A stretch of DNA of 64,000 nucleotides, taken from positions 62,001-126,000 of the IMG/VR virus record IMGVR_UViG_3300024518_000034; one strand, written 5' to 3'. Below the pieces are notes generated by a model, which was not told where the DNA came from, ran no database searches, and saw only the letters and a program-made list of their open reading frames with translations. Source of the DNA: a virus. The position numbers and the translations under genes were made by a program. This document shows, in pieces, positions 1 through 64,000 of this stretch (positions are counted from its first letter, which is position 1; each line of letters opens with the position of its first letter).

Positions 1-1
1 C

Positions 2-349
2 ATAAAGAAGAACTGGGTGATTGTAGTAGAATCAATGTGGTGTGCGATAAGATTGAACATGTGGGGATATCCAGCGATTTCTACGTTTGGGGCTAGAATG
101 GACGATATACAAGCAAAAACGATTAAAAAACACTGGAAAATGGTCTGTCTGTGTTATGACATGTATGACAAGGATTCGGCAGGCGCAAGGGCACAAAAGA
201 AGGCGATCAAGCTTCTTACGCCGCAGTTGAAGGTAAAGACAGTGTTGTTGCCAAAAGGAAAAGATCCAGACAAGTGTACCAAGAAAGAAATGCAGGTAGC
301 TTTAGATAACTCTTCTAGAGTGGGGATGATCAAAAACAGATGGACTTAA
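2..349 (+). CDS. DnaG-type primase, C-terminal TOPRIM fragment (5' end outside window)
   Basis: The reading frame is open to the left edge, so this is the end of a gene that begins upstream. The visible ~115 residues look like a TOPRIM fold of a DnaG-type primase: a beta strand ending in the acidic residue of VVVES, then an alanine/glycine-rich strand (AISTFGARM), then the metal-binding DxD-type motif in YDKDSAGARA, and a closing PKGKDPDKC segment typical of primase TOPRIM ends. DnaG primases make RNA primers for lagging-strand synthesis. The PolIII-type polymerase about 2.2 kb downstream fits this role. The zinc and polymerase N-terminal domains are not visible. Another TOPRIM protein is possible but less likely. 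Confidence 0.7.
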   Translation: MKKNWVIVVESMWCAIRLNMWGYPAISTFGARMDDIQAKTIKKHWKMVCLCYDMYDKDSAGARAQKKAIKLLTPQLKVKTVLLPKGKDPDKCTKKEMQVALDNSSRVGMIKNRWT

Positions 350-353
350 AAAG

Positions 354-968
354 ATGAAGATAAAAAACAAACATGGGTATGTGGTAGCTACCAAAGGACA
401 AGAGGCTAGAACGGCATTACTTTATTCTCATAAGGCAATTAATTATTTGGAGTGTTTTGCCAATATTACTCTATTTTTAAGAAATAGATTAGCAACGGTA
501 AACATGATTCCAGAAGATAGCGACATGCCAGACAAGTTTGGATTTTCAGTAAACATGGTGGACAAGTATTGGCATTTAGCTAAGTCAGATGAAGGCGAGA
601 GTGCTTTTCTAATTGACTATTTTGTAATAGAGAGAGACAGAAGGCCTAAAGGCAAGCCAATAATAAAGGGAAGAAAGCGCGGAGGGGTTGATGAATTAAT
701 GTTGTGGTCTACCCAGGTGAATAGAATATTAGTAGATTGCGCTGTAGGGTGTTTTACTGACTATATGGTTGGAGATAGAAATTTTTCAGGAGCTTTGTGG
801 TGGTCACATAAAGTTAAAGCTGTGGCTAGTAGGTATGCATATGAATTGGATTGTTATAGACAGATGTTGTGCCTTAGGCCTAGCGAAAATAGAATAAAAA
901 CTTTGAAGGAATCTTATGGGTTAAGAATTTATAAGGAATTTGATAGAAATTTTTTGGAAGGAATATAA
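354..968 (+). CDS. Hypothetical protein, 204 aa
   Basis: I do not recognise this protein. It starts five bases after the primase stop and ends three bases before the next start, so it is co-transcribed with the replication genes. It is rich in Lys/Arg and aromatic residues, has no membrane segment or signal peptide, and appears mostly helical in its second half (residues ~115-200). The basic stretch KPIIKGRKRGG around residue 100 could contact nucleic acid, but that is inference. A replication accessory role is suggested only by its position. Confidence 0.75.
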   Translation: MKIKNKHGYVVATKGQEARTALLYSHKAINYLECFANITLFLRNRLATVNMIPEDSDMPDKFGFSVNMVDKYWHLAKSDEGESAFLIDYFVIERDRRPKGKPIIKGRKRGGVDELMLWSTQVNRILVDCAVGCFTDYMVGDRNFSGALWWSHKVKAVASRYAYELDCYRQMLCLRPSENRIKTLKESYGLRIYKEFDRNFLEGI

Positions 969-971
969 AAT

Positions 972-1262
972 ATGACAGAGTATGCACCAATCTTCGATGA
1001 CTATTTTGATGGCAAAGATGAAGTGAAAACAGATCTAACTGGGTTAGACAGAAATAGTGCATTCCTGTTAGGAAAAGAATTAGGAAAAGCAGAGGAGCAT
1101 TTGAGCTTTACTCTGTCTGGATCTCCTCTAGAATCATTAGTAATTAGTGCAAGAAATGCAGAAACGTTGATGAAGTGGGCTAGAGAAAGAGGTGCGATGA
1201 GTCAAATAAGTAGACAGATCAGTGACGACTTATATATCATTGATTTTAAATTAAATAGATAG
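972..1262 (+). CDS. Hypothetical small acidic protein, 96 aa
   Basis: Unrecognised. The N-terminus is acidic (DDYFDGKDE) and the middle reads as a helix-rich segment around LGKELGKAEEHL. The start has a GGAAGGAA-type ribosome binding site within the end of the preceding gene, and the stop lies nine bases before the next start. It belongs to the same tightly packed unit as the primase and polymerase genes. No catalytic motif is visible. Confidence 0.7.
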   Translation: MTEYAPIFDDYFDGKDEVKTDLTGLDRNSAFLLGKELGKAEEHLSFTLSGSPLESLVISARNAETLMKWARERGAMSQISRQISDDLYIIDFKLNR

Positions 1263-1271
1263 GAGAGGGTT

Positions 1272-1916
1272 ATGGCAAATGAATATGTAGTTGAGTACAA
1301 TGAAAAATGTCCTGAATGTAATGGAAAAATTTTAATAACGGAAGATTATAGTGAGGCTCAGTGTGAAGAGTGTCTAGAAGAGTGGACCTTGAAAGACGAA
1401 GAGGAAATCACAGATACTGATCTTAAAGAAGGTTATGTAGAGATAGGTGAAGAAGAAAATGTGGAACCAGATTACGATTTTGAAGAGGACGAAGAAGATG
1501 AAGTAATTGAGGGAGATTTTGTTGAGGTGCATGATTCGTCAGCACCAACTCCAATAGCACAGCGTACAGTTGACGAACATTTGGAAGAACATCTAAATAT
1601 AGATGAGTTGGCAGCGAAAGTGTTAGCTAAAGCGCTAGCGATGGCTGTGACGGTAATCGCAACGCCCCAAGAGCCAGTGATAGCAGAACCAACAAATCCT
1701 TTCTTAGATGGAACAAGAGAAAGCCAACTAATGGAAACTCTATTGACTGGTCCACAAAACTTAGAAGACATTAAGAAGGCTTTGCCTAAAACTAGAGGTA
1801 AGCCGCCAACTGCAAAGACAATTAAGAGTTGGGTAATGGCTTTGGATAATTTAAGAGATTGGAAGGTCATAGAAGAGGATGATAAGTTTTCTGTTGAAAG
1901 GAGAAGGGATGAGTAA
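1272..1916 (+). CDS. Zinc-ribbon protein with acidic linker and C-terminal winged-helix-like region
   Basis: Three parts can be seen. Residues ~13-34 hold two Cys pairs (C13PEC16 and C31EEC34) that would form a small zinc ribbon. Residues ~45-85 are almost entirely acidic. The last ~65 residues (from about 150) read like a winged helix: two helices, a turn, then the ALDNLRDWKVIEEDDKFSV strand-wing pattern. The gene is preceded by a good AGGAGAGG site and overlaps the next gene by eight bases. The combination suggests a nucleic-acid-binding or regulatory protein tied to replication. The family is not recognised. Confidence 0.7.
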   Translation: MANEYVVEYNEKCPECNGKILITEDYSEAQCEECLEEWTLKDEEEITDTDLKEGYVEIGEEENVEPDYDFEEDEEDEVIEGDFVEVHDSSAPTPIAQRTVDEHLEEHLNIDELAAKVLAKALAMAVTVIATPQEPVIAEPTNPFLDGTRESQLMETLLTGPQNLEDIKKALPKTRGKPPTAKTIKSWVMALDNLRDWKVIEEDDKFSVERRRDE

Positions 1917-2538
1917 AGTAAAATTGCTAGAAAAACAATCGACACATAGAGAAGAGTGGACAAAGGATGATTACGTTGATAGAATACAAGCACAGATGAC
2001 ATCTTCACTGTACTTGATCTGTGTCATGTTCAAAGAACTTAAGGAAAAATTCTTTGAGAGAGAAGATGACGATGGACAGACGTGGACTAAATTTTGCAAA
2101 GATAGAATAGGAATTTCTAGGCATGCTGTTGCTGGTTATTTGAGAATAGGAAGATATGTATTACCAAGGATTTCTATAGATTTAGCAAACAAACTGGGAG
2201 TTGCAAAACTTCTTGTACTTTCCAAGTTAGGAAAGGATGCAGATTGGGATAAAATTCTAAATGAATTGCACGAAGAGGTAGAGTTGAAAACTATAAAACA
2301 TATAGCGGACAAATATGGTGGTGTCGAGAGAGAAGATAGACCAAGACCACTAAAAAAGACTGTCTCAACTTTAAGAAAAAATATTGAAGTTTTAGATGAA
2401 GATTTGAGAGCTTACTTGCCAAATCCTAACGATTTTGAGTCAAAAAAGAAATTCAAGGAAGTAGCAAACCAACTTTATAACCAAATGGATTCGTTGATGA
2501 ATATGATGAGAATGTTAATGAAAGGCGCAGACGAGTAA
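1909..2538 (+). CDS. DUF3102-like helical DNA-binding-type protein, 209 aa
   Basis: The start at 1909 is chosen over an upstream in-frame start because GAAAGGAGAAGG sits just before it. Residues ~45-85 contain the pattern TWTKFCKDRIGISRHAVAGYL, with a helix-turn-helix look, followed by LGVAKLLVLSKLG. This resembles the DUF3102 / ParB-accessory type seen in phages and plasmids. The C-terminal third is a predicted helical, charged region. It overlaps the polymerase start by one base (TAATG), implying translational coupling. A role in replication control or partition is inference; the family call is tentative. Confidence 0.65.
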   Translation: MSKVKLLEKQSTHREEWTKDDYVDRIQAQMTSSLYLICVMFKELKEKFFEREDDDGQTWTKFCKDRIGISRHAVAGYLRIGRYVLPRISIDLANKLGVAKLLVLSKLGKDADWDKILNELHEEVELKTIKHIADKYGGVEREDRPRPLKKTVSTLRKNIEVLDEDLRAYLPNPNDFESKKKFKEVANQLYNQMDSLMNMMRMLMKGADE

Positions 2539-5500
2539 TGAAATATACCCCTCTACATGGACATAGTGACTTTTCAATCTTGGACGCTTGCTCAAATGTA
2601 AAAAGCATTTGCAAACGAGCAGCAGAGATTGGACTAGAGCATATAGCACTAACGGACCATGGAACTATGGCTGGAATCTTTGAGTTTTACAAAGAAGCAA
2701 AGGCTGTAGGAATAAATCCTATTTTGGGAGTAGAGGCGTATATAGTAGAAGATAGATTGCAACTAGGACCAACAGATGAGCAAAAAGAGGGATTGAGCAA
2801 GCCTGAGCGCGATGCTTTAAATAAGAAGCATAGGAAGTATAATCACGTAGGTTTGATAGCTCAGAATGGGACAGGGCTTAAAAATTTATTTCATGTCGTG
2901 TCAGACGCTGCAAGAAATGGAACTTATTATAGACCAAGAACTGATTGGGATTATCTTGCAGAACATTCGGAAGGTGTGATAGCGCTTTCAGGATGCCTAC
3001 AGGGAAAAGCCAATAGGATGATTTTGGATGGAAATCTCGATGGGGCGTTGGCACACTTGAAGCAACTAAAAGACATCTTTGGTAAGAGAGTGGTGGCTGA
3101 ATTGCAAGTCAACGAAGCACCAGAACAAAAGATATGTAATGAAAAAATATACATGCTATCGAAAAAAGTAGGGATGCCGTTGGTAGTAACTAACGATTAT
3201 CACTACGTTTCTCCAGAGAGTGTAGAAGCGCACCGCATGTGTAAGTTCATTGATTACATAAAGGGCAGAGGAAAGAAGGATTTGGAGTTTTGTGGGTTTG
3301 AAGGCTATAGAACTACAGGACACTACGTAGCTTCTTATGATGAGTTGAAAAGTCTGTGGGTAGCAAATCACGGAAACATGACGACTGGAATTTTCGAAAG
3401 CGCATGCAGAAACACTATGAAAATAGCTGAAAGTTGCAGCGTGGACATAGACAATTCTCATAAGTTGGTAAAGTTTCCATTGCAAGAGGGAATGAGTAAG
3501 GAAGAGTACTTGAAGAAAGTGGTCACTCATGGGTGGAACAAGCGCAAACACAAATTTGTTGAAGGAAAAAAAGAAGAGTATACTAAGAGAATACAGAAAG
3601 AAATTAATCTGATTAAGAAGATGGGGTACTTAGACTACTTCTTCATGGTTCAAGACTTTATTCTATGGGCAAAAGGACAAGGGATTCCTATAGGGCCAGG
3701 CAGAGGTTCAGCGGCAGGCTCATTACTGTCCTGGCTACTTGAAATCACTCAAATTGACCCAATCAGATATGGGCTATCTTTTGAGCGTTTTTTGAACCCA
3801 CACCGCAAAAAAATGCCAGATATAGACGTTGATGTATGCAAGCGTCGTAGAGGTGAAGTTCTTCAGTATATGAAAGATAGATGGGGAGAGGAAAATGTTG
3901 CTGCGGTAGCCACATATCACAGATTTACTTCAAACTCTTTGTTTAGGGAAGTGTCAAGAGCGTTGGGATGTGAGTACAATACGTATAATGATATTGCTAA
4001 GAAAATTGACCACACTGATAATTGGGAAAACAACTTAGAGAAGAACAAAGAGTTAAAAAATTATGTAGATCAAAATGAAGATATAAATCTTTACATGGAT
4101 GAGTTAGATGGAAATATAAAAAACTTCGGAACTCATGCAGCAGCTATCATTATTACAAATGGAAACATTAGTGACTATTTGCCGCTACGAAGAACTACAG
4201 ATACGGCTGGCAATGTAAATATAATCACAGAAATTGAAAAAGATTTACTGGAGGCGTTTGGATATTTAAAGAAGGATATCTTGGGATTGAAAACTCTGAC
4301 GATAATTGCAGATACTGCAAAAGCGGCAGGAATGACATATGGAGATTTAGAGGACATTCCAGTTGACGATCCAGAAGTTTATAAAATGTTTAACGAAGGA
4401 GACACAGTAGGAGTATTTCAATTTCATGGTAGCGGTATGACAGATTTGGCAGTCGATATAGGCGTTGAGAACATGGAAGACTTGTCAGCCTGTAACACTA
4501 TGTATCGTCCAGCCGTTTTGAAAGCTGGAATCGATAAGAGTTTTATTAGAAGGCGAAGAGGAGATGAAGAAGTAACGTTTTTACATCCCAAACTAAAGGA
4601 TGTACTTGAACCAACAGAGGGGCTCATTATATATCAGGAACAGATAATCCACATTATGATGAAATTGGGATTAGATGAAGGCGAGGCTGATTTGATGAGA
4701 AATGACATGGAGAAGGTTTATAAGGGGGCGAAACCACAATCTGTGTTAGACGATTGGATAGAGAAAGCTAAAAATAGAGGGTTTGGTGAATTTGATGAAG
4801 ATGAAGCTGAAGATGTCATCGACCAAGTGATGGCGCAAATTGGTTATCTGTTCAATAAAGCTCACAGTGTGTCTTATAGTTTAATTGGATATATATGTCA
4901 GTGGCTTAAAGTTTACTATCCTTATGAATTTTTAACATCGTGCTTGAACAATGAGGAGAAGTTAGAAAAAATTGAAGAATATTTGGCGTACTTCAATAAC
5001 ACATATGAGGTTGATATTAAAATTGGAGATCTAAATAATTTTAGTGTAGATTTTTGTGTAGAAGATGAAGAAACAATTAAAGTTGGGCTAGAAAACACTA
5101 AAGGTCTTAGTAAGAAAGTGTTAGATATGGTAAACGATAATAGGCCGTATGATTCTATTATGGACTTTTTCTATAGTGACATTGATTGGCGTGTTTTAAA
5201 TAAAAGAAAAGTTCAGATAATGGCCGAGTTGGGACTGTTTGACGGACTGCCTATATATGAAGATGGACCGAAGATTGAACATGCAAATCAAATGAAAGGA
5301 TTTTATAACGGATTAAGAACATATGGTTCTGGTGAAACAAATCACTATGTAACACAAAAGCAAGATAGAGAAGTTTGGGGTAAGGTTTATGGAGATGTTG
5401 AATTGTACGACAGTCCTTCATTCGCTGACTTGGCTCAAAAGGAAGTTGAATATTTTGGTTTTCACATTGTGTACGATCCGCTGAGCTACATTAGAAATAA

Positions 5501-5795
5501 TTTTGATTTCAAGAAGATAGGAATGGTAATGCCAGGTACTTTGGCGGTGGGTGGAGTAGTTAATGGGATTAAGCTTCACATAGACAAGAAGGGAAATGAA
5601 ATGGCATTTGTGTCATTGAAGACTTTAGAGGACTTCAAAGACATTGTTATCTTTGCTAGCCAATGGGGACATTATAGTAAGAAGTTGAAGATTGGCTCTT
5701 GTGGTATATTTTTCTTAGCTATGTCGGATAGAAAGAGTTATATAGTAAGGAGATATGAAAAGGTAGAGTTACCTCACGGATATGATGGAGAATAA
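2538..5795 (+). CDS. dnaE: DNA polymerase III alpha subunit, DnaE type
   Basis: This is the catalytic subunit of a bacterial-type replicase. The N-terminal PHP domain is recognised by HGHSDFSILDA and LTDHGTM. The polymerase core carries PIGPGRGSAAGSLLSW near residue 390, then the catalytic PDIDVD with D428 and D430, and the third aspartate in KKDILGLKTL (D580). Further matches are GVFQFHGSGM, LIIYQEQ and the FNKAHSVSYSLIGY finger motif. At 1085 residues it is slightly shorter than cellular DnaE (~1160), so the C-terminal tau/clamp-binding tail may be reduced. No proofreading exonuclease is fused. A DnaQ-like exonuclease is encoded ~38 kb away (43976-44833). A self-encoded PolIII is a trait of some large phages rather than T4 or T7 types. 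Confidence 0.95.
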   Translation: MKYTPLHGHSDFSILDACSNVKSICKRAAEIGLEHIALTDHGTMAGIFEFYKEAKAVGINPILGVEAYIVEDRLQLGPTDEQKEGLSKPERDALNKKHRKYNHVGLIAQNGTGLKNLFHVVSDAARNGTYYRPRTDWDYLAEHSEGVIALSGCLQGKANRMILDGNLDGALAHLKQLKDIFGKRVVAELQVNEAPEQKICNEKIYMLSKKVGMPLVVTNDYHYVSPESVEAHRMCKFIDYIKGRGKKDLEFCGFEGYRTTGHYVASYDELKSLWVANHGNMTTGIFESACRNTMKIAESCSVDIDNSHKLVKFPLQEGMSKEEYLKKVVTHGWNKRKHKFVEGKKEEYTKRIQKEINLIKKMGYLDYFFMVQDFILWAKGQGIPIGPGRGSAAGSLLSWLLEITQIDPIRYGLSFERFLNPHRKKMPDIDVDVCKRRRGEVLQYMKDRWGEENVAAVATYHRFTSNSLFREVSRALGCEYNTYNDIAKKIDHTDNWENNLEKNKELKNYVDQNEDINLYMDELDGNIKNFGTHAAAIIITNGNISDYLPLRRTTDTAGNVNIITEIEKDLLEAFGYLKKDILGLKTLTIIADTAKAAGMTYGDLEDIPVDDPEVYKMFNEGDTVGVFQFHGSGMTDLAVDIGVENMEDLSACNTMYRPAVLKAGIDKSFIRRRRGDEEVTFLHPKLKDVLEPTEGLIIYQEQIIHIMMKLGLDEGEADLMRNDMEKVYKGAKPQSVLDDWIEKAKNRGFGEFDEDEAEDVIDQVMAQIGYLFNKAHSVSYSLIGYICQWLKVYYPYEFLTSCLNNEEKLEKIEEYLAYFNNTYEVDIKIGDLNNFSVDFCVEDEETIKVGLENTKGLSKKVLDMVNDNRPYDSIMDFFYSDIDWRVLNKRKVQIMAELGLFDGLPIYEDGPKIEHANQMKGFYNGLRTYGSGETNHYVTQKQDREVWGKVYGDVELYDSPSFADLAQKEVEYFGFHIVYDPLSYIRNNFDFKKIGMVMPGTLAVGGVVNGIKLHIDKKGNEMAFVSLKTLEDFKDIVIFASQWGHYSKKLKIGSCGIFFLAMSDRKSYIVRRYEKVELPHGYDGE

Positions 5796-5796
5796 A

Positions 5797-6369
5797 ATGA
5801 GTAGAATTTTAACTATTGCAGGGGACCAGGACGTAGATATTGAAGAGATCACCAAAGATTTAGTATTACCCAAAAATGAATCCCTAAAAGAAATTATAAC
5901 AATGTGTTTGGTTATCTCTCATAAATATAGGAGAGGCGTTCCGACAATAGCAGGTGATACGGATAGGAAGTGTTTAACCGACGATTTAGCTAGGCTTGCT
6001 TATTTGCGAGACAGGTTTGCAGCGGTGTCTGCTCACTTTGAGGGAATTTTACACAAAGCAGAGGGCAGGTTTAAGAATCAGTTGGAAGGAGAGTTTTACT
6101 TAGACGCTAGGAAAGAGTTGGAAACAGAATATGAAGAGAAGTATGAAAGATATAAAAGGGGCGATATAGATAAGCCAAGACAACCAACAGATACTTATGT
6201 AAAAGCCTTGGCTGAAATGAAATCGAAAGATAATAGAAAGAGGTTAGCCGAGGCTCAAGGGAATGTTAAATATATTAGAGCGTTCTGGTCTTCGGCTATG
6301 GAAAGTGCTAACACATTGAAAGCTGTGTTGAAATACACAGAAAATCAAGGGTACGGGCCAAGTGAATAA
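5797..6369 (+). CDS. Hypothetical helical protein, 190 aa
   Basis: The start at 5797 is preferred because GGAG lies six bases upstream; two earlier in-frame ATGs overlap the polymerase end and lack a site. The protein is highly charged and predicted to be helical from about residue 55 onward (many Glu/Lys/Arg and few Pro). It looks like a recombination mediator or accessory protein in overall character, but no family motif is recognised. It closes the first transcription unit: a promoter-like segment and a new gene set follow. Confidence 0.7.
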   Translation: MSRILTIAGDQDVDIEEITKDLVLPKNESLKEIITMCLVISHKYRRGVPTIAGDTDRKCLTDDLARLAYLRDRFAAVSAHFEGILHKAEGRFKNQLEGEFYLDARKELETEYEEKYERYKRGDIDKPRQPTDTYVKALAEMKSKDNRKRLAEAQGNVKYIRAFWSSAMESANTLKAVLKYTENQGYGPSE

Positions 6370-6395
6370 AAGTTAACATTTTTGGGCTTTTTAGC

Positions 6396-6423
6396 TTGAC
6401 TTTTTGGCCAAAAATGGTAGTAT
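6396..6423 (+). promoter_or_regulatory. Putative sigma70-type promoter upstream of the SSB/RecA unit
   Basis: TTGACT at 6396-6401 and TAGTAT at 6418-6423 are separated by 16 bases. They lie in one of the few non-coding gaps of the first 27 kb, about 50 bases upstream of the next start. The -10 is imperfect (4 of 6), so this is a probable rather than certain promoter. Confidence 0.45.
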
Positions 6424-6471
6424 GTATACTAAGAGTAAAACGAAGAATTTGGTAGGTAGAGGGGGTATAAA

Positions 6472-6702
6472 ATGGACATTGTCAAGATAACCAAAGAATA
6501 TGAAGAAGAAATTGTCACTCAGGATTTCACTGCTGTAAGAATTAGAAATATCGTAACCGGAACTCTATCTGAACAAGAACAGGAGGGTGGAGCTAAGGAG
6601 TTGCAGAAACATTCTGATAAGCTATTCGTAATAGCTAAGAAGTTGACAGAAAGAGACATTAAGAGGTTTTATAAAGACAATAATATAGAAGAGGAGATTT
6701 AG
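6472..6702 (+). CDS. Hypothetical protein, 76 aa
   Basis: Unrecognised small charged protein, first gene after the promoter-like segment at 6396-6423. It has a strong AGAGGGGG site seven bases before the ATG. The C-terminal half is helical and basic-acidic mixed (KKLTERDIKRFYKDNNIEEE). The next gene, the SSB-like protein, starts four bases after its stop, which suggests a shared role in recombination or replication. No catalytic motif is visible. Confidence 0.7.
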   Translation: MDIVKITKEYEEEIVTQDFTAVRIRNIVTGTLSEQEQEGGAKELQKHSDKLFVIAKKLTERDIKRFYKDNNIEEEI

Positions 6703-6706
6703 TAGT

Positions 6707-7309
6707 ATGGCAAGAATTATAACAGTAGGTGGTCAAGGTGGAAGCTACGAGGCAGTTCCAGAAGATTATTACATGGCAGAAGTTGGCAAGATTGAATTTG
6801 TAGCTGATCAGAAGAATCACTTTACGGGAGAGCTTGAAGACAGATGGAAGCTTTTCTTCAAAGTAACTGAAGGCGAACATGCTGGTAAGACGTTCACAGG
6901 TTTGGCAAAGAATAGTACTCACCCAAAGAGTAAGTTAAGAGATTGGCTCAAAGCATTCTTTGGTCCACTGAAAGAGGGAGATCCAATTGATATTGATGAC
7001 ATTGTAGGTCGTCCATGTATGATTTATATTTCTCATGGAAGTTCTTTGAGAGACGATGGACAGCCGTGGTGTAACGTAAGTAAGGTTCAGAAAAAGCCAA
7101 ATAGTGGTGTTGAACTTATGAGTCCGTTGTCAGAATCAGAAGTTAGTGATCGTGATGGTGATGAAGCAGATGAGACAGAAGAAGCTTCAGAACCAGTGGT
7201 AAAAAAAACTAAAAAAACAATGGTAGGTAAGAAGAAGACTACAAAGAAAAAGCCGAAAGTTACTGTCCCAGAAGGAGAAGAGGAAGAGGAACTTGACGTA
7301 GAATGGTAA
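6707..7309 (+). CDS. Probable single-stranded DNA-binding protein
   Basis: Residues ~1-115 have a beta-rich pattern with alternating aromatics (YEAVPEDYYMAEVGKIE, WKLFFKVTEGEHAGKTFTGL, PCMIYISHG) that fits the OB-fold DUF669/SSB-like proteins of phages. The second half is a low-complexity linker that is first acidic, then Lys-rich (KKTKKT, KKKTTKKKPK). It ends in an acidic tip EEEEELDVEW, much as SSB proteins end in an acidic partner-binding tail. It sits directly before and overlaps recA by seven bases, the classic position for a recombination partner. The family call is by pattern and context only. Confidence 0.6.
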   Translation: MARIITVGGQGGSYEAVPEDYYMAEVGKIEFVADQKNHFTGELEDRWKLFFKVTEGEHAGKTFTGLAKNSTHPKSKLRDWLKAFFGPLKEGDPIDIDDIVGRPCMIYISHGSSLRDDGQPWCNVSKVQKKPNSGVELMSPLSESEVSDRDGDEADETEEASEPVVKKTKKTMVGKKKTTKKKPKVTVPEGEEEEELDVEW

Positions 7310-8346
7310 AGGGAACTTTGAAAAGAAAAAAGAAAACATCAGAAGATGAATTGCCAGGAGATGACTATGAAGCTTTTATGGCTTGTCTGAAACCGCAAGT
7401 AAAATCTGGCTTAATTATGAGCTTAGGAGGGGAAAATTCTAAGCTAAAGGTAGATGCAATTTCTACGGGGATTGGCTCTCTAGACAAAGCATTGGGGGTC
7501 GGAGGGTTGCCGAGGGGAAGAATTGTAGAATTGTTTGGCCCAGAGAGTGGGGGAAAAACTACCTTAGCGCTGCAATGCATTGCCGCCTGCCAAAAGGCAG
7601 GCGGTATTGTAGTGTTTCTTGATGCTGAACATTCATTAGACCCAGTATGGGCAGGAGTGCTTGGTGTAGATACTGAAAAGCTAGCAATAGCACAACCGGA
7701 CTATGCCGAGCAGGCTTATGAGTTAGTTAATACCTTACTTGATAGTCCTAGGCCTCCCGATATGATAGTGCTAGACTCTATTGCAGCTATGCCTACAAAG
7801 AAAGAAATTGAAGGTGACGTAGAGGATCTACAAAAGCAGATAGGTTTGCAAGCTAGAGTGAACACGGGAAACTTGCGTAAACTTATGCCAAAACTATCTA
7901 GGGCTGGCACTGTATTTGTTATTATAAATCAGGTGAGAGAAAAGTTTGGTGGTGGATGGTCAGGTTATGGTCCAAACGAAACTACGCCAGGTGGAAGAGC
8001 GATGAGGCATGCTTACTCTGTTAGAATGTCAGTTAGAAAAGGTGAGATGATAAAAGAAGGACCAGAGTTTATCGGTAATAGAGTAAAGGTTAGAATTGCA
8101 AAAAATAAAGTAGCTGCACCATTTGGGAAAACTGAATTTCCTATATATTATGCAGAAGGAATAGATATAGTTTCCGATGTATTTATGAACGCAGTTGAAA
8201 AGGGAGTGGTTCTAAAAAAAGGTGCCTGGTATTTTTATGGCGAAGAGAAGTATCAAGGAAGGAAGGGACTGATTGAGGCATTAAAGAGTGATCAAGAGTT
8301 GTATCAGTCTTTGGCGGATGAACTCGATGCAGTAGAAGAAGAATAG
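7303..8346 (+). CDS. recA: RecA-family recombinase
   Basis: This is a strand-exchange ATPase. The Walker A motif is GPESGGKTT (residues 79-87), the strand leading to the catalytic Glu is VVFLDAEHSLDP, Walker B is MIVLDSIAAM, and the L2/ATP-cap region shows FVIINQVREKFG followed by TPGGRAMRHAYSVR. The 347-residue length is normal for RecA. The C-terminus is acidic (DELDAVEEE), as in bacterial RecA. The start overlaps the SSB-like gene by seven bases. The neighbours SbcD/gp47, RuvC and SbcC/gp46 complete a phage recombination set. It resembles bacterial RecA more than T4 UvsX by eye. The gene contains a GC-rich perfect hairpin (7581-7606) just after the Walker A codons. Confidence 0.95.
   Translation: MVKGTLKRKKKTSEDELPGDDYEAFMACLKPQVKSGLIMSLGGENSKLKVDAISTGIGSLDKALGVGGLPRGRIVELFGPESGGKTTLALQCIAACQKAGGIVVFLDAEHSLDPVWAGVLGVDTEKLAIAQPDYAEQAYELVNTLLDSPRPPDMIVLDSIAAMPTKKEIEGDVEDLQKQIGLQARVNTGNLRKLMPKLSRAGTVFVIINQVREKFGGGWSGYGPNETTPGGRAMRHAYSVRMSVRKGEMIKEGPEFIGNRVKVRIAKNKVAAPFGKTEFPIYYAEGIDIVSDVFMNAVEKGVVLKKGAWYFYGEEKYQGRKGLIEALKSDQELYQSLADELDAVEEE
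7581..7606 (+). repeat. Perfect GC-rich inverted repeat inside recA
   Basis: CCGCCTGCC (7583-7591), an AAAA loop, and GGCAGGCGG (7596-7604) pair perfectly. One G:T and one T:A pair extend the stem to 11. The GC content contrasts with the AT-rich gene around it. There is no T-tract, so it is not an intrinsic terminator. Confidence 0.7.
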
Positions 8347-8874
8347 ATGAGGGAGGCGGTAACAAGAATTGTAGAAGAAAATAGAGATCGAATTGAGGAA
8401 AGATTTTGGTCTAAAGTGAAAATTCCACATGAAGGATTTGGATGCTGGATATGGAAAGGTAGCACTAAAGGCGTGGCGAGAGGGTATGGACATTTCTATT
8501 TTGGAAAATTAAATAATAGAAAATACTATATGATCGCCCATCGTGCAGCGTGGTGGCTAGTTTATGGAGAAATCATAGATTTGCCAGATTCTGATTTCAG
8601 AGGAACGTGCGTTTGTCATAAGTGTGATAATAGGCTGTGTGTAAATCCGACACATCTATTTATTGGGACGCATAAGGATAATGTAAAAGATATGATTGAG
8701 AAAAATAGAAATTACATTGTGTCTGAGTGGACTAGAAAACTAGATTTATCTCATGTGGAAATTATGAGAAAAATGAAAAAAGTTGCAAATATAAGTAATG
8801 AAAAAATTGCAGAAATTTTTGAAACTACAGTTCCAAATGTAAGTCTTATATTAAATAATAAGAGGTGGAAATGA
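8347..8874 (+). CDS. HNH endonuclease (HNH_3 / homing type) with C-terminal HTH
   Basis: Residues ~60-118 hold the HNH_3 pattern: AHRAAWW, then [18 protein letters not shown] and [11 protein letters not shown], where the His, Asn and His/Cys ligands of a beta-beta-alpha metal nuclease can be read. The N-terminus FWSKVKI..GCWIWKG is also typical of this family. The last ~40 residues look like a helix-turn-helix ([22 protein letters not shown]) that would help target recognition. It sits between recA and the SbcD gene with one- to four-base junctions. It is therefore probably a free-standing mobile endonuclease that inserted into the operon without breaking it. Confidence 0.85.
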
Positions 8875-9989
8875 AAATCGCTTTTAGTGCCGATTGGCAT
8901 ATTGGTATATCTACACATTCAAAGAATAAGGTAGGTATTCCATCTCGCACGCAGGATTCAATAGATTCTGTAAATAAGATAATTAACAAAGCTAAAGACT
9001 TAAACTGTGATACTTTTATAGTAGGCGGGGATTTGTTTCACCATTCAAATCCCCGACCTGCATTTATACTTGAAGCAGTTAGGCTATTGCAATATGCAAA
9101 TAGAATGTTTGATGATCTTATAGTTATAAGCGGCAATCATGATCCAATGCCGCTAAGCGGCGGTGTTGGAGCAATAGGCTTATTGGCTAACATGAATGAA
9201 ATGCCTCACAATAGAATGTATGAAGAAGATGCAGATCTGTTGGTGACTAAGCGCGAAGAAAAAGTTCATTTAAGTATTCGACCATATCAAAAGAAAACAC
9301 AGGTAATGGAAAAACCTAGTTCCCTTGGCGGTGAGGCACCAACCATAATGATAGCCCACCATCATTTTCAGGGAGCAGTGGTAGGGTCTGAAACAAGAAT
9401 GCTGGCAGGAGGCGTTTCTGTAATTGAAGAATTAGATGGCGTAAGCTTAATTTTAAGTGGACATATTCATAAACCTCAACATCTTAAAACTCCAAAAGGA
9501 GTACCGGTTCTTTACCCTGGTTCACCGGCTAGATTTTATTTTAGTGACAGAGATGACGAAAAGGGATTTTGGACCATTGAAGTTGACTCACAAGGAGTTA
9601 AGGGTTTTGAGTTTATAGAGATAGAGAATAGGCCAATGGTGCAAATAGAAAAAGACATTAAGTGGCTAGCGAAACCTAAAAAGTACTGTGTGGAGGATTT
9701 AATAGTCGAGGGAGTGAGGGGCGCTGATGTGAAAACTATTATAAGTTGCGATGATGTTTTAGAAATAGATACCGTTAAAATGGTTGACCTGTTGAAGAAG
9801 GCTGGCGCTTATTACATAGTTCCACCTAAAATAGAATTGAGACATAAAAATAGGACAAGAGAAGAGGAAATCAACCGTGACCAAAATAAGGACAAATGTG
9901 TTGATTTATGGCTAAAAAACAACGATTTAGGACAGTTTGAAAAAGAAGAGATAAAGCAGAGTGCAGACGAGATCATGCAAGACGATTAA
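8871..9989 (+). CDS. SbcD/gp47-like DNA repair exonuclease subunit
   Basis: This is a calcineurin-type metallophosphoesterase of the Mre11/SbcD/gp47 group. The metal-binding motifs appear in order: FSADWHIG (residues 5-12), [13 protein letters not shown], a DNA-contact region, AHHHF, and SGHIHKPQ. Total length is 372 residues. ATG 8871 is chosen because AGAGG lies five bases before it. It would form the nuclease half of a double-strand-end processing complex with the ATPase encoded at 10440-12509, from which it is separated only by a RuvC-like gene. Its coding sequence contains a perfect 10-bp inverted repeat (9026-9055). Confidence 0.9.
9026..9055 (+). repeat. Perfect 10-bp inverted repeat inside the sbcD-like gene
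   Basis: CGGGGATTTG (9026-9035) and CAAATCCCCG (9046-9055) are perfect reverse complements around a 10-base loop. A second, 7-bp repeat (AGCGGCA/TGCCGCT) follows at 9129-9154 in the same gene. Neither has a terminator T-tract. Confidence 0.7.
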
Positions 9990-10450
9990 TGAATATATTG
10001 ACATTAGATTTAGCAACAACAACTGGATGGGCACAAAAGAAGAAAAAGAAGATCGAGAGTGGGATAGTAAATTTCTCTCCTAAAAGAGGAGATAGTCCTG
10101 GGGTAAGATTTTTGAAGTTTAGAGCCTGGCTCACTAAAGTAGTTAAAGAATTGGAACCAGAAGTTATAGTTTATGAGCGCCCCCATCATCGAGGAGGGGC
10201 AGCAACCGAAGTCTTAGTAGGATTGTCCACTAGAGTGCAGGAGATAGCCGCAGAGTATAAAATAGAATGCCAGGCGGTTCACAGCACTACGCTTAAAAAA
10301 TTTTTAACAGGGGGCGGCAGAGCGTCTAAGGAAGATATGATCAGAGAAGCCAAAATTAGGTTCCCGAAACAAGATATTGTTGACGACAATCAAGCCGACG
10401 CGCTAGCTCTTTTAGCATATGCAATAGAAACTTACGAATATGAAGATTAA
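9989..10450 (+). CDS. RuvC-like Holliday junction resolvase
   Basis: This is an RNase H-fold nuclease of the RuvC type. The first catalytic Asp is in LTLDLATTTGWA (D7). The glutamate is in VIVYERPHHRG, and the terminal acidic pair is in VDDNQADALALLAYA. These are the four positions used for two-metal cleavage. The length of 153 residues matches RuvC. It starts on the A of the previous stop and overlaps the ATPase gene by eleven bases, so it is translated as part of the recombination cluster. It would resolve branched DNA before packaging. Confidence 0.85.
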   Translation: MNILTLDLATTTGWAQKKKKKIESGIVNFSPKRGDSPGVRFLKFRAWLTKVVKELEPEVIVYERPHHRGGAATEVLVGLSTRVQEIAAEYKIECQAVHSTTLKKFLTGGGRASKEDMIREAKIRFPKQDIVDDNQADALALLAYAIETYEYED

Positions 10451-12509
10451 CAGAATAAGAGCTTTAAACTATCTGTCCTTTGGACATGTAGACATAAATT
10501 TGTCTAAAGCTAGACTTACTTCTATTTTGGGAGATTGCGGAGAGGTAGGAAGATCAAATGGTGCTGGAAAAAGCACCATATTTGGTGCCATATGTTATGG
10601 ATTGTTTGGAAAGTACATTGTTGCCTCTGATGATTTGTTGATTAGAGATGATCAGTCTAGGATGGAAGTAGAAATAGAATTTGAAATAGATAATCATCAA
10701 ATAAAGATAATTAGAGGTAGAGATAAGTCAAGCAAGCATGCAAAACTTATTGTAGATAATAAACTGACAGCCGAAGGAATAAGAAATGTAAATTATGAAG
10801 TAGTTAAATTGATTAAGATGAACTTTGATGTATTTCTAGCTACTACTTTTTTTATCCAAGGAGGATTGGACAACTTCACTAGTGCTGCACCATCGTCAAG
10901 AAAAGACTATCTTGGATCAATCTTGGACACCACTTGTTGGGATAAATGGTACAATGAGGCCAAAAACAAGTTAACGGATTTAAGTCAAGAAGTTGAAAAA
11001 TTAGACAGCGAAGTTGGAATTATAAAAGACAATTTTGACCTTAAAAAGAACTATACTAAAGAGATAGGTGAATTGAAGAAGAAACATACTGGTGAAAACT
11101 TGGTTCTGAAGAGGTTGGAGAAAAAGAAGAAAGCTGCTACAGATAGAATTGCTGAATTAGAAAAGCTTAAAGTAGAACATCAAGCGCTTTTAAAGAACAA
11201 AAATGGAACTAGCGTAGATGTGATGTTAGTAAAAGCTAAACAGGAGTTAAGTAAGGCGAAAAAAGAATTTGAAGGAAATCAAATCCAAGAAAAAAGAATA
11301 AAAGAGGAGTTAAAGAAATATAAACCTAGAAGTGTCATACTTAAAGAAGAAAAAGAGATAGGTGAAAAAATAGCTCAATTTGATGAAAAAATACGTAGTA
11401 GTAAGGAAATTTTGGCCTTATTGAACAAAGCAGGAACAGGGAAAGACGTTGATTGTCCTGTGTGTGAAACAAAAATAGAAGGAGTTGCCGCAACCATAGG
11501 TCATAGAAAACTTGAATTGATTTCCTTGGAAAAAGAGCTTGGTGAGACGCAGGAGACAAGGAGAAGTTACAAAAGTGATTTAGCAGAGGTTAATGTGCTA
11601 ACAAATGAGGAAATAAGATTAGAAACAAGTGGAATGCATTTAAAAGAAGATGTGCATATTGCTAATCGTAGAGTGAGTGATGCTAAAGAGCTTCTTGTAG
11701 AAGAGAAAAAACGTTTCAAAGAAGTAAACAAGAGGATAGCTGAAACGGTAGTCGATGAAGATGAAATCTATAACTTGATGAATCAACGAGAAGATTTAAA
11801 AAAACTAGTTGACAGCAAGAGAGGGAAAGTGGTAGACTTAGAAGTTAAAATAATTTCTTTGGAAGGAAATAAGGACAAAGTAGAAGAAAATAAAGAGAAG
11901 GTAAAGAAATTAACAGAGCGAAAAAAGGAAGCTAAAAAGGAAGGCAGAAAGATTACTCTAGTAAAGAGAATGTTTTCTAAAAAGAGTGGGATACCAGCCT
12001 ATATCATTGAGAATGCAATTGCAGACATAGAAGATAGGGCTAATGATATATTGAAATCTTTTGGTAGTGGATTGATAGTTGCATTAGAAAGTCAAAAGAT
12101 TACAAAGACGAAGAAAAAAGAAGTGGACACGTTAGAAATCTTTGTTATAACTTCAACCGGTAGGAAAAGAATCTACCAACTGCTTTCTGGCGGTGAGAAA
12201 GCACAAGTTAATATAGCAATGAGATTGGCACTGTCTATGCTTTTGTCGAACAGGTATGGAGTTAACATTGATACCTTGTTTATAGATGAATCTATGGGAG
12301 CCTTTGACGAAATGAATAGGTCGGTAATGTTAGGCATTTTTAAGCTATTATCTAACAGATTTAGGCAAGTTTTTGTCATTAGTCACCACGAAGATTTGAG
12401 AGATATGATGCCAGATACAATATTAGTTTCTAAAAAAGATGGCGTGAGTAGCGCCAAGGTTGTATTAGGCAATAGAGGTAAGCTAGTGTTGGCTAGCAAA
12501 GGAGAATAG
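10440..12509 (+). CDS. SbcC/Rad50/gp46-like SMC-type ATPase
   Basis: This is the ATPase arm of the double-strand-end processing complex. The N-terminal Walker A is GRSNGAGKST (around residue 38-47). Two long coiled-coil segments (residues ~180-300 and ~380-500) flank a zinc hook CPVCETKIEG. The C-terminal lobe has the ABC signature LLSGGEKAQVNIAMRLAL, Walker B DTLFIDESMGAFD and the switch His in FVISHHED. At 689 residues it is larger than T4 gp46 and smaller than E. coli SbcC. Its partner is the metallophosphoesterase at 8871-9989. Confidence 0.93.
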   Translation: MKINRIRALNYLSFGHVDINLSKARLTSILGDCGEVGRSNGAGKSTIFGAICYGLFGKYIVASDDLLIRDDQSRMEVEIEFEIDNHQIKIIRGRDKSSKHAKLIVDNKLTAEGIRNVNYEVVKLIKMNFDVFLATTFFIQGGLDNFTSAAPSSRKDYLGSILDTTCWDKWYNEAKNKLTDLSQEVEKLDSEVGIIKDNFDLKKNYTKEIGELKKKHTGENLVLKRLEKKKKAATDRIAELEKLKVEHQALLKNKNGTSVDVMLVKAKQELSKAKKEFEGNQIQEKRIKEELKKYKPRSVILKEEKEIGEKIAQFDEKIRSSKEILALLNKAGTGKDVDCPVCETKIEGVAATIGHRKLELISLEKELGETQETRRSYKSDLAEVNVLTNEEIRLETSGMHLKEDVHIANRRVSDAKELLVEEKKRFKEVNKRIAETVVDEDEIYNLMNQREDLKKLVDSKRGKVVDLEVKIISLEGNKDKVEENKEKVKKLTERKKEAKKEGRKITLVKRMFSKKSGIPAYIIENAIADIEDRANDILKSFGSGLIVALESQKITKTKKKEVDTLEIFVITSTGRKRIYQLLSGGEKAQVNIAMRLALSMLLSNRYGVNIDTLFIDESMGAFDEMNRSVMLGIFKLLSNRFRQVFVISHHEDLRDMMPDTILVSKKDGVSSAKVVLGNRGKLVLASKGE

Positions 12510-12510
12510 T

Positions 12511-12741
12511 ATGAGTGAAGAGAGAGTTAGTAATCGTGAGTTAAAGGATCAAGAAGAGAGAGAAAAACTTAAAGTTACTGGATTGGGTGATCTGGTTGCA
12601 GAGATGATTGCTATAGGCGATCCGAAAGATGTATACACAAAACGTAGTCCAGGTAAGGTGAAGAAAGCTCAATTTATACAAGATGAATTGAACAGAAGAG
12701 GAAAATTAAGAAAAACAAAAAAGTCAGCAGCGGCTGAGTAA
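12511..12741 (+). CDS. Hypothetical small charged protein, 76 aa
   Basis: Unrecognised. It is almost entirely charged or polar and ends in a Lys/Ala-rich tail (KLRKTKKSAAAE). It begins two bases after the SbcC-like stop with the AAAGGAG site inside that gene's end, and stops four bases before the first glycosyltransferase. It could be a small nucleic-acid-binding protein, but that is a guess. Confidence 0.65.
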   Translation: MSEERVSNRELKDQEEREKLKVTGLGDLVAEMIAIGDPKDVYTKRSPGKVKKAQFIQDELNRRGKLRKTKKSAAAE

Positions 12742-12744
12742 AAC

Positions 12745-13974
12745 ATGAGCGAGGGCAAGCGAAAAGTTATGTGGGTAAGTGATAGCCCACAATGGAGATA
12801 TGTTGGACAATCTAGAGTAACTAGAGAGGTCTGCAGAAGGTTGAATTCCAAATATGATATGTGTGTGGCTGGATTCTTTGATAAGAAAGAAGTTGGAAAA
12901 GAAGCAATATTTAAAGATGGATATCCAGTCTATAACATAACAAGGGATGCTACTGGATTAATTATTGACGCTATACATCATTATAATCCAGACGTGGTCA
13001 TCATGAGTCACGATTGCTGGGAGTTTCCAAACATAGAACTGTTTAGAAGAAAATTTCCAAAGATTAAATTTATTGGATGGTTTACTATTGATGGTGATCC
13101 GATAGATACAAAGTGGAAGAATTTGTTGGAAGCTTGCAATTTAATAATTAGTCCTACAGAATATGGAAAAAAAGTAATAAAAGATCAGTACATGCACTTA
13201 GATGTAGATGTTGTCTCGTATGGAATTGACCATTCTAATTTTTTTAAGATAGATCAGTTACAAAAAGAGATGCATCGTAAGAGTATAAGAATGAATAATG
13301 GGGCAAGTTTGGAGGGGAAATTTTGTGCTATTTTCACAGGACAAAATCACACTAGAAAAAATCTGGGAGCAGCCTTCGACGGATGGAATAGATTTTCTAA
13401 AGGAAAAGATGATGTGGCATATACCATCATCACCCATACGCGAAAAATTAAGCATGGAGAATGGGCTAACATGCCAGTAGATTATGATCTAGGCAATTGG
13501 TATAATGCTGATAGCATGTTAGTTGTGGATGGTGTAGTAGATGATCCAACTCTTTCTAGATTTTATCAAGTAAGTGATGTAATGTTGTTACCCACCCTAG
13601 GCGAGTCGCCTTCTCTGCCATTGTTGGAATCTATGGCTTGCGGAGTAGTGCCAATAGTTACTAATTATTCTGGCCCAACTGATTTCTGTAGGCATAATGA
13701 AAATGCCTTCTTGATGGAAGGAGTAGATTTTTGGCCTCAAATGTGGCATGTGAGAAGAAAGATAGTTTCGCCAGAAACAGTTCAAGAATCGTTGGAAATA
13801 ATGTATAACAAATGGAAAAATGAAAAGGCCAACTTTCACAAGTTGGCGCAAAATGCAGTGGCTGCTTCTAGAGAATACGATTGGGATAAATCGGCAGCGG
13901 GAATAATGAATAGTATTGAAAGTCTATTCAAAGAGAATAGAGTAGAGAGAACAAACAAGGTAACTAGAGTATGA
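12745..13974 (+). CDS. GT4-like glycosyltransferase (GT-B fold)
   Basis: A nucleotide-sugar glycosyltransferase. The N-terminal lobe opens with VMWVSDSPQWRYVGQSRV. The C-terminal lobe begins near CAIFTGQNHTRKNL and has the family hallmark GESPSLPLLESMACGVVPIVT (residues ~285-310), the acidic EX7E-type site that holds the nucleotide sugar. Length (409 aa) is normal for GT4. It opens a run of glycosyltransferase genes and overlaps the next by four bases. Acceptor and sugar cannot be inferred. In large phages such enzymes act on modified DNA, virion glycans or host surface polymers. Confidence 0.85.
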   Translation: MSEGKRKVMWVSDSPQWRYVGQSRVTREVCRRLNSKYDMCVAGFFDKKEVGKEAIFKDGYPVYNITRDATGLIIDAIHHYNPDVVIMSHDCWEFPNIELFRRKFPKIKFIGWFTIDGDPIDTKWKNLLEACNLIISPTEYGKKVIKDQYMHLDVDVVSYGIDHSNFFKIDQLQKEMHRKSIRMNNGASLEGKFCAIFTGQNHTRKNLGAAFDGWNRFSKGKDDVAYTIITHTRKIKHGEWANMPVDYDLGNWYNADSMLVVDGVVDDPTLSRFYQVSDVMLLPTLGESPSLPLLESMACGVVPIVTNYSGPTDFCRHNENAFLMEGVDFWPQMWHVRRKIVSPETVQESLEIMYNKWKNEKANFHKLAQNAVAASREYDWDKSAAGIMNSIESLFKENRVERTNKVTRV

Positions 13975-16196
13975 GATCTATAAACGTTTTTGGAACTTTT
14001 AATGGGGTTACTGGATATGACCATGTAGTTAGAAATATTGTAGAAAGAATGTATTTCAAGGGTATCGTTGTAGGATTGCATGATTTCAAGGAATGGTCGG
14101 GTACTAAGATACCTACGTCAGTTTTGTTACAGAATATGGTAAAAAGCGCACCGGCTGTGCGCTCTGATATGCTGTTAGCTTTTTGTTTACCAGAGCAGAT
14201 TTATAAAAATAAGAATCTGCACCAAGGAAAAATTATAGCTAATTACACTATGATGGAAACTGATAGGATACCTAGAAATTGGGTAGATTATGGTGCATCA
14301 AGTGATGTAATAATAGTGCCTACTCAATTTAATAAAAAGGCCTGGATAGATAGTGGAGTGAATGAGAACAGATTGGAGGTCGTACCGCTAGGAATTGATG
14401 TAGGTATGTACAATCCAAGCATTCACCCATTGCCATTATATGATGGTGACGAGCTAATAAATGACAAATATAAGTACAGATTCTTAAATATACAGGAAGC
14501 GGTAGATAGAAAGAATTTAGATGGCATATTAGAAAGCTGGATGATAGCTACTAAAGATAGAGACGATTGTTGCTTAATATTGAAGTTATCTTCATACTCA
14601 GAAAATAGATTAGACTTTTTCGGAACTAGAATGGATCGTATTAGAGAGAAGGTAGGAATCAAAAAAGAAGAACACGCGCCTATTTTTATATATTCTAATA
14701 TGTTGTTGGACTCACAAATGCCTTCATTACTTTCAACTTGTACACATTACATATCACTTAGTTTTGGCGAAGGGTGGGATCTAAATATGATCGCAGCAGC
14801 GTCGATGAATAAACAACTGGTAGCGCCAGACAATTCATCTTATAAAGAATATTTGAACGATGAGATTGCATTCATGATTGATACTAAATTAGAGCCAGCA
14901 AAACAAAGCGGACCAACAGCTAGAATCTATCATGGGTCAAACTGGGCAAGACCACAGATGGAATGTGTATTGGATACGTATAAGAAGATTTTTGATGGAG
15001 AAGTGAAGAAAGAAGCAAGAGAGGTGATTGCAAAAGAATATACTTGGGATCACACTGTAGACAATTTAATAAAGACATTAGATAGAAGATTTTATGGCAC
15101 TAAACCTTTTTCTCTACCCAAAGAAGTAGAGAAAAAAAAGACGGGTGTCATGTTAGTTTGCAAAAGTAATGTTGGTTCAGAGAAATGTGGAATATTGGAG
15201 TATAGCAAGTCATTGATAGGTGCATTTCAAAATTCGGAAGAAAAGTTAGATAAAGTGGGACTTATGGGCGGAAATGAGCCGACTTATGTCGATCATATTG
15301 ATAACAATGAAATAGCATTAGTGCATTATCAATATGAGTATCAGTTTCATAGCCCAAGTAGATTGAAGTTTATGTTTAGAGAATTAAAGGCTCGCGGTGT
15401 TAAAACGGTTGTGACTCAACACACTCTAACGAAAGAGGCTGCACCGCACAATTGCGTGATAAGAGATTATGCTGATGCTATCATAGTGCATAGTGATCGT
15501 AGTAAAGAATATGCTAGCGCACAATTAGGATATGATTCAAAAAAGGTTCACAAGGTTATAATGCCATGCAATCCAATCATAGAAGAGTTTGATTCCACTG
15601 TTCCATTGCCGAAAGACAAATTGAAGGTGGGATTTTTTGGATTTTCCTATTATCACAAGGGAATAAACAAACTTATAATTAACTACTATTCACTGAAACA
15701 GCACGAGGCTTTTAAGGATCTAATGTTAGTTATAGTTTCGAACAAGCCTAAGCAGGACCAGGTTGGATATTATGAACAATGTGTAAATATGTTGAACTAT
15801 TTTGGATTGAAGAACAAAGAAGATTACATTTGGATAGATAAGTTTTTACCTGAGGAACAAGCTGTAGGTTATTTGAACCAGTGTGACTGCATTATATTAC
15901 CATATGATGATTATGGTGGAGTAGGTACGAGTGCGGCAATAAGAACAGCTATGAGAGCAGGCAAGCCAGTTTTTGCATCAGACACTTGTTGGTTTTCTGA
16001 CATACCAGAAATAGTAGTACCTAGAATTAATGATGATAATTTCGAAGGAGATTTGAAATCATTGTTGGGTGAGGTTAGGAAAAAAGAGAATTCAGAGGCA
16101 CTTTCTGGTAGAGTTAAAAAGTATGTTGAGAGGAATTCATGGGAAGAGTCGGCAAGGCAGCACAGAGAGATATATCAAACGCTTATAGGTACTTAA
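13971..16196 (+). CDS. Tandem two-domain glycosyltransferase (GT-B + GT-B)
   Basis: Two complete GT4-like units are fused in 741 residues. The first (about 1-375) includes VVPLGIDVGMY and the sugar-site region SFGEGWDLNMIAAASMNKQLVAP. The second (about 390-741) starts with KSNVGSEKCGILEYSKSL and includes KVGFFGFSYYHKGINKL and CDCIILPYDDYGGVGTSAAIRTAMRAGKP. The second half resembles the separate protein at 25292-26281 in its opening CGI motif and in its closing aromatic segment. The ATG overlaps the preceding stop. A bifunctional enzyme adding two sugars in sequence is a reasonable inference. Confidence 0.85.
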   Translation: MRSINVFGTFNGVTGYDHVVRNIVERMYFKGIVVGLHDFKEWSGTKIPTSVLLQNMVKSAPAVRSDMLLAFCLPEQIYKNKNLHQGKIIANYTMMETDRIPRNWVDYGASSDVIIVPTQFNKKAWIDSGVNENRLEVVPLGIDVGMYNPSIHPLPLYDGDELINDKYKYRFLNIQEAVDRKNLDGILESWMIATKDRDDCCLILKLSSYSENRLDFFGTRMDRIREKVGIKKEEHAPIFIYSNMLLDSQMPSLLSTCTHYISLSFGEGWDLNMIAAASMNKQLVAPDNSSYKEYLNDEIAFMIDTKLEPAKQSGPTARIYHGSNWARPQMECVLDTYKKIFDGEVKKEAREVIAKEYTWDHTVDNLIKTLDRRFYGTKPFSLPKEVEKKKTGVMLVCKSNVGSEKCGILEYSKSLIGAFQNSEEKLDKVGLMGGNEPTYVDHIDNNEIALVHYQYEYQFHSPSRLKFMFRELKARGVKTVVTQHTLTKEAAPHNCVIRDYADAIIVHSDRSKEYASAQLGYDSKKVHKVIMPCNPIIEEFDSTVPLPKDKLKVGFFGFSYYHKGINKLIINYYSLKQHEAFKDLMLVIVSNKPKQDQVGYYEQCVNMLNYFGLKNKEDYIWIDKFLPEEQAVGYLNQCDCIILPYDDYGGVGTSAAIRTAMRAGKPVFASDTCWFSDIPEIVVPRINDDNFEGDLKSLLGEVRKKENSEALSGRVKKYVERNSWEESARQHREIYQTLIGT
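14145..14163 (+). repeat. Perfect 7-bp GC-rich inverted repeat in a glycosyltransferase gene
   Basis: AGCGCAC (14145-14151) and GTGCGCT (14157-14163) pair around a CGGCT loop. It is one of several short GC-rich hairpins inside coding DNA in this window. Confidence 0.6.
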
Positions 16197-16537
16197 TAGT
16201 AGACAGGCTTGAGGAAAAAGATTTAGATTTTATTGACTACACTGAAGAAGGAGGGTGCCTTTATCTTGGAAAAGATTGGAAAGATGGAGGTCACCAAACA
16301 TATGTAATAGGATTGTCTAGTAAGATGGTGGTGTTTTTAAAAGAATTAATAAGATATAAATTTGGAGTTATAGATTTAAAAAGTGGATCGTGGCATTATT
16401 TCATTTGGTCTAAGAACAAACCTGGAATTATTTGTACTATGTATCATAAGTTTAACGACAACATAGAGGGGGACTCAAGAAGATTTTGGAGAGTGATAAG
16501 ACTGTTAGCGGGAAATTTGAGGGCAAGAGATGAGTGA
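16139..16537 (+). CDS. Hypothetical protein, 132 aa
   Basis: Unrecognised. The start overlaps the preceding gene by 58 bases, which is long for this window, but GAGAGG sits five bases before this ATG and no other start codon with a site is apparent. The body is rich in aromatics (WHYFIWSKNKPGIICTMYHKF), suggesting a compact beta-rich fold. It overlaps the following glycosyltransferase by eight bases and so belongs to the sugar cluster. Confidence 0.6.
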   Translation: MGRVGKAAQRDISNAYRYLIVDRLEEKDLDFIDYTEEGGCLYLGKDWKDGGHQTYVIGLSSKMVVFLKELIRYKFGVIDLKSGSWHYFIWSKNKPGIICTMYHKFNDNIEGDSRRFWRVIRLLAGNLRARDE

Positions 16538-17444
16538 ACCAAAAATTAGTGTACATATATTGGCGAAGGAAACCACAGAGCTTGGAAACAGACTGTTTGA
16601 GTCATGTGTTCAATCTATATTGGATGCAGACTATGCGTATGAAATTATAATAGTTGATAACGGGTGTGAACCGGGACTTGTTGATGGGCAGTGGGGAGAA
16701 TGCCAAATAACAGTAATAGACGGAACAAACATTGCTGACTTTGCTGCATTAAGAAATCTAGCTTTAGAATACACAGGAAAAGATTGTACACATTTTCATT
16801 GGATTGACACTGATGAGTGCTATCCAAAAGAGACTTTATCAAAGCTAAAGGAAATGGCTAAAAATGATAATATTTCAGCAATAACTACGTGGTTTTGGCA
16901 CTTTATGATTGATCCTACACAATGGCAAGAACAACAGAATAAAACGAACTTCTACAAGCTTGTCCCAGGAATAAAATGGGAATTGCCAGTTCATGAGCAT
17001 CTAGTTGGATATGATAAAACGAAGGTGGCCCATCTGAACGCTTCATATCATCACTATGGATACATTAGGCCACAATGGGTCCAGGCGTTGAAGTGGATAA
17101 AGTATGACGTGTGGCAAAAAGGAAACGCAAATCATTATCGAGAATATTACGACGGAGGTTGGGAAAAGGTGGTAGACTATTATAGCGATGAAAGAACGCC
17201 AGATCAATGTTTAGAAGATCGCAGATCTTATTGCTCTAAATATATAGGGAATCACACGGATGGGTTTGAAAAGAATATAATAGAACCATGGATAGATAGT
17301 GGTAAGACCTGGAATGAGTGGCTTAAGACGATTAACGATTGCACAATGTGGGACGAGTGGGAAGAGAAGAGAAAAGAGTTGGGTTCGTGGAAAGACACAA
17401 TAAGTTGGGCATGTGAACGATATGGATTGAAAGAAAATGAATAA
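16530..17444 (+). CDS. GT2-like glycosyltransferase (GT-A fold)
   Basis: The opening KISVHILAKETTELGNRLFESCVQSIL and IIIVDNGCEPG are the nucleotide-binding start of family 2 glycosyltransferases. The DxD-type metal site is read in HFHWIDTDECYP (near residue 92), with LALEYTGKDCTHFHW as the preceding strand. The C-terminal half, with HEHLVGYDKTKVAHLNASYHHYGY, resembles SunS/TPR-type GT2 enzymes. Length 304 aa. It is one of three GT2 genes in a row, separated by tiny ORFs. Confidence 0.82.
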   Translation: MSEPKISVHILAKETTELGNRLFESCVQSILDADYAYEIIIVDNGCEPGLVDGQWGECQITVIDGTNIADFAALRNLALEYTGKDCTHFHWIDTDECYPKETLSKLKEMAKNDNISAITTWFWHFMIDPTQWQEQQNKTNFYKLVPGIKWELPVHEHLVGYDKTKVAHLNASYHHYGYIRPQWVQALKWIKYDVWQKGNANHYREYYDGGWEKVVDYYSDERTPDQCLEDRRSYCSKYIGNHTDGFEKNIIEPWIDSGKTWNEWLKTINDCTMWDEWEEKRKELGSWKDTISWACERYGLKENE

Positions 17445-17628
17445 AGCAACGCTAGAGAAAAACTACAAATTAACCTTGCAACTTACAGATGAAGAGATTC
17501 AGAACTATAAAGTGATATTGCATACATTTAAGACGTTGGGGGACAAGTCAGGTATAGCTGCAAAATATCCTGGTGCCGCGCTTTTAGCAGATGCCATTTT
17601 GTATTCTATTGAAGGAGACAACGAATGA
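17437..17628 (+). CDS. Hypothetical small protein, 63 aa
   Basis: Unrecognised. It overlaps the glycosyltransferases on both sides by eight and four bases, so it is translationally coupled to them. The content is helical (LTLQLTDEEIQNYKVILHTF), with an alanine-rich second half (AAKYPGAALLADAILYS). It may be a small accessory subunit. Confidence 0.6.
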   Translation: MNKATLEKNYKLTLQLTDEEIQNYKVILHTFKTLGDKSGIAAKYPGAALLADAILYSIEGDNE

Positions 17629-18338
17629 CAGTAGGAATGTTGATTTGCTCTTTTAACGACCTGGAATTAAGTAAAGTAATGTATCCATCTTTAGTTAAGT
17701 CAATGCCTAGTCATATTCCTTATGGAATTGTTGTAGTGGATGGCGGATCAACAGATGGATCGCTAGAGTTTTGGAAATCGAAGGCACCCGTGATACATCC
17801 AGGCGATTCAGATTTGCTAAAGCAGTTAAACGCTGAACCTGGAGATTTGAGACACTTATCTAGATCCTTAAATGTGGGAGGTAAGTATTTAATGGATAGT
17901 GGAGAGTATTCTCACATATTACACCCACATCCTGACATGGAATTTCCCCAAGAGGGGTGGGTAGAGACAATGGTCAATTATCTCAAAAAAGAGCCAAAAA
18001 TAGCTAAATTATCAGCAGATTGGGACCATTTGAGAATGGGAGATAGAGAGGGAAATCAATGCCCGTGGATAATGCCGGTTTCTGTAATCAAAGAAATGAT
18101 TGAAGGTGATGGATATTGGTTCGATCCAGAGTTTAGAGGGATTGGTGGAAGTGAAGACTGGGATCTAAATTGCAGGTTGATCAACAAGGGGTATCGTGTT
18201 ACAATTACATCTGATGCAATAGTAGAGCATGAGGGAATGGGAACTAGGGGTCAAAAGGGAAGAGACACTAACCAGGATGCTCTGTACAATAGAGGTTATT
18301 ATGTGAGCAAGTGGGGAACGCACATGTCCCCAGTATAG
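17625..18338 (+). CDS. GT2-like glycosyltransferase, short form
   Basis: VGMLICSFNDLELSKVMYPSL and IVVVDGGSTDGSLEFW are the standard GT2 opening. The sugar/metal region is SHILHPHPDMEFPQEGW, where an HPHPD sequence replaces the usual DxD. FRGIGGSEDWDLNCRLINKGY is the canonical late GT2 motif (EDxDL.RR.) with E/D-D-W-D. At 237 residues it is a minimal GT-A domain. It overlaps the preceding small ORF by four bases. Confidence 0.8.
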   Translation: MTVGMLICSFNDLELSKVMYPSLVKSMPSHIPYGIVVVDGGSTDGSLEFWKSKAPVIHPGDSDLLKQLNAEPGDLRHLSRSLNVGGKYLMDSGEYSHILHPHPDMEFPQEGWVETMVNYLKKEPKIAKLSADWDHLRMGDREGNQCPWIMPVSVIKEMIEGDGYWFDPEFRGIGGSEDWDLNCRLINKGYRVTITSDAIVEHEGMGTRGQKGRDTNQDALYNRGYYVSKWGTHMSPV

Positions 18339-18346
18339 GAGATAAA

Positions 18347-18625
18347 ATGACAGTTAAAGAAGCAAAGAAGGCAGTGTACGGATTTATTGAAGACACAGAT
18401 CTTACAACGAGAGATGCGCTTGATTTTACTGAATTAGTAAATGACTTAATTGAGGCTGCAAAAGAAGAACAGAAAAGTTCATACGATGGTGAATTGCAGA
18501 GACTATATCATCTAATATATAATCAAGCTGTAAGTGCAGCAAGAGAAGCATTTGTACAAGGGATGAGGCCTCCTGAGAACAGTGAAGAGGCGAAAGAAGA
18601 GGTTGAGGAAGTTGCAAATGTCTAA
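18347..18625 (+). CDS. Hypothetical acidic protein, 92 aa
   Basis: ATG 18347 is chosen because AGGAGA lies six bases upstream. The protein is helical and becomes strongly acidic at the C-terminus (NSEEAKEEVEEVANV). It overlaps the next GT2 gene by eight bases. No family is recognised. Confidence 0.6.
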   Translation: MTVKEAKKAVYGFIEDTDLTTRDALDFTELVNDLIEAAKEEQKSSYDGELQRLYHLIYNQAVSAAREAFVQGMRPPENSEEAKEEVEEVANV

Positions 18626-19526
18626 ACCAAGAGTTGCTATAGTTATGACCACTATGAATCTTAAGTGGACAAAAATGGCATTACCAGATCTTATCGAGAA
18701 TACTAAGTATCCTTACGATCTAATATTGGTGGACGATTGCACTACAGATGAAGCTAGAAAATTTATCTGGAGTGGATATAAAGAAGTAGAAGACGCTTCG
18801 AAAGCGTTAAATAAGAAAATCGTTTGTTTTTCTACGGGAGAAGAGGACAGGCGAGGAGTTGCAGGATGTTGGAATATTGGGTTGGAAAAAGCGATAGAAG
18901 GTGATTATGAATATTGTTTGATTATGAACAATGACATAGCTTTTCCTGCACCAAAAGATGATAAATGCTGGCTTGAGAGACTAGTAGATTTGGGAGACAG
19001 TAATAAAGATTATGCTTGGCTGTCTCCAGCTTGGCATTGGACAGGTGAACCAGAAGCGGGAGGAATTAAGTGTTTTAAAGCTTCCTGTTGGGATTACACA
19101 GAAAAGCATAAAGATCAAATAGACGATGGAGGAATTGGGTGCTTCTTTATGCTTAGGATGGCTGATGTTAAGTGGATGAAGAATTCAGAAGAAGCTAAAG
19201 GTGAAGAGAATCATCCAGGCTTGTTTGATAAAACATCATATCCAACTAACTGGGAAGAAGTGGATTATTTGATAAGATTGAGGAGAAAAACCTCAATAAA
19301 GGTTAAAAATAAAACAGGAACATTTCACGCTGTAGCATTATATCATAAAGGTAGTGGTACAACGGGGTCGCCCGAATGGCATGGAAAAGTTAAAGTAGAT
19401 TACCAAACGGGACATGTCAACTTTTGTAAGAAATGGAATCTTCCTCATCCAAATAGTGGGTTTGGAGTGCATAATGCAATATATGAATATGTTAATAAAG
19501 ATGGCAAATGGGAAAAGGCAACATAG
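18618..19526 (+). CDS. GT2-like glycosyltransferase
   Basis: RVAIVMTTMNLKWTKMALPDLI and LILVDDCTTDEARKF form the GT2 nucleotide-binding start. GVAGCWNIGLEKAIEGDYEYCLIMNNDIAF carries the strand and the DxD-like NNDIAF metal site. TNWEEVDYLIRLRRK is the late acidic motif seen in rhamnosyltransferase-like GT2 enzymes. Length 302 aa. The start lies within the previous gene's last codons, eight bases of overlap. It is the last of the three GT2 genes, directly before glutamine synthetase. Confidence 0.82.
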   Translation: MSKPRVAIVMTTMNLKWTKMALPDLIENTKYPYDLILVDDCTTDEARKFIWSGYKEVEDASKALNKKIVCFSTGEEDRRGVAGCWNIGLEKAIEGDYEYCLIMNNDIAFPAPKDDKCWLERLVDLGDSNKDYAWLSPAWHWTGEPEAGGIKCFKASCWDYTEKHKDQIDDGGIGCFFMLRMADVKWMKNSEEAKGEENHPGLFDKTSYPTNWEEVDYLIRLRRKTSIKVKNKTGTFHAVALYHKGSGTTGSPEWHGKVKVDYQTGHVNFCKKWNLPHPNSGFGVHNAIYEYVNKDGKWEKAT

Positions 19527-19534
19527 GAGGTGAA

Positions 19535-20539
19535 ATGATTTTAGCAGAATACATATGGATAGATGGAACAACGCCAACAGCGAGGTTAAGATCAAAAACG
19601 AAAGTGTTAACTTTGGAAGACGAAGGAATTTGTCCAGATTGGAACTTTGATGGGTCGTCTACAAATCAGGCTGATGGAGACGATTCAGATGTTAAGCTTA
19701 AAGTTGTAAGAACGGTAAAAGATCCATTTAGAAAAGGTACGAATTACCTTGTTTTGTGTGAATGCACAACTCATGATGGCAAGCCTGTAGAAAGTAATGC
19801 AAGAGCTAAATTGAGAGCGCTGCTGGAGAGTGGTGTTAGAAAAAAGCATGAGCCGTGGGTTGGCTTTGAACAAGAATATACATTAATTGATGAAATATCT
19901 GGGAAACCAAAGGGATTCCCAGAGAGGGGATATCCATCACCGCAAGGGCCATATTATTGTGGAACAAATATACCAGGAAGGGTGGTAATGGAGAGGCATC
20001 TGCAGGCATGCATTGAGGCTGGGTTGAAAATTACGGGTACAAATGCTGAAGTCATGGTTGGGCAGTGGGAATATCAGATTGGCCATGGAGATCCGCTAGA
20101 GATTAGTGATCATCTGTGGATAGCTAGATATCTCTTGGAGAGGATAGCAGAGGAAGAGGGGGTAGGCGTAAGTTTGGAAAATAAACCAGTAAAAGGCGAT
20201 TGGAACGGATCAGGCGCACATTTAAACATATCTATTAAATCAACAAGAGAGAAAAACGGATTAGAGGCTATTGACAAAGTTATATCGAAGTTGAAAAAGT
20301 GTCACAGGGAACATATATTGGAGTATGGGCATGGGTTGGGAGAGAGACTTACTGGTGAACACGAGACTTGTCATATTGGTGAGTTTAAGTGGGGTGTAGC
20401 AGATAGAACTGCATCCATTAGAATTCCTTATAAAGTTTATAAGGATAAGAGGGGGTATTTTGAAGATAGAAGGCCAGGGGCCAATATTGATCCATATCGA
20501 GCATGTAGAAGGATGCTACAAACAATAGCAAGTGAATAA
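19535..20539 (+). CDS. Glutamine synthetase, type II (GSII-like)
   Basis: This enzyme would make glutamine from glutamate, ammonia and ATP. The order of motifs is that of the short, eukaryotic-type GSII family. They are WNFDGSSTNQA in the N-terminal beta-grasp, FEQEYTLID, GTNAEVMVGQWEYQIG (glutamate site), DWNGSGAHLNIS (ATP/Glu site), HETCHIGEFKWGVADRTASIRIP, and GYFEDRRPGANIDPY with the catalytic ED-RRP. At 334 residues it matches GSII (~350) rather than GSI (~470), and it lacks the GSI adenylylation loop. AGGAGG four bases before ATG 19535 fixes the start. It lies between a glycosyltransferase and an HNH gene. Confidence 0.92.
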   Translation: MILAEYIWIDGTTPTARLRSKTKVLTLEDEGICPDWNFDGSSTNQADGDDSDVKLKVVRTVKDPFRKGTNYLVLCECTTHDGKPVESNARAKLRALLESGVRKKHEPWVGFEQEYTLIDEISGKPKGFPERGYPSPQGPYYCGTNIPGRVVMERHLQACIEAGLKITGTNAEVMVGQWEYQIGHGDPLEISDHLWIARYLLERIAEEEGVGVSLENKPVKGDWNGSGAHLNISIKSTREKNGLEAIDKVISKLKKCHREHILEYGHGLGERLTGEHETCHIGEFKWGVADRTASIRIPYKVYKDKRGYFEDRRPGANIDPYRACRRMLQTIASE

Positions 20540-21026
20540 AAAATGTACAAAGTGTAATTCAAGTAAAGATATTTCTAATTTTTATAAAGATAAGCACAAT
20601 AAGGATGGGTATAATTATAGATGTAAATTTTGTGTGAATCAAGGAAATACGTGCAGTGAATGCGGTAAAAGTATTACAAAAAGATCAAAATATTGCGATA
20701 GGTGTTGTAAAATTGGAGTGAAAAATCCTGACTGGAAGGGCGGCAGAGTTGTAAGAGGGTCTGGCTATGTTAGGGTTAAGATGCGAGATCATCCGAATGC
20801 GCACGTTGATGGCTATGTATTTGAACACGTAATGATAATGTCTAAAATGATAGGAAGACCATTGTTAAAAAAAGAAACAGTACATCATAAAAATGGAATT
20901 AAAAATGATAATAGACTAGAAAATCTTGAATTGTGGAGTTCAGATCATCCTTCTGGTCAAAGAGTAAAAGATTTAGTAAAGTGGGCTAAAGAGATACTTA
21001 GAAAATATGGTGATAGATGCGACTAG
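20532..21026 (+). CDS. HNH endonuclease with N-terminal zinc finger
   Basis: The GTG start overlaps the glutamine synthetase stop by eight bases. The N-terminus has repeated Cys pairs (KCTKCNSS, CKFC, CSECGKS, CDRCC) that form one or two zinc fingers. The nuclease core is in the C-terminal half: FEHVMIMSKMIGRPLLKKETVHHKNGIKNDNRLENLELW, the HNH pattern with HH and two Asn. This arrangement is typical of phage free-standing homing-type endonucleases. Like the HNH gene after recA, it sits between two intact genes with overlapping ends. Confidence 0.82.
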   Translation: MNKKCTKCNSSKDISNFYKDKHNKDGYNYRCKFCVNQGNTCSECGKSITKRSKYCDRCCKIGVKNPDWKGGRVVRGSGYVRVKMRDHPNAHVDGYVFEHVMIMSKMIGRPLLKKETVHHKNGIKNDNRLENLELWSSDHPSGQRVKDLVKWAKEILRKYGDRCD

Positions 21027-21580
21027 AACTTGGACCAGGAAACGATCCGTCACCGGGTTTTGATTACTATGTAGACATTGCTCCTCTTGATCATGTAACT
21101 CATGTGCTTGATTTTGCCAAACAAGGACTGCAAGGTTTTGAGGATAACAGTCTTGATGAAATCTTAGCTATACATTTTCTTGAGCATTTACCACAAGGCA
21201 AGCAAAGTTATTTTTTTGCTGAATGTAAGAGAAAACTAAAAGTGGGCGGCAAGCTTGTAGTACATGTACCAAACTTAGAAACGATATTTAGAGCATATGA
21301 GTGTTTTAAAAATAATAACCAATATGATGCGCTTATGACAGAGCTTCAATCGATGTTATTTGGTGTACACAATGGTGATGTTTATTCTGTGCATAAAATA
21401 GCGTATAATTGGCAAATATTAGAGAAAATGTTTCACAATCATGGGTATGAGCCTGTGAGAAACCTAACAGGAATAAAAAAGGACAGACACACTGTTGGTT
21501 GGGAGTGGGTCACAAAGTATATAAGAGATGCTGGTGGAGTCACACCAGAATTTAGTTTAATAGTAGAAGGGAAAAAATAA
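21017..21580 (+). CDS. Class I SAM-dependent methyltransferase
   Basis: LELGPGNDPSPGFDYYVDI is a degenerate SAM-binding motif I with the acidic residue of motif II (VDI). LDEILAIHFLEHLP is the post-II/motif III region, in the ubiE/SAM-dependent methyltransferase_11 style. KLKVGGKLVVHVPN is motif IV. Length 187 aa is that of a bare catalytic domain. The GTP-like VYSVHKIAYNWQILEKMFHNHGYEPV tail matches proteins annotated as predicted SAM-dependent methyltransferases in polysaccharide clusters. The substrate is unknown; a sugar or glycan is plausible from the neighbours. Confidence 0.75.
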   Translation: MRLELGPGNDPSPGFDYYVDIAPLDHVTHVLDFAKQGLQGFEDNSLDEILAIHFLEHLPQGKQSYFFAECKRKLKVGGKLVVHVPNLETIFRAYECFKNNNQYDALMTELQSMLFGVHNGDVYSVHKIAYNWQILEKMFHNHGYEPVRNLTGIKKDRHTVGWEWVTKYIRDAGGVTPEFSLIVEGKK

Positions 21581-22560
21581 TGAAATCACCGGGAAAAAAG
21601 TTTAAAGAATTAATCGAAAAAGATGGATATATTTTTACAGGTGGAGTATACGATGCTATATCTGCAAAAGTAGCAGCGATGGCTGGAATGAAGGCTTTGT
21701 ATTTGTCAGGATATTCTCAGTCATTGGGGTTGCTTGGAAGATCAGATATGGAATTTGTACAGAGACATCAGGCTGTTGACAATTCGAGAAGAGTAGCAGA
21801 GTCACTAGAAGATGGCGGATTTGATGTCCCAGTAATCGCAGATGCAGATACAGGCTATGGGTCAGTTAATCAGGTTCAATACACTGTGAGGTCGTTTGAG
21901 CGTGCTGGTGTTGCAGGTGTACATCTAGAGGATCAAACGATTCCTAAGAGGTGCGGGCATATTGCAGGAAAGACAGTGCTTCCTATGGAGGAAAGCGTTG
22001 GAAAGATTGCAGCAGCAGTTGATGCAAAAACGGACAAGGATTTCATTATTATAGCAAGAACTGATGCATTGGGTGCAGCCGGTGGATCTATGGAAGATGC
22101 AGTTAAGAGAGCTATCGCGTACCACGACGCAGGTGCTGACATGGTATGGTGCGAGTTTGGCAGTGCATCTAGAGAGTTAGCTAAAGAGTTTGCATATCTT
22201 ACAACATCGTTAAGACCAAAAATGGGTTTGGCTTTTAACTATTCTTCGTCATTTAAGTGGCACGAGCAAAAAGAGCCTATGGTCGCTGAAGAATTGCACG
22301 AGATGGGCTATACATTTATGTTTGTAACATTGTTTGGTATTCATGCTGCAACGCTAAGCTTGTATAATCATTTTGAAAATATGTATGTAGACGGACCAGT
22401 GGCTCAGTGGGATTTAGAAGTGCTTAAGAAAAATCATCCAACGGAGAGTCATCACGTCATGGGAGATACTGCAACATATCAAGCAGTAGAGCAGAAGTTT
22501 CTGCCAACTGTGGCAACTGAAAGAATTGAAGCATCAGAAGGATATAAGGAAGAAAAATAA
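21580..22560 (+). CDS. Isocitrate lyase (short form, ICL/PEPM superfamily)
   Basis: Isocitrate lyase splits isocitrate into succinate and glyoxylate. The catalytic signature KRCGH is present with C125. GVYDAISAKVAAMAGMKALYLSG and VIADADTGYG (metal-binding Asp residues) precede it, and IIIARTDALGAAGG follows. The tail separates this from methylisocitrate lyases: FNYSSSFKW matches the ICL SPSFNW motif, and MGYTFMFVTLFGIHA, HPTESHH and TERIEASEGYKEEK match the ICL C-terminus. At 326 residues it lacks the long insert of the E. coli enzyme (434 aa). It is followed at once by a CitE-like gene (22562), pairing the two halves of a glyoxylate-shunt-like route. Confidence 0.85.
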   Translation: MKSPGKKFKELIEKDGYIFTGGVYDAISAKVAAMAGMKALYLSGYSQSLGLLGRSDMEFVQRHQAVDNSRRVAESLEDGGFDVPVIADADTGYGSVNQVQYTVRSFERAGVAGVHLEDQTIPKRCGHIAGKTVLPMEESVGKIAAAVDAKTDKDFIIIARTDALGAAGGSMEDAVKRAIAYHDAGADMVWCEFGSASRELAKEFAYLTTSLRPKMGLAFNYSSSFKWHEQKEPMVAEELHEMGYTFMFVTLFGIHAATLSLYNHFENMYVDGPVAQWDLEVLKKNHPTESHHVMGDTATYQAVEQKFLPTVATERIEASEGYKEEK

Positions 22561-22561
22561 T

Positions 22562-23551
22562 ATGCATCCAAGTGAAGCGTTAGTTGAAAGAGGGACTAAG
22601 GATATACCAACAATGTCGCCAGTTGAACATTTCTGCGGGACGGAAAAGTTTGTAAAGAAAGCGATGAAAATTCAGCAAGAGAGAAATGGTGATTTTGACA
22701 TTACTATCGATCTGGAAGATGGTGCGCCAAAAGGTAAAGAGAAAGACAACCTTGATATGGCTATTGCTATGATCAAGTCAGACGACAATAAGTTTAATAG
22801 AATAGGTGTACGTATCCATGACCCAGGAAACGATTGGTGGTTTAAAGAGGCTAATTTATTGAGAGAAGAAGTTGGAGATAGATTAGCTTATATAACTTTG
22901 CCAAAAGTTCTAGGTGCGGAAGATGTAATGAAAATGAGAACAACGCTTTTTAGGTCAAACCTTTCTCTGCATGTAATCATTGAAACGCTTGAGGCGTTTC
23001 AGAATTTAGATGACATTTTAAAAGTACACAATGTAGATTTAGTAGATTTTGGCCTTATGGACTTTACATCTGCCCACCAGGGAATTCTTTCAAGAGATGT
23101 AATGAAATCGCCGCAGCAGTTTACAAACCCATTGATGCAATATTATAAGTCACAGTTTGTGGCAAAAGCCTTGGCAGCAGGTAAAGTGCCAGCACACAAT
23201 GTAACAGTGGATGTTGGTAAAAAGGACTTAGCATATAAAGACGCAGCAACAGCAAGAAACGATTTCGGCTTCTTGCGTATGTGGTCCGTCTTTCCTGCTC
23301 AGATAGATGAAATTATGAGAGGCATGGCGTCAGCATATAATCTCTTGCAGTTGAAGGCGTATTCTGATATCCTATGTAAGGCTCAAGAAGCGGACTGGGG
23401 TCCAATCGGTTATATGGGTAAGATGGAAGACAGAGCAACGTATAGACTTTATTGGCAGACTCTGAAGAGAGCAAGAAGTGTAACTGGAGTTGAAATTCCA
23501 GCAGAAGCAGAAGAAAGATTTTTTAAGGACGTTAAGCTAGTGGGAGCATAA
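22562..23551 (+). CDS. CitE / malyl-CoA lyase-like aldolase (HpcH/HpaI superfamily)
   Basis: This TIM-barrel lyase family cleaves or forms citryl-, malyl- or related CoA esters; some members act as malate synthases. The marks are ITIDLEDGAPKGKEKDN (the DLEDxx metal/CoA motif), RIGVRIHDPG, ITLPKV, HVIIETLEAFQNLDDIL (catalytic Glu in the I-E-T motif), and VDFGLMDFTSAHQG (second metal-binding Asp). The C-terminus FGFLRMWSVFPAQIDEI matches the CoA-binding end. Length is 329 residues. ATG 22562 is one base after the isocitrate lyase stop. From this pairing it is inferred to condense glyoxylate with an acyl-CoA, but the exact substrate cannot be read. Confidence 0.75.
   Translation: MHPSEALVERGTKDIPTMSPVEHFCGTEKFVKKAMKIQQERNGDFDITIDLEDGAPKGKEKDNLDMAIAMIKSDDNKFNRIGVRIHDPGNDWWFKEANLLREEVGDRLAYITLPKVLGAEDVMKMRTTLFRSNLSLHVIIETLEAFQNLDDILKVHNVDLVDFGLMDFTSAHQGILSRDVMKSPQQFTNPLMQYYKSQFVAKALAAGKVPAHNVTVDVGKKDLAYKDAATARNDFGFLRMWSVFPAQIDEIMRGMASAYNLLQLKAYSDILCKAQEADWGPIGYMGKMEDRATYRLYWQTLKRARSVTGVEIPAEAEERFFKDVKLVGA
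22981..23001 (+). repeat. Perfect 8-bp inverted repeat in the CitE-like gene
   Basis: TGAAACGC (22981-22988) and GCGTTTCA (22994-23001) form a perfect stem around TTGAG. It is coding DNA without a T-tract. Confidence 0.6.
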
Positions 23552-23554
23552 AAA

Positions 23555-23905
23555 ATGTATTTAAACAAGTATCAAGAAGAAGCGACAAGAACAGCTAGGA
23601 ATTTTGAAGACGTTGAAATGGGGCCAACCAAGTTGGCCCTAGCTAATTGGGCGCTAGGTTTAGCAGGTGAAGCAGGAGAGGCGGCAGAGCTTGTAAAAAA
23701 GCATGTATTTCACGGACATGAGTTAGATTTGGCTGAAGTTAGAAAAGAGCTAGGTGATGTGTTGTGGTATATAGCTAATCTGGCTGAAACTGTGGGACTG
23801 GAAATGGAAGATATAGCTAAGGCTAATATTGAAAAGTTGAAAGCTAGATATGGTGATGGGTTTTCAGAAGAGAAATCTCAAAATAGAGTAGAATATAGCA
23901 ACTAA
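23555..23905 (+). CDS. MazG-like nucleotide pyrophosphohydrolase
   Basis: An all-helical NTP pyrophosphatase. The metal-binding motif EAGEAAELVKKH (ExxE) and the second acidic pair KELGDVLWYIANLAE (ExxD) are both clear. Length 116 aa is that of a single MazG-like domain. Members hydrolyse NTPs or dNTPs; in phages they are proposed to lower (p)ppGpp or to clean unusual nucleotides. It lies after the isocitrate lyase/CitE pair, and a perfect GGGCCAA/TTGGCCC hairpin occurs at 23621-23639 in its 5' part. Confidence 0.88.
   Translation: MYLNKYQEEATRTARNFEDVEMGPTKLALANWALGLAGEAGEAAELVKKHVFHGHELDLAEVRKELGDVLWYIANLAETVGLEMEDIAKANIEKLKARYGDGFSEEKSQNRVEYSN
23621..23639 (+). repeat. Perfect 7-bp inverted repeat in the mazG-like gene
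   Basis: GGGCCAA (23621-23627) and TTGGCCC (23633-23639) pair around CCAAG within coding DNA. Confidence 0.6.
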
Positions 23906-24816
23906 TGAACATATTAATGCTTTTTGCTTTTACTGATAAACCAGCCTCTCCAGCTTGGTATATCAGAAGGTCTTTTCTTCGTATGGGTCATAGTATAACT
24001 ACGATGGGCCATAATTGTGAGATTAATACTAAAGGTAAAAATCCTTATCAAACTCAAAACATTCACAGTATAATAAAAAAGAAGAATATTGATCTAGTTT
24101 TGGAAATAGACTCTGGAGGTTTTGACATAAGTTGGAACCCTGGACCTTTGAAGAATCAATATAAGAATGTTAAATTTGTATACTGGGGATCAGATACACA
24201 CTTGGGAACTGTTGCAGGAGTGTATGGGAACAAGAGAAAAAGATACGATTTGGCATTTTTCGCACAGAAGAAGTTTATTGATGATCAGCATATGTCTCAC
24301 AGGTATTGGTTACCACACGCATGTGATCCAGAATTTCACAATCCAGACATAAAAGACAAGAAGAAGATTCACGATGTAACATTTATTGGACATAAGCATC
24401 CTACGGTACATGGTAAAAGAATTACCTTGCTTCAAATGATTAAAAATGATAGAATAAACATTAATGACAGGTGTTATATTTATACAGATAAGATGGGTGC
24501 TGAGTTCGTTAAAAGCAGAATTGTGTTGAATTGTTCATTGAATGGCGACTTAAATATGAGGTTTTTTGAAGCCATGTGTTCTGGTGCATGTTTGCTGACT
24601 GATTGGTCAGATCATGGAGGTTTTACAGAACAAGGATTTAAAAGAGGGGAACATTATTGTGCTTACGATAGTAATCGTCATGCGGTGACAGCGATAAGAG
24701 CATTGCTTAACGACCATGAGAAAAGAAAGAGAATAGCTAAGGCTGGACAAAAGTATGTTTTGGAAAATCATACCTATGATAATAGGGCGAAAAAAATATT
24801 AAGTTTTGTAGAATGA
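23905..24816 (+). CDS. CgeB-like glycosyltransferase
   Basis: This looks like the CgeB / Glyco_trans_1_2 type of GT-B enzyme. AWYIRRSFLRMGHSITTMGHN opens the first lobe, KFVYWGSDTHLG and HACDPEFHNP form the interdomain region, and DVTFIGHKHPTVHGKRITLL starts the second. The nucleotide-sugar site is LNMRFFEAMCSGACLLTDW (E..A.G...LT). Length 303 aa fits the family. The ATG shares its A with the preceding stop. It resumes the glycosyltransferase run interrupted by the metabolic genes. Confidence 0.78.
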   Translation: MNILMLFAFTDKPASPAWYIRRSFLRMGHSITTMGHNCEINTKGKNPYQTQNIHSIIKKKNIDLVLEIDSGGFDISWNPGPLKNQYKNVKFVYWGSDTHLGTVAGVYGNKRKRYDLAFFAQKKFIDDQHMSHRYWLPHACDPEFHNPDIKDKKKIHDVTFIGHKHPTVHGKRITLLQMIKNDRININDRCYIYTDKMGAEFVKSRIVLNCSLNGDLNMRFFEAMCSGACLLTDWSDHGGFTEQGFKRGEHYCAYDSNRHAVTAIRALLNDHEKRKRIAKAGQKYVLENHTYDNRAKKILSFVE

Positions 24817-25295
24817 GCAGCACTGTTGATTATTTTGGTATTGTTTACGGAAGGAATCAAACAATGAATTGGAAATATTACGAACTAGTTGAAGGCGTGC
24901 ATAATAAGTTTTGGATGATAGCTAGACATGAAGATGGAAAAGGATTCACGGCGCGATGGGGGAAAATTGGAACAACTGGTCAAATGCAAATGAAGAATTT
25001 TTCAAGCGTAAGTAGGACTATAAAAGCCTTTAATGACAAAGTGTGGGAGAAAACTAAAAAGAGGTATGTATTAAAACATCATGGGGATGATTTCTTGACA
25101 GCGGAAGGTGCTAATGCGTATAGGCCTGGTCGCCCAATTACGGAAACTATGAAGTACTTCAGAAGAAGAGATCCAATCGTACATGATCCAAATAAGACAA
25201 TCACACCGGCACCAAAGAAGAAAAAAGCTAAAGGTAAGAAGACTGCGATAAAGCCAAAGTTTAAAATAAGAATAAGGAAAAGAAAAGCAGAATGA
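24813..25295 (+). CDS. WGR-domain protein with basic tail
   Basis: Residues ~20-85 form a WGR domain: WKYYELVEGVHNKFWMIARHE, then FTARWGKIGTTGQMQMKNF, then TIKAFNDKVWEKTKKRYV. This domain occurs in PARPs and bacterial MolR-type proteins and binds DNA ends or nucleic acid. The rest is Pro/Lys-rich, ending in PKFKIRIRKRKAE. A start at 24864 (with AAGGAA before it) would begin right at the domain; 24813 overlaps the prior stop. The neighbours are glycosyltransferases, so the link between DNA binding and sugar chemistry is unexplained. Confidence 0.75.
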   Translation: MSSTVDYFGIVYGRNQTMNWKYYELVEGVHNKFWMIARHEDGKGFTARWGKIGTTGQMQMKNFSSVSRTIKAFNDKVWEKTKKRYVLKHHGDDFLTAEGANAYRPGRPITETMKYFRRRDPIVHDPNKTITPAPKKKKAKGKKTAIKPKFKIRIRKRKAE

Positions 25296-26281
25296 AGATA
25301 GCAATGTTGACAACATGGGATGTCCGATGTGGTATCGCACAAAACTCAAAGTTTTTAGTAGATGCATTAATTGAAGCTGGACATGAGGTGGGATTATTTG
25401 TTCAATTTAGTAATGATATTGAAAAGAAAGAAAGAGTGCCTCCTTCCTGCATCCATAGAAGAGATAAGAATGGCGAGTATTGGTCATATTTTAAATTATG
25501 GCGATGTTGGAGTTGGTATGGGAGATCAGATAAAGTAGAATTTGATGTAGAACCAATTAAGGAATTTAAGCCAGACGTGATTCACGTTCAATATGAGTCA
25601 TTCCTTTGGCATGAATCATACTTGCCGCAACTAAAAGGTATAGCACCGATAGTAATAACCCACCATTCGTCTTGTACGGGTCCAGGTTGTCCTGTAAATG
25701 AAGCACAGGCTAATGTTGTACACGATGAAGAGTTTCCCGCTTTACCTAATAGGAGAATAATCCCTATGGGCATTCCAGACACCTTTGATTTTGTTAATTT
25801 CGAAGACACAGAACCAGTAATGGGTTCGTTTGGATTGCACAGAAATAATGATGACTATTGTAAGGAGGCCATGACTTTGGTCAGTAAAGCGTTGTCAGCA
25901 CCTATTCATTATAGAACACATTATGGCAATTCAAAATGGGTTCCAACAGAAGAACTGGTAAAAATCTTACAGAAGAATAGAATGTTGGCTTTGATTTATC
26001 CAAAAACAGGCGCTGTGGTGTCGAGTAGTGCAGCATGTGTAGCTTTGGGGGCAGGACTTCCTGTATTATGTTCAAACACTAGGTGGTTTAAACATTTAAG
26101 TAAATATGTACATCTTATTGATACTGTAGAAGAGATGGCTCACATTATAGGTCATTATATGGTAGAGGAAGATTTTTGGAATATTGCAAGAGATAGGGCT
26201 ACGCAGGCCAGAGAAGAAAGAGGCTGGAGTAAGATTGCTAAACAACACGAGAATCTATATAAGGAGATTTTAAATGGATGA
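25292..26281 (+). CDS. GT4-like glycosyltransferase
   Basis: KIAMLTTWDVRCGIAQNSKFLVDALIEAGHEV is the usual GT-B opening (M.tt....GI......L...L...GH.V). DVIHVQYESFLWH and IVITHHSSC close the first lobe. The C-terminal lobe ends with YPKTGAVVSSSAACVALGAGLPVLCSNTRWF, analogous to the sugar-binding E...A...G.P.L region but with Ser/Ala in place of the usual acidic residue. Length 329 aa. It resembles the second half of the 741-aa tandem enzyme at 13971-16196. It is the last gene of the glycosyltransferase run. Confidence 0.78.
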   Translation: MKIAMLTTWDVRCGIAQNSKFLVDALIEAGHEVGLFVQFSNDIEKKERVPPSCIHRRDKNGEYWSYFKLWRCWSWYGRSDKVEFDVEPIKEFKPDVIHVQYESFLWHESYLPQLKGIAPIVITHHSSCTGPGCPVNEAQANVVHDEEFPALPNRRIIPMGIPDTFDFVNFEDTEPVMGSFGLHRNNDDYCKEAMTLVSKALSAPIHYRTHYGNSKWVPTEELVKILQKNRMLALIYPKTGAVVSSSAACVALGAGLPVLCSNTRWFKHLSKYVHLIDTVEEMAHIIGHYMVEEDFWNIARDRATQAREERGWSKIAKQHENLYKEILNG

Positions 26282-26699
26282 ACAAGAGAAGATGCTTTCG
26301 GAAGATATATCCGTAGGCAAGATGTGCCCATTTTTGATGGGAACGGCAGAAGACTTTCAATCAAATCAGGCTATATGTGTGGGAGATAAATGTGCCTTGC
26401 ATCAAACTATGCATGAAAGTTATGTAGAGACAGATGACAATGAGGAACCAGTTGTAAAAGATGGACAACCAGTGGTTAAAACTAAAGAAATAAAAGGATG
26501 TTCGTTTGCGTTGTCTTCTAGATTAGAATATATGTCTGTAATGACATTGTCTGACTCAAACAGAACAGGGCACTTTGTAGCCCAGGGACTTTCAAAACTT
26601 ATGCAGGCAATGACGCCTGTGGGAATGAATAAACCAAAAGGTGGGATCGTTTTACCAAGAGGTAATATAGCACCAAGTCAAATGGGTCCAGCAAGATAA
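26274..26699 (+). CDS. Hypothetical Cys-containing protein, 141 aa
   Basis: Unrecognised. Cysteines are in CPFLMGT, CVGDKCALHQTMHESYVE and KGCSFAL, possibly a metal site using four Cys and His. The C-terminus is Gly/Pro/Met rich (MNKPKGGIVLPRGNIAPSQMGPAR) and looks disordered. It overlaps the preceding glycosyltransferase by eight bases and precedes the sigma-like gene by four. Confidence 0.65.
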   Translation: MDEQEKMLSEDISVGKMCPFLMGTAEDFQSNQAICVGDKCALHQTMHESYVETDDNEEPVVKDGQPVVKTKEIKGCSFALSSRLEYMSVMTLSDSNRTGHFVAQGLSKLMQAMTPVGMNKPKGGIVLPRGNIAPSQMGPAR

Positions 26700-26703
26700 A
26701 TGA

Positions 26704-27333
26704 ATGAAGAAGAATCAAACCAAGAGTAGATTAGAGAAGATAGACAGATCTGTATTTCTTTTACAAAACGGTACTATACCGGAAAGGGAGTCATCATCTA
26801 GAGATCTTCTTGAAATATTTCACCCATTGGTAATCTCTGCTGCTCAAAGGATCGCTAACAGATTTCCTCATAATTTGCAGGAAATAATACCTGTGGTGCA
26901 AAACAAGCTTATTGTGATAATTATTGAGTTTCGTACTCCGAGAAAGGATACGAGAGGAAATGGTCGTCCCAAGGGTGGCTGGGCACCTAATATTAATGTG
27001 TATTTAAGGCAAAATCTCTACTATTTTAGTATGCTTGAAATAAGGAAAGATATTAGTGGGTCTAAAAATAGTAATCAAGACTCAACTATAGTGATACAAG
27101 ACATTTGTGATTATGAGACGCAAGGTACGGTTGAGTATGATTACGATGTAGCATCGGAAATGCTAGGAATGATTGAATTTGAATATGGAGCGAAAATAAG
27201 GGATGTGGTAATGCTTAAGTACCTTTTTGGGTTTAAATATGCAGAAATCAGTTGGATTACAGATATGTCTAATATACAAATAAGAAATAGTCTTAGTAGA
27301 GTTAAGAACAAATTTCAATCAATAAAGCTATAG
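26704..27333 (+). CDS. Divergent sigma-70-like factor
   Basis: The 209-aa protein has the two parts expected of a small sigma factor. Residues ~38-115 read like region 2 (IFHPLVISAAQRIANRF, then INVYLRQNLYYFSMLEIRK). Residues ~165-205 read like region 4, with a helix-turn-helix (VVMLKYLFGFKYAEISWITDMSNIQIRNSLSRVK). An acidic linker separates them. It would direct host RNA polymerase to phage promoters, plausibly late ones, since packaging genes lie just downstream. The similarity is by pattern and is divergent; a simple HTH regulator is the alternative. Confidence 0.55.
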   Translation: MKKNQTKSRLEKIDRSVFLLQNGTIPERESSSRDLLEIFHPLVISAAQRIANRFPHNLQEIIPVVQNKLIVIIIEFRTPRKDTRGNGRPKGGWAPNINVYLRQNLYYFSMLEIRKDISGSKNSNQDSTIVIQDICDYETQGTVEYDYDVASEMLGMIEFEYGAKIRDVVMLKYLFGFKYAEISWITDMSNIQIRNSLSRVKNKFQSIKL

Positions 27334-27338
27334 TAATT

Positions 27339-27515
27339 ATGAGGTTATCATCAAGTTTAAAAGGTTATTGCGTGTCTTGTAACGATGAAAAGATATTCGT
27401 TAAGAAGAGAATGCAAACGATGGGTGAGCGTAAAGTAATAAAAGGTAAGTGTGATTGTGGTATGTTAATGATAAAAATAGTAGATGGGCCTGGGGGAAAG
27501 AATGCCAACTTATAG
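27339..27515 (+). CDS. DUF5679-like small zinc-ribbon protein, 58 aa
   Basis: A 58-codon gene between the sigma-like and FmdB-like genes. GYCVSCNDEKIFVKKR and KGKCDCGMLMIKIV match the layout of DUF5679 proteins, which carry two Cys knuckles around a short beta hairpin (here C11/C14 and C38/C40). It overlaps the next gene by 14 bases. The stop codon is TAG at 27513-27515. Function unknown; such proteins are common in phage genomes. Confidence 0.6.
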   Translation: MRLSSSLKGYCVSCNDEKIFVKKRMQTMGERKVIKGKCDCGMLMIKIVDGPGGKNANL

Positions 27516-28047
27516 ATTTCAGTGTGATTCGTGTGAAGGTTATTATGAAGAAGTATTTCATGGATATGAAGAAAGAGGACCATTTGAGTGCAAATGTGGT
27601 GGTTCTTTGGAAAGAACTATGAAGGGGTGTATTCCAGGTCTTAAGTTTGTTGGTAAAGGTTGGAATGACAAGGATCGTAAAATAGATGAGCATATGGACT
27701 GGGTCGGTCAGGTTATGGCAGAGCCCGTGTGTGCAAGCGAAATAGATGAAGGTAAGGACATGTTGAGAGAGAGGGAGCAGGAGAAGGGGTATCCTGAAGG
27801 TTATTTGACAGGTGACAGACCGCAGGAAACTAAATTGGTAGAAGCAAAAACAGGACAGCAGGTTGATATAAGTAAAATGGTTGACGCGGGCCTAGCTACT
27901 CAGGGTGCTGTGGAAAAGAAAATAGCAGATAGTGTAAAGGCTGGAGATTTGGTAGAGGTAAAGCAGACTAAGCTCCAGGGGGCAGAAAAGATTAAAAAGA
28001 GAGCGAAAGCTCAAGCTGCAGAAAGAAGAAGGACTACGGGGTCATGA
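27502..28047 (+). CDS. FmdB-type zinc-ribbon protein with long C-terminal tail
   Basis: PTYRFQCDSCEGYYEEVF...FECKCGGSLERTM is the FmdB/CxxC_CxxC_SSSS regulatory-type zinc ribbon (residues 1-40). ATG 27502 follows GGGGGAAAG. The rest, to residue 181, is polar and helical with a basic end (IKKRAKAQAAERRRTTGS), unlike the short FmdB proteins. In phages such proteins are usually found among structural and packaging genes. Function unknown. Confidence 0.7.
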   Translation: MPTYRFQCDSCEGYYEEVFHGYEERGPFECKCGGSLERTMKGCIPGLKFVGKGWNDKDRKIDEHMDWVGQVMAEPVCASEIDEGKDMLREREQEKGYPEGYLTGDRPQETKLVEAKTGQQVDISKMVDAGLATQGAVEKKIADSVKAGDLVEVKQTKLQGAEKIKKRAKAQAAERRRTTGS

Positions 28048-28307
28048 AAATATTTACAAGAGAAGAATATGAAAAATATGATTTGAAGCATGTACGAGAT
28101 AAATTAGAAGGAACGTGGTCGGACAAGTTTCAAATATGGGATCCGCCTTTGGGATATAGAAAAACGTATGGGGAATATCCAGTTATTAGGTGGGACGAGA
28201 AGAAAAATCTTTATGAGAAAGTTAGAAACTATATTAGAGCGAGAACGTACCGTTTTAAAAGATTAAAAAGATATCTTAAAAAAGTGATGCAAGGGAGAAG
28301 AGAATAA
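28044..28307 (+). CDS. Hypothetical basic protein, 87 aa
   Basis: Unrecognised. Rich in Tyr, Trp, Arg and Lys, with a strongly basic C-terminal helix (RARTYRFKRLKRYLKKVMQGRRE), suggesting nucleic-acid or membrane-surface contact. It overlaps the preceding gene by four bases and shares its final base with the next start. Confidence 0.65.
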   Translation: MKIFTREEYEKYDLKHVRDKLEGTWSDKFQIWDPPLGYRKTYGEYPVIRWDEKKNLYEKVRNYIRARTYRFKRLKRYLKKVMQGRRE

Positions 28308-28477
28308 TGATAGCATGTTTCGGATTATGCCCAGTCGATTGGGTAATTGCAGGATTGCTGGCTGTAGGGGTCGGTGGCACAACATTGGCAAACTATTTAA
28401 AAGAAAAAAGATGTGGGAAAAAGGAATGTTGCACACATAAAGATGGAGAACATACAAAAGAAGAAGAAACTACTTAA
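28307..28477 (+). CDS. Small single-span membrane protein, 56 aa
   Basis: ATG 28307 overlaps the previous stop by one base and follows AGGGAGAAGAG. Residues ~10-30 (VDWVIAGLLAVGVGGTTLANY) form a transmembrane helix. The C-terminal part KRCGKKECCTHKDGEHTKEE is rich in Cys and His and could bind metal. No family is recognised. Confidence 0.55.
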   Translation: MIACFGLCPVDWVIAGLLAVGVGGTTLANYLKEKRCGKKECCTHKDGEHTKEEETT

Positions 28478-29939
28478 ATATAGGCTACATCAATTAACAG
28501 ACGAAGAACTGTGTAGTGATAGTATGGTTAGAAGTGCTGCTGATGAGGAAAATTATCCTGGGTTTGAATTTAGACCGCTAAGAAAAAAGGATTATTTTAG
28601 TCCAGAGAAAGAGATGGAAGTGCCTATGGCTCCTATGGATTTATATAATGAATTAGGAGAAGCGATAACAGAAGAAGAAAGACAGGTAGAACAAGGAGGA
28701 TTTCCTTCTATACCTGAAAAAGAAAGAAACCTTCCTCAAATGAGGGAGGAAAGAAGAGATCTGGAAGATCCAGAAGCTGCAATGCGTGTGTTAGGAGTAT
28801 ATTCTGAAAGATTTGAGGAGATTGCTGATAAGGTTTTTCAAATAAAGCGAGGATTGAAATCTATCACTGACGAGATTGAAAAAAAGAAAGAAGAACATAA
28901 AGCTAATGTTGAAATTGTAAGAACGTTAGCGATACGTGATAAAATATATCACACAATGAACACGGCAATAATACCTATATTTAAAACACATAGGAGAATA
29001 ATATGGGCAGTCCAGCAAGAAATCAAAAGGACAACTAAAGAATCTAGTTGGTATACAACACCTGAAGAGATTGAAGAGTTAAACGCTAAATATCCAAGAA
29101 GAGAACCTTTCAGATATGAAACTACGTCAAAAGGCGTTCGTTTCTTGAGAATGAGAGAGTTTAAGGATAGGTGGGTAGATGATAGAGAAGAAGAAAATAA
29201 AATCTATCAAAACATGGGCAATGCTGTAGCTTCTGCGTGGCAATCCTATGAGAGAGCGCTGAGACTTAAGGGTGAATTTTTGATAAGATATGCACAGCAG
29301 GATAATCTCTTAATGGCCCTAGAGAGTCTCGCAAATGATATGGAAGTTTTGGCGCAAGCAGCTTCGGAATTGGCAGAGCGAGATAGACAGACGGAAATGG
29401 CACTTGGGGCAGAATTGGAGATGCCTAAGGCAGCAAAATTAATTTCCCCAGATAACTTTTCTAAGATAGCTGTTGAAACTTTAGATGAGTTTTTGCAGCC
29501 GCCAATGATGTCAGATTTAGACGAAGAGGAACAAGGAATTCCTCCAGCCCAGCCAATAATGGATGATGGGACTCTAGAGCCTATTCCAGTAGACGATGAT
29601 GAATTTTTAAGACTTAAGTTTCCTGAAAATGATAGGATGCCTGAGTCGATGTGGGCAAAAATTCAATTTGCTGGAGCTAAGAATCTTTTAATAAGTATAA
29701 CTTATACAAAGATCACCCCACCTGAAGAAGGAATGACTAAGTCGTATGTCGTTGAACCATATTCGTTTAGATTGAAGCGACCAAGGCGCACAGGAGGCGG
29801 CTCACAGTATTATTTCTTTGCATATGATACAGAGGATCACCATATTAAAGGTTTTATATACAGGCGTATTCAGAGTATAGAAATATTGCCAGAGAGTTTT
29901 GATCCTAGATGGGAGGTTGAATTTCATTGGGCAGATTAG
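28443..29939 (+). CDS. Large protein with C-terminal WYL-like domain
   Basis: Residues ~100-330 are helical and probably coiled-coil (EEIADKVFQIKRGLKSITDEIEKKK; ALESLANDMEVLAQAASELAER). The last ~90 residues read as a WYL-type fold: a strand ISITYTKI, then SYVVEPYSFRLKRP, then QYYFFAYDTEDHHIKGFIYRRIQSIEIL. These correspond to the P.xL, Y.xAYD and R.F.xxRI positions of WYL domains. WYL domains bind ligands or nucleic acid in bacterial regulators and defence proteins. A GTG start at 28413 is possible, but ATG 28443 is taken; neither has an ideal site. It overlaps the small membrane gene upstream and APS kinase downstream. Confidence 0.7.
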   Translation: MENIQKKKKLLKYRLHQLTDEELCSDSMVRSAADEENYPGFEFRPLRKKDYFSPEKEMEVPMAPMDLYNELGEAITEEERQVEQGGFPSIPEKERNLPQMREERRDLEDPEAAMRVLGVYSERFEEIADKVFQIKRGLKSITDEIEKKKEEHKANVEIVRTLAIRDKIYHTMNTAIIPIFKTHRRIIWAVQQEIKRTTKESSWYTTPEEIEELNAKYPRREPFRYETTSKGVRFLRMREFKDRWVDDREEENKIYQNMGNAVASAWQSYERALRLKGEFLIRYAQQDNLLMALESLANDMEVLAQAASELAERDRQTEMALGAELEMPKAAKLISPDNFSKIAVETLDEFLQPPMMSDLDEEEQGIPPAQPIMDDGTLEPIPVDDDEFLRLKFPENDRMPESMWAKIQFAGAKNLLISITYTKITPPEEGMTKSYVVEPYSFRLKRPRRTGGGSQYYFFAYDTEDHHIKGFIYRRIQSIEILPESFDPRWEVEFHWAD

Positions 29940-30451
29940 GTAAGTGTATTTGGTTATATGGGTTGTCAGGATCGGGAAAGTCCACGATTGCAAATGAGCT
30001 TTTGATGAGGTGGGGGCCGTTTCACGTCACTTTATTAGATGGAGATGAAGTGAGAAAAAACTTATCTTATGGGTTAGGATTTTCTAAAGAGGATAGAGAA
30101 AGACACGCACTGAGGGTGGCGTGGGTTGCAGCAGAAATAGTAAGACATGGAGGAACTGCAATAGCTGCTTTAATTACACCTTATGAATCTACTAGAGAAA
30201 AAATAAGAGAAATTGTAGGAAAAGAAAATCTTATTGAAGTTTATGTGGATACTGCCTTAGAGGAGTGTGAAAAGAGAGATCCTAAGGGGTTGTATAAGAA
30301 AGTTAGAGCGGGCGAAATTAAAAATTTTACTGGAATAAGTGATCCTTTTGAGTTTCCAAAAGAAGATCCAGACGTAATTATAGATACTTCAAAATGCTCA
30401 CCAATTGATGCTGTGGGCAAAATATATAAAGTTTTAATGGACAATGAATAG
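29927..30451 (+). CDS. cysC: Adenylylsulfate (APS) kinase
   Basis: APS kinase phosphorylates APS to PAPS, the universal sulfate donor. Walker A is GLSGSGKST (residues 12-20). LLDGDEVRKNLSYGLGFSKEDRERH is the APS-binding region, and KRDPKGLYKKVRAGEIKNFTGISDPFEFP the mobile lid, both diagnostic of CysC. Length 174 aa is typical. The start is probably TTG 29927, because no ATG or GTG occurs before the first strand and GGGAGG is ten bases upstream. It overlaps the WYL-like gene by 13 bases and the following WYL-like gene by eight. No sulfotransferase is visible in the window, so use of the product is unknown. Confidence 0.88.
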   Translation: MGRLGKCIWLYGLSGSGKSTIANELLMRWGPFHVTLLDGDEVRKNLSYGLGFSKEDRERHALRVAWVAAEIVRHGGTAIAALITPYESTREKIREIVGKENLIEVYVDTALEECEKRDPKGLYKKVRAGEIKNFTGISDPFEFPKEDPDVIIDTSKCSPIDAVGKIYKVLMDNE

Positions 30452-30770
30452 AAATAAATACATACCAGGCAAGGATTTATCAAATATAGAGAAGATTGCT
30501 ATCAAGTGTTGCAAAGGTAAAACGATAATGGAAATCTACTATATAAAGAAGGGTTATCCGAATGGTAAAAGATACGAAATTGAGCCATATGAGATCAAAA
30601 ATGGCGGCTTGTATGCATTTCACCCAGAGGATAACACTATTAAGAGATTCAATTTAGGTGGTATTGTACAAGTAGGGGAACTTAATAAAAAGTGGGAAGT
30701 AGAAGAAGGCCACGAGAGAGAAAATTTTGAGCTAAAATTAGCTAAAAAAGGAGAAACTGATGAGAGGTAG
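30444..30770 (+). CDS. Small stand-alone WYL-like protein, 108 aa
   Basis: Residues ~20-90 read as a compact WYL-type barrel: TIMEIYYIKKGYPNGKRYEIEPYEI, then GGLYAFHPEDNTIKRFNLGGIVQV. The EPYEI, LYAFH and IKRFNLGGI positions match the P.xL, Y.xAYD and RF.xxRI pattern of the larger protein at 28443-29939. Unlike typical WYL regulators it has no HTH. It overlaps APS kinase by eight bases. Function unknown; a small ligand sensor or structural module is possible. Confidence 0.55.
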   Translation: MNRNKYIPGKDLSNIEKIAIKCCKGKTIMEIYYIKKGYPNGKRYEIEPYEIKNGGLYAFHPEDNTIKRFNLGGIVQVGELNKKWEVEEGHERENFELKLAKKGETDER

Positions 30771-31275
30771 ATTGCCAGTAAATAGAAAAAAAATTGATAA
30801 AGTATCAGATATGTACTTTGATAAATATTCACAATTAATTCAAAGTCAGCAGCCCCAGGATATGGATCCACAGATGGGTCAGGCAGATGTAGGCGCGGCA
30901 CAGGGATTGCCAGCCTCACCGCAAGATGGAATGGCTCAAACAATACCCAATATGGTAGACAGGACGCATGATGTTAGGGAAATTGTTAAAAATTATGAAA
31001 GATTGGAAAAGTTAGTTAGCTCTAATTTGAAGATGTGGCAAAAGATGCTGGAAAGTGATGGTCAGGATACGGCAGGTTTTCTAGATGATCCAAATGAGTG
31101 GGACGATAAAAAATGGGGTGAAGCAACTAAGGCTACTGAAAGATTAGTTAAAGATGCAAATAATGCTCTAATGAAGACGGGTGAAACAGGGGCGATAGAG
31201 GGCGGCGAAGTATTAGGGCCTGATCTTGGAGGAGAAGACGAAGAGATTGATTTACTGGGAGAGGAAGCTATATAA
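30760..31275 (+). CDS. Hypothetical protein, 171 aa
   Basis: Unrecognised. A basic start is followed by a Gln/Pro/Met-rich segment (SQQPQDMDPQMGQ), a central helix (EIVKNYERLEKLVSSNLKMWQKML), and an acidic Gly-rich end. It overlaps both neighbours by 11 and one bases. Its position before the terminase genes suggests a packaging or virion role, by context only. Confidence 0.65.
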   Translation: MRGRLPVNRKKIDKVSDMYFDKYSQLIQSQQPQDMDPQMGQADVGAAQGLPASPQDGMAQTIPNMVDRTHDVREIVKNYERLEKLVSSNLKMWQKMLESDGQDTAGFLDDPNEWDDKKWGEATKATERLVKDANNALMKTGETGAIEGGEVLGPDLGGEDEEIDLLGEEAI

Positions 31276-31541
31276 TGTTAATAGGGAACTGCGACGTAAG
31301 GAGTGCGAAGGTATCATCGGGGGGACATTGGATATGTCCATTTTGCTGCCAAATGGTAGCAAAAAAGTTTAAAATACATAAGCAGTGCGATGCTGTATTG
31401 GTAGAGCGTGGTAACTTGACTGCTGCATATAGAAAGAGAAGTGACAGTGGAGTGTGGGGCGGAAAAGCTGATAGTTTAACTCATAGTAAAATATTAAGGG
31501 AATTAAGAAGAGCATCGGACAAAGGCGAAAAAATAGAATAG
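31275..31541 (+). CDS. Small zinc-finger protein, 88 aa
   Basis: HWICPFCCQMVAKKFKIHKQC gives a CxxC...HxxxC zinc finger (residues ~18-38). The C-terminal half is basic (YRKRS; RELRRASDKGEKIE). It shares a base with the preceding stop and ends immediately before the terminase small-subunit candidate. It may be a DNA-binding packaging accessory; this is inference. Confidence 0.65.
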   Translation: MLIGNCDVRSAKVSSGGHWICPFCCQMVAKKFKIHKQCDAVLVERGNLTAAYRKRSDSGVWGGKADSLTHSKILRELRRASDKGEKIE

Positions 31542-32168
31542 ATGTCTAAAATCTTAGTAAAGAAAAAAAAGAAAGAATCACTTCCAGCGCTGACGCGACA
31601 CCAGAACAAAATAGAGAGATTTAAGTTGGAAGAAATTGTAGTTGATGCGTATGTCAATAAAAGTTGTACGGTTGCTCAGGTAGTTAAGAGATGTCAAGCT
31701 GATCTGACCAAAAGAGGGGTAAACGTAAAGATAAATAAAACTAACGTAAGAAATTACATAAAAAAGATTAGAAATAAGTTGGCAAAACTTGATCAAGATT
31801 TCTTTCAAGATGTAATTCAGGACGCAGGCGTAGTAGACAAGATAAAGAATCTGTCTGCATTGGTTAAAAGTGGGTGGCATAGAAGACAAGCCATAGTTGA
31901 AGACATGGAAGCTTGTTTTGAAAAGGGAGACAGAGACGGTTTTCAAAAGGCTGTTAGGCTAGATCAACAAAATGACGCACTTATGGCTGATATAGTTACA
32001 AAACTAGCTACACTGGAGAGTAAGTTACAAACAACCGTTACTATAGAATTCGTAGCGAGCTTGGCACAAAAAATGACAGATGTTGTGTTGGGTTTTGACG
32101 GCATCGATGGATTGGCCAAAGAACATTTGGTTGTAAAAATGTCTAAAATGATAGACTTTGGTGGCTAA
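31542..32168 (+). CDS. Candidate terminase small subunit
   Basis: The call rests mainly on position: the gene ends on the start of the terminase large subunit. The protein is 208 residues, Lys-rich at the N-terminus (KKKKKES), with an apparent helix-turn-helix-like region (LEEIVVDAYVNKSCTVAQVVKRCQADL) and further helices suited to ring formation. No family motif is clear. Confidence 0.5.
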   Translation: MSKILVKKKKKESLPALTRHQNKIERFKLEEIVVDAYVNKSCTVAQVVKRCQADLTKRGVNVKINKTNVRNYIKKIRNKLAKLDQDFFQDVIQDAGVVDKIKNLSALVKSGWHRRQAIVEDMEACFEKGDRDGFQKAVRLDQQNDALMADIVTKLATLESKLQTTVTIEFVASLAQKMTDVVLGFDGIDGLAKEHLVVKMSKMIDFGG

Positions 32169-34177
32169 TGAGAACATTTAGAGAAGAAGCACAACGAATA
32201 CAAGAAGCGATGTTGGACAGAGTGTCTTCTTTGAGAGCAGAACCCAAAAAGAAAATATTAGTTCCAAAAACTGTATGGGAACAATATCCTGTAAGTCCAC
32301 ATGAATTTATAAATGGAAGAGATTTCTTACACGATACCAAAGGTGATATTTGGCCAGCGCTAAGAGCAGACATGGAAACTATCTTTGCTGGTGAAGATAG
32401 CAAGGGGAGAGAAGACTATAGTCCAATTTGCAATGTATTCTTAGATTGTGAAGGGTTGGGGTCTGGTAAGTCAACAAAAGTTGTGCTTTTCATTTGTTAT
32501 ATAACTTATTGGTTGCATTGTTTGAAAGATCCGTATGGGTATTTTGGACTAGGCGACCTAGGGTCAACCATGGCTGTTATGAATATAGCGCCAAAAGAAG
32601 AAAAAGCTAAAAGAATTATTTACAATAGGCTTTTCTCAATGATTCACAGAATTCCTTGGTTCAGGGATATGGGATACATTCCAGATAAGAGATTTAGAAA
32701 CGAACTAAGATTTTATAAAAACAAGCAAACTCTTAGTATGAAAAAGGATGACTTAGATCAGTTTATATCGCCATTTCTAGTCTTAAGACCAGGATCAGGT
32801 AAAATTTCTTCTGCTGTAGGTGAAGATTTGTACGCAGGAATCGTTGACGAAGCTTGCTCTGAGGACGGCTTTGAGTTGATGGATGGAACGGACAGATGTG
32901 AAGACATTTTTGAAGTAATGCATACAAGAAGGAAATCAAGATTTGGCGATAAAGGTATAAACATGTTTATATCGTCTGCCGGTACTGAAGATCGCTGGAT
33001 GGAACGTATGATTCAAGAGGTAGAAGAACATAGAGCTATTCATCAGACTACAGGTGAAATAACTGAAATAGCTGACATGAAGATAATTCATCGTCGCAGA
33101 CCTTCCTATAAAGCAAACCCAAGATACAAAAATAGTAAAACATTCCATTACACAGTTACTAAAGATACTGAAAAAGGAATTCAATTGGTATATGAATTAG
33201 ACATACCAGTTGAATTTAAGAGAGATATGGAGTTGAAGCCTGAGAAAATGTTGAGAGACATTTGCGCTTTACCAACTCTTGCACACAATCCATTCTTTGC
33301 TGAGTGGGCTAGAATTAGAGATAATGTAAACAAGCAGAGGCGAGATCCGCTACCTGATAATGGTAACGAAATGTCATTAGCACCATTATGTAAGAAATGT
33401 TTGGGATTGCATAGAAACGATTCTACACCGTGCGCGTGGGAAATGTTGCCAGGGTGGTTCAAAGGAGAAAAGGGAGTACATTACTACGTTCATATCGACC
33501 TAGGAACGGGTGGCACAAAAAAATCAAAACGAGATGGTGCAGGTCTTGCAATCGCGCATCGTGGTCCAGATGTAGAATATAATGGAACTATGTTACCAAG
33601 CGTTGTTGTTGATCTGGCTGTTAGATTTAAAGCATCTAAGAAAAAGATGACAATTAGAAAACAAGACGGTGGTAAAACATCATCTTCTAAGAGAGTAGAA
33701 GAAATAGATATAGCTTCAGTTAGAGAGTTTATACTAAAGTTAGATAGAGAAAGAGGATTTAAGTTCGCAAAAATAACATATGATGGTTTCCAGAGTCTTG
33801 AAACACTGCAAACGTTCCAAAAATTAGGGTACTTAGCAGAAAGGGTTTCGTGTACAAAAGATTCTTGGGACAACTTAAGAACTTTATGGTACGACGGAAG
33901 AGTTGACATATTTCAGGATAACTGGCTATTGTATGAGATGAGTAAGTTGGAAGACAAGGGAGCCAAAGTAGATCACGCTGTTGGAGCTTCAGACGATGAA
34001 GGGCAGGCAGTGGCAAGAGCTATAGAAATGGCAATTGAAGGAGAAGTTCCAGAAGTTAAGAAGCCTAGATCAATACCGAGAGCGGGAGGATTTAGGGGAA
34101 TAGCAAATACAAATCCAGCAGTAAATCAATCAAGGGCAAGAAAAGGTGGGAATGCAGGACTGCCCCACTTTAAATAG
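32168..34177 (+). CDS. Terminase large subunit (ATPase and nuclease)
   Basis: The DNA-packaging motor. Walker A is GLGSGKST with K101. Walker B with the catalytic Glu is GIVDEA. The RNase H-like nuclease supplies HIDLGTGG..KRDGAGLAIAH (first Asp), ITYDGFQSLETL (second) and DHAVGASDDEGQAVARAIE (third). At 669 residues it is large but within range for big phages. A CxxC...C cluster (LCKKCLGLH...CAWEM, residues ~408-427) lies between the ATPase and nuclease domains. It starts on the stop of the small-subunit candidate. Packaging strategy cannot be read from the sequence. Confidence 0.92.
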   Translation: MRTFREEAQRIQEAMLDRVSSLRAEPKKKILVPKTVWEQYPVSPHEFINGRDFLHDTKGDIWPALRADMETIFAGEDSKGREDYSPICNVFLDCEGLGSGKSTKVVLFICYITYWLHCLKDPYGYFGLGDLGSTMAVMNIAPKEEKAKRIIYNRLFSMIHRIPWFRDMGYIPDKRFRNELRFYKNKQTLSMKKDDLDQFISPFLVLRPGSGKISSAVGEDLYAGIVDEACSEDGFELMDGTDRCEDIFEVMHTRRKSRFGDKGINMFISSAGTEDRWMERMIQEVEEHRAIHQTTGEITEIADMKIIHRRRPSYKANPRYKNSKTFHYTVTKDTEKGIQLVYELDIPVEFKRDMELKPEKMLRDICALPTLAHNPFFAEWARIRDNVNKQRRDPLPDNGNEMSLAPLCKKCLGLHRNDSTPCAWEMLPGWFKGEKGVHYYVHIDLGTGGTKKSKRDGAGLAIAHRGPDVEYNGTMLPSVVVDLAVRFKASKKKMTIRKQDGGKTSSSKRVEEIDIASVREFILKLDRERGFKFAKITYDGFQSLETLQTFQKLGYLAERVSCTKDSWDNLRTLWYDGRVDIFQDNWLLYEMSKLEDKGAKVDHAVGASDDEGQAVARAIEMAIEGEVPEVKKPRSIPRAGGFRGIANTNPAVNQSRARKGGNAGLPHFK

Positions 34178-34186
34178 GAGAAAGAT

Positions 34187-34471
34187 ATGAAGTTAAGAGA
34201 TACAAACGATTTTAGTAGTGACACAACTGAAGAATATTCAAGAAGAACAAATAGTGTTGATTATGCTAATTGTGGTAAATGTGGAAGAAAAGTTGTTGAT
34301 AAACAGGGTGTTGAGATCAAGGTCACTTCCGAGGAAGAAATAAGATTAAGTCCTAGTAATATCAGTGTTTTAAATTATACGTTTAAAGTATGTAAAAAGT
34401 GTATATTGAGACTAGTTGGTGGTGGTGGATCTGTTTTAAAAATTAAGTACGGACTAGAAGAAGAGGAATAA
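34187..34471 (+). CDS. Small zinc-ribbon protein, 94 aa
   Basis: Two Cys pairs, CGKCGRK near residue 28 and VCKKCIL near residue 68, flank a beta-rich middle, so a zinc ribbon is likely. AGGAGAAAG precedes the ATG. It lies directly after the terminase. No family is recognised; phage zinc ribbons of this size usually lack a known function. Confidence 0.65.
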   Translation: MKLRDTNDFSSDTTEEYSRRTNSVDYANCGKCGRKVVDKQGVEIKVTSEEEIRLSPSNISVLNYTFKVCKKCILRLVGGGGSVLKIKYGLEEEE

Positions 34472-34472
34472 T

Positions 34473-34964
34473 ATGAAAAAGATATTGATTTTAATGGTAC
34501 TATTATTGGCATTAGGTGGATGTCAGACAGCGCCAAAAGATGTTACGCACGGCTGGGATGTGGCTATGGATCAAGCTGATTTGTCTCATTCTTTTTATGT
34601 TAATAGGTTAAAAGCATATAATAGTAATTTAGACCTTGAACAGGAAAATCACAGAAATACGATTTTTAAGAATCAAATTAAGATACTTAAAAAGAATGGT
34701 CAGATTGATGCTGACGGAGTATTGAAACTTTTTACTCTATTAAAGGCTAAAGAAAAAGAAAATAGAGATAGGTTAAAGAAACACGCTAAAATAGATGCTA
34801 AGGTTGAAAAAGCTTGGGAAAACTTTGAAAAGATTATGGGAGCAGTTCGAAGGTATTTAGCTTCTGGTATGACTGAAGAAGATAGACAGAAGATGTATAA
34901 GACTTTAGCTCAATTAGCAAAAGAAGGATTTAAAACTATAGAAGAGGAAAAAGAGGGAAATTAG
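34473..34964 (+). CDS. Lipoprotein, 163 aa
   Basis: A lipoprotein signal peptide is clear: KK, a hydrophobic stretch ILILMVLLLALGG, and the lipobox LGGC (Cys about residue 17). The mature part is helical and charged (KAKEKENRDRLKKHAKIDAKVEKAWENFEKIM). It would be anchored to a membrane of the infected host. Superinfection exclusion, lysis control (spanin-like) or receptor masking are possibilities. It is one of four lipobox-bearing sequences in the window. Confidence 0.75.
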   Translation: MKKILILMVLLLALGGCQTAPKDVTHGWDVAMDQADLSHSFYVNRLKAYNSNLDLEQENHRNTIFKNQIKILKKNGQIDADGVLKLFTLLKAKEKENRDRLKKHAKIDAKVEKAWENFEKIMGAVRRYLASGMTEEDRQKMYKTLAQLAKEGFKTIEEEKEGN

Positions 34965-35273
34965 ATGTCAGATACAGCAGATAAGATTAAAAAATTAATT
35001 GAAGCGGCTAACGAATTAGCAAAAAAAGTAGTTTTTGAAGACGCAGAAGATAGGATTGAAAACCCATTTGATGAAGTAGGTGACATGTCAATTCTTGATG
35101 AAAGCGCAAGCGAAATGGGAACATTATTGGAATTAATCCTTAATGGTGAAGAGGTTAGTGATATTGTCGCTACGGTAGATGGAAAGACTCACGACAAGCA
35201 AGAAGTGGCCGAATGGGCTAATGTAACCGTGGAAATTCTTAAAATGGCGAGAAGCAAATTTTTCGCTGTATAA
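34965..35273 (+). CDS. Hypothetical acidic protein, 102 aa
   Basis: Unrecognised acidic, helical protein starting on the base after the lipoprotein stop. Motif-like parts are AANELAKKVVFEDAEDRIENPFDE and LELILNGEEVSDIVATVDGK. It ends a run of small genes. A short inverted repeat and gap (35273-35316) separate it from the large low-complexity genes. Confidence 0.65.
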   Translation: MSDTADKIKKLIEAANELAKKVVFEDAEDRIENPFDEVGDMSILDESASEMGTLLELILNGEEVSDIVATVDGKTHDKQEVAEWANVTVEILKMARSKFFAV

Positions 35274-35289
35274 TAGTTTATTTAACTAT
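35273..35289 (+). repeat. Short inverted repeat in the intergenic gap
   Basis: ATAGTT (35273-35278) and AACTAT (35284-35289) surround TATTT in the 43-base gap before the next gene. There is no T-tract, so it may be an operator or a 5' leader hairpin; AAGGAG for the next gene follows it. Confidence 0.4.
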
Positions 35290-35316
35290 AGTAATGATAA
35301 GGAGTGTGGATTATCT

Positions 35317-35652
35317 ATGAGATATAATACACCTAAAAGAAGTACAGAAATTCCAAATTTTATTTTAAATGGATTAACCGATCCCAAAAAGAAGCGTGCT
35401 GCTCAGCTTATTGGCGAAGTAGAAGCGCAAGTTGCTGTCGGTCTAAGGCAGGGACAAATGAATAAACAAGCTTTTATGCGACATATACCCAACATTAGAC
35501 ATGGGGCGGGCGTATACGAAGCACAACATGATATGAGTATATGGGAATTACAAGGCGACACAATTGTGCGTCGTAACGATAGTCAAATGGAAGTAGAGGC
35601 TGTTCTAAGCGCTCTTGAGGCTAATGAAGATGAGGAAAATATAAATGGCTAG
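35317..35652 (+). CDS. Hypothetical protein, 111 aa
   Basis: Unrecognised. The basic N-terminus (MRYNTPKRSTEIPNF) is followed by helical content (RAAQLIGEVEAQVAVGLRQGQM) and an acidic end. It overlaps the 1499-aa gene by eight bases. Codon choice here shifts toward CGT/CGC arginine and GCT alanine compared with the AGA-rich genes upstream, as it also does in the next genes. Confidence 0.65.
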   Translation: MRYNTPKRSTEIPNFILNGLTDPKKKRAAQLIGEVEAQVAVGLRQGQMNKQAFMRHIPNIRHGAGVYEAQHDMSIWELQGDTIVRRNDSQMEVEAVLSALEANEDEENING

Positions 35653-38600
35653 ACCTATTAAGAAAGACGATTCTTCTATTTTGAATCTCCTTTTTGCTAA
35701 CAAAAGATTGGCGAAAAAAGTCAATAAATCAATTAATGAGGAAAGAGAAGATCTGGTTGCAAATATCAAGAGAGTAGACGCAAAGTCTAAAAGAGATATT
35801 CGCGCTTATGCAGTGACTCATCCTGACAATATAAATAGAACTCCCGATTTGACACATGATAATAGGGAATTGATTGTCAAAAAAGCTAGCGAGGCGCTTG
35901 AAAGCAGATTGGCAGCTTTTATTGGCAAAGGTGGAACAAATGTTGATTTGGATGACATGGAAATTAAAAGTTCAAAAAATGACATAGGAGATCCACACGG
36001 GAAAGTTATTGATAAGGCCTTGTTGGCTTTTGCAGTTAGACTGCAGACCCCCACTAAGCCTTTGAAAGTTTTTGCAGCAGTAGAGTATGATGAAAGTCAA
36101 GAAACTCCAGAACAGTACAAAGTTGTAGAGAAACTATTTACTGGCGACGGTGAAGAAATGCCTTTTACTTCGGAAAACTTGCAAAGCTTTGTTGAAGATA
36201 ACGGAAGCATTAAAGAAAGTAGCTATAAGACTAATCGTAAGCTTGTATTGTTTGATCTAAGTAGCGACGATCCCAGAACGCATGCGTATGTTGAATTGCC
36301 AGTTAAAAATGTAGAAGCTGCAAGAGCTAAGCTACGCACTGCTGGCATTAATGTTCTTTCAAAATGGCTAGGCGCTGAACACAATGTGGAAGGTCCAGTC
36401 TATGAAGTAGTTTCTATTCCTAAATTTTATCCAGAAATCAAAAAGGTTTTGGCAGAAGAATATAAAGAATATAGCCGCGAACCACATAATGATGAAGATA
36501 AGGCGTGGAGTGACGCTACTGAAAACGCATCAGATTTCTCTGGTCGTTCTCGTGAAAAGAATGCCGCTCCATGGCAGAGTGAAGAAGGCGGTCCTACACA
36601 TCAGGAACCACATGCTGACGAAGACAAGGCACAAAGTAATGAAAGTGAAGAATCTGGAAAATTCCCAGGTCGTGCCCACGATAAGAATCAAAGTGAATTG
36701 TCTAGACCAGATGTAGATCGTTCAGTAAAGAATGACGAATTTGATGGTAACCACATGACAGACGCTAGAACTGAAAGCGTATCTGAATTCCCAGGTCGTG
36801 CCGCAGAAGGCCCAGTTGCAGATGCAGCTACTCCTGAGAAAATGCTTAGATATGAGAAGAAAAAGGCTATGTACAGTTGCGGATCGGAATGCGACTGCGA
36901 ATGTGAGAAATGTGAAGGAAGTGCTTGCTGCAAAAAGGAAGACGATAAGAAGGAGGCTCAAATGCAGGCTCCCGAACAACTTCCAGGCGAGTACGAAATG
37001 GGTGAAGTGTCACCCCTAGAACAGACCGAACAACCAATGGAGTCTTTAGAAGAAGAAGGACTTGATATGGGACTAGGTGATGAACTAGAAGAACCTGGCG
37101 CAGATTACGATGCTATAATTACCCTTCTTGATTGGGCACACTCAAAGATGGGAAAGAAGAAGTTATCTAAGAAATATAAAGTATCATTGGCTGATATGGA
37201 AAAGTTCGCTGCCGATTGGGAAAAGAAGGAAGGTCCAGAGGATCTGTCTGAAGCCAAGGAAGCAGCCGAAGCAGGCGAAGGTATGGTTAAGTTTACTGAA
37301 GATGACGAGACTCTGACCGCAGAAGCTTCTAGAAGAGGAAAGAGAATCGCTAAGTATCTTGACTATGTATCAAGCAAAGGCTTTGAAGTAAGAGCAGCAT
37401 GTTTCTGCAGAAATAGTGGAAACTGTGCATATTGCGGATCGTTTGGATGTAGTTCTTGCGGCGAATGTAATTCAAGTAGAGGAATTGCATTGATGGCGCA
37501 AAAGAAGAACAGTCCAGGTACAACTTGTGACATGCTAAGTGCAAAAAGTCATCCATCACCAGAAGGATTTCCGGCACCAGATAGTATGGACGGACTAGAA
37601 GGTTGTGGTGACTGCGAGCCAAAAGTAGTCCCTTCGCAAGAAGCTAAAAGTGAAAGTGAAGTAAGACATGGTGGAAAGAAAGAAGCTATTACAACTAGTG
37701 GAGTAGACAACGATCCGCCAAGTATTACATTAGAACATAATGAGATGGACGGTATGCAGGTTTCTAAGGGAGACGCTGCACCAAAGATGGTTCCATCAGA
37801 GCATGGAGAATATGAAGAAACTCCAGGCTTGAATAAGAACCATAAGCAAGATATTACTGATGATTCAGAAGAAGAGCCATGTGACGGTGTAGGTCCAAGG
37901 CCTGAATATAAGCCAAAGAGTAATAGCGATGCTACGAATGACTCAAAAGGTGAGAGTCATGAGTGGAAACCAGGAAAGCGTAAAAGCTCATTAGATATGT
38001 TTGACGATAAAGAAGAAGAAATAAAATTCTCTGGCTCAGAGAAAGCAAGACCATCAGGTTTTAATAGAGTTTATGCTAAGAAAGTAGTTGCTGAAAAGAG
38101 ATTGAAAGCGGCTTACGATTCTCAGAGAGGAAAGATTCTAGATGACTGGAAGATGGGAATGGTTGACTTAGACGAGTGCAACAAGAGAGTTGCCATGTTG
38201 AATGGTCAGTATATGAATAAAAAAAAAGAGCTAGAGCGTAAAGCAAGCGATATGGGCCACGAACCTGCAAAAGGTGGGGACGATGCCGATAAGCAAAAAG
38301 GACGCGACAAATATCACCAAAGTGAAACTCTAACTAACAACTCAGAGTTTGGTGATAATGATTGGTTCGATAGGGCAAAAGAAAAGAACCCTCACCAGGG
38401 TGGGTCACATAATTGGCACCCTAAGCTGAAGGGCGATGAAGGCAAGGAGCGTTCTGATGAAACTGAAAATCAGAAGGATTGGCCAGGTCGTTCTAGAGAA
38501 AAGCAACCAGACGATTCCGTAAAGCATCTTAATGAGATTAACCAGAATGCTAAAGAAATGGGTGAAGTCAAGGGTGACGAAGGTAAGGAACGTTCTGGCG

Positions 38601-40136
38601 ACAGCGAAGACGCTGATAAATGGCCAGGAAGAACTCACGAAAAGCGTAAGAGCGATCCATCAAAGGATGCAAGTAAATACATGTATCGTAGCGAGCAGAA
38701 GAAGTGTGATTGTGATTGCGACCCATGTGAATGCCCAGATCCTGACGACAAAAGCGGCGGTGATAAGAAAACAGGCGGTCCCGGTGAGTTCGTTAACGCA
38801 CTAAAAAAAAAGGCTAACGTCTCAGGCGGTGGAAAAGAAACTTCATACGCAAAAGAAGGTAAAGACGATATAGCGACAAACATGCCACCATGGGAATATG
38901 ATGGTAATGATGAGCTAGGTCGCTCTGATCAGGCACAAGATGTGCCTTCGCCACTCCACCGTTCAGAAAATGTAGACGAAGAGTTTTATTCTGAAGGTAA
39001 ATACCTTAAAAGCGGTGGAGCCCACTCGCCTGCGACACGCAAAAAATCTGACGAAGCTAAGCTGATCGACGCACGAAAAAAAAAGCTAGCAAAAAAGTAC
39101 CGTAAATCATATGCTAGTTATATGAATAAAGGCGGGCAGCTAGATTTTCAGGCGTGGTTAAAAAAGAAGAAAATTGCTCAAGGAGATCCTATGTTTACAG
39201 GACAAGAGCAATTAAAGCCAATGACACTTAATGATTTAACTCCAGAGGAACAGGAGCAATTCTTGCAGTGGCGTCAGCAAAAACAACAACAGGAACAAAT
39301 GCAGCAACCACAAGTTCAGGCTAGAAAAAGAACTGCTGGCGGAAAGTCTATGTGTGGTGGATGCAAGACAATGAAACCAGTTGGCGATTTTAGTGGAAAA
39401 CGTTGCAAGAAATGTGCTTCTAAGAAAACTGCTATAGAACATGACCGTGTACCTACAGATATTAGAAGGCATAAAGTAGATCAACACATAGGAAGAGTAA
39501 ATCACTTAGGTCATCCTTACAAAGGGAATGATGTAGTGTTTGCTCCAAACGATTCAGTATATTCTGATTTAACTGAAGGTCGCAAGCCAAATTACATGTC
39601 ACCACTTACAGAGCATTACTTTGTAGATCGTGCATTGCGCGGAATGGATAATGGGTTTTACTGGAGTGGTAACGAAGCTTATCGTGGTGTAGTTGCTGCC
39701 GAAGAAGCTAAGTATCTTAGCGATTCACAGAAGATCAGATTAGCTGAGAATATGAGAGGGTACGGTATCTGGGTCGATGACGACGTAGTTCAGAAGACTA
39801 TAAAGGCTGGAAACGAGTTTGAGATTCAGCAGCGTACAGATACTGGCGACTTGAATAAGAAAGCAAAAAAAAAAGAAGCGCACATAGGAAACATGGATGA
39901 TTTTTTTAAAGAAAGAATAGGATATACTCCAGATTTTACAAAAGCGGAATATTGGGATGAAATAGATCCAGACGACCCAATGGCGAATAGAATTCCATGT
40001 GTTGATATGGGGTGTCCTGCGGGGAGAACGTGTCCTAAGTGTGGATTTACGCCTGAGCAGCGAGAAAAGAGAGAAAGATGGGAAGAAAAAAATAATGAAG
40101 GCCATGATCGCTGGGAACATGCAAGTTGGAGTCAAG

Positions 40137-40144
<8 letters not shown>
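35645..40144 (+). CDS. Giant low-complexity repeat protein with Cys-rich clusters, 1499 aa
   Basis: Not recognised. The N-terminal ~265 residues look folded (LKVFAAVEYDESQETPEQYKV; RKLVLFDLSSDDPRTHAYVELP). The middle is polar and repetitive: a degenerate unit of type D-E-x-K-x-x-S-x(5-9)-(F/W)-x-G-R-x-x-x-K recurs near residues 280, 320, 930 and 975, with a truncated copy near 370. Three Cys clusters stand out: CDCECEKCEGSACC (~420), CFCRNSGNCAYCGSFGCSSC (~583) and CDCDCDPCECPDP (~1020). A CGGCK...CKKC zinc ribbon lies near 1238 and CPKCG near the end. It could be an internal virion or scaffold-like protein, since it follows the terminase genes, but no capsid homology is visible. Confidence 0.75.
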
Positions 40145-41803
<1,659 letters not shown>

Positions 41804-41804
<1 letters not shown>

Positions 41805-42388
41805 TGTCAATTGTAGATAACTTTTATAAGAGAACGAATGAGGGCGAAGTTCAGAAAAAAACTGTTGCAAGAGTAAATGAAAATCAACAGTTGAGCAGCG
41901 CTTTAAGTTTGTTTAACGAATCAGTAGATTCACAAAAAAGAACTGCTGAAAATGCTGGGCGTCAATCCGATGAAACTGTTATTCAGTGGGAACAACGAAT
42001 AAGAGAACAGGGTCGTAGTCAGAGAGGCCAAAGCAGTCAACATGAGCCGCTTTATGCTGATCAATATAGAAAAGCTGATTATGAGTCAAATGAAAGATAT
42101 GTACAAGAAGCTGCTGAAATTGAGAATAGAGTAAGTGCAGGTGAAAGTCATGAATCAACGGGAATTGCAAACGATTTACCTTGGACTAAAGGCGATTCTG
42201 TAACGAACGTTGAAGACACTTACAAAGAGATGGGTGATATGCAAGTAGACAATTCTATGTTGCAGAAAGCTGTAAGTGAAAATGTAATTACTCACGCAGA
42301 TGCAGTTAAAATAAGTAAAAAGGGTAAGGTTGAGGGTATTAATTCGACTATGTGGACTTCAAAACCAAGAGAATCGGAGTTTGAATAA
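41804..42388 (+). CDS. Hypothetical hydrophilic protein, 194 aa
   Basis: Unrecognised. It is rich in Glu, Gln, Ser and Asn and starts on the last base of the poly-Asp gene. The C-terminal ~50 residues (MLQKAVSENVITHADAVKISKKGKVEGIN) look folded; the rest is polar and probably extended or helical. No membrane segment. Possibly a minor virion protein by context. Confidence 0.65.
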
Positions 42389-42390
42389 TT

Positions 42391-42729
42391 ATGGATTATG
42401 CGATAACAGCACTAGTAGTTGGTATAGTGATGGCTCTCATAAAGGTCATAGAGAAATTAATTGATCATAATGGTGAGAAGAAATCTATTCTGATGACAGA
42501 CGAAAGAGAGTGGTTACGTGAGTTGTATACGCAGCACCAGAAGTTTGACGAAAACGGAACGCCAATTTGGTATGTTCCGAGATCATGGGATGACACACAA
42601 CAAGAAATAGTAAAAGCTTTGACAACAGTTGTTGGCGATCAGCGCAGAATAGCAGAGTTGTTGGATAAAATAGAACAAAGATATGAAAAGATAAGTGAAA
42701 CTTTATCTGAAATGAAAAACAGATGTTAA
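42391..42729 (+). CDS. Membrane-anchored coiled-coil protein, 112 aa
   Basis: Residues ~3-22 (YAITALVVGIVMALIKVIEKL) form one transmembrane helix, followed by a polar region and a C-terminal coiled coil (RRIAELLDKIEQRYEKISETLSEM). This is the plan of some holin-associated or phage membrane proteins. No peptidoglycan hydrolase is visible nearby, so a lysis role is only a guess. Confidence 0.65.
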   Translation: MDYAITALVVGIVMALIKVIEKLIDHNGEKKSILMTDEREWLRELYTQHQKFDENGTPIWYVPRSWDDTQQEIVKALTTVVGDQRRIAELLDKIEQRYEKISETLSEMKNRC

Positions 42730-42747
42730 AATATAAAGGAGAATATT

Positions 42748-42960
42748 ATGGGAAGCGAAAAATATAATTTAGGTTATGGAGATTTACTAAAGCTTGGTAA
42801 GGGTGCTGCACTTGCAGGTCTTGGCGCGTTAGGAAGTTATCTATTGCAAGTTGGAGTACCAACTAGTTTAGATAAGCAGGAATGGTTACTTCTTGGTGCC
42901 GCAGCAGGGTCAGTAGCTTTGAACGCTGCATATAAATTTCTAACTGACACGAGCGCATAA
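42748..42960 (+). CDS. Small two-span membrane protein, holin-like, 70 aa
   Basis: Two hydrophobic segments are seen: LGKGAALAGLGALGSYLLQVGV (residues ~16-37) and WLLLGAAAGSVALNAAYKFL (~46-65). A short charged loop lies between them. AAAGGAG precedes the ATG. The size and topology are those of small holins or holin-like phage membrane proteins, but no family signature proves it. Confidence 0.6.
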   Translation: MGSEKYNLGYGDLLKLGKGAALAGLGALGSYLLQVGVPTSLDKQEWLLLGAAAGSVALNAAYKFLTDTSA

Positions 42961-43710
42961 ATGTATTATCACAATAGAGTGAAAAGATCTGCTAGTGCGG
43001 ATTGGAGAAAACCAGAAGATGGCGAAAAGGTCAAGGAAAATAGTCCATCTGTAAGAGCCGCCAAAGAAGCTGCAAGTTACTTAAAAGCGTTAAGATATGG
43101 GCAACTGGCAACACCAACTCCAGTGGCAGGAACAGAGCAGACAAGTCCATTGACGCCGGAACAGCAACAGGAACGCTTGAAACAACAGCAAGAGCAGGAA
43201 CGTCAAGTGCAGCTTCAGCAACAGCAGCAATTACAGCAACAGCAACAGGCTCAACAACAGCAGCAACAGCAACAAATGCAACAGCAACAAATGCAGACCG
43301 CTCAAAAAACAGAAGCGATAGGGCCAGATGAATGGAGAGAATATAGGAAAATGTTTCCAGGTCCACGAGGACGTGTGCATTCGAACCCTGAAAAGTGGAA
43401 CGATGAACCGGGGCAGATAGATATAAACGAACCAGATCCGCCGTTTTTAGGAACTGATAGAGATATCGATATGAGGTCAGAGGTGGGATACATGAGTCGA
43501 GAAGACGCACTAGAAGAATTAAGGCAAGATGAAGCTTCGTATGATCCGACCGCTGATTTCAGAAGAAAGAAAAGAGAAGATTTGGTAAAAGAAGATTTTC
43601 TAGAGCAGCCTGGCGTACAAGAAAAAGGCTGGTCTGCTCCTGTAAGAGAAAAAGAAGAGGCGGCAGATGAGATGGGATATGTAGATCCAGAAGAGGACTG
43701 GAAAGAATGA
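42961..43710 (+). CDS. Poly-glutamine protein, 249 aa
   Basis: Begins on the base after the previous stop. Residues ~63-117 are dominated by Gln (encoded by mixed CAA/CAG), flanked by TPVAGTEQTSPLTPEQ upstream. The C-terminal half is acidic and polar (REDALEELRQDEASYDPTADF) without obvious fold. Such Gln-rich stretches are rare in compact phage genomes. It may be a virion linker or internal protein; no family is recognised. Confidence 0.65.
   Translation: MYYHNRVKRSASADWRKPEDGEKVKENSPSVRAAKEAASYLKALRYGQLATPTPVAGTEQTSPLTPEQQQERLKQQQEQERQVQLQQQQQLQQQQQAQQQQQQQQMQQQQMQTAQKTEAIGPDEWREYRKMFPGPRGRVHSNPEKWNDEPGQIDINEPDPPFLGTDRDIDMRSEVGYMSREDALEELRQDEASYDPTADFRRKKREDLVKEDFLEQPGVQEKGWSAPVREKEEAADEMGYVDPEEDWKE
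43140..43305 (+). repeat. CAA/CAG repeat tract encoding poly-Gln
   Basis: Roughly 165 bases are mostly CAA and CAG codons with occasional Met, Leu, Glu, Ala and Val codons. The repeat is imperfect, as with the poly-Asp tract. Confidence 0.75.
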
Positions 43711-43964
43711 GACAAATTAAAGGCAAATCGATAGCGGATTATCTTCTTGACAGTAGGAAGAGGTCTGGTATGATGGAACATGAAGCTATTCAAGTACACG
43801 ACGTTAGGGAACGTATAGTTCTGGCAGAAATAAATCAAGGATTGCCAGAGAGTGACAAGAGCGATACTGGAGAAGTAGGACAAGAAAAAGAAGACTTAGA
43901 AGATTTAGACGGCAAGGGTAAGAAGGAAAAGAAAAGCCGTCCCAGTGTTGCCTATGATGGCTAA
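43707..43964 (+). CDS. Hypothetical charged protein, 85 aa
   Basis: Unrecognised. It overlaps the poly-Gln gene by four bases. The N-terminal half is folded-looking (IADYLLDSRKRSGMMEHEAIQVHDVRERIVL). The tail alternates acidic and Lys-rich (KEDLEDLDGKGKKEKKSRP). It ends 11 bases before the exonuclease gene. Confidence 0.6.
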   Translation: MRQIKGKSIADYLLDSRKRSGMMEHEAIQVHDVRERIVLAEINQGLPESDKSDTGEVGQEKEDLEDLDGKGKKEKKSRPSVAYDG

Positions 43965-43975
43965 GAAAGGGATTT

Positions 43976-44833
43976 ATGAAGAAACTTAGAAATTTGAGCG
44001 AAGAGGATGTCAAGAAGCTTCTGGCAATAGTAAGAAATGGCGGAAGTGGAAAAGACATTCGTGATGCTGGAATTAGAACGTCAAATGGTGATTTAGTTTC
44101 TGAAAGGCAAGCAAGAAGATATAGAACTGCTGCTGTGGAAACTATTGAAAACACAGACGATGAGTTGCTGGACCGCTTCGTTAAGGGTGAAGGATACATG
44201 AGAGATCTGAATTTAGACGAAGAAGTTCATACAGCCTATCCAACTATCAAAGCGCCAAGGATTCAGAATAAAACAGCTATCATGGACATAGAGGTAATGT
44301 CCCCAGCGTTTGGAAGAATGTCTAAGTATAGTATTTATTTGCTATGTGTTAGTTTTCTTGATTTTGAAACAGGCGAAGTAAAAACGCTAGAAATAACACA
44401 TGAAGATGGCAGAGACGACAAGAGATTGTTGAATGCTGTCTTTCAGGAAATGAGAAAATATACGTTCATTATTGGACATAATGTAAAAGGCTATGATTTG
44501 AATTGGTTAATGACTAGAGCTATCTTTTATGGTTGGGATATACCAGATAGAGCTTTTTATTACTGTACTTATCAGGGCGCTAAGCGTATACCATTATTGC
44601 ATAGGAAGGGATTGGGGAATCTTATTGATTTCTTTAGAATTAAGACTGCAGAGAAGACTCAAATTATGCCTATTGAGTGGGACAGAGCAAACTCGCCACA
44701 CAAGGCTGACTTTGATGAAGCTATGCAGCAAATTGTCTATCATTGCGAGCAAGATGTAATTGCTAATAGAGAAGTATATGATCTCGTGATGAAATATGAC
44801 CCGAAACCTTCTTGGAAGCTATGGCCGCGATAA
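43976..44833 (+). CDS. DnaQ-like 3'-5' exonuclease with N-terminal HTH-like region
   Basis: The exonuclease (RNase H-like, DEDD) domain spans residues ~100-275. Exo I is AIMDIEVMSP (D and E). Exo II is FIIGHNVKGYDLNWLM, with the catalytic Asp in the GHNxxxYD pattern. Exo III is QIVYHCEQDVIANREVYDLV, with the YxxxD arrangement. This matches stand-alone RNase_H_2-type exonucleases. The first ~60 residues (LSEEDVKKLLAIVRNGGSGKDIRDAGI...SERQARRYR) look like a helix-turn-helix. It is the only proofreading-type nuclease visible and might serve the PolIII alpha at 2538-5795, although it is far away. Confidence 0.82.
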   Translation: MKKLRNLSEEDVKKLLAIVRNGGSGKDIRDAGIRTSNGDLVSERQARRYRTAAVETIENTDDELLDRFVKGEGYMRDLNLDEEVHTAYPTIKAPRIQNKTAIMDIEVMSPAFGRMSKYSIYLLCVSFLDFETGEVKTLEITHEDGRDDKRLLNAVFQEMRKYTFIIGHNVKGYDLNWLMTRAIFYGWDIPDRAFYYCTYQGAKRIPLLHRKGLGNLIDFFRIKTAEKTQIMPIEWDRANSPHKADFDEAMQQIVYHCEQDVIANREVYDLVMKYDPKPSWKLWPR

Positions 44834-45549
44834 AAAAAACATTTGTATTAATATTATTAATTTTTACCCTAACAGGGTGTGCAAGTTCTCTTTTTAAAAG
44901 TTTTCCTCTTCAAACTGAGACACCTATTGTTAAAAAAGACTATGTTAAGTTTGTAAAAGTTGGCGATATTCAAATCGCTGATGTTGGGAAAACTAAAACT
45001 GAGACGAACCTCAAACAACAACTGGCTACAGCCTTAAAAAGATATCCTAGGATTACTACAACATATCTGACGGATGTGTGGTTGGTTGAGTCGGCAGATA
45101 AGAGTGGAGATGTATTAGGTAAGTATGTATATAGAGAAAAAGCTATCTACATATCTATAAATGGATACAGTGATAGAGAAATAATTGATACGTTCTATCA
45201 TGAATTAGGTCATGCAATTCATTTAAGTATGACTGTTAAAGCAGAAGACGCATGGTATGCTTTATTTTTAAAGAGATTGAAAGTTTTGGGATATAAGAAG
45301 TCTTTAGGAAAAGATTGGCGAACTGTAAAAGATATAAAAGGGTTTCCAAGCTATTATAGTTTAAAGAGTTTTTGGGAATATTTTGCTGAACATTTCAGAG
45401 TAAGCTCTATGAGATCTGAACATCACAAGAAAATGTTTAAACCAGAACATAAGTTACTTTTGAAACATAAACTATTACCAGTTAAGAAAATTAAAAAAAT
45501 AAAAAATGAGAAGACAAAGCGTAAAAAGAGTTATTGCAGAGCAGCCTAA
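44821..45549 (+). CDS. Lipoprotein with zinc-metallopeptidase motif (HExxH)
   Basis: ATG 44821 begins a signal peptide (KKTFVLILLIFTLTGC) with lipobox LTGC at Cys20. The mature protein has YHELGHAIHL (H127-E-L-G-H131), a zincin active site, and a downstream EYFAEHFRVSS that could supply the third ligand (Glu). Length is 242 residues. The C-terminus is strongly basic. It would act in the periplasm or at the host envelope. The start overlaps the exonuclease end by 13 bases. Peptidase activity is predicted from the motif only. Confidence 0.72.
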   Translation: MAAIKKTFVLILLIFTLTGCASSLFKSFPLQTETPIVKKDYVKFVKVGDIQIADVGKTKTETNLKQQLATALKRYPRITTTYLTDVWLVESADKSGDVLGKYVYREKAIYISINGYSDREIIDTFYHELGHAIHLSMTVKAEDAWYALFLKRLKVLGYKKSLGKDWRTVKDIKGFPSYYSLKSFWEYFAEHFRVSSMRSEHHKKMFKPEHKLLLKHKLLPVKKIKKIKNEKTKRKKSYCRAA

Positions 45550-46762
45550 GGGTCATATTCACTACAACCCTAGGCATGGATCAGTTCCTAGAAAAACTAA
45601 TACTGATGAAGATCAGGAAGTAGTAGAGATGGGGTCTAGAGAGACAGGTATGGGCTCTGAGACTAATAATCAAAGTAGTGAAAATAGAAATACAGGTTTT
45701 CCCTCTTCTTCGAAAAGTGATAGGTCCGTAAAGACGCACGGACATAATAATCCTAAAGTGGACAGTCGCCCCGTCGAAACTTCAAATGAAAAAGGCTCAT
45801 CGACTAGTCAGAGACAGTTGGAGGGGGCAAAAGGCCCTCAGTCGTCAACGAGAGATTGGGATTGGTTTATATATGTTCCAAACAATCATAGCAGAGAATG
45901 TCCAAAATTTTCGTGGATAAATAATCAATGTGAGTGTCCGCCAGGATATCTTGAAGATATGTTTGAAAAAATGCAGCAATGGGAAGAAGGTGGAATGAAA
46001 GGTCCAGACCCTAGGGGTATTATAGGATCTAAAAGAGAAGCTGGAATAATTTGGGTAGAGAATCCAAAAATGCCAGACGGTGGATATTGGGCACACGACC
46101 CAAGTCAAAAAACTGATCCAAATTTTAAACAAGAAAAGGCTGTCACAATTGAGCCACATCCTGGTCTAGAAGGAATTAGAGAACATGAGAGTGAATTTCC
46201 TGGGTATGTTAAAAAAGATACTCCTTTAGAATATAGTGATCTATTAAATAGATTACAGGGGGGAGAAGATATACCATTAAAACAGGAAGCCCTTCATCTT
46301 TGTATAGATGAGAGATTAAGAGGTAACGTCAATTCTATAGTTGAATCATTTGATGATTTAAACTGGGATGATATTGATTCTGTGTCTTATCAACCGATGG
46401 CTGCGGCTGAATCAATTGAAGATTGGCCAACTACGTCAAAAGATGGAATAATGATATACCATGCAGACACCCCATCGAGGCAAGCTCAAGGATTACAGTA
46501 TGTAGAGGAAAATGATTTCCCTAAGAATGCTGTCATGTTGTTCAAAAATGCTTCTGGACCTTTCCATATGCATAACTGCAGATTCCCTATTGATATTATA
46601 TTTACTGATGACGATTTCAGAGTGTTAGCGATTCATAACATGATTCCTGAAGGTGGATATACATATTCGCCTATGGGGACAAAACACGCAGTTGAAACAC
46701 ATCCTGATTGGGCTGAAAATAAGGGAATTAGCGAAGGTGATATCTTATTTAAAGATGAATAA
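45506..46762 (+). CDS. Protein with low-complexity N-terminus and C-terminal DUF192-like domain
   Basis: The first ~130 residues are Ser/Asn/Gly-rich and disordered, in the same style as the giant protein at 35645. WFIYVPNNHSRECPKFSWINNQCECP (around 115-140) may be a small Cys-containing module. The last ~100 residues read as DUF192: MIYHADTPSRQAQGLQYVEEN, MLFKNASGPFHMHNCRFPIDIIFTD, and KHAVETHPDWAENKGISEGD. These match the family's aaxRxxGL, F.M....P.D..F and V.E...G...GD positions. DUF192 proteins are small beta proteins of unknown role, usually secreted. It overlaps the lipoprotein gene by 44 bases. Confidence 0.7.
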   Translation: MRRQSVKRVIAEQPKGHIHYNPRHGSVPRKTNTDEDQEVVEMGSRETGMGSETNNQSSENRNTGFPSSSKSDRSVKTHGHNNPKVDSRPVETSNEKGSSTSQRQLEGAKGPQSSTRDWDWFIYVPNNHSRECPKFSWINNQCECPPGYLEDMFEKMQQWEEGGMKGPDPRGIIGSKREAGIIWVENPKMPDGGYWAHDPSQKTDPNFKQEKAVTIEPHPGLEGIREHESEFPGYVKKDTPLEYSDLLNRLQGGEDIPLKQEALHLCIDERLRGNVNSIVESFDDLNWDDIDSVSYQPMAAAESIEDWPTTSKDGIMIYHADTPSRQAQGLQYVEENDFPKNAVMLFKNASGPFHMHNCRFPIDIIFTDDDFRVLAIHNMIPEGGYTYSPMGTKHAVETHPDWAENKGISEGDILFKDE

Positions 46763-46856
46763 ACCCTACCTTAAACCGCTTAAGTACGACCAAGGGAGTA
46801 GTCCCTTGTGCCATTCGTGTGGTAAAAAAACTTGGAACTTCGCTACCGTAGTCTAG
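46755..46856 (+). CDS. Possible 33-aa zinc-knuckle peptide
   Basis: A short ORF overlapping the DUF192-like gene end by eight bases. It encodes LCHSCGKKTW, a single CxxC knuckle. The overlap style matches real genes here, but the start lacks a clear ribosome binding site. It is therefore uncertain; the segment may simply be the untranslated end before the terminator. Confidence 0.3.
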   Translation: MNKPYLKPLKYDQGSSPLCHSCGKKTWNFATVV

Positions 46857-46891
46857 CCTAACAAGCAGGCGTCACGAACTGGTGTGCCCAT

Positions 46892-46921
46892 AGTGCCCAA
46901 CACTGTGGGCACTTTTTTTTT
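46892..46921 (+). terminator. Strong intrinsic terminator
   Basis: AGTGCCC (46892-46898) and GGGCACT (46907-46913) form a GC-rich stem followed by nine T residues. It closes the long leftward-to-rightward transcription unit before the tRNA region. Confidence 0.85.
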
Positions 46922-46931
46922 GAAAAAAGTT

Positions 46932-46959
46932 TTGACAAGGGTTGGAATTGTGGTATAGT
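46932..46959 (+). promoter_or_regulatory. Sigma70-type promoter for the tRNA array
   Basis: TTGACA (46932-46937) is perfect, TATAGT (46954-46959) is 5 of 6, and the spacer is 16. It sits right after the terminator and 20 bases before the first tRNA. Confidence 0.8.
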
Positions 46960-46978
46960 AGTAATACGTTAATAAGAC

Positions 46979-47052
46979 GCCTCCGTAACTCAATTAGGTA
47001 GAGTACCCGCCTTTTAAGCGGCACAGTCTTGGTTCGATTCCAAGCGGAGGTA
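46979..47052 (+). tRNA. tRNA-Lys(TTT)
   Basis: Acceptor GCCTCCG/CGGAGGT, T arm with loop TTCGATT, and anticodon loop CTTTTAA on a CCGC/GCGG stem give anticodon TTT. CCA is not encoded. First gene after the tRNA-array promoter. Confidence 0.88.
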
Positions 47053-47074
47053 TAAGAAAAGGGAGGGTAGTAAT

Positions 47075-47455
47075 TTGGCAAAGCAAAAATATAGGTTGAC
47101 ACCACCAACAATTCATCGTAAGATTAGAGACGAGAAGAGAACGGTGGCGTCAGAGAAGTATGGCAAGAAGACTAAGTATCGTATTGGTTTTGTACAAAGA
47201 GAAACAGTAGCAGGATTAGTTAAGCATATTTATATTGATCCTCGCCCAGTAAGAGATGAACCTGGAGTTTTCACAAGTACAGAAGCTTACATTACTCAAA
47301 GTAATCATTTGGATACTAAGTTTAGTGATGTAACTAAAACACCAACTGGTAAGGTTTTCTTCAGATGGATCGATAGGCAGACGTTAAGATCTTTAAGAAG
47401 AAAGATGACTTGGGCCGGTATAAAATTAGTAAAAAAGCAAACAGTAACAGTTTAA
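47075..47455 (+). CDS. Hypothetical basic protein, 126 aa
   Basis: Start is TTG 47075, eight bases after GGGAGG; no ATG exists in frame nearby. The protein is basic with beta character (YRIGFVQRETVAGLVKHIYIDPRPV; VFFRWIDRQTLRSLRRK). It might be a small nucleic-acid-binding or internal virion protein. No family is recognised. It lies between two tRNA-Lys genes. Confidence 0.65.
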   Translation: MAKQKYRLTPPTIHRKIRDEKRTVASEKYGKKTKYRIGFVQRETVAGLVKHIYIDPRPVRDEPGVFTSTEAYITQSNHLDTKFSDVTKTPTGKVFFRWIDRQTLRSLRRKMTWAGIKLVKKQTVTV

Positions 47456-47661
47456 TATAACGTGCAGCGCACAGGTTGCGGGCTAATTGGGAGTCTAGTG
47501 GCAGATGCAGAAGCGGTAAACCCAATGGATCTGAAACTACAAGTACACGTTAAATATTACCGAGCGGTAAAAAGGAGTAGCAAAAGCGGCTGAAGTCGGT
47601 ATAATATTACCGAGCGGTAAAATTAGTCGCTTATCAAGACAGCCTGGAAAGACAGGCAACT
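47456..47661 (+). other. Structured non-coding segment between tRNAs, with two 19-bp repeats
   Basis: No ORF or complete tRNA fits here. The 19-base sequence AATATTACCGAGCGGTAAA occurs at 47553-47571 and again at 47603-47621, exactly 50 bases apart; each contains TTACC/GGTAA. Around the second copy, TCGGTA/TACCGA and AAGCGGCT/AGTCGCTT form nested stems. GCCTG/CAGGC around GAAAGA follows at 47642-47658. Upstream, AACGTG (47459-47464) and CACGTT (47546-47551) bracket a segment that has an inner ATTGGG/CCCAAT stem. This looks like a structured RNA, or processing hairpins for the tRNA transcript. Confidence 0.5.
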
Positions 47662-47734
47662 GGGAACGTAACTTAATTGGCAAAGCACCTGACTCTTAAT
47701 CAGAGAGATGGAGGTTCAAGTCCTCCCGTTCCTA
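47662..47734 (+). tRNA. tRNA-Lys(CTT)
   Basis: Acceptor GGGAACG/CGTTCCT, T arm GGAGG/CCTCC with loop TTCAAGT, and anticodon loop CTCTTAA give CTT. CCA not encoded. It is a second lysine acceptor beside tRNA-Lys(TTT). Confidence 0.85.
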
Positions 47735-47747
47735 TTAGAAACAAAAT

Positions 47748-47820
47748 GCCCTGCTTGCTGGATTGCAGACTAGGGACTTCTAATCCTTAAGACCATGTTC
47801 GATTCATGGGTGGGGTGCCA
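47748..47820 (+). tRNA. tRNA-Arg(TCT)
   Basis: Acceptor GCCCTGC/GTGGGGT with wobble pairs, T arm CCATG/CATGG with loop TTCGATT, anticodon stem AGGGA/TCCTT with loop CTTCTAA (TCT), discriminator G, encoded CCA. It reads AGA, the dominant arginine codon of the phage genes in this window. The D arm is short. Confidence 0.8.
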
Positions 47821-47933
47821 GATATGAAAAGCACATTGGAAAGAATTAACGTAAAGAAACTTTTAGAGTTTTGCAATAAGTTATTTGGGCCAAAGGTTGC
47901 AAAAGAAATGGAAGCTTTGAATAAGAAAAAGAT

Positions 47934-48008
47934 GGAGAGGAAGTCAAATGGATAGACGCTGTTCTGATACGACAGTTTCAGCAGGTTCGATTCCTGCCCT
48001 CTCTACCA
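47934..48008 (+). tRNA. tRNA-Ile(GAT)
   Basis: Acceptor GGAGAGG/CCTCTCT, D stem GTC/GAC, anticodon stem CTGTT/GACAG with loop CTGATAC (GAT), T arm GCAGG/CCTGC with TTCGATT, encoded CCA. Confidence 0.87.
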
Positions 48009-48066
48009 TAATTGTGTATAGAATATAACTAAAATACACTATAGTACTTATAATAGGGTGAAGAAA

Positions 48067-48303
48067 ATGAGTAGGTCATATAGAAAGACTCCAATTTGTG
48101 GAAACACAAAAGCGGAATCTGAAAAAGAAGATAAAAAGATTGCAAATAGAAGTTTTAGAAGAAAAACTAAAATGCAATTAATTAACTCAGATGAGGAACT
48201 TCTCTTTAACATAAGACAAGTTTGTGATGGACGAGGATATTATTCCAAGGACGGCAAACAGTGGATTGACAAAGAGGAACATCCTGATATAATGAGGAAG
48301 TAG
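48067..48303 (+). CDS. Small conserved phage protein (MSRSYRKTPI family), 78 aa
   Basis: The N-terminus MSRSYRKTPICGNTKAESEK and the following KKIANRSFRRKTK match a basic small protein that recurs, with unknown role, in many large phages. ATG 48067 starts exactly at the conserved motif; GTG 48058 is an alternative nine bases upstream. The C-terminal half ends in YYSKDGKQWIDKEEHP. It lies between tRNA-Ile and the tRNA-Leu(CAA) candidate. Confidence 0.72.
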   Translation: MSRSYRKTPICGNTKAESEKEDKKIANRSFRRKTKMQLINSDEELLFNIRQVCDGRGYYSKDGKQWIDKEEHPDIMRK

Positions 48304-48310
48304 TAAAGAA

Positions 48311-48386
48311 GGCGGTATAGCCCAACGGCAGAGGCAGCAGGTTCAAATTCTGTACAGTCTAGGTTCGAATCCTAGTATCGCTACCA
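48311..48386 (+). tRNA. tRNA with leucine anticodon CAA and a short variable loop
   Basis: Acceptor GGCGGTA/TATCGCT, D arm with GCC/GGC, anticodon stem GCAGG/TCTGT with loop TTCAAAT (CAA), a five-base variable loop ACAGT, T arm CTAGG/CCTAG with TTCGAAT, A discriminator, encoded CCA. Bacterial tRNA-Leu normally has a long class II variable arm, which is absent here. Its D and T arms closely resemble the TAA-anticodon tRNA at 48787. Confidence 0.72.
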
Positions 48387-48477
48387 AGATTCGCAAAGGG
48401 ACTCCCCGATGATGGAGATAATGTTTCATTTTTAAAATGATAGAAGTAAATTAATTAGAAGTAAAAAGTTATAACTC

Positions 48478-48503
48478 GCGGCTAAGTTTGCAAGCTTGGC
48501 CGC
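48478..48503 (+). repeat. Near-perfect 26-bp palindrome between tRNAs
   Basis: From GCGGC to GGCCGC the sequence folds as an 11-bp stem (two G:T pairs) with a TGCA loop. No T-tract follows; the mature tRNA-Tyr begins six bases later. It may be an RNA-processing signal or a protein-binding site. The preceding ~90 bases (48387-48477) show no gene. Confidence 0.6.
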
Positions 48504-48508
48504 ACCAA

Positions 48509-48591
48509 CCAGAGACTAGGCATCGGTGAGCCCAGCGGTCTGTAAAACCGCCGTGAAAACTGTGGGTGTTCGAATCACCCTCTCTGGACCA
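48509..48591 (+). tRNA. tRNA-Tyr(GTA)
   Basis: Perfect acceptor CCAGAGA/TCTCTGG, anticodon stem GCGGT/ACCGC with loop CTGTAAA (GTA), extended variable region as expected of bacterial tRNA-Tyr, T arm GGGTG/CACCC, encoded CCA. Confidence 0.92.
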
Positions 48592-48666
48592 TTATTACAT
48601 GTGATGTATATCGACAGGTTTGTGAGGACGACACCTGGCTTAATCAAAAAAATCATCCTTATTTAT

Positions 48667-48741
48667 GGGCCTATCATCTAAAGGTTAAGATACCGGACTG
48701 TCGATCCGGCGATTGGGGTTCGATTCCCCATAGGCTCGCCA
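48667..48741 (+). tRNA. tRNA-Asp(GTC)
   Basis: Acceptor GGGCCTA/TAGGCTC, anticodon stem CCGGA/TCCGG with loop CTGTCGA (GTC), T arm TGGGG/CCCCA with TTCGATT, G discriminator, encoded CCA. The 75-base gap before it (48592-48666) holds only a CAGGT/ACCTG hairpin. An ACAGG/CCTGT hairpin follows the tRNA. Confidence 0.92.
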
Positions 48742-48786
48742 GACAGGTTTTTCGGTTGTTCCTGTATAAATAAAACTCCGATTTAT

Positions 48787-48863
48787 GTCCCACTAGCCCA
48801 ACTGGCAGAGGTAAGCGGCTTAAACCCGTAACAGTCTAGGTTCGAATCCTAGGTGGGATACCA
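48787..48863 (+). tRNA. tRNA with leucine anticodon TAA and a short variable loop
   Basis: Acceptor GTCCCAC/GTGGGAT, D arm GCC/GGT, anticodon stem GCGG/CCGT with loop CTTAAAC (TAA), variable AACAGT, T arm CTAGG/CCTAG with TTCGAAT, A discriminator, encoded CCA. Like the CAA tRNA at 48311 it lacks a class II variable arm, and the two share D- and T-arm sequence, so they look like paralogues. Confidence 0.72.
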
Positions 48864-48915
48864 GCAAAATTTAAACGGCTTAACAATATGTACAACTTGA
48901 AGGGGGTGTCAGAAA

Positions 48916-49887
48916 ATGAAGTATAAACTGATGAATAGGAGGAACCGAGTGTACCAAAAACAGCTAGATTTAACTTTATCTGGTACTGGCCCTGTAAGAT
49001 TTCCAGCGTGGGTTGGCGTTCTAAGATATATAGAAGAAAGAGGATACCATATACGTAGACTTGCCGGTACATCGGGTGGCGCATTAGTTGGCGGTTTATA
49101 CGCGGCTGGGATGTCAGTAGACGACTTGGAAAGTGTTCTACTTAAAACAGATTATTCGGATTTCGCTAGGACTAGTTGGTGGAGAGTAGCAAAAGCTATT
49201 GCTTGGCCAAAAGCTTTTGGTGGCGGCTATATGAATAACGGGTATAAGTTAGAAAAGTTTCTACATGGTCTTATTGGAAAGAAATCTTTTAAACACGCAA
49301 AAGGATTACATATATTTACTACAGATATGTGTAATGGCGTATCTAAGATTTTTAATTGGAAAGATGACTATCATTATTCAATAGCTAAGGCTATTCGAGC
49401 AAGTATTTCTTTACCTATCATCTGGAATGGTGTACCATATAAGTACAAAAAGGGACACAGAGTGAAGGGGATAAAGAGAAGAAGAACTGTTTTGATGGAT
49501 GGCGGTTTAAGAAACAATTTTCCAATTGATTACTTTGAACCAACAGATTTGGATGTAATAAGTGGAAAGAAAGTCCCACTTGTTGGGTTTACAATTGAGC
49601 ATGATTTTTGTACAATTAAAGAACAGTATTCGTTTAAGGATATTGGTGGATCAGTTATTTCAAATATGATCGGAGCAGCAGATCGAAAATATGAGGAAGA
49701 CAGTAAAGGAAATTACATAATGTTGACTCATGGCGATCTGGATGATGGAAACCCTTACGAGTTTGATATAAATAATAGCGTAAAGGCAAAGTGGATTGAA
49801 GCAGGGTATAAGGTAGCAAGAGATAACTGGGGCGATTTAATTAATACCTCAGAAAAAGAGGTTGACAAACCTGTTGCTCAGAGATAA
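48916..49887 (+). CDS. Patatin-like phospholipase
   Basis: An acyl hydrolase with a Ser-Asp dyad. The oxyanion-hole region is LTLSGTGPVRFPAWVGVL, the nucleophile elbow is LAGTSGGALVGGLYAAGM (GxSGG), and the catalytic Asp is VLMDGGLRNNFP (DGG/A). Length 323 aa covers a full patatin domain. GGGGG lies upstream of ATG 48916. It could attack host membrane lipids at lysis or entry; phage patatins are known but uncommon. The oxyanion loop GTGPVR departs from the usual GGGxxG. It is the largest protein gene within the tRNA array. Confidence 0.85.
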   Translation: MKYKLMNRRNRVYQKQLDLTLSGTGPVRFPAWVGVLRYIEERGYHIRRLAGTSGGALVGGLYAAGMSVDDLESVLLKTDYSDFARTSWWRVAKAIAWPKAFGGGYMNNGYKLEKFLHGLIGKKSFKHAKGLHIFTTDMCNGVSKIFNWKDDYHYSIAKAIRASISLPIIWNGVPYKYKKGHRVKGIKRRRTVLMDGGLRNNFPIDYFEPTDLDVISGKKVPLVGFTIEHDFCTIKEQYSFKDIGGSVISNMIGAADRKYEEDSKGNYIMLTHGDLDDGNPYEFDINNSVKAKWIEAGYKVARDNWGDLINTSEKEVDKPVAQR

Positions 49888-49954
49888 CATAGTACTAGAG
49901 GTTAAAATTTAAGGGAAAATTTGGTTTGCTTTTTAGCAGAAAGGAAGTTTAGTT

Positions 49955-50548
49955 ATGACAGAAATGGAATTGTTTGTAAGAAGTTTGCTTCATCATGGTG
50001 CTGATTTCATGGTTGGTATGAAGGGGCAGGATTCGAAGCAGTTGGCGGTAAAGATTGGTACGATTGCTGCGGTTTTGGTAGGTATTTATTTGAGTAAGAA
50101 AGTTTGGGGCGGATATCGTCGTAACTTTAGCTTTTCTAAGAAACTGGTTTACGTTGGATCGAAGAAGTTGGCAGTTGAAGGCGGTTGGGGCGGAATGCTC
50201 TTGCTTCCAACAGCAGTCGTAGAAACTGTTTTGGTTCCGCTGTATCTCCTTCTAGGTTGCTTCTCGCCTCGTAGCGATGAAGAAAAGCAGAAGATGCTAA
50301 ATCAGGATAAGGATGTTGTTAAGACTCTTGATCGCCACAGCGGTCTTCAGGAAAATCTAAACGAACGTCTTATGGAGTCTGAAGATAAGGTTGCAGATCT
50401 GGAAGCACACATTAAGAGATTGACAGATAGTGTGGGCAAAGTTCTTTCAGAAGTAAAGAAGAACAGACAGGACGCTCCAACTAGACGTATCGCAAGACCA
50501 GCAGCAAAGCAGTATAGCGATTATCAGTACGCTGATAACGATATGTAA
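49955..50548 (+). CDS. Membrane protein with C-terminal coiled coil, 197 aa
   Basis: Two hydrophobic spans are seen: KIGTIAAVLVGIYLSKKVW (residues ~33-51) and MLLLPTAVVETVLVPLYLLLG (~80-100). A coiled coil follows (QENLNERLMESEDKVADLEAHIKRL) and the tail is basic then Tyr-rich. Codons favour CGT/CGC arginine and GTT valine, unlike the AGA-rich neighbours, which may mean high expression or a different origin. GAAAGGAAG precedes the ATG. The 67-base gap before it contains no feature beyond this site. No family recognised. Confidence 0.65.
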   Translation: MTEMELFVRSLLHHGADFMVGMKGQDSKQLAVKIGTIAAVLVGIYLSKKVWGGYRRNFSFSKKLVYVGSKKLAVEGGWGGMLLLPTAVVETVLVPLYLLLGCFSPRSDEEKQKMLNQDKDVVKTLDRHSGLQENLNERLMESEDKVADLEAHIKRLTDSVGKVLSEVKKNRQDAPTRRIARPAAKQYSDYQYADNDM

Positions 50549-50556
50549 GAAACAAA

Positions 50557-50576
50557 TAGCCTAAGAAATTAGGCTA
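50557..50576 (+). terminator. Hairpin before tRNA-Glu; weak terminator or processing signal
   Basis: TAGCCTAA/TTAGGCTA with a GAAA tetraloop, directly after the membrane-protein stop and five bases before tRNA-Glu. Only TCTT follows, so transcription probably continues into the tRNA. Confidence 0.5.
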
Positions 50577-50581
50577 TCTTA

Positions 50582-50654
50582 GGCCCTGTAGTTTACTTGG
50601 TAAGAACGCCAGGCTTTCACCCTGGAAGATCGGGTTCGAATCCCGGCAGGGTCA
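50582..50654 (+). tRNA. tRNA-Glu(TTC)
   Basis: Acceptor GGCCCTG/CAGGGTC, anticodon stem CCAGG/CCTGG with loop CTTTCAC (TTC), T arm TCGGG/CCCGG with TTCGAAT. CCA is not encoded. Confidence 0.9.
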
Positions 50655-50685
50655 TTATTTTTTAAACATTGGCAGAGGGTATAAA

Positions 50686-51129
50686 ATGAAAACTTGTATT
50701 ATTATTGCTGGACTACCAGGAAGTGGTAAAAGTAGTCTAGCAAGAATTTTAGCTAGTATGTTTAGTTTCAACACTAAAATAATTTGTACTGATGATTATT
50801 TTGTAAATGAAGAAACTGGAGAATATGAATTCGATGTTAAGGATTTACATCGAAACCACAATAAAGCATTTAATGACTTTAAGAAGGCGGTACTTGGAAG
50901 AGGTATTGAGTATCATACAGTTATAGTATCAAACACTTGTACCCAAACTTGGGAATACAAGAGATACGAAGATTTTGCAAAAGAAAATGGATTTATAGTA
51001 TTTCCTGTTATTGTAAGAAAGAACAAAGAACAAGTTTATAAGAATTTGCATGGTGTTCCAGATGAAGTGGTGGATAAAATGCAAGCAAGACTTGTTCAAG
51101 ATTTCGTAACACCGAAATTGAAGAGATAA
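50686..51129 (+). CDS. P-loop kinase (AAA_33 / N4BP2-like polynucleotide-kinase type)
   Basis: CIIIAGLPGSGKSSLARIL is Walker A (GLPGSGKSS). ICTDDYFVNEETGEYEFDVKDLHRNHNKAF is the region typical of N4BP2/PNK-like AAA_33 kinases, and HTVIVSNTCTQTWEYKRYEDFAKENGF continues the family pattern. Length 147 aa. It would phosphorylate a nucleic acid 5' end or a small molecule. Lying in a tRNA array, a tRNA-repair role like T4 Pnkp is an attractive but unproven idea. Confidence 0.78.
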   Translation: MKTCIIIAGLPGSGKSSLARILASMFSFNTKIICTDDYFVNEETGEYEFDVKDLHRNHNKAFNDFKKAVLGRGIEYHTVIVSNTCTQTWEYKRYEDFAKENGFIVFPVIVRKNKEQVYKNLHGVPDEVVDKMQARLVQDFVTPKLKR

Positions 51130-51132
51130 ACT

Positions 51133-51199
51133 GGGCGACCCCATGGTGGGACAGTGGACTTACATTCCATTAGATCAGGTTCGATTCCTGGGTGGCCTA
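51133..51199 (+). tRNA. Atypical tRNA-Val(TAC) candidate
   Basis: Anticodon stem GTGGA/TCCAT with loop CTTACAT (TAC) and T arm TCAGG/CCTGG with TTCGATT are good. The acceptor GGGCGAC/GTGGCCT has a G:G mismatch, position 8 is C instead of T, and the D arm is shrunk to CCCA/TGGG with a three-base loop, giving only 67 bases. It may be degenerate or need repair. CCA not encoded. Confidence 0.55.
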
Positions 51200-51355
51200 T
51201 TACCAGAGGTATAAACGTAAACGTAACCAGCATGAGTTTGACGAGTGAAGGCGTTAACCGTAAAGCGGCGAACCGGTACGAAGTCGCACGCCACAACGGG
51301 GCAGGGAATAGTGTGAAATATGTGTGCGTGACGATCAGGAGAGACTGATAGGTTT
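51200..51355 (+). other. GC-richer non-coding segment with possible 38-codon ORF
   Basis: The 156 bases between two tRNAs are richer in G+C than their surroundings. GGCGT (51250-51254) and ACGCC (51288-51292) can pair, and smaller stems (CCG/CGG) lie inside. An ATG at 51232 opens a 38-codon frame ending at 51348 without a clear ribosome binding site. Either a structured RNA or a tiny gene is possible; I cannot decide. Confidence 0.35.
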
Positions 51356-51431
51356 GCCCCTGTAGCATAATTGGCAGTGCAGCACTTTTGTAATGTGCAG
51401 ATTCCGGGTTCGAATCCTGGCAGGGGCTCCA
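51356..51431 (+). tRNA. tRNA-Thr(TGT)
   Basis: Perfect acceptor GCCCCTG/CAGGGGC, anticodon stem GCACT/TGTGC (one mismatch) with loop TTTGTAA (TGT), T arm with TTCGAAT, encoded CCA with T discriminator. Confidence 0.9.
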
Positions 51432-51446
51432 GAGGGGGGCAAAAAA

Positions 51447-51836
51447 ATGAAAGTAAAGGTGTATTTAAAAAATAATGATCCTGAACTAGAAGAGGTTCTA
51501 GAGATGGAAAACATTAGACCGGAAAGCGTAATAGGCTTTAAAAGTATGCAAATCTTTGCTGCAACCGGAATGATGTCATTTACAACGCTAGATGGGACAA
51601 GGTGGGAAATCATTCCGAGAGAAATGATTGAAAGAATAACTTGTATACTGGATGACGATATCTCAGACAACACCGGAATGCCTTCCATTGAAGAAATTAG
51701 TGATGATGACATGGAAGAGTTTGAAATTGATATACCGGACGTTGACATTATAGATGGACAAGAAGAGATGGATTTTCTGCTAGGTGGAGATCTAGAGATT
51801 CAAACAGAAGAGGGCGATGAAGAAACTGCAGAGTAA
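51447..51836 (+). CDS. Hypothetical acidic protein, 129 aa
   Basis: ATG 51447 follows GAGGGGGG. The first ~65 residues are beta-rich (KVKVYLKNNDPELEEVLEMENI; MSFTTLDGTRWEIIPREMIERI). The rest is strongly acidic (DDDMEEFEIDIPDVDIIDGQEEMDF). It overlaps the lipoprotein gene by 20 bases. Family not recognised. Confidence 0.65.
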   Translation: MKVKVYLKNNDPELEEVLEMENIRPESVIGFKSMQIFAATGMMSFTTLDGTRWEIIPREMIERITCILDDDISDNTGMPSIEEISDDDMEEFEIDIPDVDIIDGQEEMDFLLGGDLEIQTEEGDEETAE

Positions 51837-52071
51837 GATTTTTATCATAGTACTGATTTTAATGCTTGCATTTGGATCAGGATGTGGTAGTATAGCATAT
51901 AGGCACCATAATAAGGGTGCAGATATACCATACGGCGGAACGATGTTAATTATTTATTGGTCGGCACTATCATTAAATCCATTTATTTTAATAGATTTGC
52001 CGGGTAGTTTTCTTGTAGACACAATATTACTTCCAAGAGACATTATATTAATGAATAGGGGAAAAAGATGA
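51817..52071 (+). CDS. YceK/YidQ-like lipoprotein
   Basis: The signal peptide KKLQSKIFIIVLILMLAFGSGC ends in lipobox GSGC. The mature part GSIAYRHHNKGADIPYGGT and IDLPGSFLVDTILLPRDI is the layout of YceK/YidQ (DUF1375) lipoproteins, including the D-P-G-S..D-T...P.D end. Length 84 aa fits the family. It would sit in an envelope membrane of a diderm host. It overlaps the next gene by four bases. Role in infection unknown; a superinfection-exclusion factor is possible. Confidence 0.72.
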   Translation: MKKLQSKIFIIVLILMLAFGSGCGSIAYRHHNKGADIPYGGTMLIIYWSALSLNPFILIDLPGSFLVDTILLPRDIILMNRGKR

Positions 52072-52412
52072 ATAAAGAAGTAGCTAAGAAATTTGGGAAA
52101 AGTGGATTGTTTTGCGGATTGGTGCTTTTGGCTGGTACTATAGTTTATGAAGTCGGTGATCGCATTCATCATCATGTGACTAGAACTGTGCAGGAAAAAG
52201 AAGCAGACATGAGAGCAGATTATCGCATCGTATATGATGGTGAGTATTATGCTGCACAAAAATATAGATCTGCTGAAGGGTGGTATTTTATAAATCTTTG
52301 GAATGGTGAAAACCACCAGAAATTTTATAAAGATAAGGTGAAAGTAAAAAAGGCTTTAGAAGTTCGTTTGCACGAACTGCATCCAGATATTTTCTTTAAG
52401 CCCGTTAAGTAG
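52068..52412 (+). CDS. Membrane-anchored hypothetical protein, 114 aa
   Basis: Residues ~13-29 (LFCGLVLLAGTIVYEVG) form a signal anchor. The soluble part is rich in Tyr, His and charged residues (DYRIVYDGEYYAAQKYRSAEGWYFINLW), suggesting a small beta-sandwich. Coupled to the YceK-like lipoprotein by a four-base overlap, so the two may act together at the envelope. Confidence 0.65.
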   Translation: MNKEVAKKFGKSGLFCGLVLLAGTIVYEVGDRIHHHVTRTVQEKEADMRADYRIVYDGEYYAAQKYRSAEGWYFINLWNGENHQKFYKDKVKVKKALEVRLHELHPDIFFKPVK

Positions 52413-52418
52413 CAAGAG

Positions 52419-52491
52419 TGTGGAGTGATGTAATTTGGTAGCATACGGCGCTGTTAACGCCTCTGTCGGGGTTCAAGTCCCTGCTCCACAG
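52419..52491 (+). tRNA. tRNA-Asn(GTT)
   Basis: Perfect acceptor TGTGGAG/CTCCACA, anticodon stem GGCG/CGCC with loop CTGTTAA (GTT), T arm CGGGG/CCCTG with TTCAAGT. CCA not encoded. Confidence 0.9.
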
Positions 52492-52558
52492 TTAGACTGA
52501 ATGTAATAAGAGTTACAATAACTGATGATGTTTGTAATGGTACGGACTCAGATAAGTA

Positions 52559-52578
52559 CCCACCTTCGGGTGTTTTTT
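52559..52578 (+). terminator. Intrinsic terminator
   Basis: CACC-TTCG-GGTG hairpin (52561-52572) followed by six T residues, ending the tRNA-Asn transcript. Confidence 0.65.
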
Positions 52579-52605
52579 AAATATTCTGAAAGATTTATGT
52601 TTTTT

Positions 52606-52693
52606 GAAGTATAGTATGTAGTACCTACTAACTTTTATTGACGTATGTCAGTCATTTCGCAGATATGATGTTAGTGGTACAATGTGTACTAAC
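52606..52693 (+). promoter_or_regulatory. Candidate promoter/operator region with inverted repeats
   Basis: GTACCTACTAAC (52621-52632) and GTTAGTGGTAC (52670-52680) are near-perfect inverted copies 37 bases apart. A third half-site GTACTAAC lies at 52686-52693. Between them are TGACGTATGTCA (a gapped palindrome, 52639-52650) and a TATGAT -10-like box (52664-52669). Upstream, TATAGT (52610-52615) could be another -10. The arrangement suggests a regulated promoter for the gene at 52713. Confidence 0.5.
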
Positions 52694-52712
52694 AGTAGAT
52701 GGTTAGGAAATA

Positions 52713-52991
52713 ATGCTGGAAGATTTAAGAACAAAGAAGAAAGTAAAATTAAAGAAATTGAAAAAGAGATATCAGAATTGCAACATTGTAGAAAAGATAT
52801 GGCGTAGAAGATGGTATCTTTTAATACCGTACCACACTTTTAGGTTTTATTATTATACGAGGAAGAAGAGTAGTTTTAGGATGTCTTTGAGGCATTGTTA
52901 TAAACTTGCAGTTGGGATGGCTCAATATAAAATGAACTGGATGTATGGTTGGAAAGAAGTAAAAGAGAGAATAGAAAATAAGTTAAAATAA
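52713..52991 (+). CDS. Hypothetical strongly basic protein, 92 aa
   Basis: It is rich in Lys, Arg, Tyr and Trp (KKKVKLKKLKKRYQ; IWRRRWYLLIPYHTFRFYYY), with a helical second half. It could be a small nucleic-acid-binding or membrane-active protein. It follows the inverted-repeat promoter region and ends one base before tRNA-Pro. No family recognised. Confidence 0.6.
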   Translation: MLEDLRTKKKVKLKKLKKRYQNCNIVEKIWRRRWYLLIPYHTFRFYYYTRKKSSFRMSLRHCYKLAVGMAQYKMNWMYGWKEVKERIENKLK

Positions 52992-52992
52992 A

Positions 52993-53069
52993 CTACCTAT
53001 AGGCTAATTTGGCAAGTCGCTCGGTTTGGGTCCGAGAGAGTGGAGGTTCAAATCCTCCTAGGTAGACCA
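52993..53069 (+). tRNA. tRNA-Pro(TGG)
   Basis: Perfect acceptor CTACCTA/TAGGTAG, anticodon stem CTCGG/CCGAG with loop TTTGGGT (TGG), T arm GGAGG/CCTCC with TTCAAAT, A discriminator, encoded CCA. Last tRNA of the array. Confidence 0.93.
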
Positions 53070-53085
53070 TGGAGGGGGTAGGAGG

Positions 53086-53436
53086 ATGTTGTTAGATTAT
53101 AAACAGGAGGACGGTAAAATAAATATGCATATAAACCTTATGAACGGTCCATTGGATGGACAAAGATTTGCTATAAATGACCCCCCAGACGAGATATCTC
53201 TACCGTTATATGTTTTTAAGAATAGACAGATATCTAACGTGTTTATGGATAGTAAGAAAGCTTGGCACTATGAACATAAACTACCTAATAGAGACTACTG
53301 CCCATCCCCTAAGGCTATTGGAAAAGCCATCTATAGGCATAATTTTAGAATTAAAGAAGAAAAGGGTAAAATAATAGAGAAGTATTATGCTTATGTAAGA
53401 AGCGAAAAGATAGAAGAAAAAGAAAAAGAGAAATAA
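53086..53436 (+). CDS. Hypothetical protein, 116 aa
   Basis: ATG 53086 is served by GGAGGGGG seven bases upstream. The body has INLMNGPLDGQRFAINDPPDEISLPLY and HNFRIKEEKGKIIEKYYAYVRS, a pattern common to small phage and plasmid proteins of unknown function with an NGPxDG start. The tail is Lys/Glu-rich. It ends just before a strong terminator. Confidence 0.65.
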   Translation: MLLDYKQEDGKINMHINLMNGPLDGQRFAINDPPDEISLPLYVFKNRQISNVFMDSKKAWHYEHKLPNRDYCPSPKAIGKAIYRHNFRIKEEKGKIIEKYYAYVRSEKIEEKEKEK

Positions 53437-53465
53437 TACATTTTCGCTTTCATTTTTTTACCTCC

Positions 53466-53502
53466 AGGGTCTTGCGATTTTACGTCGTAAGGCCCTATTT
53501 TT
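53466..53502 (+). terminator. Strong intrinsic terminator
   Basis: A 12-bp stem runs from AGGGTCTTGCGA (53466-53477) to TCGTAAGGCCCT (53485-53496), with two G:T pairs and loop TTTTACG. ATTTTTATT follows. Confidence 0.85.
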
Positions 53503-53532
53503 ATTCTATTGTATATATGGAGATAGGATGAT

Positions 53533-54855
53533 ATGAGATACTGTATGCCATGTAAAAGTGAACCGGATAAGAATGACGCGAAATATGCCTCATATGGCAT
53601 CTGCAATCGTTGTTATATTAATAATAATAAAATGATTGCAGCAGAACGCATCGTACAATCTATTTTAATTACAGCAGCAGAACCCAAAAAGAAACGAAAG
53701 AGAAAAAAGAAGAAAAAGGACCAGCCAGAGGAAAAACCTTATCCTGATTATGACGACCCGTATTGGACAGAGGGGATAGAAGAAAGAAGGATGACCTATC
53801 CAGAAGAAAGGCCACCAAAAGATCCTGTCCACCTAGCCCCTGGATATGAAAATAGGATGAGAACGAAAGAAGAAATTCCAGGCAGAAGAAGAAGGTTACT
53901 TACAATTGATGAGCTTGTAAGAAGCGCTGAAATGATGGATTCGTGGAAGGATTGGTATGAGAGAAATGATGGAATTATAGAAGAGCTTTTTGGTGCTGAT
54001 ACAGATTTGTTAAAAAGTCTTTTAGCGCTAACTTCACCAAATAACGCAGTTAAAGGAAATGTTACGCAAGCTATGAAAGCTTATGTTAAAATCTTGAAAG
54101 GCGAGCCAATTAGACCAGGAGATCAAGATAGACCAGGGTCAGATTTCTTACCAAACCATGCGATAAATATAAATAAGATGCTTAGAGGAGAACCAATTAG
54201 TGGCCCCAAAGTGATTCCTTTTGAGAAGAATGTATTTGGCGATAGATTGGCGGTAACGATAGATCTCCACATGCAACAATTGTTTTATGGAGAGTGGGGA
54301 ACTTGTCCTGGTTGCAAGGGTGCAGGAAAAGGCAAAGTAAATGGAAGAATGCAAAAGTGTAAAACTTGCAAAGGGAACAAAGAAGGATATTTTTTAGGTA
54401 AGTCAGTTGTCAGTGCAGATCACACAATGTTTTATGCAGATAAGATTGTCAGAGAAGTGGCTGAAGAGTTAGGGTGGGCACCACCTGAAACTCAAGCTGC
54501 TTTATGGGCTTTTAATTTAGAATTAAGAAATGAGGAGGTACAAAGTTATGACGGAGTATTGGAAGCAAGGTCAGAAGAATACGGAGAAATCATCAGAATT
54601 CTCCAAGAAGAATACGGAACACTCTTCGAAAGATCAGGAGGAGGGCAAGGAGGAATTGATGAGCCACTTAGCGGAAGCGGTCAAGACAAGATCGAATTCA
54701 GTACAGAACGCAGCCCTCTTTTGGAAGAAACTGAAGGAGAAGGTGAACAAGAGCAGGGAAGACAGAGGTTTGAAACCTATCCCGTAAACTTAAAAAAGTT
54801 TGATCCGATGGATCCAGAAGATCCAGAAGATTTTAATCCACTAAAACCAAATTAA
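53533..54855 (+). CDS. Phage protein with zinc knuckles and a DUF7178-like core, 440 aa
   Basis: The N-terminus CMPCKSEPD...GICNRCY is a CxxC/CxxC zinc finger, followed by a Lys run. The core (residues ~130-340) reads WKDWYERNDGIIEELFG, LLALTSPNNAVKGNVTQAMKAY, IPFEKNVFGDRLAVTIDLHM, then VREVAEELGWAPPETQAALWAF. This set of motifs recurs in phage proteins listed as DUF7178, probably helix-hairpin-helix DNA-binding or glycosylase-like; I give that name tentatively. A DnaJ-like zinc centre (CPGCKGAGKG..CKTCKG) is inserted at about residue 256. The tail is acidic. Confidence 0.65.
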   Translation: MRYCMPCKSEPDKNDAKYASYGICNRCYINNNKMIAAERIVQSILITAAEPKKKRKRKKKKKDQPEEKPYPDYDDPYWTEGIEERRMTYPEERPPKDPVHLAPGYENRMRTKEEIPGRRRRLLTIDELVRSAEMMDSWKDWYERNDGIIEELFGADTDLLKSLLALTSPNNAVKGNVTQAMKAYVKILKGEPIRPGDQDRPGSDFLPNHAININKMLRGEPISGPKVIPFEKNVFGDRLAVTIDLHMQQLFYGEWGTCPGCKGAGKGKVNGRMQKCKTCKGNKEGYFLGKSVVSADHTMFYADKIVREVAEELGWAPPETQAALWAFNLELRNEEVQSYDGVLEARSEEYGEIIRILQEEYGTLFERSGGGQGGIDEPLSGSGQDKIEFSTERSPLLEETEGEGEQEQGRQRFETYPVNLKKFDPMDPEDPEDFNPLKPN

Positions 54856-54870
54856 TCTAGTATAGTACTT

Positions 54871-54892
54871 TTGAAGCCCATCAGGACTTCAA
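54871..54892 (+). repeat. Hairpin after the zinc-knuckle gene
   Basis: TTGAAG (54871-54876) and CTTCAA (54887-54892) pair, with CC/GG closing the inner stem. No T-tract; perhaps an mRNA 3' stabiliser upstream of the true terminator. Confidence 0.4.
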
Positions 54893-54927
54893 CCCCTACC
54901 CCCCTTTCTTCGCTTGTCCGCGTTGTA

Positions 54928-54955
54928 GGCCCCCAGTTCGCTGGGGGCCTTTTTT
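54928..54955 (+). terminator. Strong intrinsic terminator
   Basis: GGCCCCCAG-TTCG-CTGGGGGCC, a perfect 9-bp GC stem with a stable tetraloop, followed by six T residues. Confidence 0.95.
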
Positions 54956-54957
54956 AA

Positions 54958-54986
54958 TTGACAGGACAGCGGTTCTAGGCTATGAT
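54958..54986 (+). promoter_or_regulatory. Sigma70-type promoter
   Basis: TTGACA (54958-54963), 17-base spacer, TATGAT (54981-54986). It begins two bases after the terminator T-tract and reads into the structured leader and repeats ahead of the 724-aa gene. Confidence 0.85.
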
Positions 54987-54990
54987 AGAT

Positions 54991-55047
54991 GTACTTGGTG
55001 AGTCGAGCCTGTTTTCCCTATAGAGAAGACGTGGCTCGTATGAGTAC
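54991..55047 (+). other. Predicted stem-loop in the 5' leader
   Basis: GTACT (54991-54995) pairs with AGTAC (55043-55047), and CGAGCC (55004-55009) with GGCTCG (55033-55038). The structure would start within a few bases of the transcript end made by the promoter at 54958. No small ORF is evident, so it may be a regulatory RNA or a leader control element. Confidence 0.5.
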
Positions 55048-55063
55048 CAGCAATCCTTACATA

Positions 55064-55118
55064 GTTAAATAGCGTAAATAGCGTAAATAGTTAAATAGCG
55101 TAAATAGTTAAATAGCGC
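55064..55118 (+). repeat. Iteron-like direct repeats upstream of a promoter
   Basis: The unit GTTAAATAGC or its shorter form GTAAATAGC occurs about six times head to tail in 55 bases. The last copy ends ~12 bases before the -35 of the next promoter. The spacing of roughly one helical turn fits cooperative binding of a repressor, an activator or an initiator. Confidence 0.75.
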
Positions 55119-55129
55119 AACATACGGCA

Positions 55130-55158
55130 TTGACAAAAGCCAACATGTGCAGTAGACT
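55130..55158 (+). promoter_or_regulatory. Sigma70-type promoter for the 724-aa gene
   Basis: TTGACA (55130-55135), 17-base spacer, TAGACT (55153-55158), with the iteron-like repeats directly upstream. The gene start is 75 bases downstream. Confidence 0.8.
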
Positions 55159-55232
55159 AGATGAATAGTATAAAGAACAAATAACAAAACAGTTAAGGAT
55201 TTTAAGCGAGAGAAAAAGGAGAGCAAAATAAG

Positions 55233-57407
55233 ATGGGTAAAAAGTTTTATATTGAAAGGTTAAAAATAGAAGTAAAAATTCCTGACAACTACTATCTTTC
55301 AGAAGAAGATCATGAAGTGGCAGAAGATGATCTAACTTGGTGGAAGGCGAAAGAGGATTTTGTAACACCAAGTCATGTGGGAGAGTTAGCGGGCGATAAA
55401 TATTGCTGCATTTCGCCATGTGATAGAAATCATCCCCCTCACGGTTACGAGTTAGTACCAGACGACAGTGAAGAAATAGTTAAAAAAGATTGGAAGTGGT
55501 GGGGGGCGGCAAAGAGGTGGGTTAGGACGGACTGCTCAATAGGAAAAGTTGTAAAAGATTTGTATACAGTAAATGGACTGCACGGACTAGCGAAACCAAT
55601 AGTAAAGCTTCCAGCAATCCCAGAAGGCTTTGAATTAGCTAAAGTGGGCGAAAGAAAAGAGGCTGGCTGGATGTATTTTTCTGCCAATGGGGATTGGAAG
55701 ATTGGCACTTTTTCACTAGTTGGAAACATTTTACGTAAAGGTGGGGCGTTGACTTTTGTCAAGCCAATCAAGGCAAAGCTTCCAGCAATCCCAGAAGGCT
55801 TTGAGTTAGTTAAAAAGGATGAAAAAATTATCCAACACACTTGGAAAGTTTGGCATAAAACGTCAGGGTGGAATAGAACCGTTGACGCTGGTGCTGACAG
55901 AATGAGAGCGGAGGGCACTAGTAAACTAATTTACATAAAGCCAGCGAAGAAAATGACTGGCTGGATGATATCGAATGCGCCAGAAGGGTATGAATTAGTG
56001 CCAAAAAGCAGCGAAGAATTAATTCAAAAAGGTTGGTTAACTTATGTATATTGGGAAGAGCTTGACGAGAATGGTAAACAGTTAGAATGGAAACCATCAA
56101 GTCATCATGCCATTGGACGTAAAAATAACACTACCGCTGAAAAATACGCTAAACCAGTCGCAAAGAGAAAAGAAGAAAGGAAGGAATCAGTGATAGATCA
56201 GAAATTGAAACCAAAGAAGCAGATGTACAAAGAGTACGTGAAGTTGCAGAATCTCAAAAAAGATCATGCAAATTTGGCTCACGAGTATAAGGAATTGTTG
56301 GCTAAGCATGACTCGTTGAGAGAAGCCGAAGAAGCGCAACAATGTGCGCTTGAAGATTTGCAAGACGAGTACAACGGACAGGTGTGTAGGAATGAGGATC
56401 TACAAGACGAGTACGACGAGTTGGAATCGGAAAAGGAATCTTTGCAAGACGAGTACGACGAGTTGGAATCGGAAAAGGAATCTTTGCAAGACGAGTACGA
56501 CGAGTTGGAGAGTGAAAAAGAAGAGCTTGAACAGGAACGCGATGAAATAAGAGAAGAATATAGTTCCGCCTTGGATGAAAGAGCAGAGCTTCAACAGGAT
56601 TGCGAAGATTATTCTGAAAAATTAGATGATGTGGAAGTAGTTTATGAGGAAACTAAAAAGGCATTTGGTGAATATCAGACAAAGGCAAAGGCTAAGATTA
56701 GAGAACTTGAAGATATCGCAGATAAGCACTATCAAGAAGCGCATGTGAATAAGTTGAAAGCCGCTGCCTACGACACCGTAGCCGGTCATGCCGCTGCCTA
56801 CGACAAAGATAGAAAAATCTACAAAACAGAAGAAGCCAAATATAGAAATCTATATGTTGCTGCTGTTAAGACCATCAACGAACAGGAAGAGAAGGAAAAG
56901 TCACAAAAGAAACGCAACAATGCTCTTATTGACACTGTGAAAAGTCTAGTAAAGAAGTATTCGAAATATGCAAGAATCTACAAGGGGCTATGTATCGTTT
57001 CGGATGATTCAGGAATAGACGGACATTTCGAAGATGAACACGCCTGTGTATCACCGTATAAGCCAGAAGTTCATGGGTCGCTAAATGGTGATCAGGAAGA
57101 ATTGTTGGAAATGCTGGGCTGGAAGAATGACGGGGATGACATGTACGTGTACGATCTGAGAAGTGATGAAGAAAAGAAGAAAGATGCTGATAAGACTAAG
57201 TTTTATGAAGAACTTGCAATATTAGGACCAGTGGAACCATTACCACAACCGCTAGACTATGACTGCCCTCACTGTGAAACGAAGTTGATCGAAGGTGTTG
57301 AGGGTGAAGTTTTAAGTTGCGGTAATTGTGGTGAAGATATTGGATGGAGTGACGAGTATGGGTATGTGTTAGTCATTGATCCGATTGAGGAAGATTTGGA
57401 CATATAA
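55233..57407 (+). CDS. Modular repeat/coiled-coil protein with C-terminal zinc ribbon, 724 aa
   Basis: The first ~310 residues contain four to five copies of a ~60-85-residue module marked by P-(E/H)-G-(F/Y)-E-L-(V/A)-(P/K)...(D/E)..I..(T/D/G)W..W, for example HGYELVPDDSEEIVKKDWKWW and EGYELVPKSSEELIQKGW. Residues ~340-520 are a long coiled coil including tandem SLQDEYDELESEKE units. The end has a zinc ribbon (CPHCETKLIEG..VLSCGNCGED). The gene is preceded by GAAAAAGGAGAG and controlled by the promoter/repeat region upstream. The module resembles phage tail or host-interaction repeats in style, but no family is recognised. Confidence 0.72.
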   Translation: MGKKFYIERLKIEVKIPDNYYLSEEDHEVAEDDLTWWKAKEDFVTPSHVGELAGDKYCCISPCDRNHPPHGYELVPDDSEEIVKKDWKWWGAAKRWVRTDCSIGKVVKDLYTVNGLHGLAKPIVKLPAIPEGFELAKVGERKEAGWMYFSANGDWKIGTFSLVGNILRKGGALTFVKPIKAKLPAIPEGFELVKKDEKIIQHTWKVWHKTSGWNRTVDAGADRMRAEGTSKLIYIKPAKKMTGWMISNAPEGYELVPKSSEELIQKGWLTYVYWEELDENGKQLEWKPSSHHAIGRKNNTTAEKYAKPVAKRKEERKESVIDQKLKPKKQMYKEYVKLQNLKKDHANLAHEYKELLAKHDSLREAEEAQQCALEDLQDEYNGQVCRNEDLQDEYDELESEKESLQDEYDELESEKESLQDEYDELESEKEELEQERDEIREEYSSALDERAELQQDCEDYSEKLDDVEVVYEETKKAFGEYQTKAKAKIRELEDIADKHYQEAHVNKLKAAAYDTVAGHAAAYDKDRKIYKTEEAKYRNLYVAAVKTINEQEEKEKSQKKRNNALIDTVKSLVKKYSKYARIYKGLCIVSDDSGIDGHFEDEHACVSPYKPEVHGSLNGDQEELLEMLGWKNDGDDMYVYDLRSDEEKKKDADKTKFYEELAILGPVEPLPQPLDYDCPHCETKLIEGVEGEVLSCGNCGEDIGWSDEYGYVLVIDPIEEDLDI
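56403..56528 (+). repeat. Three tandem 42-bp in-frame repeats
   Basis: Copies start at 56403, 56445 and 56487. The first two are nearly identical and the third diverges in its second half. Each encodes 14 residues, two coiled-coil heptads, so copy number can change without breaking the coiled coil. A partial fourth copy starts at 56360. Confidence 0.85.
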
Positions 57408-57820
57408 TGAGTGTCTGGTCGAAAGGCCAGACACAGCTTCTCTTTGACGAATATAGAAGTTGGGCGAACCAACACGAGTGGGACATATATGCACACTTAA
57501 CTTTTGGAAAGAAGACAAGCTACAATCTGGCACGAGAGAAATTTAGGAAGTGGATAAGGGCGATAGAAAAGCACGAAAATATAAAGGGCAAGACATCATA
57601 CTACATGTCGGTCGAATTCAATAAGGCTGGTGCCCATATCCACGCTGTTGGGAAGAATATTAAGGACGTTAACTTTGCTAGAAAGTGGTGGACAAAACAC
57701 CATGGCAAGTGTATGATAGAAGCATACGATGAAAAGCAAGACGGCATAGGATACATTACTAAAATAGTAAATGTCGGAGGGACACCGGATCCATGGGGGC
57801 CGGTTTGGAAAGGTAAATAA
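57407..57820 (+). CDS. HUH-superfamily endonuclease candidate (Rep/relaxase-like)
   Basis: The 137-aa protein shows three Rep-type motifs in the right order. Motif I is AHLTFGKKTS (residues 29-38). Motif II is AGAHIHAVGK with HIH at 77-79 (the HUH metal site). Motif III is GIGYITKIV with Y116xxK119, the nicking tyrosine. Single-Tyr HUH enzymes nick ssDNA at origins or transposon ends. No transposase partner or terminal repeats are seen, so a stand-alone phage nickase is inferred. It starts on the last base of the coiled-coil gene. Confidence 0.65.
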   Translation: MSVWSKGQTQLLFDEYRSWANQHEWDIYAHLTFGKKTSYNLAREKFRKWIRAIEKHENIKGKTSYYMSVEFNKAGAHIHAVGKNIKDVNFARKWWTKHHGKCMIEAYDEKQDGIGYITKIVNVGGTPDPWGPVWKGK

Positions 57821-57821
57821 A

Positions 57822-57995
57822 ATGAGAGAAAAAGATTTTTTGGAAAGATTTGAAAGTGGAATGACAAGAAAAAGCAATTCAATATTTACGGGAGTTGGAA
57901 TAATTTTTGTAGGAACATTATTGTTGAATCTAGGTTTGCTGGCATTTGGAATCTGGGTTATTGTTAAACTTATGCAACATTTCGGAGTTATTTAA
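57822..57995 (+). CDS. Small membrane protein, 57 aa
   Basis: ATG 57822, one base after the HUH gene stop. Residues ~20-50 are one or two hydrophobic spans (IFTGVGIIFVGTLLLNLGLLAFGIWVIVKLM), preceded by a charged start. No family recognised. Confidence 0.6.
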   Translation: MREKDFLERFESGMTRKSNSIFTGVGIIFVGTLLLNLGLLAFGIWVIVKLMQHFGVI

Positions 57996-58523
57996 ATGTT
58001 AACAGCGGGACAAAAAGAAAAGCTTTTAAAGTGGGACGAGGATTTTTCGGATATGCCTTACGACTATATGTATAAAGCATATATCAAGCCGAGAAACAAG
58101 AGAAGGGTATTCTTTCAAGAAACGTTCAATATTGCTGCAAGGCATATGATTGAACAAGGCGAAAGAGCGTACATGAAGGGCTACAACAACATGTACGAAA
58201 CCAGAGGTGGTCTTAAAAGTCCTGTCAGAGTATTAATCTCTGACAGAGACTGGATTCTGCCAGTAGAGTTTGCTGGCGATAAGAGAAGGCCAGCATATTG
58301 GATTCCATCGAAAATGGAATTTACCTCTTGTGACACAGGAGTGGTAGCGGGGGCGTTGATGAAAGCGGGACACGATTTGGATCTTTGTAAAAAATTGCAA
58401 AAGATTCATGATAACGTGGAACCAAAATTTTGGGAAAAAGCCTTGAACAGATTGGCAGAATCGTATAAGATCTATGGAGTAAAAAGATCTTGGTATAAAA
58501 CTAAGGAGAAGTATCGTGATTGA
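57996..58523 (+). CDS. Hypothetical protein, 175 aa
   Basis: Unrecognised. It starts directly after the membrane-protein stop. The centre (SPVRVLISDRDWILPVEFAGDKRRPAYWIPSKMEF) is beta-rich; the C-terminus is helical (LDLCKKLQKIHDNVEPKFWEKAL). A perfect 9-bp inverted repeat lies in its coding DNA (58222-58246). It overlaps the next gene by eight bases. Confidence 0.65.
   Translation: MLTAGQKEKLLKWDEDFSDMPYDYMYKAYIKPRNKRRVFFQETFNIAARHMIEQGERAYMKGYNNMYETRGGLKSPVRVLISDRDWILPVEFAGDKRRPAYWIPSKMEFTSCDTGVVAGALMKAGHDLDLCKKLQKIHDNVEPKFWEKALNRLAESYKIYGVKRSWYKTKEKYRD
58222..58246 (+). repeat. Perfect 9-bp inverted repeat in a coding region
   Basis: CTGTCAGAG (58222-58230) and CTCTGACAG (58238-58246) are exact reverse complements around TATTAAT. 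Confidence 0.65.
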
Positions 58524-58938
58524 ACTAAGAAATGTAGAAGAGAAAATTGACTTGGAACTTTCATATCAAACATTGTATGCGTGGGTGCAACATGTAGATT
58601 TTGACAAACGCCAGGCGGGTGACCATACGTGGATCGATGGTGCAGTTGCAGACGCACTATGGAGAGACACTCCAGCGTTTAGTGGAATAAATCGTACACC
58701 ACTGTTGCACAGATTGGAAGATACAGCTAGAGTTATAACGGTAGTTAAAATTTATGAAAATCCAACAGACTATAAGAATGGATTTTTACCAATTAGTTCG
58801 GGCGTCTCTATTTGTGATTTTCGTGATCAATGGTGTAGAAAAGTGGGAAGAGATAAAGCTCTCAGAAGAGCTTTGGGTAAAATTGGTTATCTGTTAGATA
58901 CGCCTAAAGGCGTAGTAAAAACATTTAGAACTCAATAA
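58516..58938 (+). CDS. Hypothetical protein, 140 aa
   Basis: GTG 58516 with AAGGAGA upstream. Unrecognised: LSYQTLYAWVQHVDFDKRQAG and SICDFRDQWCRKVGRDKALRRALGKIGY suggest a helical fold with a small nucleic-acid-binding look. It ends before the AAGGAGG of the disrupted lipoprotein gene. Confidence 0.62.
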   Translation: MIELRNVEEKIDLELSYQTLYAWVQHVDFDKRQAGDHTWIDGAVADALWRDTPAFSGINRTPLLHRLEDTARVITVVKIYENPTDYKNGFLPISSGVSICDFRDQWCRKVGRDKALRRALGKIGYLLDTPKGVVKTFRTQ

Positions 58939-58951
58939 GGAGGTAAATTTG

Positions 58952-59134
58952 ATGAAAAAAGATTTTGATTATGGCAATTTTGCTAATGGTAAGTGGTTGT
59001 GCTAAGCTGAAGGCGGTAAGGGCGGTAAGGGCGGTAAGGCAATGGAGAAGATCCACAACCACCAGGACATGATGGGAAGCCAGATAAACAGAATGATTAA
59101 AAAGCTTTATGCAGAAAGTAAGGGAGTCCTTTAG
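58952..59134 (+). pseudogene. Frame-disrupted small lipoprotein gene
   Basis: AAGGAGG precedes ATG 58952, but the frame from that ATG stops after 17 codons. One frame over, the same DNA reads KKILIMAILLMVSGCAK, a textbook lipoprotein signal with lipobox VSGC, but with no ATG at the right place. The A6 run just after ATG 58952 has the wrong length by one base. Downstream, the original frame reads on as GGKGGKGGKAMEKIHNHQDMM...LYAESKGVL to 59134. One extra base and a second shift are needed to join these parts, so this is a decayed gene, a phase-variable one, or a sequence error. Confidence 0.5.
59012..59038 (+). repeat. Three tandem copies of a 9-bp unit
   Basis: GGCGGTAAG repeated three times within the frame-disrupted lipoprotein region. 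Its length is a multiple of three, so it does not itself explain the frame break. Confidence 0.8.
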
Positions 59135-59150
59135 GGGACTCCCTTTTTTT
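59121..59150 (+). terminator. Intrinsic terminator
   Basis: AGGGAGTCC (59121-59129) and GGACTCCCT (59136-59144) form a 9-bp stem with loop TTTAGG, followed by a T run to 59150. It overlaps the end of the disrupted gene. Confidence 0.9.
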
Positions 59151-59157
59151 ATTTATT

Positions 59158-59415
59158 ATGAAAATTTACGAATATAAACACAAATACGCAAATGTAAGGG
59201 GATATACTCATTGTTGTGCTGTTTTAGTAGTATATCCATTTAAGCACGCAGAATGGTGCCCTTATCATAACTTTGACACAAAGAAAATCAAGGCTGGTGA
59301 TATACCTATAAATGTAAAAAGACCTTATCTTGAGGGGGATTTGATACAAGATTATCATACGGGGAAAAGATATAGAATGAAAGACGGCTCGTGGGCTGAA
59401 GAAGAAAGTGGATAA
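59158..59415 (+). CDS. Hypothetical protein, 85 aa
   Basis: Starts eight bases after the terminator T run, so either readthrough or an unseen promoter drives it. Cys/His residues (THCCAVLVVYPFKHAEWCPYHNF) may bind metal. The C-terminus LIQDYHTGKRYRMKDGSWAEEES has a small beta-hairpin look. It overlaps the next gene by eight bases. Confidence 0.6.
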   Translation: MKIYEYKHKYANVRGYTHCCAVLVVYPFKHAEWCPYHNFDTKKIKAGDIPINVKRPYLEGDLIQDYHTGKRYRMKDGSWAEEESG

Positions 59416-59686
59416 TTTTTACATAAACGATTATAAGTCACTATATAGCCAAAAGGTATTCGAGGTCGGAGGAGACAGGAATGAATACATAATATTCTCA
59501 ATTGAAGGAAAAGAGAGATTGAGAATTGGGAAAGATAAATTTTATATAGATGGCAAGCCAACAGAGGACCATAAGAGAATATATGGGGCTTTTGTAGATT
59601 GGCTTATAAAGCAGAACTTATACAAAACTAAACCTAAGTTTAGAATTAGGATGAAAAAGAAAGAAAAACCAGGAGAAGAGGTATAG
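59408..59686 (+). CDS. Hypothetical protein, 92 aa
   Basis: GTG 59408 start within the previous gene's end. Beta-rich middle (EYIIFSIEGKERLRIGKDKFYIDGKPT) and basic tail (KTKPKFRIRMKKKEKPGEE). The tail KPKFRIRMKKK resembles the end of the WGR protein at 24813 (PKFKIRIRKRK). Family unknown. Confidence 0.6.
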   Translation: MDNFYINDYKSLYSQKVFEVGGDRNEYIIFSIEGKERLRIGKDKFYIDGKPTEDHKRIYGAFVDWLIKQNLYKTKPKFRIRMKKKEKPGEEV

Positions 59687-59705
59687 TATTATAGAGGAGA
59701 GATAT

Positions 59706-60101
59706 ATGGATAAGAGGCGAAAAGAAGGACGAGTAGAACAATTTGGTGAAGTTTGCCAAGAGATGGTGGCACTCTTCGCTAAGAAGAATGAAGATTATGG
59801 AGATGCATTTGCGGATTCGGGAACAATTGGTGTATTGGTAAGTATCAACAATAAGATACGAAGATTGCAAAACATTACTAAGACAGGAATTACGCTAGTT
59901 GAAGACGAAAAAATAAGAGACACAGTGTTAGATCTGGCTAACTATTCAGTAATGTTTCTTATGCTATTGGACGAAAAAGAAGAAGGTGAGGAAGACGAGT
60001 ACGAGGAAGAGATAGATTTATTTTTAGATGAGGACGACGAAGAAGAAACGTTTAATGAAAGTGATAGCATAATAGACGAATTATTTGATGAAGAAAAATA
60101 G
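59706..60101 (+). CDS. DUF1599 / Nmad1-like protein
   Basis: FGEVCQEMVALFAKKNEDYGDAFADSGTIGVLVSINNKIRRLQNI followed by DEKIRDTVLDLANYSVMFLMLL is the DUF1599 (nucleotide modification associated domain 1) pattern: KNxDYGxAF, the D.I.RL helix and the DTxxDLANY acidic motif, a MazG-like all-helical core. The extra C-terminus is almost all acidic. Family members cluster with phage DNA-hypermodification genes. It overlaps the zinc-finger/HAD gene by 14 bases. Confidence 0.78.
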   Translation: MDKRRKEGRVEQFGEVCQEMVALFAKKNEDYGDAFADSGTIGVLVSINNKIRRLQNITKTGITLVEDEKIRDTVLDLANYSVMFLMLLDEKEEGEEDEYEEEIDLFLDEDDEEETFNESDSIIDELFDEEK

Positions 60102-61200
60102 CCAAGAGATTACCTTAATAGACATATCTATATTGGGCGAAACAGAGCCTACAGATTGTTGTCATATATGTGGCACTGAAGCACACAATAGATGTTCTTG
60201 TTGTAAAAAGAATATTTGTGAATATTGTACCATAGAGAAGAACAATGACAGGAAATGTTATTTGTGTACGTCGAGTCAAGAGAGGGTTGAAATAGATGGT
60301 ATGGATAGTAATAAAACCATATGTATAGATTTCGACGGAGTTATATCTGACTACAAGAGTGGATGGCAAGGTTTGGGAGTATATGGAAAGCCTATACCGG
60401 GAGTGGACAGAGCAACTAAGTGGTTGAAAGATCACGGATGGTTTATCATAATAAATACTTGCAGAGATGAAGATGAACAAATAGCTGAGTTTTGCAAACA
60501 GAACAATATTTGGTTTGATTCAATAAATGAAAACCCAAATCAGCCTAAAGATGGTTCAAGTAAACCAATGGCTGATGTATATCTAGACGACAAAGCAATT
60601 GGGTTTACTGGCGACTGGGGGATGACGCTAGACAAAATTGAGTGTTTTAAACCGTGGTGGGAAGAGCCAGCAGAAGAACAAGTTATTAAGGTGTTTTCGC
60701 AAAAGATAAACGACTCGTGTGGCGACTCGTGTGACGTTTGTGGAAAAGCAATAGAGGGTACACCGCTGAAGTATAACAATGAATGTTATCACAGTGAGTG
60801 TTTGCTGGGAAAGAGAGCGCAAACTCTATTGAGGACGGCTAACACTTTGAACAAGTTAGAAAATAAGATGAAGCACTTTACATTAGACTTTGACGATAGA
60901 AGACATATTGAAAAGCAAATAAAAGACATAAGAGCAATGATAATGATAAAAAAGAAATTTGATCCGCTATTTAGAATGGCGGCAGAAGACAACTTTAGTC
61001 CATCGGCTAATAATGATTCAGAAATAGAAGACGCCGACGACGGTGCATCGGAGCCTGATCCAGTACAAAAAGACAAAAAGTCAACAACTAAGAATTATAT
61101 AGATAGAGATTCTGACGCATTACATCAGGACGATCCAGGTAAACCAACATATCCGAGAGAGAAGAATTTGGTGCATAGACCAAGATCGCTGAATGAATAG
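60088..61200 (+). CDS. Zinc-finger / HAD-like phosphatase fusion
   Basis: N-terminal Cys/His cluster CCHICGTEAHNRCSCCKKNICEYCTIEKNNDRKCYLC (residues ~22-65) looks like a FYVE/B-box-type double zinc site. A HAD-like domain follows: TICIDFDGVISDYKSGW (catalytic DxD-like DFDGV), INTCRDEDEQIAEFC (motif II Thr/Ser), and ADVYLDDKAIGF (motif IV DD). A second zinc finger CDVCGKAIEGTPLKYNNECYHSECL is LIM-like. The tail is polar and resembles the low-complexity proteins at 35645-41804. ATG 60088 is taken. Substrate unknown; nucleotide or nucleic-acid 3'-phosphate is plausible. Confidence 0.7.
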   Translation: MKKNSQEITLIDISILGETEPTDCCHICGTEAHNRCSCCKKNICEYCTIEKNNDRKCYLCTSSQERVEIDGMDSNKTICIDFDGVISDYKSGWQGLGVYGKPIPGVDRATKWLKDHGWFIIINTCRDEDEQIAEFCKQNNIWFDSINENPNQPKDGSSKPMADVYLDDKAIGFTGDWGMTLDKIECFKPWWEEPAEEQVIKVFSQKINDSCGDSCDVCGKAIEGTPLKYNNECYHSECLLGKRAQTLLRTANTLNKLENKMKHFTLDFDDRRHIEKQIKDIRAMIMIKKKFDPLFRMAAEDNFSPSANNDSEIEDADDGASEPDPVQKDKKSTTKNYIDRDSDALHQDDPGKPTYPREKNLVHRPRSLNE

Positions 61201-61426
61201 TTATGAAGTTTACTATACAAAGACTAAACAGTGGATAGTAATAAGAGAAGAGGAGAACAGATATAGAATATCAATCCCCTGTCGTGGGAAGAATGATCAT
61301 GTGATAAGTAAAAGTCTGTGGGAGGTTCAAGATCGTGGTGGACTTTTGACCATTACTCCTGCTATAATGTGTACGGCATGTGGACTAAGAATAATTGTTG
61401 CAGAGGGACAAATGAAGAACACATGA
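61193..61426 (+). CDS. Hypothetical protein, 77 aa
   Basis: Overlaps the HAD fusion by eight bases. The sequence is beta-rich (YEVYYTKTKQWIVIREEENRYRISIPC; GGLLTITPAIMCTACGLRIIVAEG) with a C-terminal CTAC Cys pair. Not recognised. Confidence 0.6.
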   Translation: MNSYEVYYTKTKQWIVIREEENRYRISIPCRGKNDHVISKSLWEVQDRGGLLTITPAIMCTACGLRIIVAEGQMKNT

Positions 61427-61439
61427 TAAAAAATAGGGG

Positions 61440-61456
61440 ATGTTGAGTTTCAACAT
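61440..61456 (+). repeat. Perfect 7-bp inverted repeat upstream of a gene
   Basis: ATGTTGA-GTT-TCAACAT lies in the 44-base gap before the gene at 61471, just upstream of its AAAGG site. It could be an operator or a translational-control hairpin. Confidence 0.5.
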
Positions 61457-61470
61457 AGAAAGGTATAGAG

Positions 61471-61863
61471 ATGGCAAAAGTGATGTCAAGAAAAACAAAA
61501 GGAAATAATATTACAGTTAAATTATGTCATAAAAAACCAAGGACGTTGATGTCAATGGGTTTTGCACAGTTCGAAAAGAGAAACAGAAAAGTAGAGATTA
61601 TTTCAGCTTCTAAAAAATGGATTAGGTACATAAAGAGTTGGAAGAATAGTTTCGATAAGGACATTGGAGACATAAGTAAGCTGAATATATACAAGGCTAG
61701 ACCACACCTTTTTGAAAATGTGGAAATCGTAGGAAGATTGTGGGGAGCAGTAATCATAGAACAAGACTTTGAGTCTAACATGTGTAGACTTGCAGCCCAC
61801 GGTGGAGAGAAGCTGAATGGTGTGTTATGCACATTGTTCTTAGAAAAGAAAGAGGAGAAGTGA
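61471..61863 (+). CDS. Hypothetical protein, 130 aa
   Basis: Basic N-terminus (AKVMSRKTKGNNITVKLCHKKPRTLM), then a mixed alpha/beta body (SASKKWIRYIKSWKNSFDKDIGDISKLNIYKARPHLFENV; LWGAVIIEQDFESNMCRLAAHGG). Preceded by GAAAGG and the inverted repeat. Not recognised. Confidence 0.6.
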   Translation: MAKVMSRKTKGNNITVKLCHKKPRTLMSMGFAQFEKRNRKVEIISASKKWIRYIKSWKNSFDKDIGDISKLNIYKARPHLFENVEIVGRLWGAVIIEQDFESNMCRLAAHGGEKLNGVLCTLFLEKKEEK

Positions 61864-61864
61864 G

Positions 61865-62110
61865 ATGGATAGAGACGTGCATGATAAATTTAGAGAGTTG
61901 TCTGGTCAAATTAGTGACTTAGCAGATTCCGTACAGAGTTTTGGGAAAAGACTGGAAAAGTCTAAAGAAGGTGAATTAGATAAACATGAAATTATGGTGG
62001 AGATAGAAGAATTGAAGGCGAGACTGACAAAAACTGAAAAAGTGAAGACAGCGGTAAAGAAGAGAGTTGTAAAGAAAAAGAAAGCGACAACAAAGACAAC
62101 AAATGAATAA
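61865..62110 (+). CDS. Small coiled-coil protein with basic tail, 81 aa
   Basis: Helical heptads (FRELSGQISDLADSVQSFGKRLEKSKEGELDKHEIMVEIEELKARL) followed by a Lys-rich tail (KTAVKKRVVKKKKATTKTT). It could be a small DNA-associated or scaffold protein. Overlaps the methyltransferase gene by eight bases. Confidence 0.62.
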   Translation: MDRDVHDKFRELSGQISDLADSVQSFGKRLEKSKEGELDKHEIMVEIEELKARLTKTEKVKTAVKKRVVKKKKATTKTTNE

Positions 62111-62888
62111 GTTAAATGACTTGAGTCCAAGCGAGTGGATACATTGGACGAAAACATGCTGGATGACTGACTATCCGGTAGACTCAACATTTTGCGTTAG
62201 AAAAGAACTTAAGACGACAAAATCACCACAGGCGATGAGAGACATAATTTCGTTTTTCACCAAAGAGGGAGATAGAGTCTTAGACACTTTTGCTGGAGTG
62301 GGGAGTACACTCATAGCAGCCTTGCTATGTGGAAGAGAAGCCGTTGGCATTGAGATGGATGAGAGACACTGTCAGATTTTTGACCAGATTAAAAGTACAT
62401 TCGTCTTGAAGGGCGGCACACTAGTTCCAACTTTAAATAAAGTAGAGGGGCAAATGTGGGCCTCTACGAGGATGATAAACGATGACTGTATGTTGAGATT
62501 ACCAAGGCTCAAGAAGGATTCGGTAGATCTAGTGTTATGCGACCCGCCACACGGTCCACAAGGATATCACGCCAAGGAAGGATTAGGTTCAAGTAAGACC
62601 ACTGAAGAGTTTATTGACAGTATGGCCAAACTTGGCGAAGGCGTTCGTGAAGTGTTGAGGGACGACAAATATTGGGTTATCATAATGGGAGACAGATACC
62701 AGGATGGTGAGTATATTCCACTGACCTACATGCTGGCTACTAAGATGCAGGAGTGTGGGTTTAAACTTAAAGGCATTAAGGTGTGGATCAATCAGGTCAC
62801 ACAGAAGAATCTTAAGGCGTTCAGAGTAGGTGAATCTTTTGTGCCAAATATTGTGCATGAGAACTTAATTATATTGAGGAAAGAATAA
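62103..62888 (+). CDS. DNA methyltransferase (N6-adenine/N4-cytosine type)
   Basis: Motif I is LDTFAGVGSTLIAALLCGREAVGIEMDERHC (FAGVGST then the acidic IEMD). Motif IV follows as LVLCDPPHGPQGY, a DPPH variant of DPP(Y/W/F). The I-then-IV order with a short gap places it outside the usual beta-class order. TKSPQAMRDIISFFTKEGDRV is the standard motif X-like start. Length 261 aa. It would protect phage DNA from restriction or mark it. The target sequence cannot be inferred; no restriction enzyme is adjacent. Confidence 0.82.
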   Translation: MNKLNDLSPSEWIHWTKTCWMTDYPVDSTFCVRKELKTTKSPQAMRDIISFFTKEGDRVLDTFAGVGSTLIAALLCGREAVGIEMDERHCQIFDQIKSTFVLKGGTLVPTLNKVEGQMWASTRMINDDCMLRLPRLKKDSVDLVLCDPPHGPQGYHAKEGLGSSKTTEEFIDSMAKLGEGVREVLRDDKYWVIIMGDRYQDGEYIPLTYMLATKMQECGFKLKGIKVWINQVTQKNLKAFRVGESFVPNIVHENLIILRKE

Positions 62889-63208
62889 TGTATGGGTACG
62901 TAGTGATGGTAGATGGAGATTGCTGGCATTTGGCGGTGGATCAGGACGAAGCTTTTGATGTTGCGCAATCAGAGGTAAATCAGTACATTTGTGATTTTTA
63001 TAGACATAAATTACCTATGAATGTAGAAAGAGAAGGGTTTGATCCAGATATAAGAGTGCATGTTTTAAATGCAGCGAGCGAACTGGAATTGCCTTTACAA
63101 AAGTGGGTGGACGAAAATTATCAAGAAACAATAGAGTACAATGAAGATCAAGAAAAAAGAGAATACGCAAGATATCTGGAGCTAAAAGAGAAGTATGAAA
63201 ATAGTTAG
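62888..63208 (+). CDS. Hypothetical protein, 106 aa
   Basis: Starts on the last base of the methyltransferase gene. The N-terminal half is YVVMVDGDCWHLAVDQDEAFDVAQSEV, an alpha/beta start; the C-terminal half is acidic-helical. It overlaps the RapZ-like gene by 14 bases. Not recognised. Confidence 0.6.
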   Translation: MYGYVVMVDGDCWHLAVDQDEAFDVAQSEVNQYICDFYRHKLPMNVEREGFDPDIRVHVLNAASELELPLQKWVDENYQETIEYNEDQEKREYARYLELKEKYENS

Positions 63209-63542
63209 TTTTGGATTCAAATATGGTCAGCCTAGGGCGAATCATTATTTTGATGTAAGTTGGATTAAGAATCCTGCTAGAGGAGAGGGCAGAAACTTGT
63301 TTTCACCTATGGATACTGGAATAATAAATGAGGTTCTGCAAGATCAAGCTGTGAAAGATTTTTTAAGCAAAGTAATTCCTTTACTTGATTTCTTGTCCAA
63401 AAAAGATGTAATGGTAGTTGCTTTTGGATGTTCTGCCGGAAGACACAGATCACCGATAATCGCAGAAACGGTTGCTAAGGCACTTTCTAAAGTATATAAA
63501 ATAGATGTTACGATTGAACACAGAGATATAGACCTATGTTAG
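63195..63542 (+). CDS. RapZ C-terminal domain-like protein
   Basis: The 115 residues match the RapZ C-terminal domain in outline: SFGFKYGQPRANHYFDVSWIKNP (S-F-G-F-K-x-G, F-D-V-x-x-x-x-N-P), DTGI, and VAFGCSAGRHRSPIIAETVAKAL (GCxxGxHRS, the ligand- or phosphate-binding loop), ending in the HRD motif of VTIEHRDIDLC. The N-terminal RapZ kinase-like domain is absent. In bacteria RapZ delivers small RNA GlmZ to RNase E. A stand-alone C-domain may bind nucleotide or sugar signals or RNA. It overlaps genes on both sides. Confidence 0.75.
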   Translation: MKIVSFGFKYGQPRANHYFDVSWIKNPARGEGRNLFSPMDTGIINEVLQDQAVKDFLSKVIPLLDFLSKKDVMVVAFGCSAGRHRSPIIAETVAKALSKVYKIDVTIEHRDIDLC

Positions 63543-64000
63543 AAGAAAGAATAGATGAATTGAATCCTTGGTATTATTCAGTACAAATGGGCGGGGGCCG
63601 CCGTACTATGCCAGGCATTGGATCTAAACAGAATCATACTGAACTAATAGATAGGCAAAACTATAGATATAAACTATTGGTTGATCCTATATTAGAAAAG
63701 TATGATTTTAAAAATAAAACCATATTGGATGTAGCTTGTAATTGTGCATATTGGAGTTCACAGTATGTGAAGAAAGGAAGAGCTACAGCAATAATTGGAA
63801 TAGAAGGTAGGAAGGAATATGTAGAACAAGCATATCTATATTGGGGGTTGAATGACTTCCTTCCAGCTACAAACTTGGCCTTTGTCCAGATGGATGTGAT
63901 GGACAAAGAAATGTGGGAAAAGCTTAAAATAGATGATCAAGTGGATTTTACATTATGCGCTGGAATACTGTATCATGTGAGTGATTACAAATGGTTGGTG
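63536..64000 (+). CDS. CmoB-like SAM-dependent methyltransferase, 3' truncated by window
   Basis: ATG 63536 overlaps the RapZ-like gene, and the frame is open to the right edge. NPWYYSVQMGGGRRTMPGIGS is the CmoB-type N-terminal stretch. KTILDVACNCAYWSSQYVKKG is SAM motif I, IIGIEGRKEYVEQA motif II, and FTLCAGILYHVSDYKWLV motif III. CmoB makes wobble-uridine modifications of tRNA; methyltransferases of this DUF1698 shape also act elsewhere. With 13 tRNAs in the window a tRNA target is possible but unproven. Confidence 0.72.
   Translation, partial: MLEERIDELNPWYYSVQMGGGRRTMPGIGSKQNHTELIDRQNYRYKLLVDPILEKYDFKNKTILDVACNCAYWSSQYVKKGRATAIIGIEGRKEYVEQAYLYWGLNDFLPATNLAFVQMDVMDKEMWEKLKIDDQVDFTLCAGILYHVSDYKWLV

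Follow-up and report, generated by a model that had tools for sequence, protein, structure and literature searches.

What is the role of a type II glutamine synthetase (GSII) encoded among the glycosyltransferase genes of a phage, and which enzymes would consume its glutamine? The gene lies in a window (the whole 64,000-nucleotide stretch that was analysed) that covers positions 62001-126000 of a 192,308-base IMG/VR record. The record also encodes a portal, a major head protein, a phage ribonucleotide reductase and GroES, therefore the setting of the gene is a tailed phage. Given the 192-kb record and these phage genes, the location is a genuine phage genome and not a cellular flank. Another contig carries a portal that is 94% identical to that of the record. 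We consider it probable, at roughly two chances in three, that the window protein (hereafter window GS) is a catalytically competent GSII that supplies ordinary glutamine to the host amidotransferases of nucleotide and amino-sugar synthesis.

Enzyme class and predicted fold

GSII proteins have about 330-370 amino acids, with an N-terminal beta-grasp domain and a C-terminal catalytic domain, and they form decamers of two five-membered rings. The window GS, assigned to this type by profile, residue and fold evidence, is encoded at 19535-20539 (+ strand) by an open reading frame of 334 aa with a stop codon at 20537-20539 and without internal stops. In the sequence, a Shine-Dalgarno motif AGGAGG (19525-19530, + strand) ends 4 nt before the ATG at 19535, and because of this placement that ATG was preferred over an earlier in-frame ATG at 19508. 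The motif overlaps the stop codon (19524-19526) of the upstream family 2 glycosyltransferase gene, so translational coupling of the two genes is possible. The genes around the GS are all on the + strand, with small or no spacing between them. A promoter scan gave no more matches than were found in shuffled sequences.

Both Pfam domains were found above cut-off (Gln-synt_C 2e-20, Gln-synt_N 4e-10), and the matches to the NCBIfam GlnII profile (1.6e-127) and to the PDB entry 4bax (1e-102) are likewise so significant that chance similarity is excluded. The NCBIfam scores are clearly in favour of GlnII, i.e. 425 bits versus 61 and 66 bits for types I and III and 56 bits for gamma-glutamylputrescine synthetase. 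The score of 425 bits is below the 500-bit cut-off of the GlnII equivalog NF041605. Among other phage GSIIs, the one short-loop protein scanned against this profile also stayed below it (438 bits), and two proteins with a normal loop passed (501 and 541 bits).

All of the 13 metal and substrate positions checked are kept in the window GS. These include the metal ligands Glu112, Glu114, Glu172, Glu179, His229 and Glu310, a set taken from the Medicago GSII (PMC3975887), as well as the flap residues Arg271 and Glu277, which correspond to R299 and E305 of the human enzyme (PMC12236511), and five further positions (Arg291, Arg296, Arg312, Asp39 and Ser42). The same 13 residues are conserved in 78 out of 78 viral GSII rows examined. 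Moreover, of the 91 columns in which 70 other GSIIs show a conservation of 95% or more, 85 are retained in the window GS.

The AlphaFold2 model, calculated for the monomer only and from an alignment of 27 sequences, reached a pLDDT of 89.9 and a pTM of 0.92. The closest solved structures to the window GS are GSIIs, and the structural matches to this type span 328-331 residues (maize 2d3a: Z 45.1, rmsd 1.7 over 331 residues; Streptomyces 4bax: Z 44.9). The predicted fold is nearer to GSII (Z about 45) than to GSI (Z about 32). In a BFVD fold search a GSII-like match was not found among the matches listed. Compared with the GlnII of Streptomyces coelicolor (4bax) and maize (2d3a), the window GS has the same length, two-domain fold and ligands, with 48-53% structural identity. 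It differs from the cellular GlnII proteins in that it is phage-encoded, has a loop that is 3 residues shorter and scores below the curated HMM cut-off.

The earlier note had described a complete GSII with intact ligands and had named mutated ligands, or a polyamine ligase, as what would speak against it. The description holds, since none of the checked ligands is mutated. A gamma-glutamylpolyamine or gamma-glutamylmethylamide synthetase shares the superfamily fold (the methylamide synthetase GmaS, 7cqn, matches the model with Z 31.4), and yet such an activity is extremely improbable: the 56 bits obtained with the gamma-glutamylputrescine synthetase profile NF045547 compare with a cut-off of 650 and with 425 bits for GlnII, and the Z score is about 14 units below that of the GSIIs. 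The GSII class thus stands and, as far as can be judged from its sequence, the window protein is a complete GSII of ordinary chemistry.

The shortened loop after Tyr141

One of the six departures from the conserved columns is a residue that is missing in the loop after Tyr141. In the alignment, codons 141-148 (19955-19978, + strand) encode this tyrosine followed by CGTNIPG. The corresponding Tyr162 of the human enzyme has been called an active-site residue (PMC10011836). The segment from Tyr141 to His155 has 15 residues in the window GS and 18 (80 rows) or 20 (24 rows) in cellular GSIIs, i.e. the loop is 3 residues shorter than in 104 out of 104 cellular sequences compared. In 18 of the 78 viral rows the loop is one residue shorter still (YYCGRN..G). 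These rows, e.g. L181, L198 and L273, form a single phage-only clade (SH-aLRT 99), and among the sequences compared the shortening was seen outside the window GS only in this clade. The site of the shortening is the same as in the window GS; unlike the window gene, many members adjoin genes for ribonucleotide reductase and family B DNA polymerase. Placing the window GS together with the short-loop clade is compatible with the AU test (p 0.25-0.28).

In the human enzyme, the interface between subunits of the same ring has hot spots at Y162, V165 and R173 (PMC6274088). It is possible that the loop shortening alters regulation or assembly, and the short loop may shift kinetics or assembly. A more radical reading is that the window GS is an inefficient glutamine maker, i.e. 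a decoy or an altered ligase whose assembly or substrate is changed by the short loop. The position of the 3-residue shortening, beside Tyr141 and between the human contact hot spots, and the long branch of the protein (0.68-0.98) are in keeping with it. However, the catalytic residues and the predicted fold are intact and the short-loop phage clade retains every catalytic residue, which makes this reading very improbable.

The glycosyltransferase cluster and its accessory genes

The cluster genes, all of them on the + strand, include a group 1 glycosyltransferase (12745-13974) and a two-domain glycosyltransferase (13971-16196), both recognised by Pfam and shared with related phages as the conserved core. 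Further Pfam-supported family 2 glycosyltransferases are found at 16530-17444, where the relatives were also compared, and immediately upstream of the GS at 18582-19526. Between them lies a GT-A-like protein (17625-18338), named by reading only, without a Pfam match, which has a homologue in both related phages. Downstream of the GS there are an HNH endonuclease (20532-21026, Pfam HNH_3) that overlaps the GS end by 8 nt, a SAM methyltransferase (21017-21580, Methyltransf_11), an isocitrate lyase-like protein (21580-22560), a CitE-like (HpcH/HpaI) lyase (22562-23551) and, by Pfam, a MazG-type pyrophosphohydrolase (23555-23905), a glycosyltransferase (23905-24816, Glyco_trans_1_2) and a family 4-like glycosyltransferase (25292-26281). 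The glycosyltransferase neighbours are thus real by Pfam and phage genes are present in the record, in agreement with the earlier note's location of the GS in a phage glycosyltransferase cluster. The same note had placed it next to isocitrate lyase. The enzyme label is upheld by 45% identity to AceA and a KRCGH motif, and the adjacency is only approximate, as the HNH and methyltransferase genes (20532-21580) lie in between.

Two phages related to the window phage, of 194 and 127 kb, have head proteins 54-55% identical to its own. Both keep the order SbcC followed by three glycosyltransferases (24-37% identity), and neither the GS nor isocitrate lyase was found in them. Since the glycosyltransferase core is kept in relatives in which no GS or isocitrate lyase was found, these two genes and the CitE-like gene were probably added as accessory genes to a conserved glycosyltransferase cluster.

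The position of the gene invites the reading that its glutamine serves solely the glycan pathway of the local cluster, i.e. amino or amidated sugars, and not nucleotides. Not only does the GS lie among glycosyltransferases, with a ribosome site that overlaps a glycosyltransferase stop codon, but other phages combine GSII, glycosyltransferases, DegT aminotransferases and GlmS within a single locus. On the other hand, the window-phage genes examined did not yield an aminotransferase, GlmS or a sugar amidotransferase, the two relatives have the core without the GS, and another phage clade holds GSII among replication genes. We regard a role restricted to glycans as somewhat unlikely.

The closest relative found for the isocitrate lyase-like protein is haloarchaeal, namely the AceA of Haladaptatus (45% identity over 322 aa), the gene of which lies directly before aceB. 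The CitE-like protein groups with PDB 3qqw (282 bits) and 3r4i, which are given only as "CitE-like" (PMC3832036). By reading, several of its bacterial homologues adjoin genes for aconitase, malate dehydrogenase or citrate synthase. It was also considered as a haloarchaeal malate synthase, but its similarity to the AceB of Haladaptatus (21 bits) is negligible. To judge from the sequences, a glyoxylate-type role of the pair is plausible.

A similar combination is known from TARA_ERS478052_N000008, a virus of 179 kb that has surface-polysaccharide genes as well as an aceBA operon (PMC5332604). The two phages are alike in that each is large and has a glyoxylate-shunt-type gene together with surface-sugar genes; they differ in that the TARA aceB is a malate synthase while the partner gene in the window is CitE-like. 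The text of PMC5332604, as searched, does not mention a GS. Single-protein IMG/VR scans found no relatives of either the isocitrate lyase or the CitE-like gene. A package of the two common to GSII phages was rejected, as isocitrate lyase was not found in the 18 viral records searched. The earlier suggestion that the phage controls nitrogen and carbon flow is unproven; none of the other GSII phages examined yielded an isocitrate lyase.

Some further observations concern the surroundings. The HNH gene that overlaps the GS end is possibly a mobile partner of the accessory module. An APS kinase gene is located at 29927-30451 of the window, and record positions 126276-136172 (L020 276-10172) hold sulfotransferase-like genes, a GT10 fucosyltransferase, GT15, an FkbM methyltransferase, a radical SAM-SPASM protein and a sulfatase-like gene. 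Together these may form a sulfated-glycan locus with its own PAPS supply. Twelve tRNA genes are present within 6 kb at window positions 46979-53069.

Distribution, neighbours and proposed use of phage GSII

A rarity of phage GSII, as the earlier note implied, is contradicted by its distribution. Scanned with a single sequence, IMG/VR yielded 13 loci; scanned with a profile, it yielded at least 578 stretches that encode relatives, a figure that is not a pure count of GSII phages as some contigs may be cellular; the best 80 of these were examined. One contig, L015, has neighbours that look bacterial and was left out of the viral set in the clade test. We note that the contig L010/L064, apparently the same 83,794-base GSII contig and viral in IMG/VR, has been deposited under the Prochlorococcus single-cell genome AG-409-L21. 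Published phages of 634-735 kb carry GSII too, and moraphages and jumbo phages have already been reported with a GS (PMC12619734, PMC13037316). Like the window phage, these are large tailed phages of aquatic or other environmental origin. The accessible parts of the two papers name the GS in general terms, with its type, loop and neighbourhood undiscussed; in the window phage, by contrast, the GS sits in a glycosyltransferase cluster with isocitrate lyase.

In the first tree, treatment of the phage GSIIs as monophyletic fails the AU test (p 1e-5), therefore a single phage origin is rejected and the gene was acquired more than once and then retained in phage lineages. Rejected as well were alternatives in which the window GS joins the remaining phage GSIIs in the same half of that tree (p 0.013) or the glycosyltransferase-linked phage GSIIs L201, L203 and L224 (AU p 0.018). 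A quick tree placed it as sister to the maize GSII, a meeting of two long branches that we do not trust, and the AU test does not reject it (p 0.44). No cellular donor of the window GS was identified, the best cellular identity being 54-57%. In each of the seven pairs of close phage GSIIs for which usable values were obtained, dN was far below dS (0.02-0.16 and 0.16-3.1, respectively).

Pfam annotation of 85 proteins encoded immediately beside phage GSII, after dereplication of the loci, gave ribonucleotide reductase 10 times, family B DNA polymerase 9 times, Clp-type protease 8 times, ThyX 4 times, group 1 glycosyltransferase 3 times and IMPDH once; these are raw counts without a null comparison, and those of the reductase and the polymerase come largely from one phage clade and are not independent. 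In three phages of 185-191 kb and their 127-kb relative, GSII is directly followed by glycosyltransferase genes, and in the three longer stretches these are followed in turn by sugar epimerases, DegT aminotransferases and cytidylyltransferases.

GlmS and PurF are consumers of glutamine. Two related phages of the glycosyltransferase-linked set have GlmS in the same cluster as GSII (588 and 584 bits, cut-off 418), and a 216-kb phage with a short-loop GSII has PurF (432 bits, cut-off 350), NagB-like and IMPDH-family genes within 9 kb. In these phages the glutamine-consuming enzymes lie within about 8-17 kb of GSII. Near the GSII, NagB-like, PurF and IMPDH-family genes of the 216-kb phage there is also a second, divergent GS-like protein (L273 6987-8267, 426 aa, GlnII 87 bits). 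Other IMPDH/GMP-reductase family genes are located about 7.5 kb from a phage GSII (L003 1440-2384) and directly downstream of one (L187 4041-5075), the latter GSII having, by reading, a dUTPase-like gene upstream. The linkage of GlmS and PurF to phage GSII, the loop change and the accessory status of the gene are new here.

The locations of the relatives suggest that the glutamine feeds DNA building blocks and sugar coats. The GATase_6 domain of GlmS and PurF had no match in the window phage, therefore its glutamine would serve host enzymes, and for the same reason the sink assigned to the window GS is borrowed from other phages. The idea of the earlier note that glutamine is used for amino sugars is supported in an indirect manner, by the two related phages with GSII and GlmS in one glycosyltransferase cluster; the window phage itself lacks GlmS.

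In the literature (PMC12619734, PMC11944383), phage glnA is usually taken for a general nitrogen-assimilation gene, i.e. one that captures ammonium or relieves ammonia stress, serves no particular sink and brings a gain under nitrogen scarcity. Many phage GSIIs indeed have no glutamine-using gene next door. However, the linkage to PurF and GlmS and the frequent replication-gene neighbours point to biosynthetic sinks, and an ammonium transporter, a PII protein and glutamate synthase were not seen among the window-phage genes examined. This general role therefore appears unlikely.

Under the preferred reading, supply to host amidotransferases, GSII would have been gained horizontally as an accessory gene within the conserved glycosyltransferase cluster. 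We infer that the enzyme is expressed during infection and active, presumably as a decamer, and converts ATP, glutamate and ammonia to glutamine. It would thereby enlarge or maintain the glutamine pool and let the amidotransferases, those of the host in the case of the window phage, keep running. The putative sinks are the purine and pyrimidine amidotransferases for DNA, and GlmS for the amino sugars used by the glycosyltransferases. A broader and rather doubtful proposal is that phages evolved their own short-loop GSII variants, freed from normal regulation or altered in assembly, as a recurrent nitrogen-supply module for phage or host PurF and GlmS in large phages.

As a rule, phage glutamine synthetases are put down as genes of the nitrogen cycle, and no purpose is given. 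The linkages to GlmS and PurF offer one that is concrete and testable, i.e. amide nitrogen for sugars and nucleotides. The window GS is one more case, with a notable setting in a glycan cluster beside isocitrate lyase, and the phage-only loop change provides a naturally occurring series of enzymes with which the regulation of GSII could be studied.

Follow-up and report, generated by a model that had tools for sequence, protein, structure and literature searches.

We found that a large phage-like genome encodes, in immediate succession on the plus strand, a predicted short isocitrate lyase (ICL) of the haloarchaeal type and a CitE/malyl-CoA-lyase-like enzyme, and that the two genes recur together in a second, dissimilar large phage. 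We consider it probable that these two auxiliary metabolic genes make up a minimal glyoxylate bypass of a non-canonical kind. Photosynthesis and nucleotide metabolism are familiar functions of phage auxiliary genes; a two-step module that spares carbon and is conserved in two such different large phages would supply concrete proteins for testing whether the host TCA cycle is redirected by phages. The window, meaning the whole stretch of 64,000 nucleotides that was analyzed, corresponds to bases 62001-126000 of an IMG/VR virus record of 192,308 bases (IMGVR_UViG_3300024518_000034). This record is phage-like, with PHROGs matches to a portal and a major head protein in addition to a DNA polymerase and a UvsX-like recombinase. 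Its major head protein (bases 148783-149637 of the record; L097:2783-3637) is most similar to that of Bacillus phage G (39% identity), which suggests a remote relationship to phage G and to other jumbo phages.

Table 1. Features of the region around the ICL/CitE-like pair, in window coordinates.
Feature	Position	Strand	Basis
Short isocitrate lyase (ICL), 326 aa, haloarchaeal-type	21580..22560	+	Pfam PF00463/PF13714, AceA identity, diagnostic residues, AF2 fold
CitE-like / malyl-CoA-lyase-like enzyme, 329 aa, PDB 3QQW/3R4I type	22562..23551	+	phmmer, profile search, catalytic residues
KRCGH catalytic loop, ICL residues 123-127	21946..21960	+	Sequence; alignment to KKCGH of E. coli AceA
N-x-S-x-S-F-x-W motif, ICL residues 220-227	22237..22260	+	Matches AceA NCSPSFNW; lacking in PrpB
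Methyltransferase-like gene, upstream of ICL	21017..21580	+	Stop overlaps ICL start by one base
MazG-like pyrophosphohydrolase, 3 bases downstream of CitE-like gene	23555..23905	+	Pfam PF03819, PHROG 229
GlnII-type glutamine synthetase, second metabolic gene nearby	19508..20539	+	NCBIfam NF041605

The first gene is supported as a true ICL-type lyase, a prediction that draws on diagnostic residues, phylogeny and fold. Its product matches both the PEP_mutase (E=1e-41) and the ICL (E=3e-30) families of Pfam, and among cellular proteins it most resembles haloarchaeal AceA proteins about 345 aa long (43-48% identity) and one Chloroflexota protein (45.5% identity). A KRCGH active site, which the sequence-only reading had offered as evidence for an ICL, is indeed present at K123-H127, with C125 aligning to C195 of E. 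coli AceA, but it is not specific to ICLs: canonical AceA has KKCGH and E. coli PrpB has KRCGH too, so the motif is necessary and not diagnostic. The C-terminal motifs proposed in the same reading, by contrast, are specific to ICLs. N220, S222, S224, F225, W227, T250, and H255 of the phage protein correspond to N317, S319, S321, F322, W324, T351, and H356 of E. coli AceA, and the N-x-S-x-S-F-x-W motif, T250, and H255 are absent from PrpB. Seven positions are diagnostic (W190, S222, S224, F225, W227, T250, and H255; N220 is general). This set is common to E. coli AceA, all haloarchaeal AceA proteins sampled, Chloroflexota ICLs, and the enzymes of both phages, and neither PrpB nor any other PEP-mutase relative that we tested has the complete set. 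Two bacterial proteins carry part of the ICL signature (N-x-S-x-N-L-x-W, with Ser for Thr), and for these a specificity intermediate between ICL and other lyases is possible.

In a tree of 45 sequences, a branch with 100/99 support separates the phage, haloarchaeal, and canonical ICLs from the other members of the superfamily, including PrpB; a wider tree with more taxa was less resolved, and its remaining branches formed a graded series. The AlphaFold (AF2) model of the phage ICL (pLDDT 89) superimposes better on solved ICLs (TMq 0.83-0.86) than on methylisocitrate and related lyases (TMq 0.71-0.78), although the top matches by E-value in a fold search with this model were methylisocitrate lyases. 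On the evidence of residues, tree, and fold coverage, we rejected the PEP-mutase/PrpB branch for the first gene. The curated ICL equivalog cut-offs are not reached by the phage protein (TIGR01346, 123.8 of 275.9; PRK15063, 129 of 562). However, the annotated AceA of Haladaptatus fails the same models (124.5 and 133.5, respectively), and thus these models do not cover short ICLs. The short haloarchaeal type is genuine, since deletion of aceA in Haloferax volcanii abolishes growth on acetate and the Haloferax ICL is biochemically known (PMC7746861).

The second gene is likewise supported, by homology, as a CitE/malyl-CoA-lyase-like enzyme with an intact metal-binding and catalytic set, in line with the initial description. 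It matches two proteins of solved structure over its full length, PDB 3QQW from Ralstonia eutropha (phmmer, 281.8 bits, residues 2-321, 98% of length) and 3R4I from Burkholderia xenovorans (phmmer, 221 bits), scores 600 bits in a profile search, and falls within the 3QQW/3R4I branch of the family tree (99/99). This placement comes from homology to 3QQW; the AlphaFold model of the protein, built with only two sequences, has a pLDDT of 50. Both structures are listed simply as CitE-like, with no assigned function (PMC3832036), and the pair would give this structurally solved, uncharacterized family its first functional hypothesis. All six catalytic residues found in 3QQW and 3R4I are kept (E52, D53, R84, E141, D167, and D290, with E141 and D167 as Mg ligands, R84 as the catalytic arginine, and D290 from the lid domain), the equivalents in Rhodobacter sphaeroides malyl-CoA lyase being E44, D45, R76, E141, D168, and D299 (PMC3832036). 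For both enzymes of the pair, the homologies lie well outside chance levels, and sequence alignments revealed no loss of catalytic residues.

The phage protein shares superfamily and catalytic set with the malyl-CoA lyases of Rhodobacter and Chloroflexus and differs from them in carrying N213-V214 for G-P and Met166 for the alanine that, in the MCLR and MCLC groups of malyl-CoA lyases, invariably precedes the Mg-ligand aspartate. This position is Leu or Trp in malate synthases and Ala in malyl-CoA lyases, and large residues here have been argued to disfavor propionyl-CoA (PMC3832036). By that argument, Met166 suggests acetyl-CoA rather than propionyl-CoA as the substrate. The malyl-CoA thioesterase group was rejected as an identity for the protein, as that group has Glu at the position of the lid aspartate D290. 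We also rejected haloarchaeal malate synthase (AceB/HaloMS): the phage protein has no match to NF041315, lies on a separate branch, gives only E=0.04 in direct comparison with Haladaptatus AceB, and is 329 rather than 434 aa long.

The two open reading frames are separated by a single base, as first described (the ICL stop codon TAA ends at 22560, the CitE-like ATG starts at 22562, and its stop ends at 23551). From this order and spacing the sequence-only reading had suggested a single transcript and coordinated use. Nearly all genes in this region lie on one strand and are packed equally tightly, so the gap by itself is weak evidence; the upstream methyltransferase-like gene is probably on the same transcript as the ICL gene. 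Promoter and terminator scans were uninformative, with promoter-like matches at the level of shuffled sequence. Three genes upstream of the ICL gene lies the glutamine synthetase gene, whose product matches NF041605 with E=1.7e-127 and 425 bits, under the 500-bit cut-off.

Functional coupling is better supported than the spacing allowed, because the pair recurs in another phage and pairs of an ICL with a CitE-type enzyme recur in archaea and in a Chloroflexota genome. Single-sequence viral scans with the ICL or the CitE-like protein found nothing; pattern scans of IMG/VR with alignment queries, which have limited sensitivity, found one other contig with the pair, IMGVR_UViG_3300032132_000001 (395,473 bases; hereafter G001). 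In G001, both genes lie on one strand in the order ICL, RmlD-like (dTDP-4-dehydrorhamnose-reductase-like), CitE, with adjacent open reading frames overlapping by a few bases, and both proteins are 46-47% identical to those of the window phage. The two phage CitE proteins are sisters (100/100), as are the two ICLs (86/86), although the ICL relationship becomes weak (85/50) once more taxa are included. A canonical malate synthase (PF01274) was found in neither phage. G001 has a terminase match, and the head protein of the window phage has no match in it. The terminase match is split, its halves lying about 1.4 kb from each other in a single open frame of 1137 aa (L154/L155, G001 245826-247982), a pattern such as an intein would cause.

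In cellular genomes, we observed that the short ICL recurrently lies beside some CitE-superfamily enzyme, the identity of which varies between lineages. The haloarchaeal short ICL gene is followed by AceB at seven loci and by a malyl-CoA-lyase-like enzyme of about 305 aa at four, and in one Chloroflexota genome an enzyme of this ~305-aa type is encoded upstream of the short ICL. The 3QQW/3R4I-type enzyme of the phages is a third type of partner. The closest parallel, the aceA-aceB operon of Haloferax and Haladaptatus, encodes a short ICL of this type (about 45% identical) with matching diagnostic residues, and a CitE-superfamily enzyme follows aceA, in Haladaptatus one base later; unlike there, the phage partner belongs to a subfamily other than HaloMS. 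None of 80 ICL loci from cellular genomes showed a short ICL adjoining a 3QQW-type CitE, nor did our partial sampling of Pseudomonadota and Chloroflexota, and the cellular 3QQW/3R4I-type genes examined do not adjoin a short haloarchaeal-type ICL.

From the sequences, residues, phylogeny, predicted ICL fold, and conserved pairing we infer the substrates, products, and infection role of the pair as follows. The short ICL would cleave isocitrate to succinate and glyoxylate. The CitE-type enzyme, using Mg2+ and the conserved Arg/Asp pair, would then condense glyoxylate with the enolate of acetyl-CoA, and the resulting malyl-CoA could be converted to malate by the same enzyme or by a host thioesterase. 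During infection, the two CO2-releasing steps of the TCA cycle would thereby be skipped, and the carbon retained as succinate and malate may feed the synthesis of nucleotides, amino acids, and glycans.

A phage glyoxylate shunt is not in itself new, contrary to the initial impression that none was established: aceAB genes have been reported from the Pacific Ocean Virome (Hurwitz et al. 2013, PMC4053976), and an aceBA operon from the 179-kb marine phage TARA_ERS478052_N000008, which also carries surface-polysaccharide genes (Nishimura et al. 2017, PMC5332604). There, too, a phage-encoded shunt was proposed as reprogramming of host metabolism. Those genes were reported as AceA/AceB, whereas here a short haloarchaeal-type ICL is joined by a 3QQW-type CitE; with the TARA phage compared by description only, what is new is this non-orthologous version of the shunt and its retention in two dissimilar large phages. 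ICL has also been reported from further viral genomes (PMC10721903, PMC12783922). Phage C48C1 (OQ984149) encodes a full-length ICL (L002:5911-7152) annotated merely as a hypothetical protein. Unlike the ICL of the window phage, it is of the canonical AceA type, has 413 aa, and exceeds the NCBIfam cut-off (618 bits against 562); we found no adjacent CitE or malate synthase gene. Literature searches on C48C1 and on malyl-CoA lyase as an auxiliary gene returned nothing. ICL matches in the phage collections also occur in short or bacterial-named records, which may be host sequence. More tentatively, and with rather less confidence than we place in the bypass itself, we suggest that large phages carry an independently assembled bypass that differs from the cellular shunts described, with a haloarchaeal-type ICL and a malate-forming enzyme of a third CitE-type class. 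If true, this would be the first function for the 3QQW/3R4I family, and ICL would have recruited CitE-type partners repeatedly.

The main rival concerns the second substrate, which would be pyruvate. The first enzyme would mainly convert 2-methylisocitrate to pyruvate and succinate, and the CitE-like enzyme would interconvert pyruvate plus acetyl-CoA and citramalyl-CoA, in propionate or mesaconate handling. We judge this unlikely, although several observations are consistent with it. Nine genomes from a single gammaproteobacterial order share a cluster that encodes a malyl-CoA-lyase-like enzyme, a MaoC dehydratase, a 3QQW-type CitE, and PrpB and that may reveal the cellular role of the 3QQW-type family; PrpB, a methylisocitrate lyase, yields pyruvate as its 2-oxoacid product, and this adjacency of 3QQW-type CitE to PrpB and a MaoC-type dehydratase keeps the pyruvate/citramalyl-CoA role in play. 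In Sphingobium and Cupriavidus, the 3QQW-type CitE adjoins MaoC or mesaconyl-CoA-hydratase-like genes. Moreover, the proline that crowds the methyl group of pyruvate in HaloMS aligns with V214 of the phage protein, which could leave room for pyruvate, and the phage KRCGH loop resembles that of PrpB. Against a methylisocitrate-cleaving first enzyme, every ICL-diagnostic position of the phage protein is of the ICL type and PrpB lacks them, the 100/99 branch separates the phage protein from PrpB, and the TM-scores favor ICL.

A role outside the TCA cycle, in which the two enzymes provide the surface-glycan cluster of the phage with an acyl or hydroxy-acid unit of an unusual kind, appears improbable. 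It would fit the position of the pair inside a run of glycosyltransferase genes and the RmlD-like gene between the two in G001; however, we recognized no acyltransferase or known malyl-glycan pathway, and in cellular genomes the homologues of both enzymes are grouped with genes of central carbon metabolism. Still less probable is that the genes are recently captured cargo whose function is not under selection in the phage: the pair is rare, yet both reading frames are intact in two phages whose copies share only 46-47% identity, every active-site residue is kept, and ICL and CitE genes travel together. Finally, we give very little credence to a first gene encoding another PEP-mutase-superfamily enzyme (oxaloacetate hydrolase, dimethylmalate lyase, or PEP mutase) misread as ICL, since its best pairwise PDB matches by E-value (oxaloacetate acetylhydrolase, petal death protein, and PrpB) span mostly the shared N-terminal two thirds, and residues, tree, and fold coverage favor ICL.

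In addition, we noted other gene groups in the record. The window contains 12 clustered tRNA genes with small open reading frames between them (46979-53069), and within this region lies a gene for a patatin-like phospholipase (48916-49887, E=4e-25). At 29927-30451 of the window and at 126276-135341 of the record (L096), we found genes for an APS kinase, three sulfotransferase-like proteins (two of which do not reach the Pfam cut-off), a sulfatase, and an FkbM methyltransferase. The genome also encodes many glycosyltransferases, and this set of genes is a possible phage glycan-sulfation module.

Follow-up and report, generated by a model that had tools for sequence, protein, structure and literature searches.

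The window analysed here is a stretch of 64,000 bases of virus DNA (bases 62001-126000 of a 192,308-base IMG/VR virus record) with a G+C content of 38.6%. It carries two tRNA genes with the leucine anticodons CAA and UAA and no long variable arm. The question raised by this pair is whether the tRNAs bring leucine to UUG and UUA codons, bring another amino acid and so change the meaning of these codons in phage proteins, or have lost or changed their role in translation. An earlier note on this DNA concluded that neither is a standard leucine tRNA, on the ground that bacterial tRNA-Leu is class II and that leucyl-tRNA synthetase (LeuRS) relies on the long arm. The evidence below indicates that they are very probably functional leucine tRNAs without the long arm, which would be charged by the host LeuRS and would serve UUA and UUG.

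Structure of the two tRNA genes

All positions are those of the window.

46979..53069, + strand: tRNA gene region with 12 tRNA genes, including both leucine genes (ARAGORN)
48311..48386, + strand: tRNA-Leu(CAA), 76 nt, short variable loop, CCA encoded (ARAGORN; Rfam RF00005, 51.6 bits; cloverleaf; full leucine core)
48320..48335, + strand: D arm GCCCAACGGCAGAGGC of the CAA gene, 3-bp stem, A14, A15, G18G19, A20a, C13.A22 unpaired (leucine-type core)
48344..48346, + strand: anticodon CAA, reads UUG (ARAGORN)
48354..48358, + strand: variable loop ACAGT of the CAA gene, Levitt pair A15-U48 (cloverleaf parse)
48383..48383, + strand: discriminator A73 of the CAA gene (cloverleaf parse)
48787..48863, + strand: tRNA-Leu(UAA), 77 nt, short variable loop, CCA encoded (ARAGORN; Rfam RF00005, 43.6 bits; cloverleaf; full leucine core)
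48796..48812, + strand: D arm GCCCAACTGGCAGAGGT of the UAA gene, 3-bp stem, same leucine-type core as the CAA gene (cloverleaf parse, core count)
48821..48823, + strand: anticodon UAA, reads UUA, plus UUG by wobble (ARAGORN)
48831..48835, + strand: variable loop ACAGT of the UAA gene, U48 paired with A15 (cloverleaf parse)
48860..48860, + strand: discriminator A73 of the UAA gene (cloverleaf parse)

The 12 genes of the region are all the tRNA genes that ARAGORN predicts in the window. Covariance scoring places both leucine genes beyond chance, since they lie above the Rfam tRNA cut-off of 29 (E 3.6e-8 for the CAA gene, 5.8e-6 for the UAA gene). The acceptor stem forms 7/7 pairs in both, with G1.U72 as the closing pair, and is followed by T8 and A9. 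The T arm, CTAGGTTCGAATCCTAG, is identical in the two genes. Apart from an A27.A43 mismatch in the UAA gene, the stems pair throughout. This mismatch, the lower Rfam score of the same gene and the G1.U72 pair of both could be taken as marks of decayed genes without function. Such decay is very improbable: the other stems pair, the core is intact, CCA is encoded, both scores exceed the cut-off, and the same type turns up in phages whose hosts span many phyla (see below).

The variable loops are 5 nt long in both genes, short of the about 10 nt or more of a class II arm. Neither cloverleaf parsing nor ViennaRNA gave a long-arm alternative fold for either tRNA, and a 5-nt variable region is too short for pairing. 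The description given in the earlier note (leucine anticodons without a class II arm, a class I fold with a short loop, A discriminators, shared arm sequence) was thus confirmed, down to the gene ends, which ARAGORN placed at the same bases. For the CAA transcript the predicted minimum free energy (MFE) is -20.4, against -18.2 for the canonical cloverleaf (ViennaRNA), and the MFE structure is not a cloverleaf. An MFE slightly better than that of the cloverleaf is common in models of unmodified tRNAs. The tRNA-Tyr (48509-48591) and tRNA-Ser of the same phage keep the long variable arm.

Leucine identity elements

The leucine identity set of E. coli comprises A73, the A15-U48 Levitt pair, G18G19, A20a and tertiary pairs between the D and T loops, and explicitly excludes the anticodon and the long arm (PMC9976931). 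Arm size is the major identity element for serine and of low importance for leucine (PMC9976931), and a minimal tRNA-Leu without the long arm remains active (Larkin 2002, as cited in PMC9976931). In published E. coli work the arm is dispensable for leucylation (PMC9976931).

Both window tRNAs have A14, A15-U48, G18G19, A20a, an unpaired 13.22 and A73. The specificity of this core was counted after leaving out every tRNA that matches the search pattern of the next section, which fixes A14, A15 and A20a. With these set aside, 54/61 short phage tRNA-Leu and 23/25 long ones have the full core, compared with 4/623 other class I tRNAs and 0/77 tRNA-Ser and tRNA-Tyr. Positions 13 and 22 pair in 515/633 other class I tRNAs, as opposed to 3/187 short and 0/25 long tRNA-Leu. 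On these counts and the unpaired 13.22, the short tRNAs combine a leucine-type core with a class I-sized body.

The earlier note had also raised the possibility of charging by another synthetase, so that UUA and UUG would stand for another amino acid in phage proteins. The missing class II arm points that way, as does a naive Bayes isotype classifier over all positions, trained on long-armed tRNA-Leu only and with anticodon and variable arm hidden. It ranked Gln first and Leu second for the CAA gene and put Arg, Lys or Gln first for the UAA gene; the same classifier called Leu for 120/322 short leucine tRNAs. Whole-body similarity is thus no evidence for leucine, and the identity core alone is. 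Recoding is further opposed by the requirements of the other synthetases: Arg needs C35, Lys U35 and Phe G34, all absent here, and SerRS needs the long arm (PMC9976931). With the evidence from anticodons, bacterial genomes and codon alignment given below, recoding becomes extremely improbable. The identity rules of E. coli serve as the reference in this comparison and may fail in the real host of the phage. With tRNAscan isotype models, the Leu UAG, CAA and UAA tRNAs of Shigella phage Sf14, which may be of the short or the long form, fit best as Leu (PMC12482277).

Distribution in phages and viral contigs

Viral contigs and reference phage loci were scanned with the pattern CCCAANNGGCAGAGG + 26-56 bases + TTCGA, which is blind to the anticodon and permits long arms. 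The D loop of the CAA gene is one base shorter than the pattern, and D-arm loop length was let vary in counting. The window genes belong to the short type, defined by a CCCAA..GGCAGAGG-type D arm with a variable loop of 4-6 nt. The resulting phage tRNA samples are pattern-selected, not random.

At least 142 distinct tRNAs with a D arm of this type were found. Among the matches listed, 141/142 have leucine anticodons (UAA 57, CAA 34, UAG 31, GAG 11, CAG 6, AAG 2), so that all six are represented. Of the features left free by the pattern, U48 is present in 140/142 of these matches, A73 in 141/142 and a variable loop of 4-6 nt in 142/142; none of the 142 has a long arm, although the pattern permits one. 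A family charged by another synthetase would not be expected to cover exactly the leucine codons, which makes a synthetase other than LeuRS unlikely. Phages with this type infect hosts from many phyla.

The one call other than leucine, at locus L126, is an anticodon TTA (stop UAA) by ARAGORN in a tRNA with the same D-arm type. Probably the true anticodon is UAA and the call is shifted by one base; otherwise the tRNA is a candidate ochre suppressor.

In the same phage loci the long arm is kept in 52/53 tRNA-Ser and 25/25 tRNA-Tyr, and most tRNA-Leu are without it. Loss in leucine tRNAs only fits the tolerance of each synthetase, as serine needs the arm and leucine hardly does (PMC9976931). Seven short-loop tRNA-Leu (loci L026, L077, L091, L112, L115, L133 and L376) have a class-II-like D arm, which suggests that the variable arm was lost more than once, independently.

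Such repeated losses, and the frequency of short arms in phage tRNA-Leu, lend something to a further explanation. The arm might have been lost because a host nuclease or modifying toxin recognises long-armed tRNA-Leu, with the phage tRNAs acting as decoys or replacing or shielding the host pool. Phage tRNAs have been proposed to evade tRNA-targeting defences, through changes in the anticodon loop (PMC10264068). However, no nuclease that requires the arm is known here, a pure decoy would need neither an intact identity core nor encoded CCA nor leucine anticodons, and the short type is a housekeeping tRNA in Actinobacteria (next section), where defence evasion is not an obvious reason for it. 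Decoys, one of the options raised by the earlier note, need not be invoked, and this explanation is judged unlikely.

Occurrence in bacteria

In GTDB genomes the same pattern gave 120/120 tRNAs with leucine anticodons and loops of 4-6 nt, mostly as lone genes in Actinobacteria. Exact matches occur in 48/296 genomes of a sample from the phylum of Mycobacterium asiaticum, a lower bound for the type, and in 2/194 genomes of a cyanobacterial sample.

Complete tRNA sets were collected for M. asiaticum (46 tRNAs) and Corynebacterium pelargi (44 tRNAs). In both, the single UAA gene and the single CAA gene for tRNA-Leu are short, and the CAG, GAG and UAG genes are long-armed. UUA and UUG mean leucine in Mycobacterium and Corynebacterium. 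As the short tRNAs are the only readers of these codons in the two genomes, they must be substrates of a bacterial LeuRS. Bacterial tRNA-Leu is therefore not universally class II, as the earlier note had supposed. Its statement that the window pair are not standard leucine tRNAs is right for their shape and fails otherwise, the genomes of at least two Actinobacteria having the short type as their standard reader of UUA and UUG.

In M. smegmatis, phage Gaia integrates at the tRNA-Leu-CAA gene, leaves it interrupted and brings a tRNA-Leu-CAA of its own, which takes its place in lysogens (PMC10865867). Gaia was considered as a case in which an essential host tRNA is replaced by a short one from a phage and was ruled out, because the Gaia copy (locus L390, KJ567043 39120-39202) is long-armed with a variable region of 15 nt. 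Mycobacteriophage stretches that match the short gene of M. asiaticum align over its bases 21-74 with no space for a long arm. Together with the long-armed Gaia copy, these armless matches suggest, indirectly, that long and short forms of tRNA-Leu may be interchangeable.

Short tRNA-Leu were also seen on bacterial contigs with 12-34 tRNA genes in the stretch examined (L145, L199, L202 and L233), which come from Asanoa, an actinomycete MAG, the cyanobacterium Cylindrospermum and others. These arrays are probably acquired.

Codon meaning and supply

The RecA and DnaE proteins of the phage were aligned with 17 homologous loci from E. coli, other bacteria and phages. Leucine makes up 40% of the residues aligned with UUA, 45% with UUG and 39% with CUN, followed by Ile, Val, Met and Ala. 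Reassignment of UUA and UUG was rejected on this test, as they align with leucine as often as CUN does. The two proteins are encoded at 2538-5795 (a DnaE-like DNA polymerase III alpha) and 7303-8346 (RecA); the DnaE shares about 30-32% identity with the phage proteins that it matches best.

UUG (31% of leucine codons) and UUA (29%) are the two that the phage uses most, and the two tRNAs thus match its commonest leucine codons. No class Ia synthetase of the PF00133 family was found in the phage record. Charging must then depend on the host, and this absence likewise speaks against recoding.

Taken with the identity core, the leucine-only anticodons and the sole decoders of Actinobacteria, the alignment turns the earlier suggestion of recoding down and strongly supports its alternative, that LeuRS would charge the tRNAs despite the missing arm. 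The host LeuRS would recognise both tRNAs, if they are expressed, through A73, A14, A15-U48 and D-loop contacts at G18G19 and A20a; the long arm, dispensable for E. coli LeuRS, would have been lost. The CAA tRNA would then read UUG, and the UAA tRNA UUA and UUG, as leucine, and the phage may benefit from a supply for the two leucine codons most used in its AT-rich genome.

Comparison with known systems

The closest bacterial counterparts are the chromosomal tRNA-Leu(UAA) and tRNA-Leu(CAA) of M. asiaticum and C. pelargi, which share with the window genes the 5-nt loop, the D arm (of the type GCCCAA..GGCAGAGGC), A15-U48, A73 and the anticodons. The actinobacterial copies are chromosomal, mostly have G1-C72 and often lack an encoded CCA, whereas both phage genes close the acceptor stem with G1.U72 and encode CCA. 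G1.U72 is also found in the Lys, Arg and Ile tRNAs of the same phage, and in 84/186 short phage tRNA-Leu (about 45%) vs 14% of other class I phage tRNAs.

Isolated phages with short tRNA-Leu include Erwinia phiEa21-4, Streptomyces Karp, Myxococcus Mx1, Lactobacillus LP65, Pseudomonas phiPsa374 and cyanophage P-RSM6. Their genes are 73-78 nt long, are annotated as tRNA-Leu and have the D-arm type, short loop and A73 of the window genes; they differ in including UAG and AAG anticodons, and identity over the gene reaches about 83%. In Felix O1, three tRNA-Leu of 78-79 nt are annotated, lengths which indicate that short forms have long been present in reference phage genomes.

The tRNA-Leu of T4 has A15-U48 and A73 like the window pair but is long-armed, and the class II tRNA-Leu of E. 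coli likewise combines the identity set A15-U48, G18G19, A20a and A73 with a long arm. Most long-armed tRNA-Leu of phages have G12-C23 and G9, in contrast to C12-G23 and A9 in the window pair. Human mitochondrial tRNA-Leu(UUR) is charged by LeuRS without a long arm, with A73 and A14 as main determinants (PMC9976931); it is organellar, of a separate lineage and with a separate LeuRS. Another tRNA with a leucine anticodon and no long arm has a low score as Leu and looks much like a tRNA-Met whose anticodon has changed, unlike the window tRNAs with their leucine core.

In mycobacteria, PMC6582537 describes a horizontally acquired tRNA cluster with a short-loop tRNA-Leu(UAG) beside a normal one; this case differs from the window in its anticodon and in lying in a bacterial genome. 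That remark, one sentence, is the only explicit one on short-loop tRNA-Leu found in the open-access literature. Short tRNA-Leu are widespread in phages and little described, and the window pair are new members of this class. On this evidence the two are ordinary leucine tRNAs of a seldom described form, and they leave the genetic code unchanged.

In phages or Actinobacteria, a short loop with a leucine anticodon is accordingly no sign that the code has changed, which removes a false alarm for recoding, and annotation rules that place every tRNA-Leu in class II should allow for an exception. The phage genes also form a large natural set of armless tRNA-Leu that agrees with the in vitro result for E. 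coli LeuRS, in phages whose Ser and Tyr tRNAs keep their arms. A bolder and rather doubtful reading is that arm loss was adaptive. Phages and some Actinobacteria would share one armless class of tRNA-Leu with a rebuilt core (C12-G23, C13.A22, A9), which would escape host factors (nucleases, modification, regulation) acting on long-armed tRNA-Leu while LeuRS still charges it, and which would have moved between phages and bacteria.

Neighbouring sequence

An ORF of 418 aa with a C-terminal DUF192 domain (45506-46762) lies just ahead of the tRNA region. Between two tRNA genes, the sequence TATTACCGAGCGGTAAAA occurs twice, about 50 bases apart (47540-47630). The ORF directly after tRNA-Leu(UAA), at 48916-49887, has a weak match to patatin-like phospholipase models.
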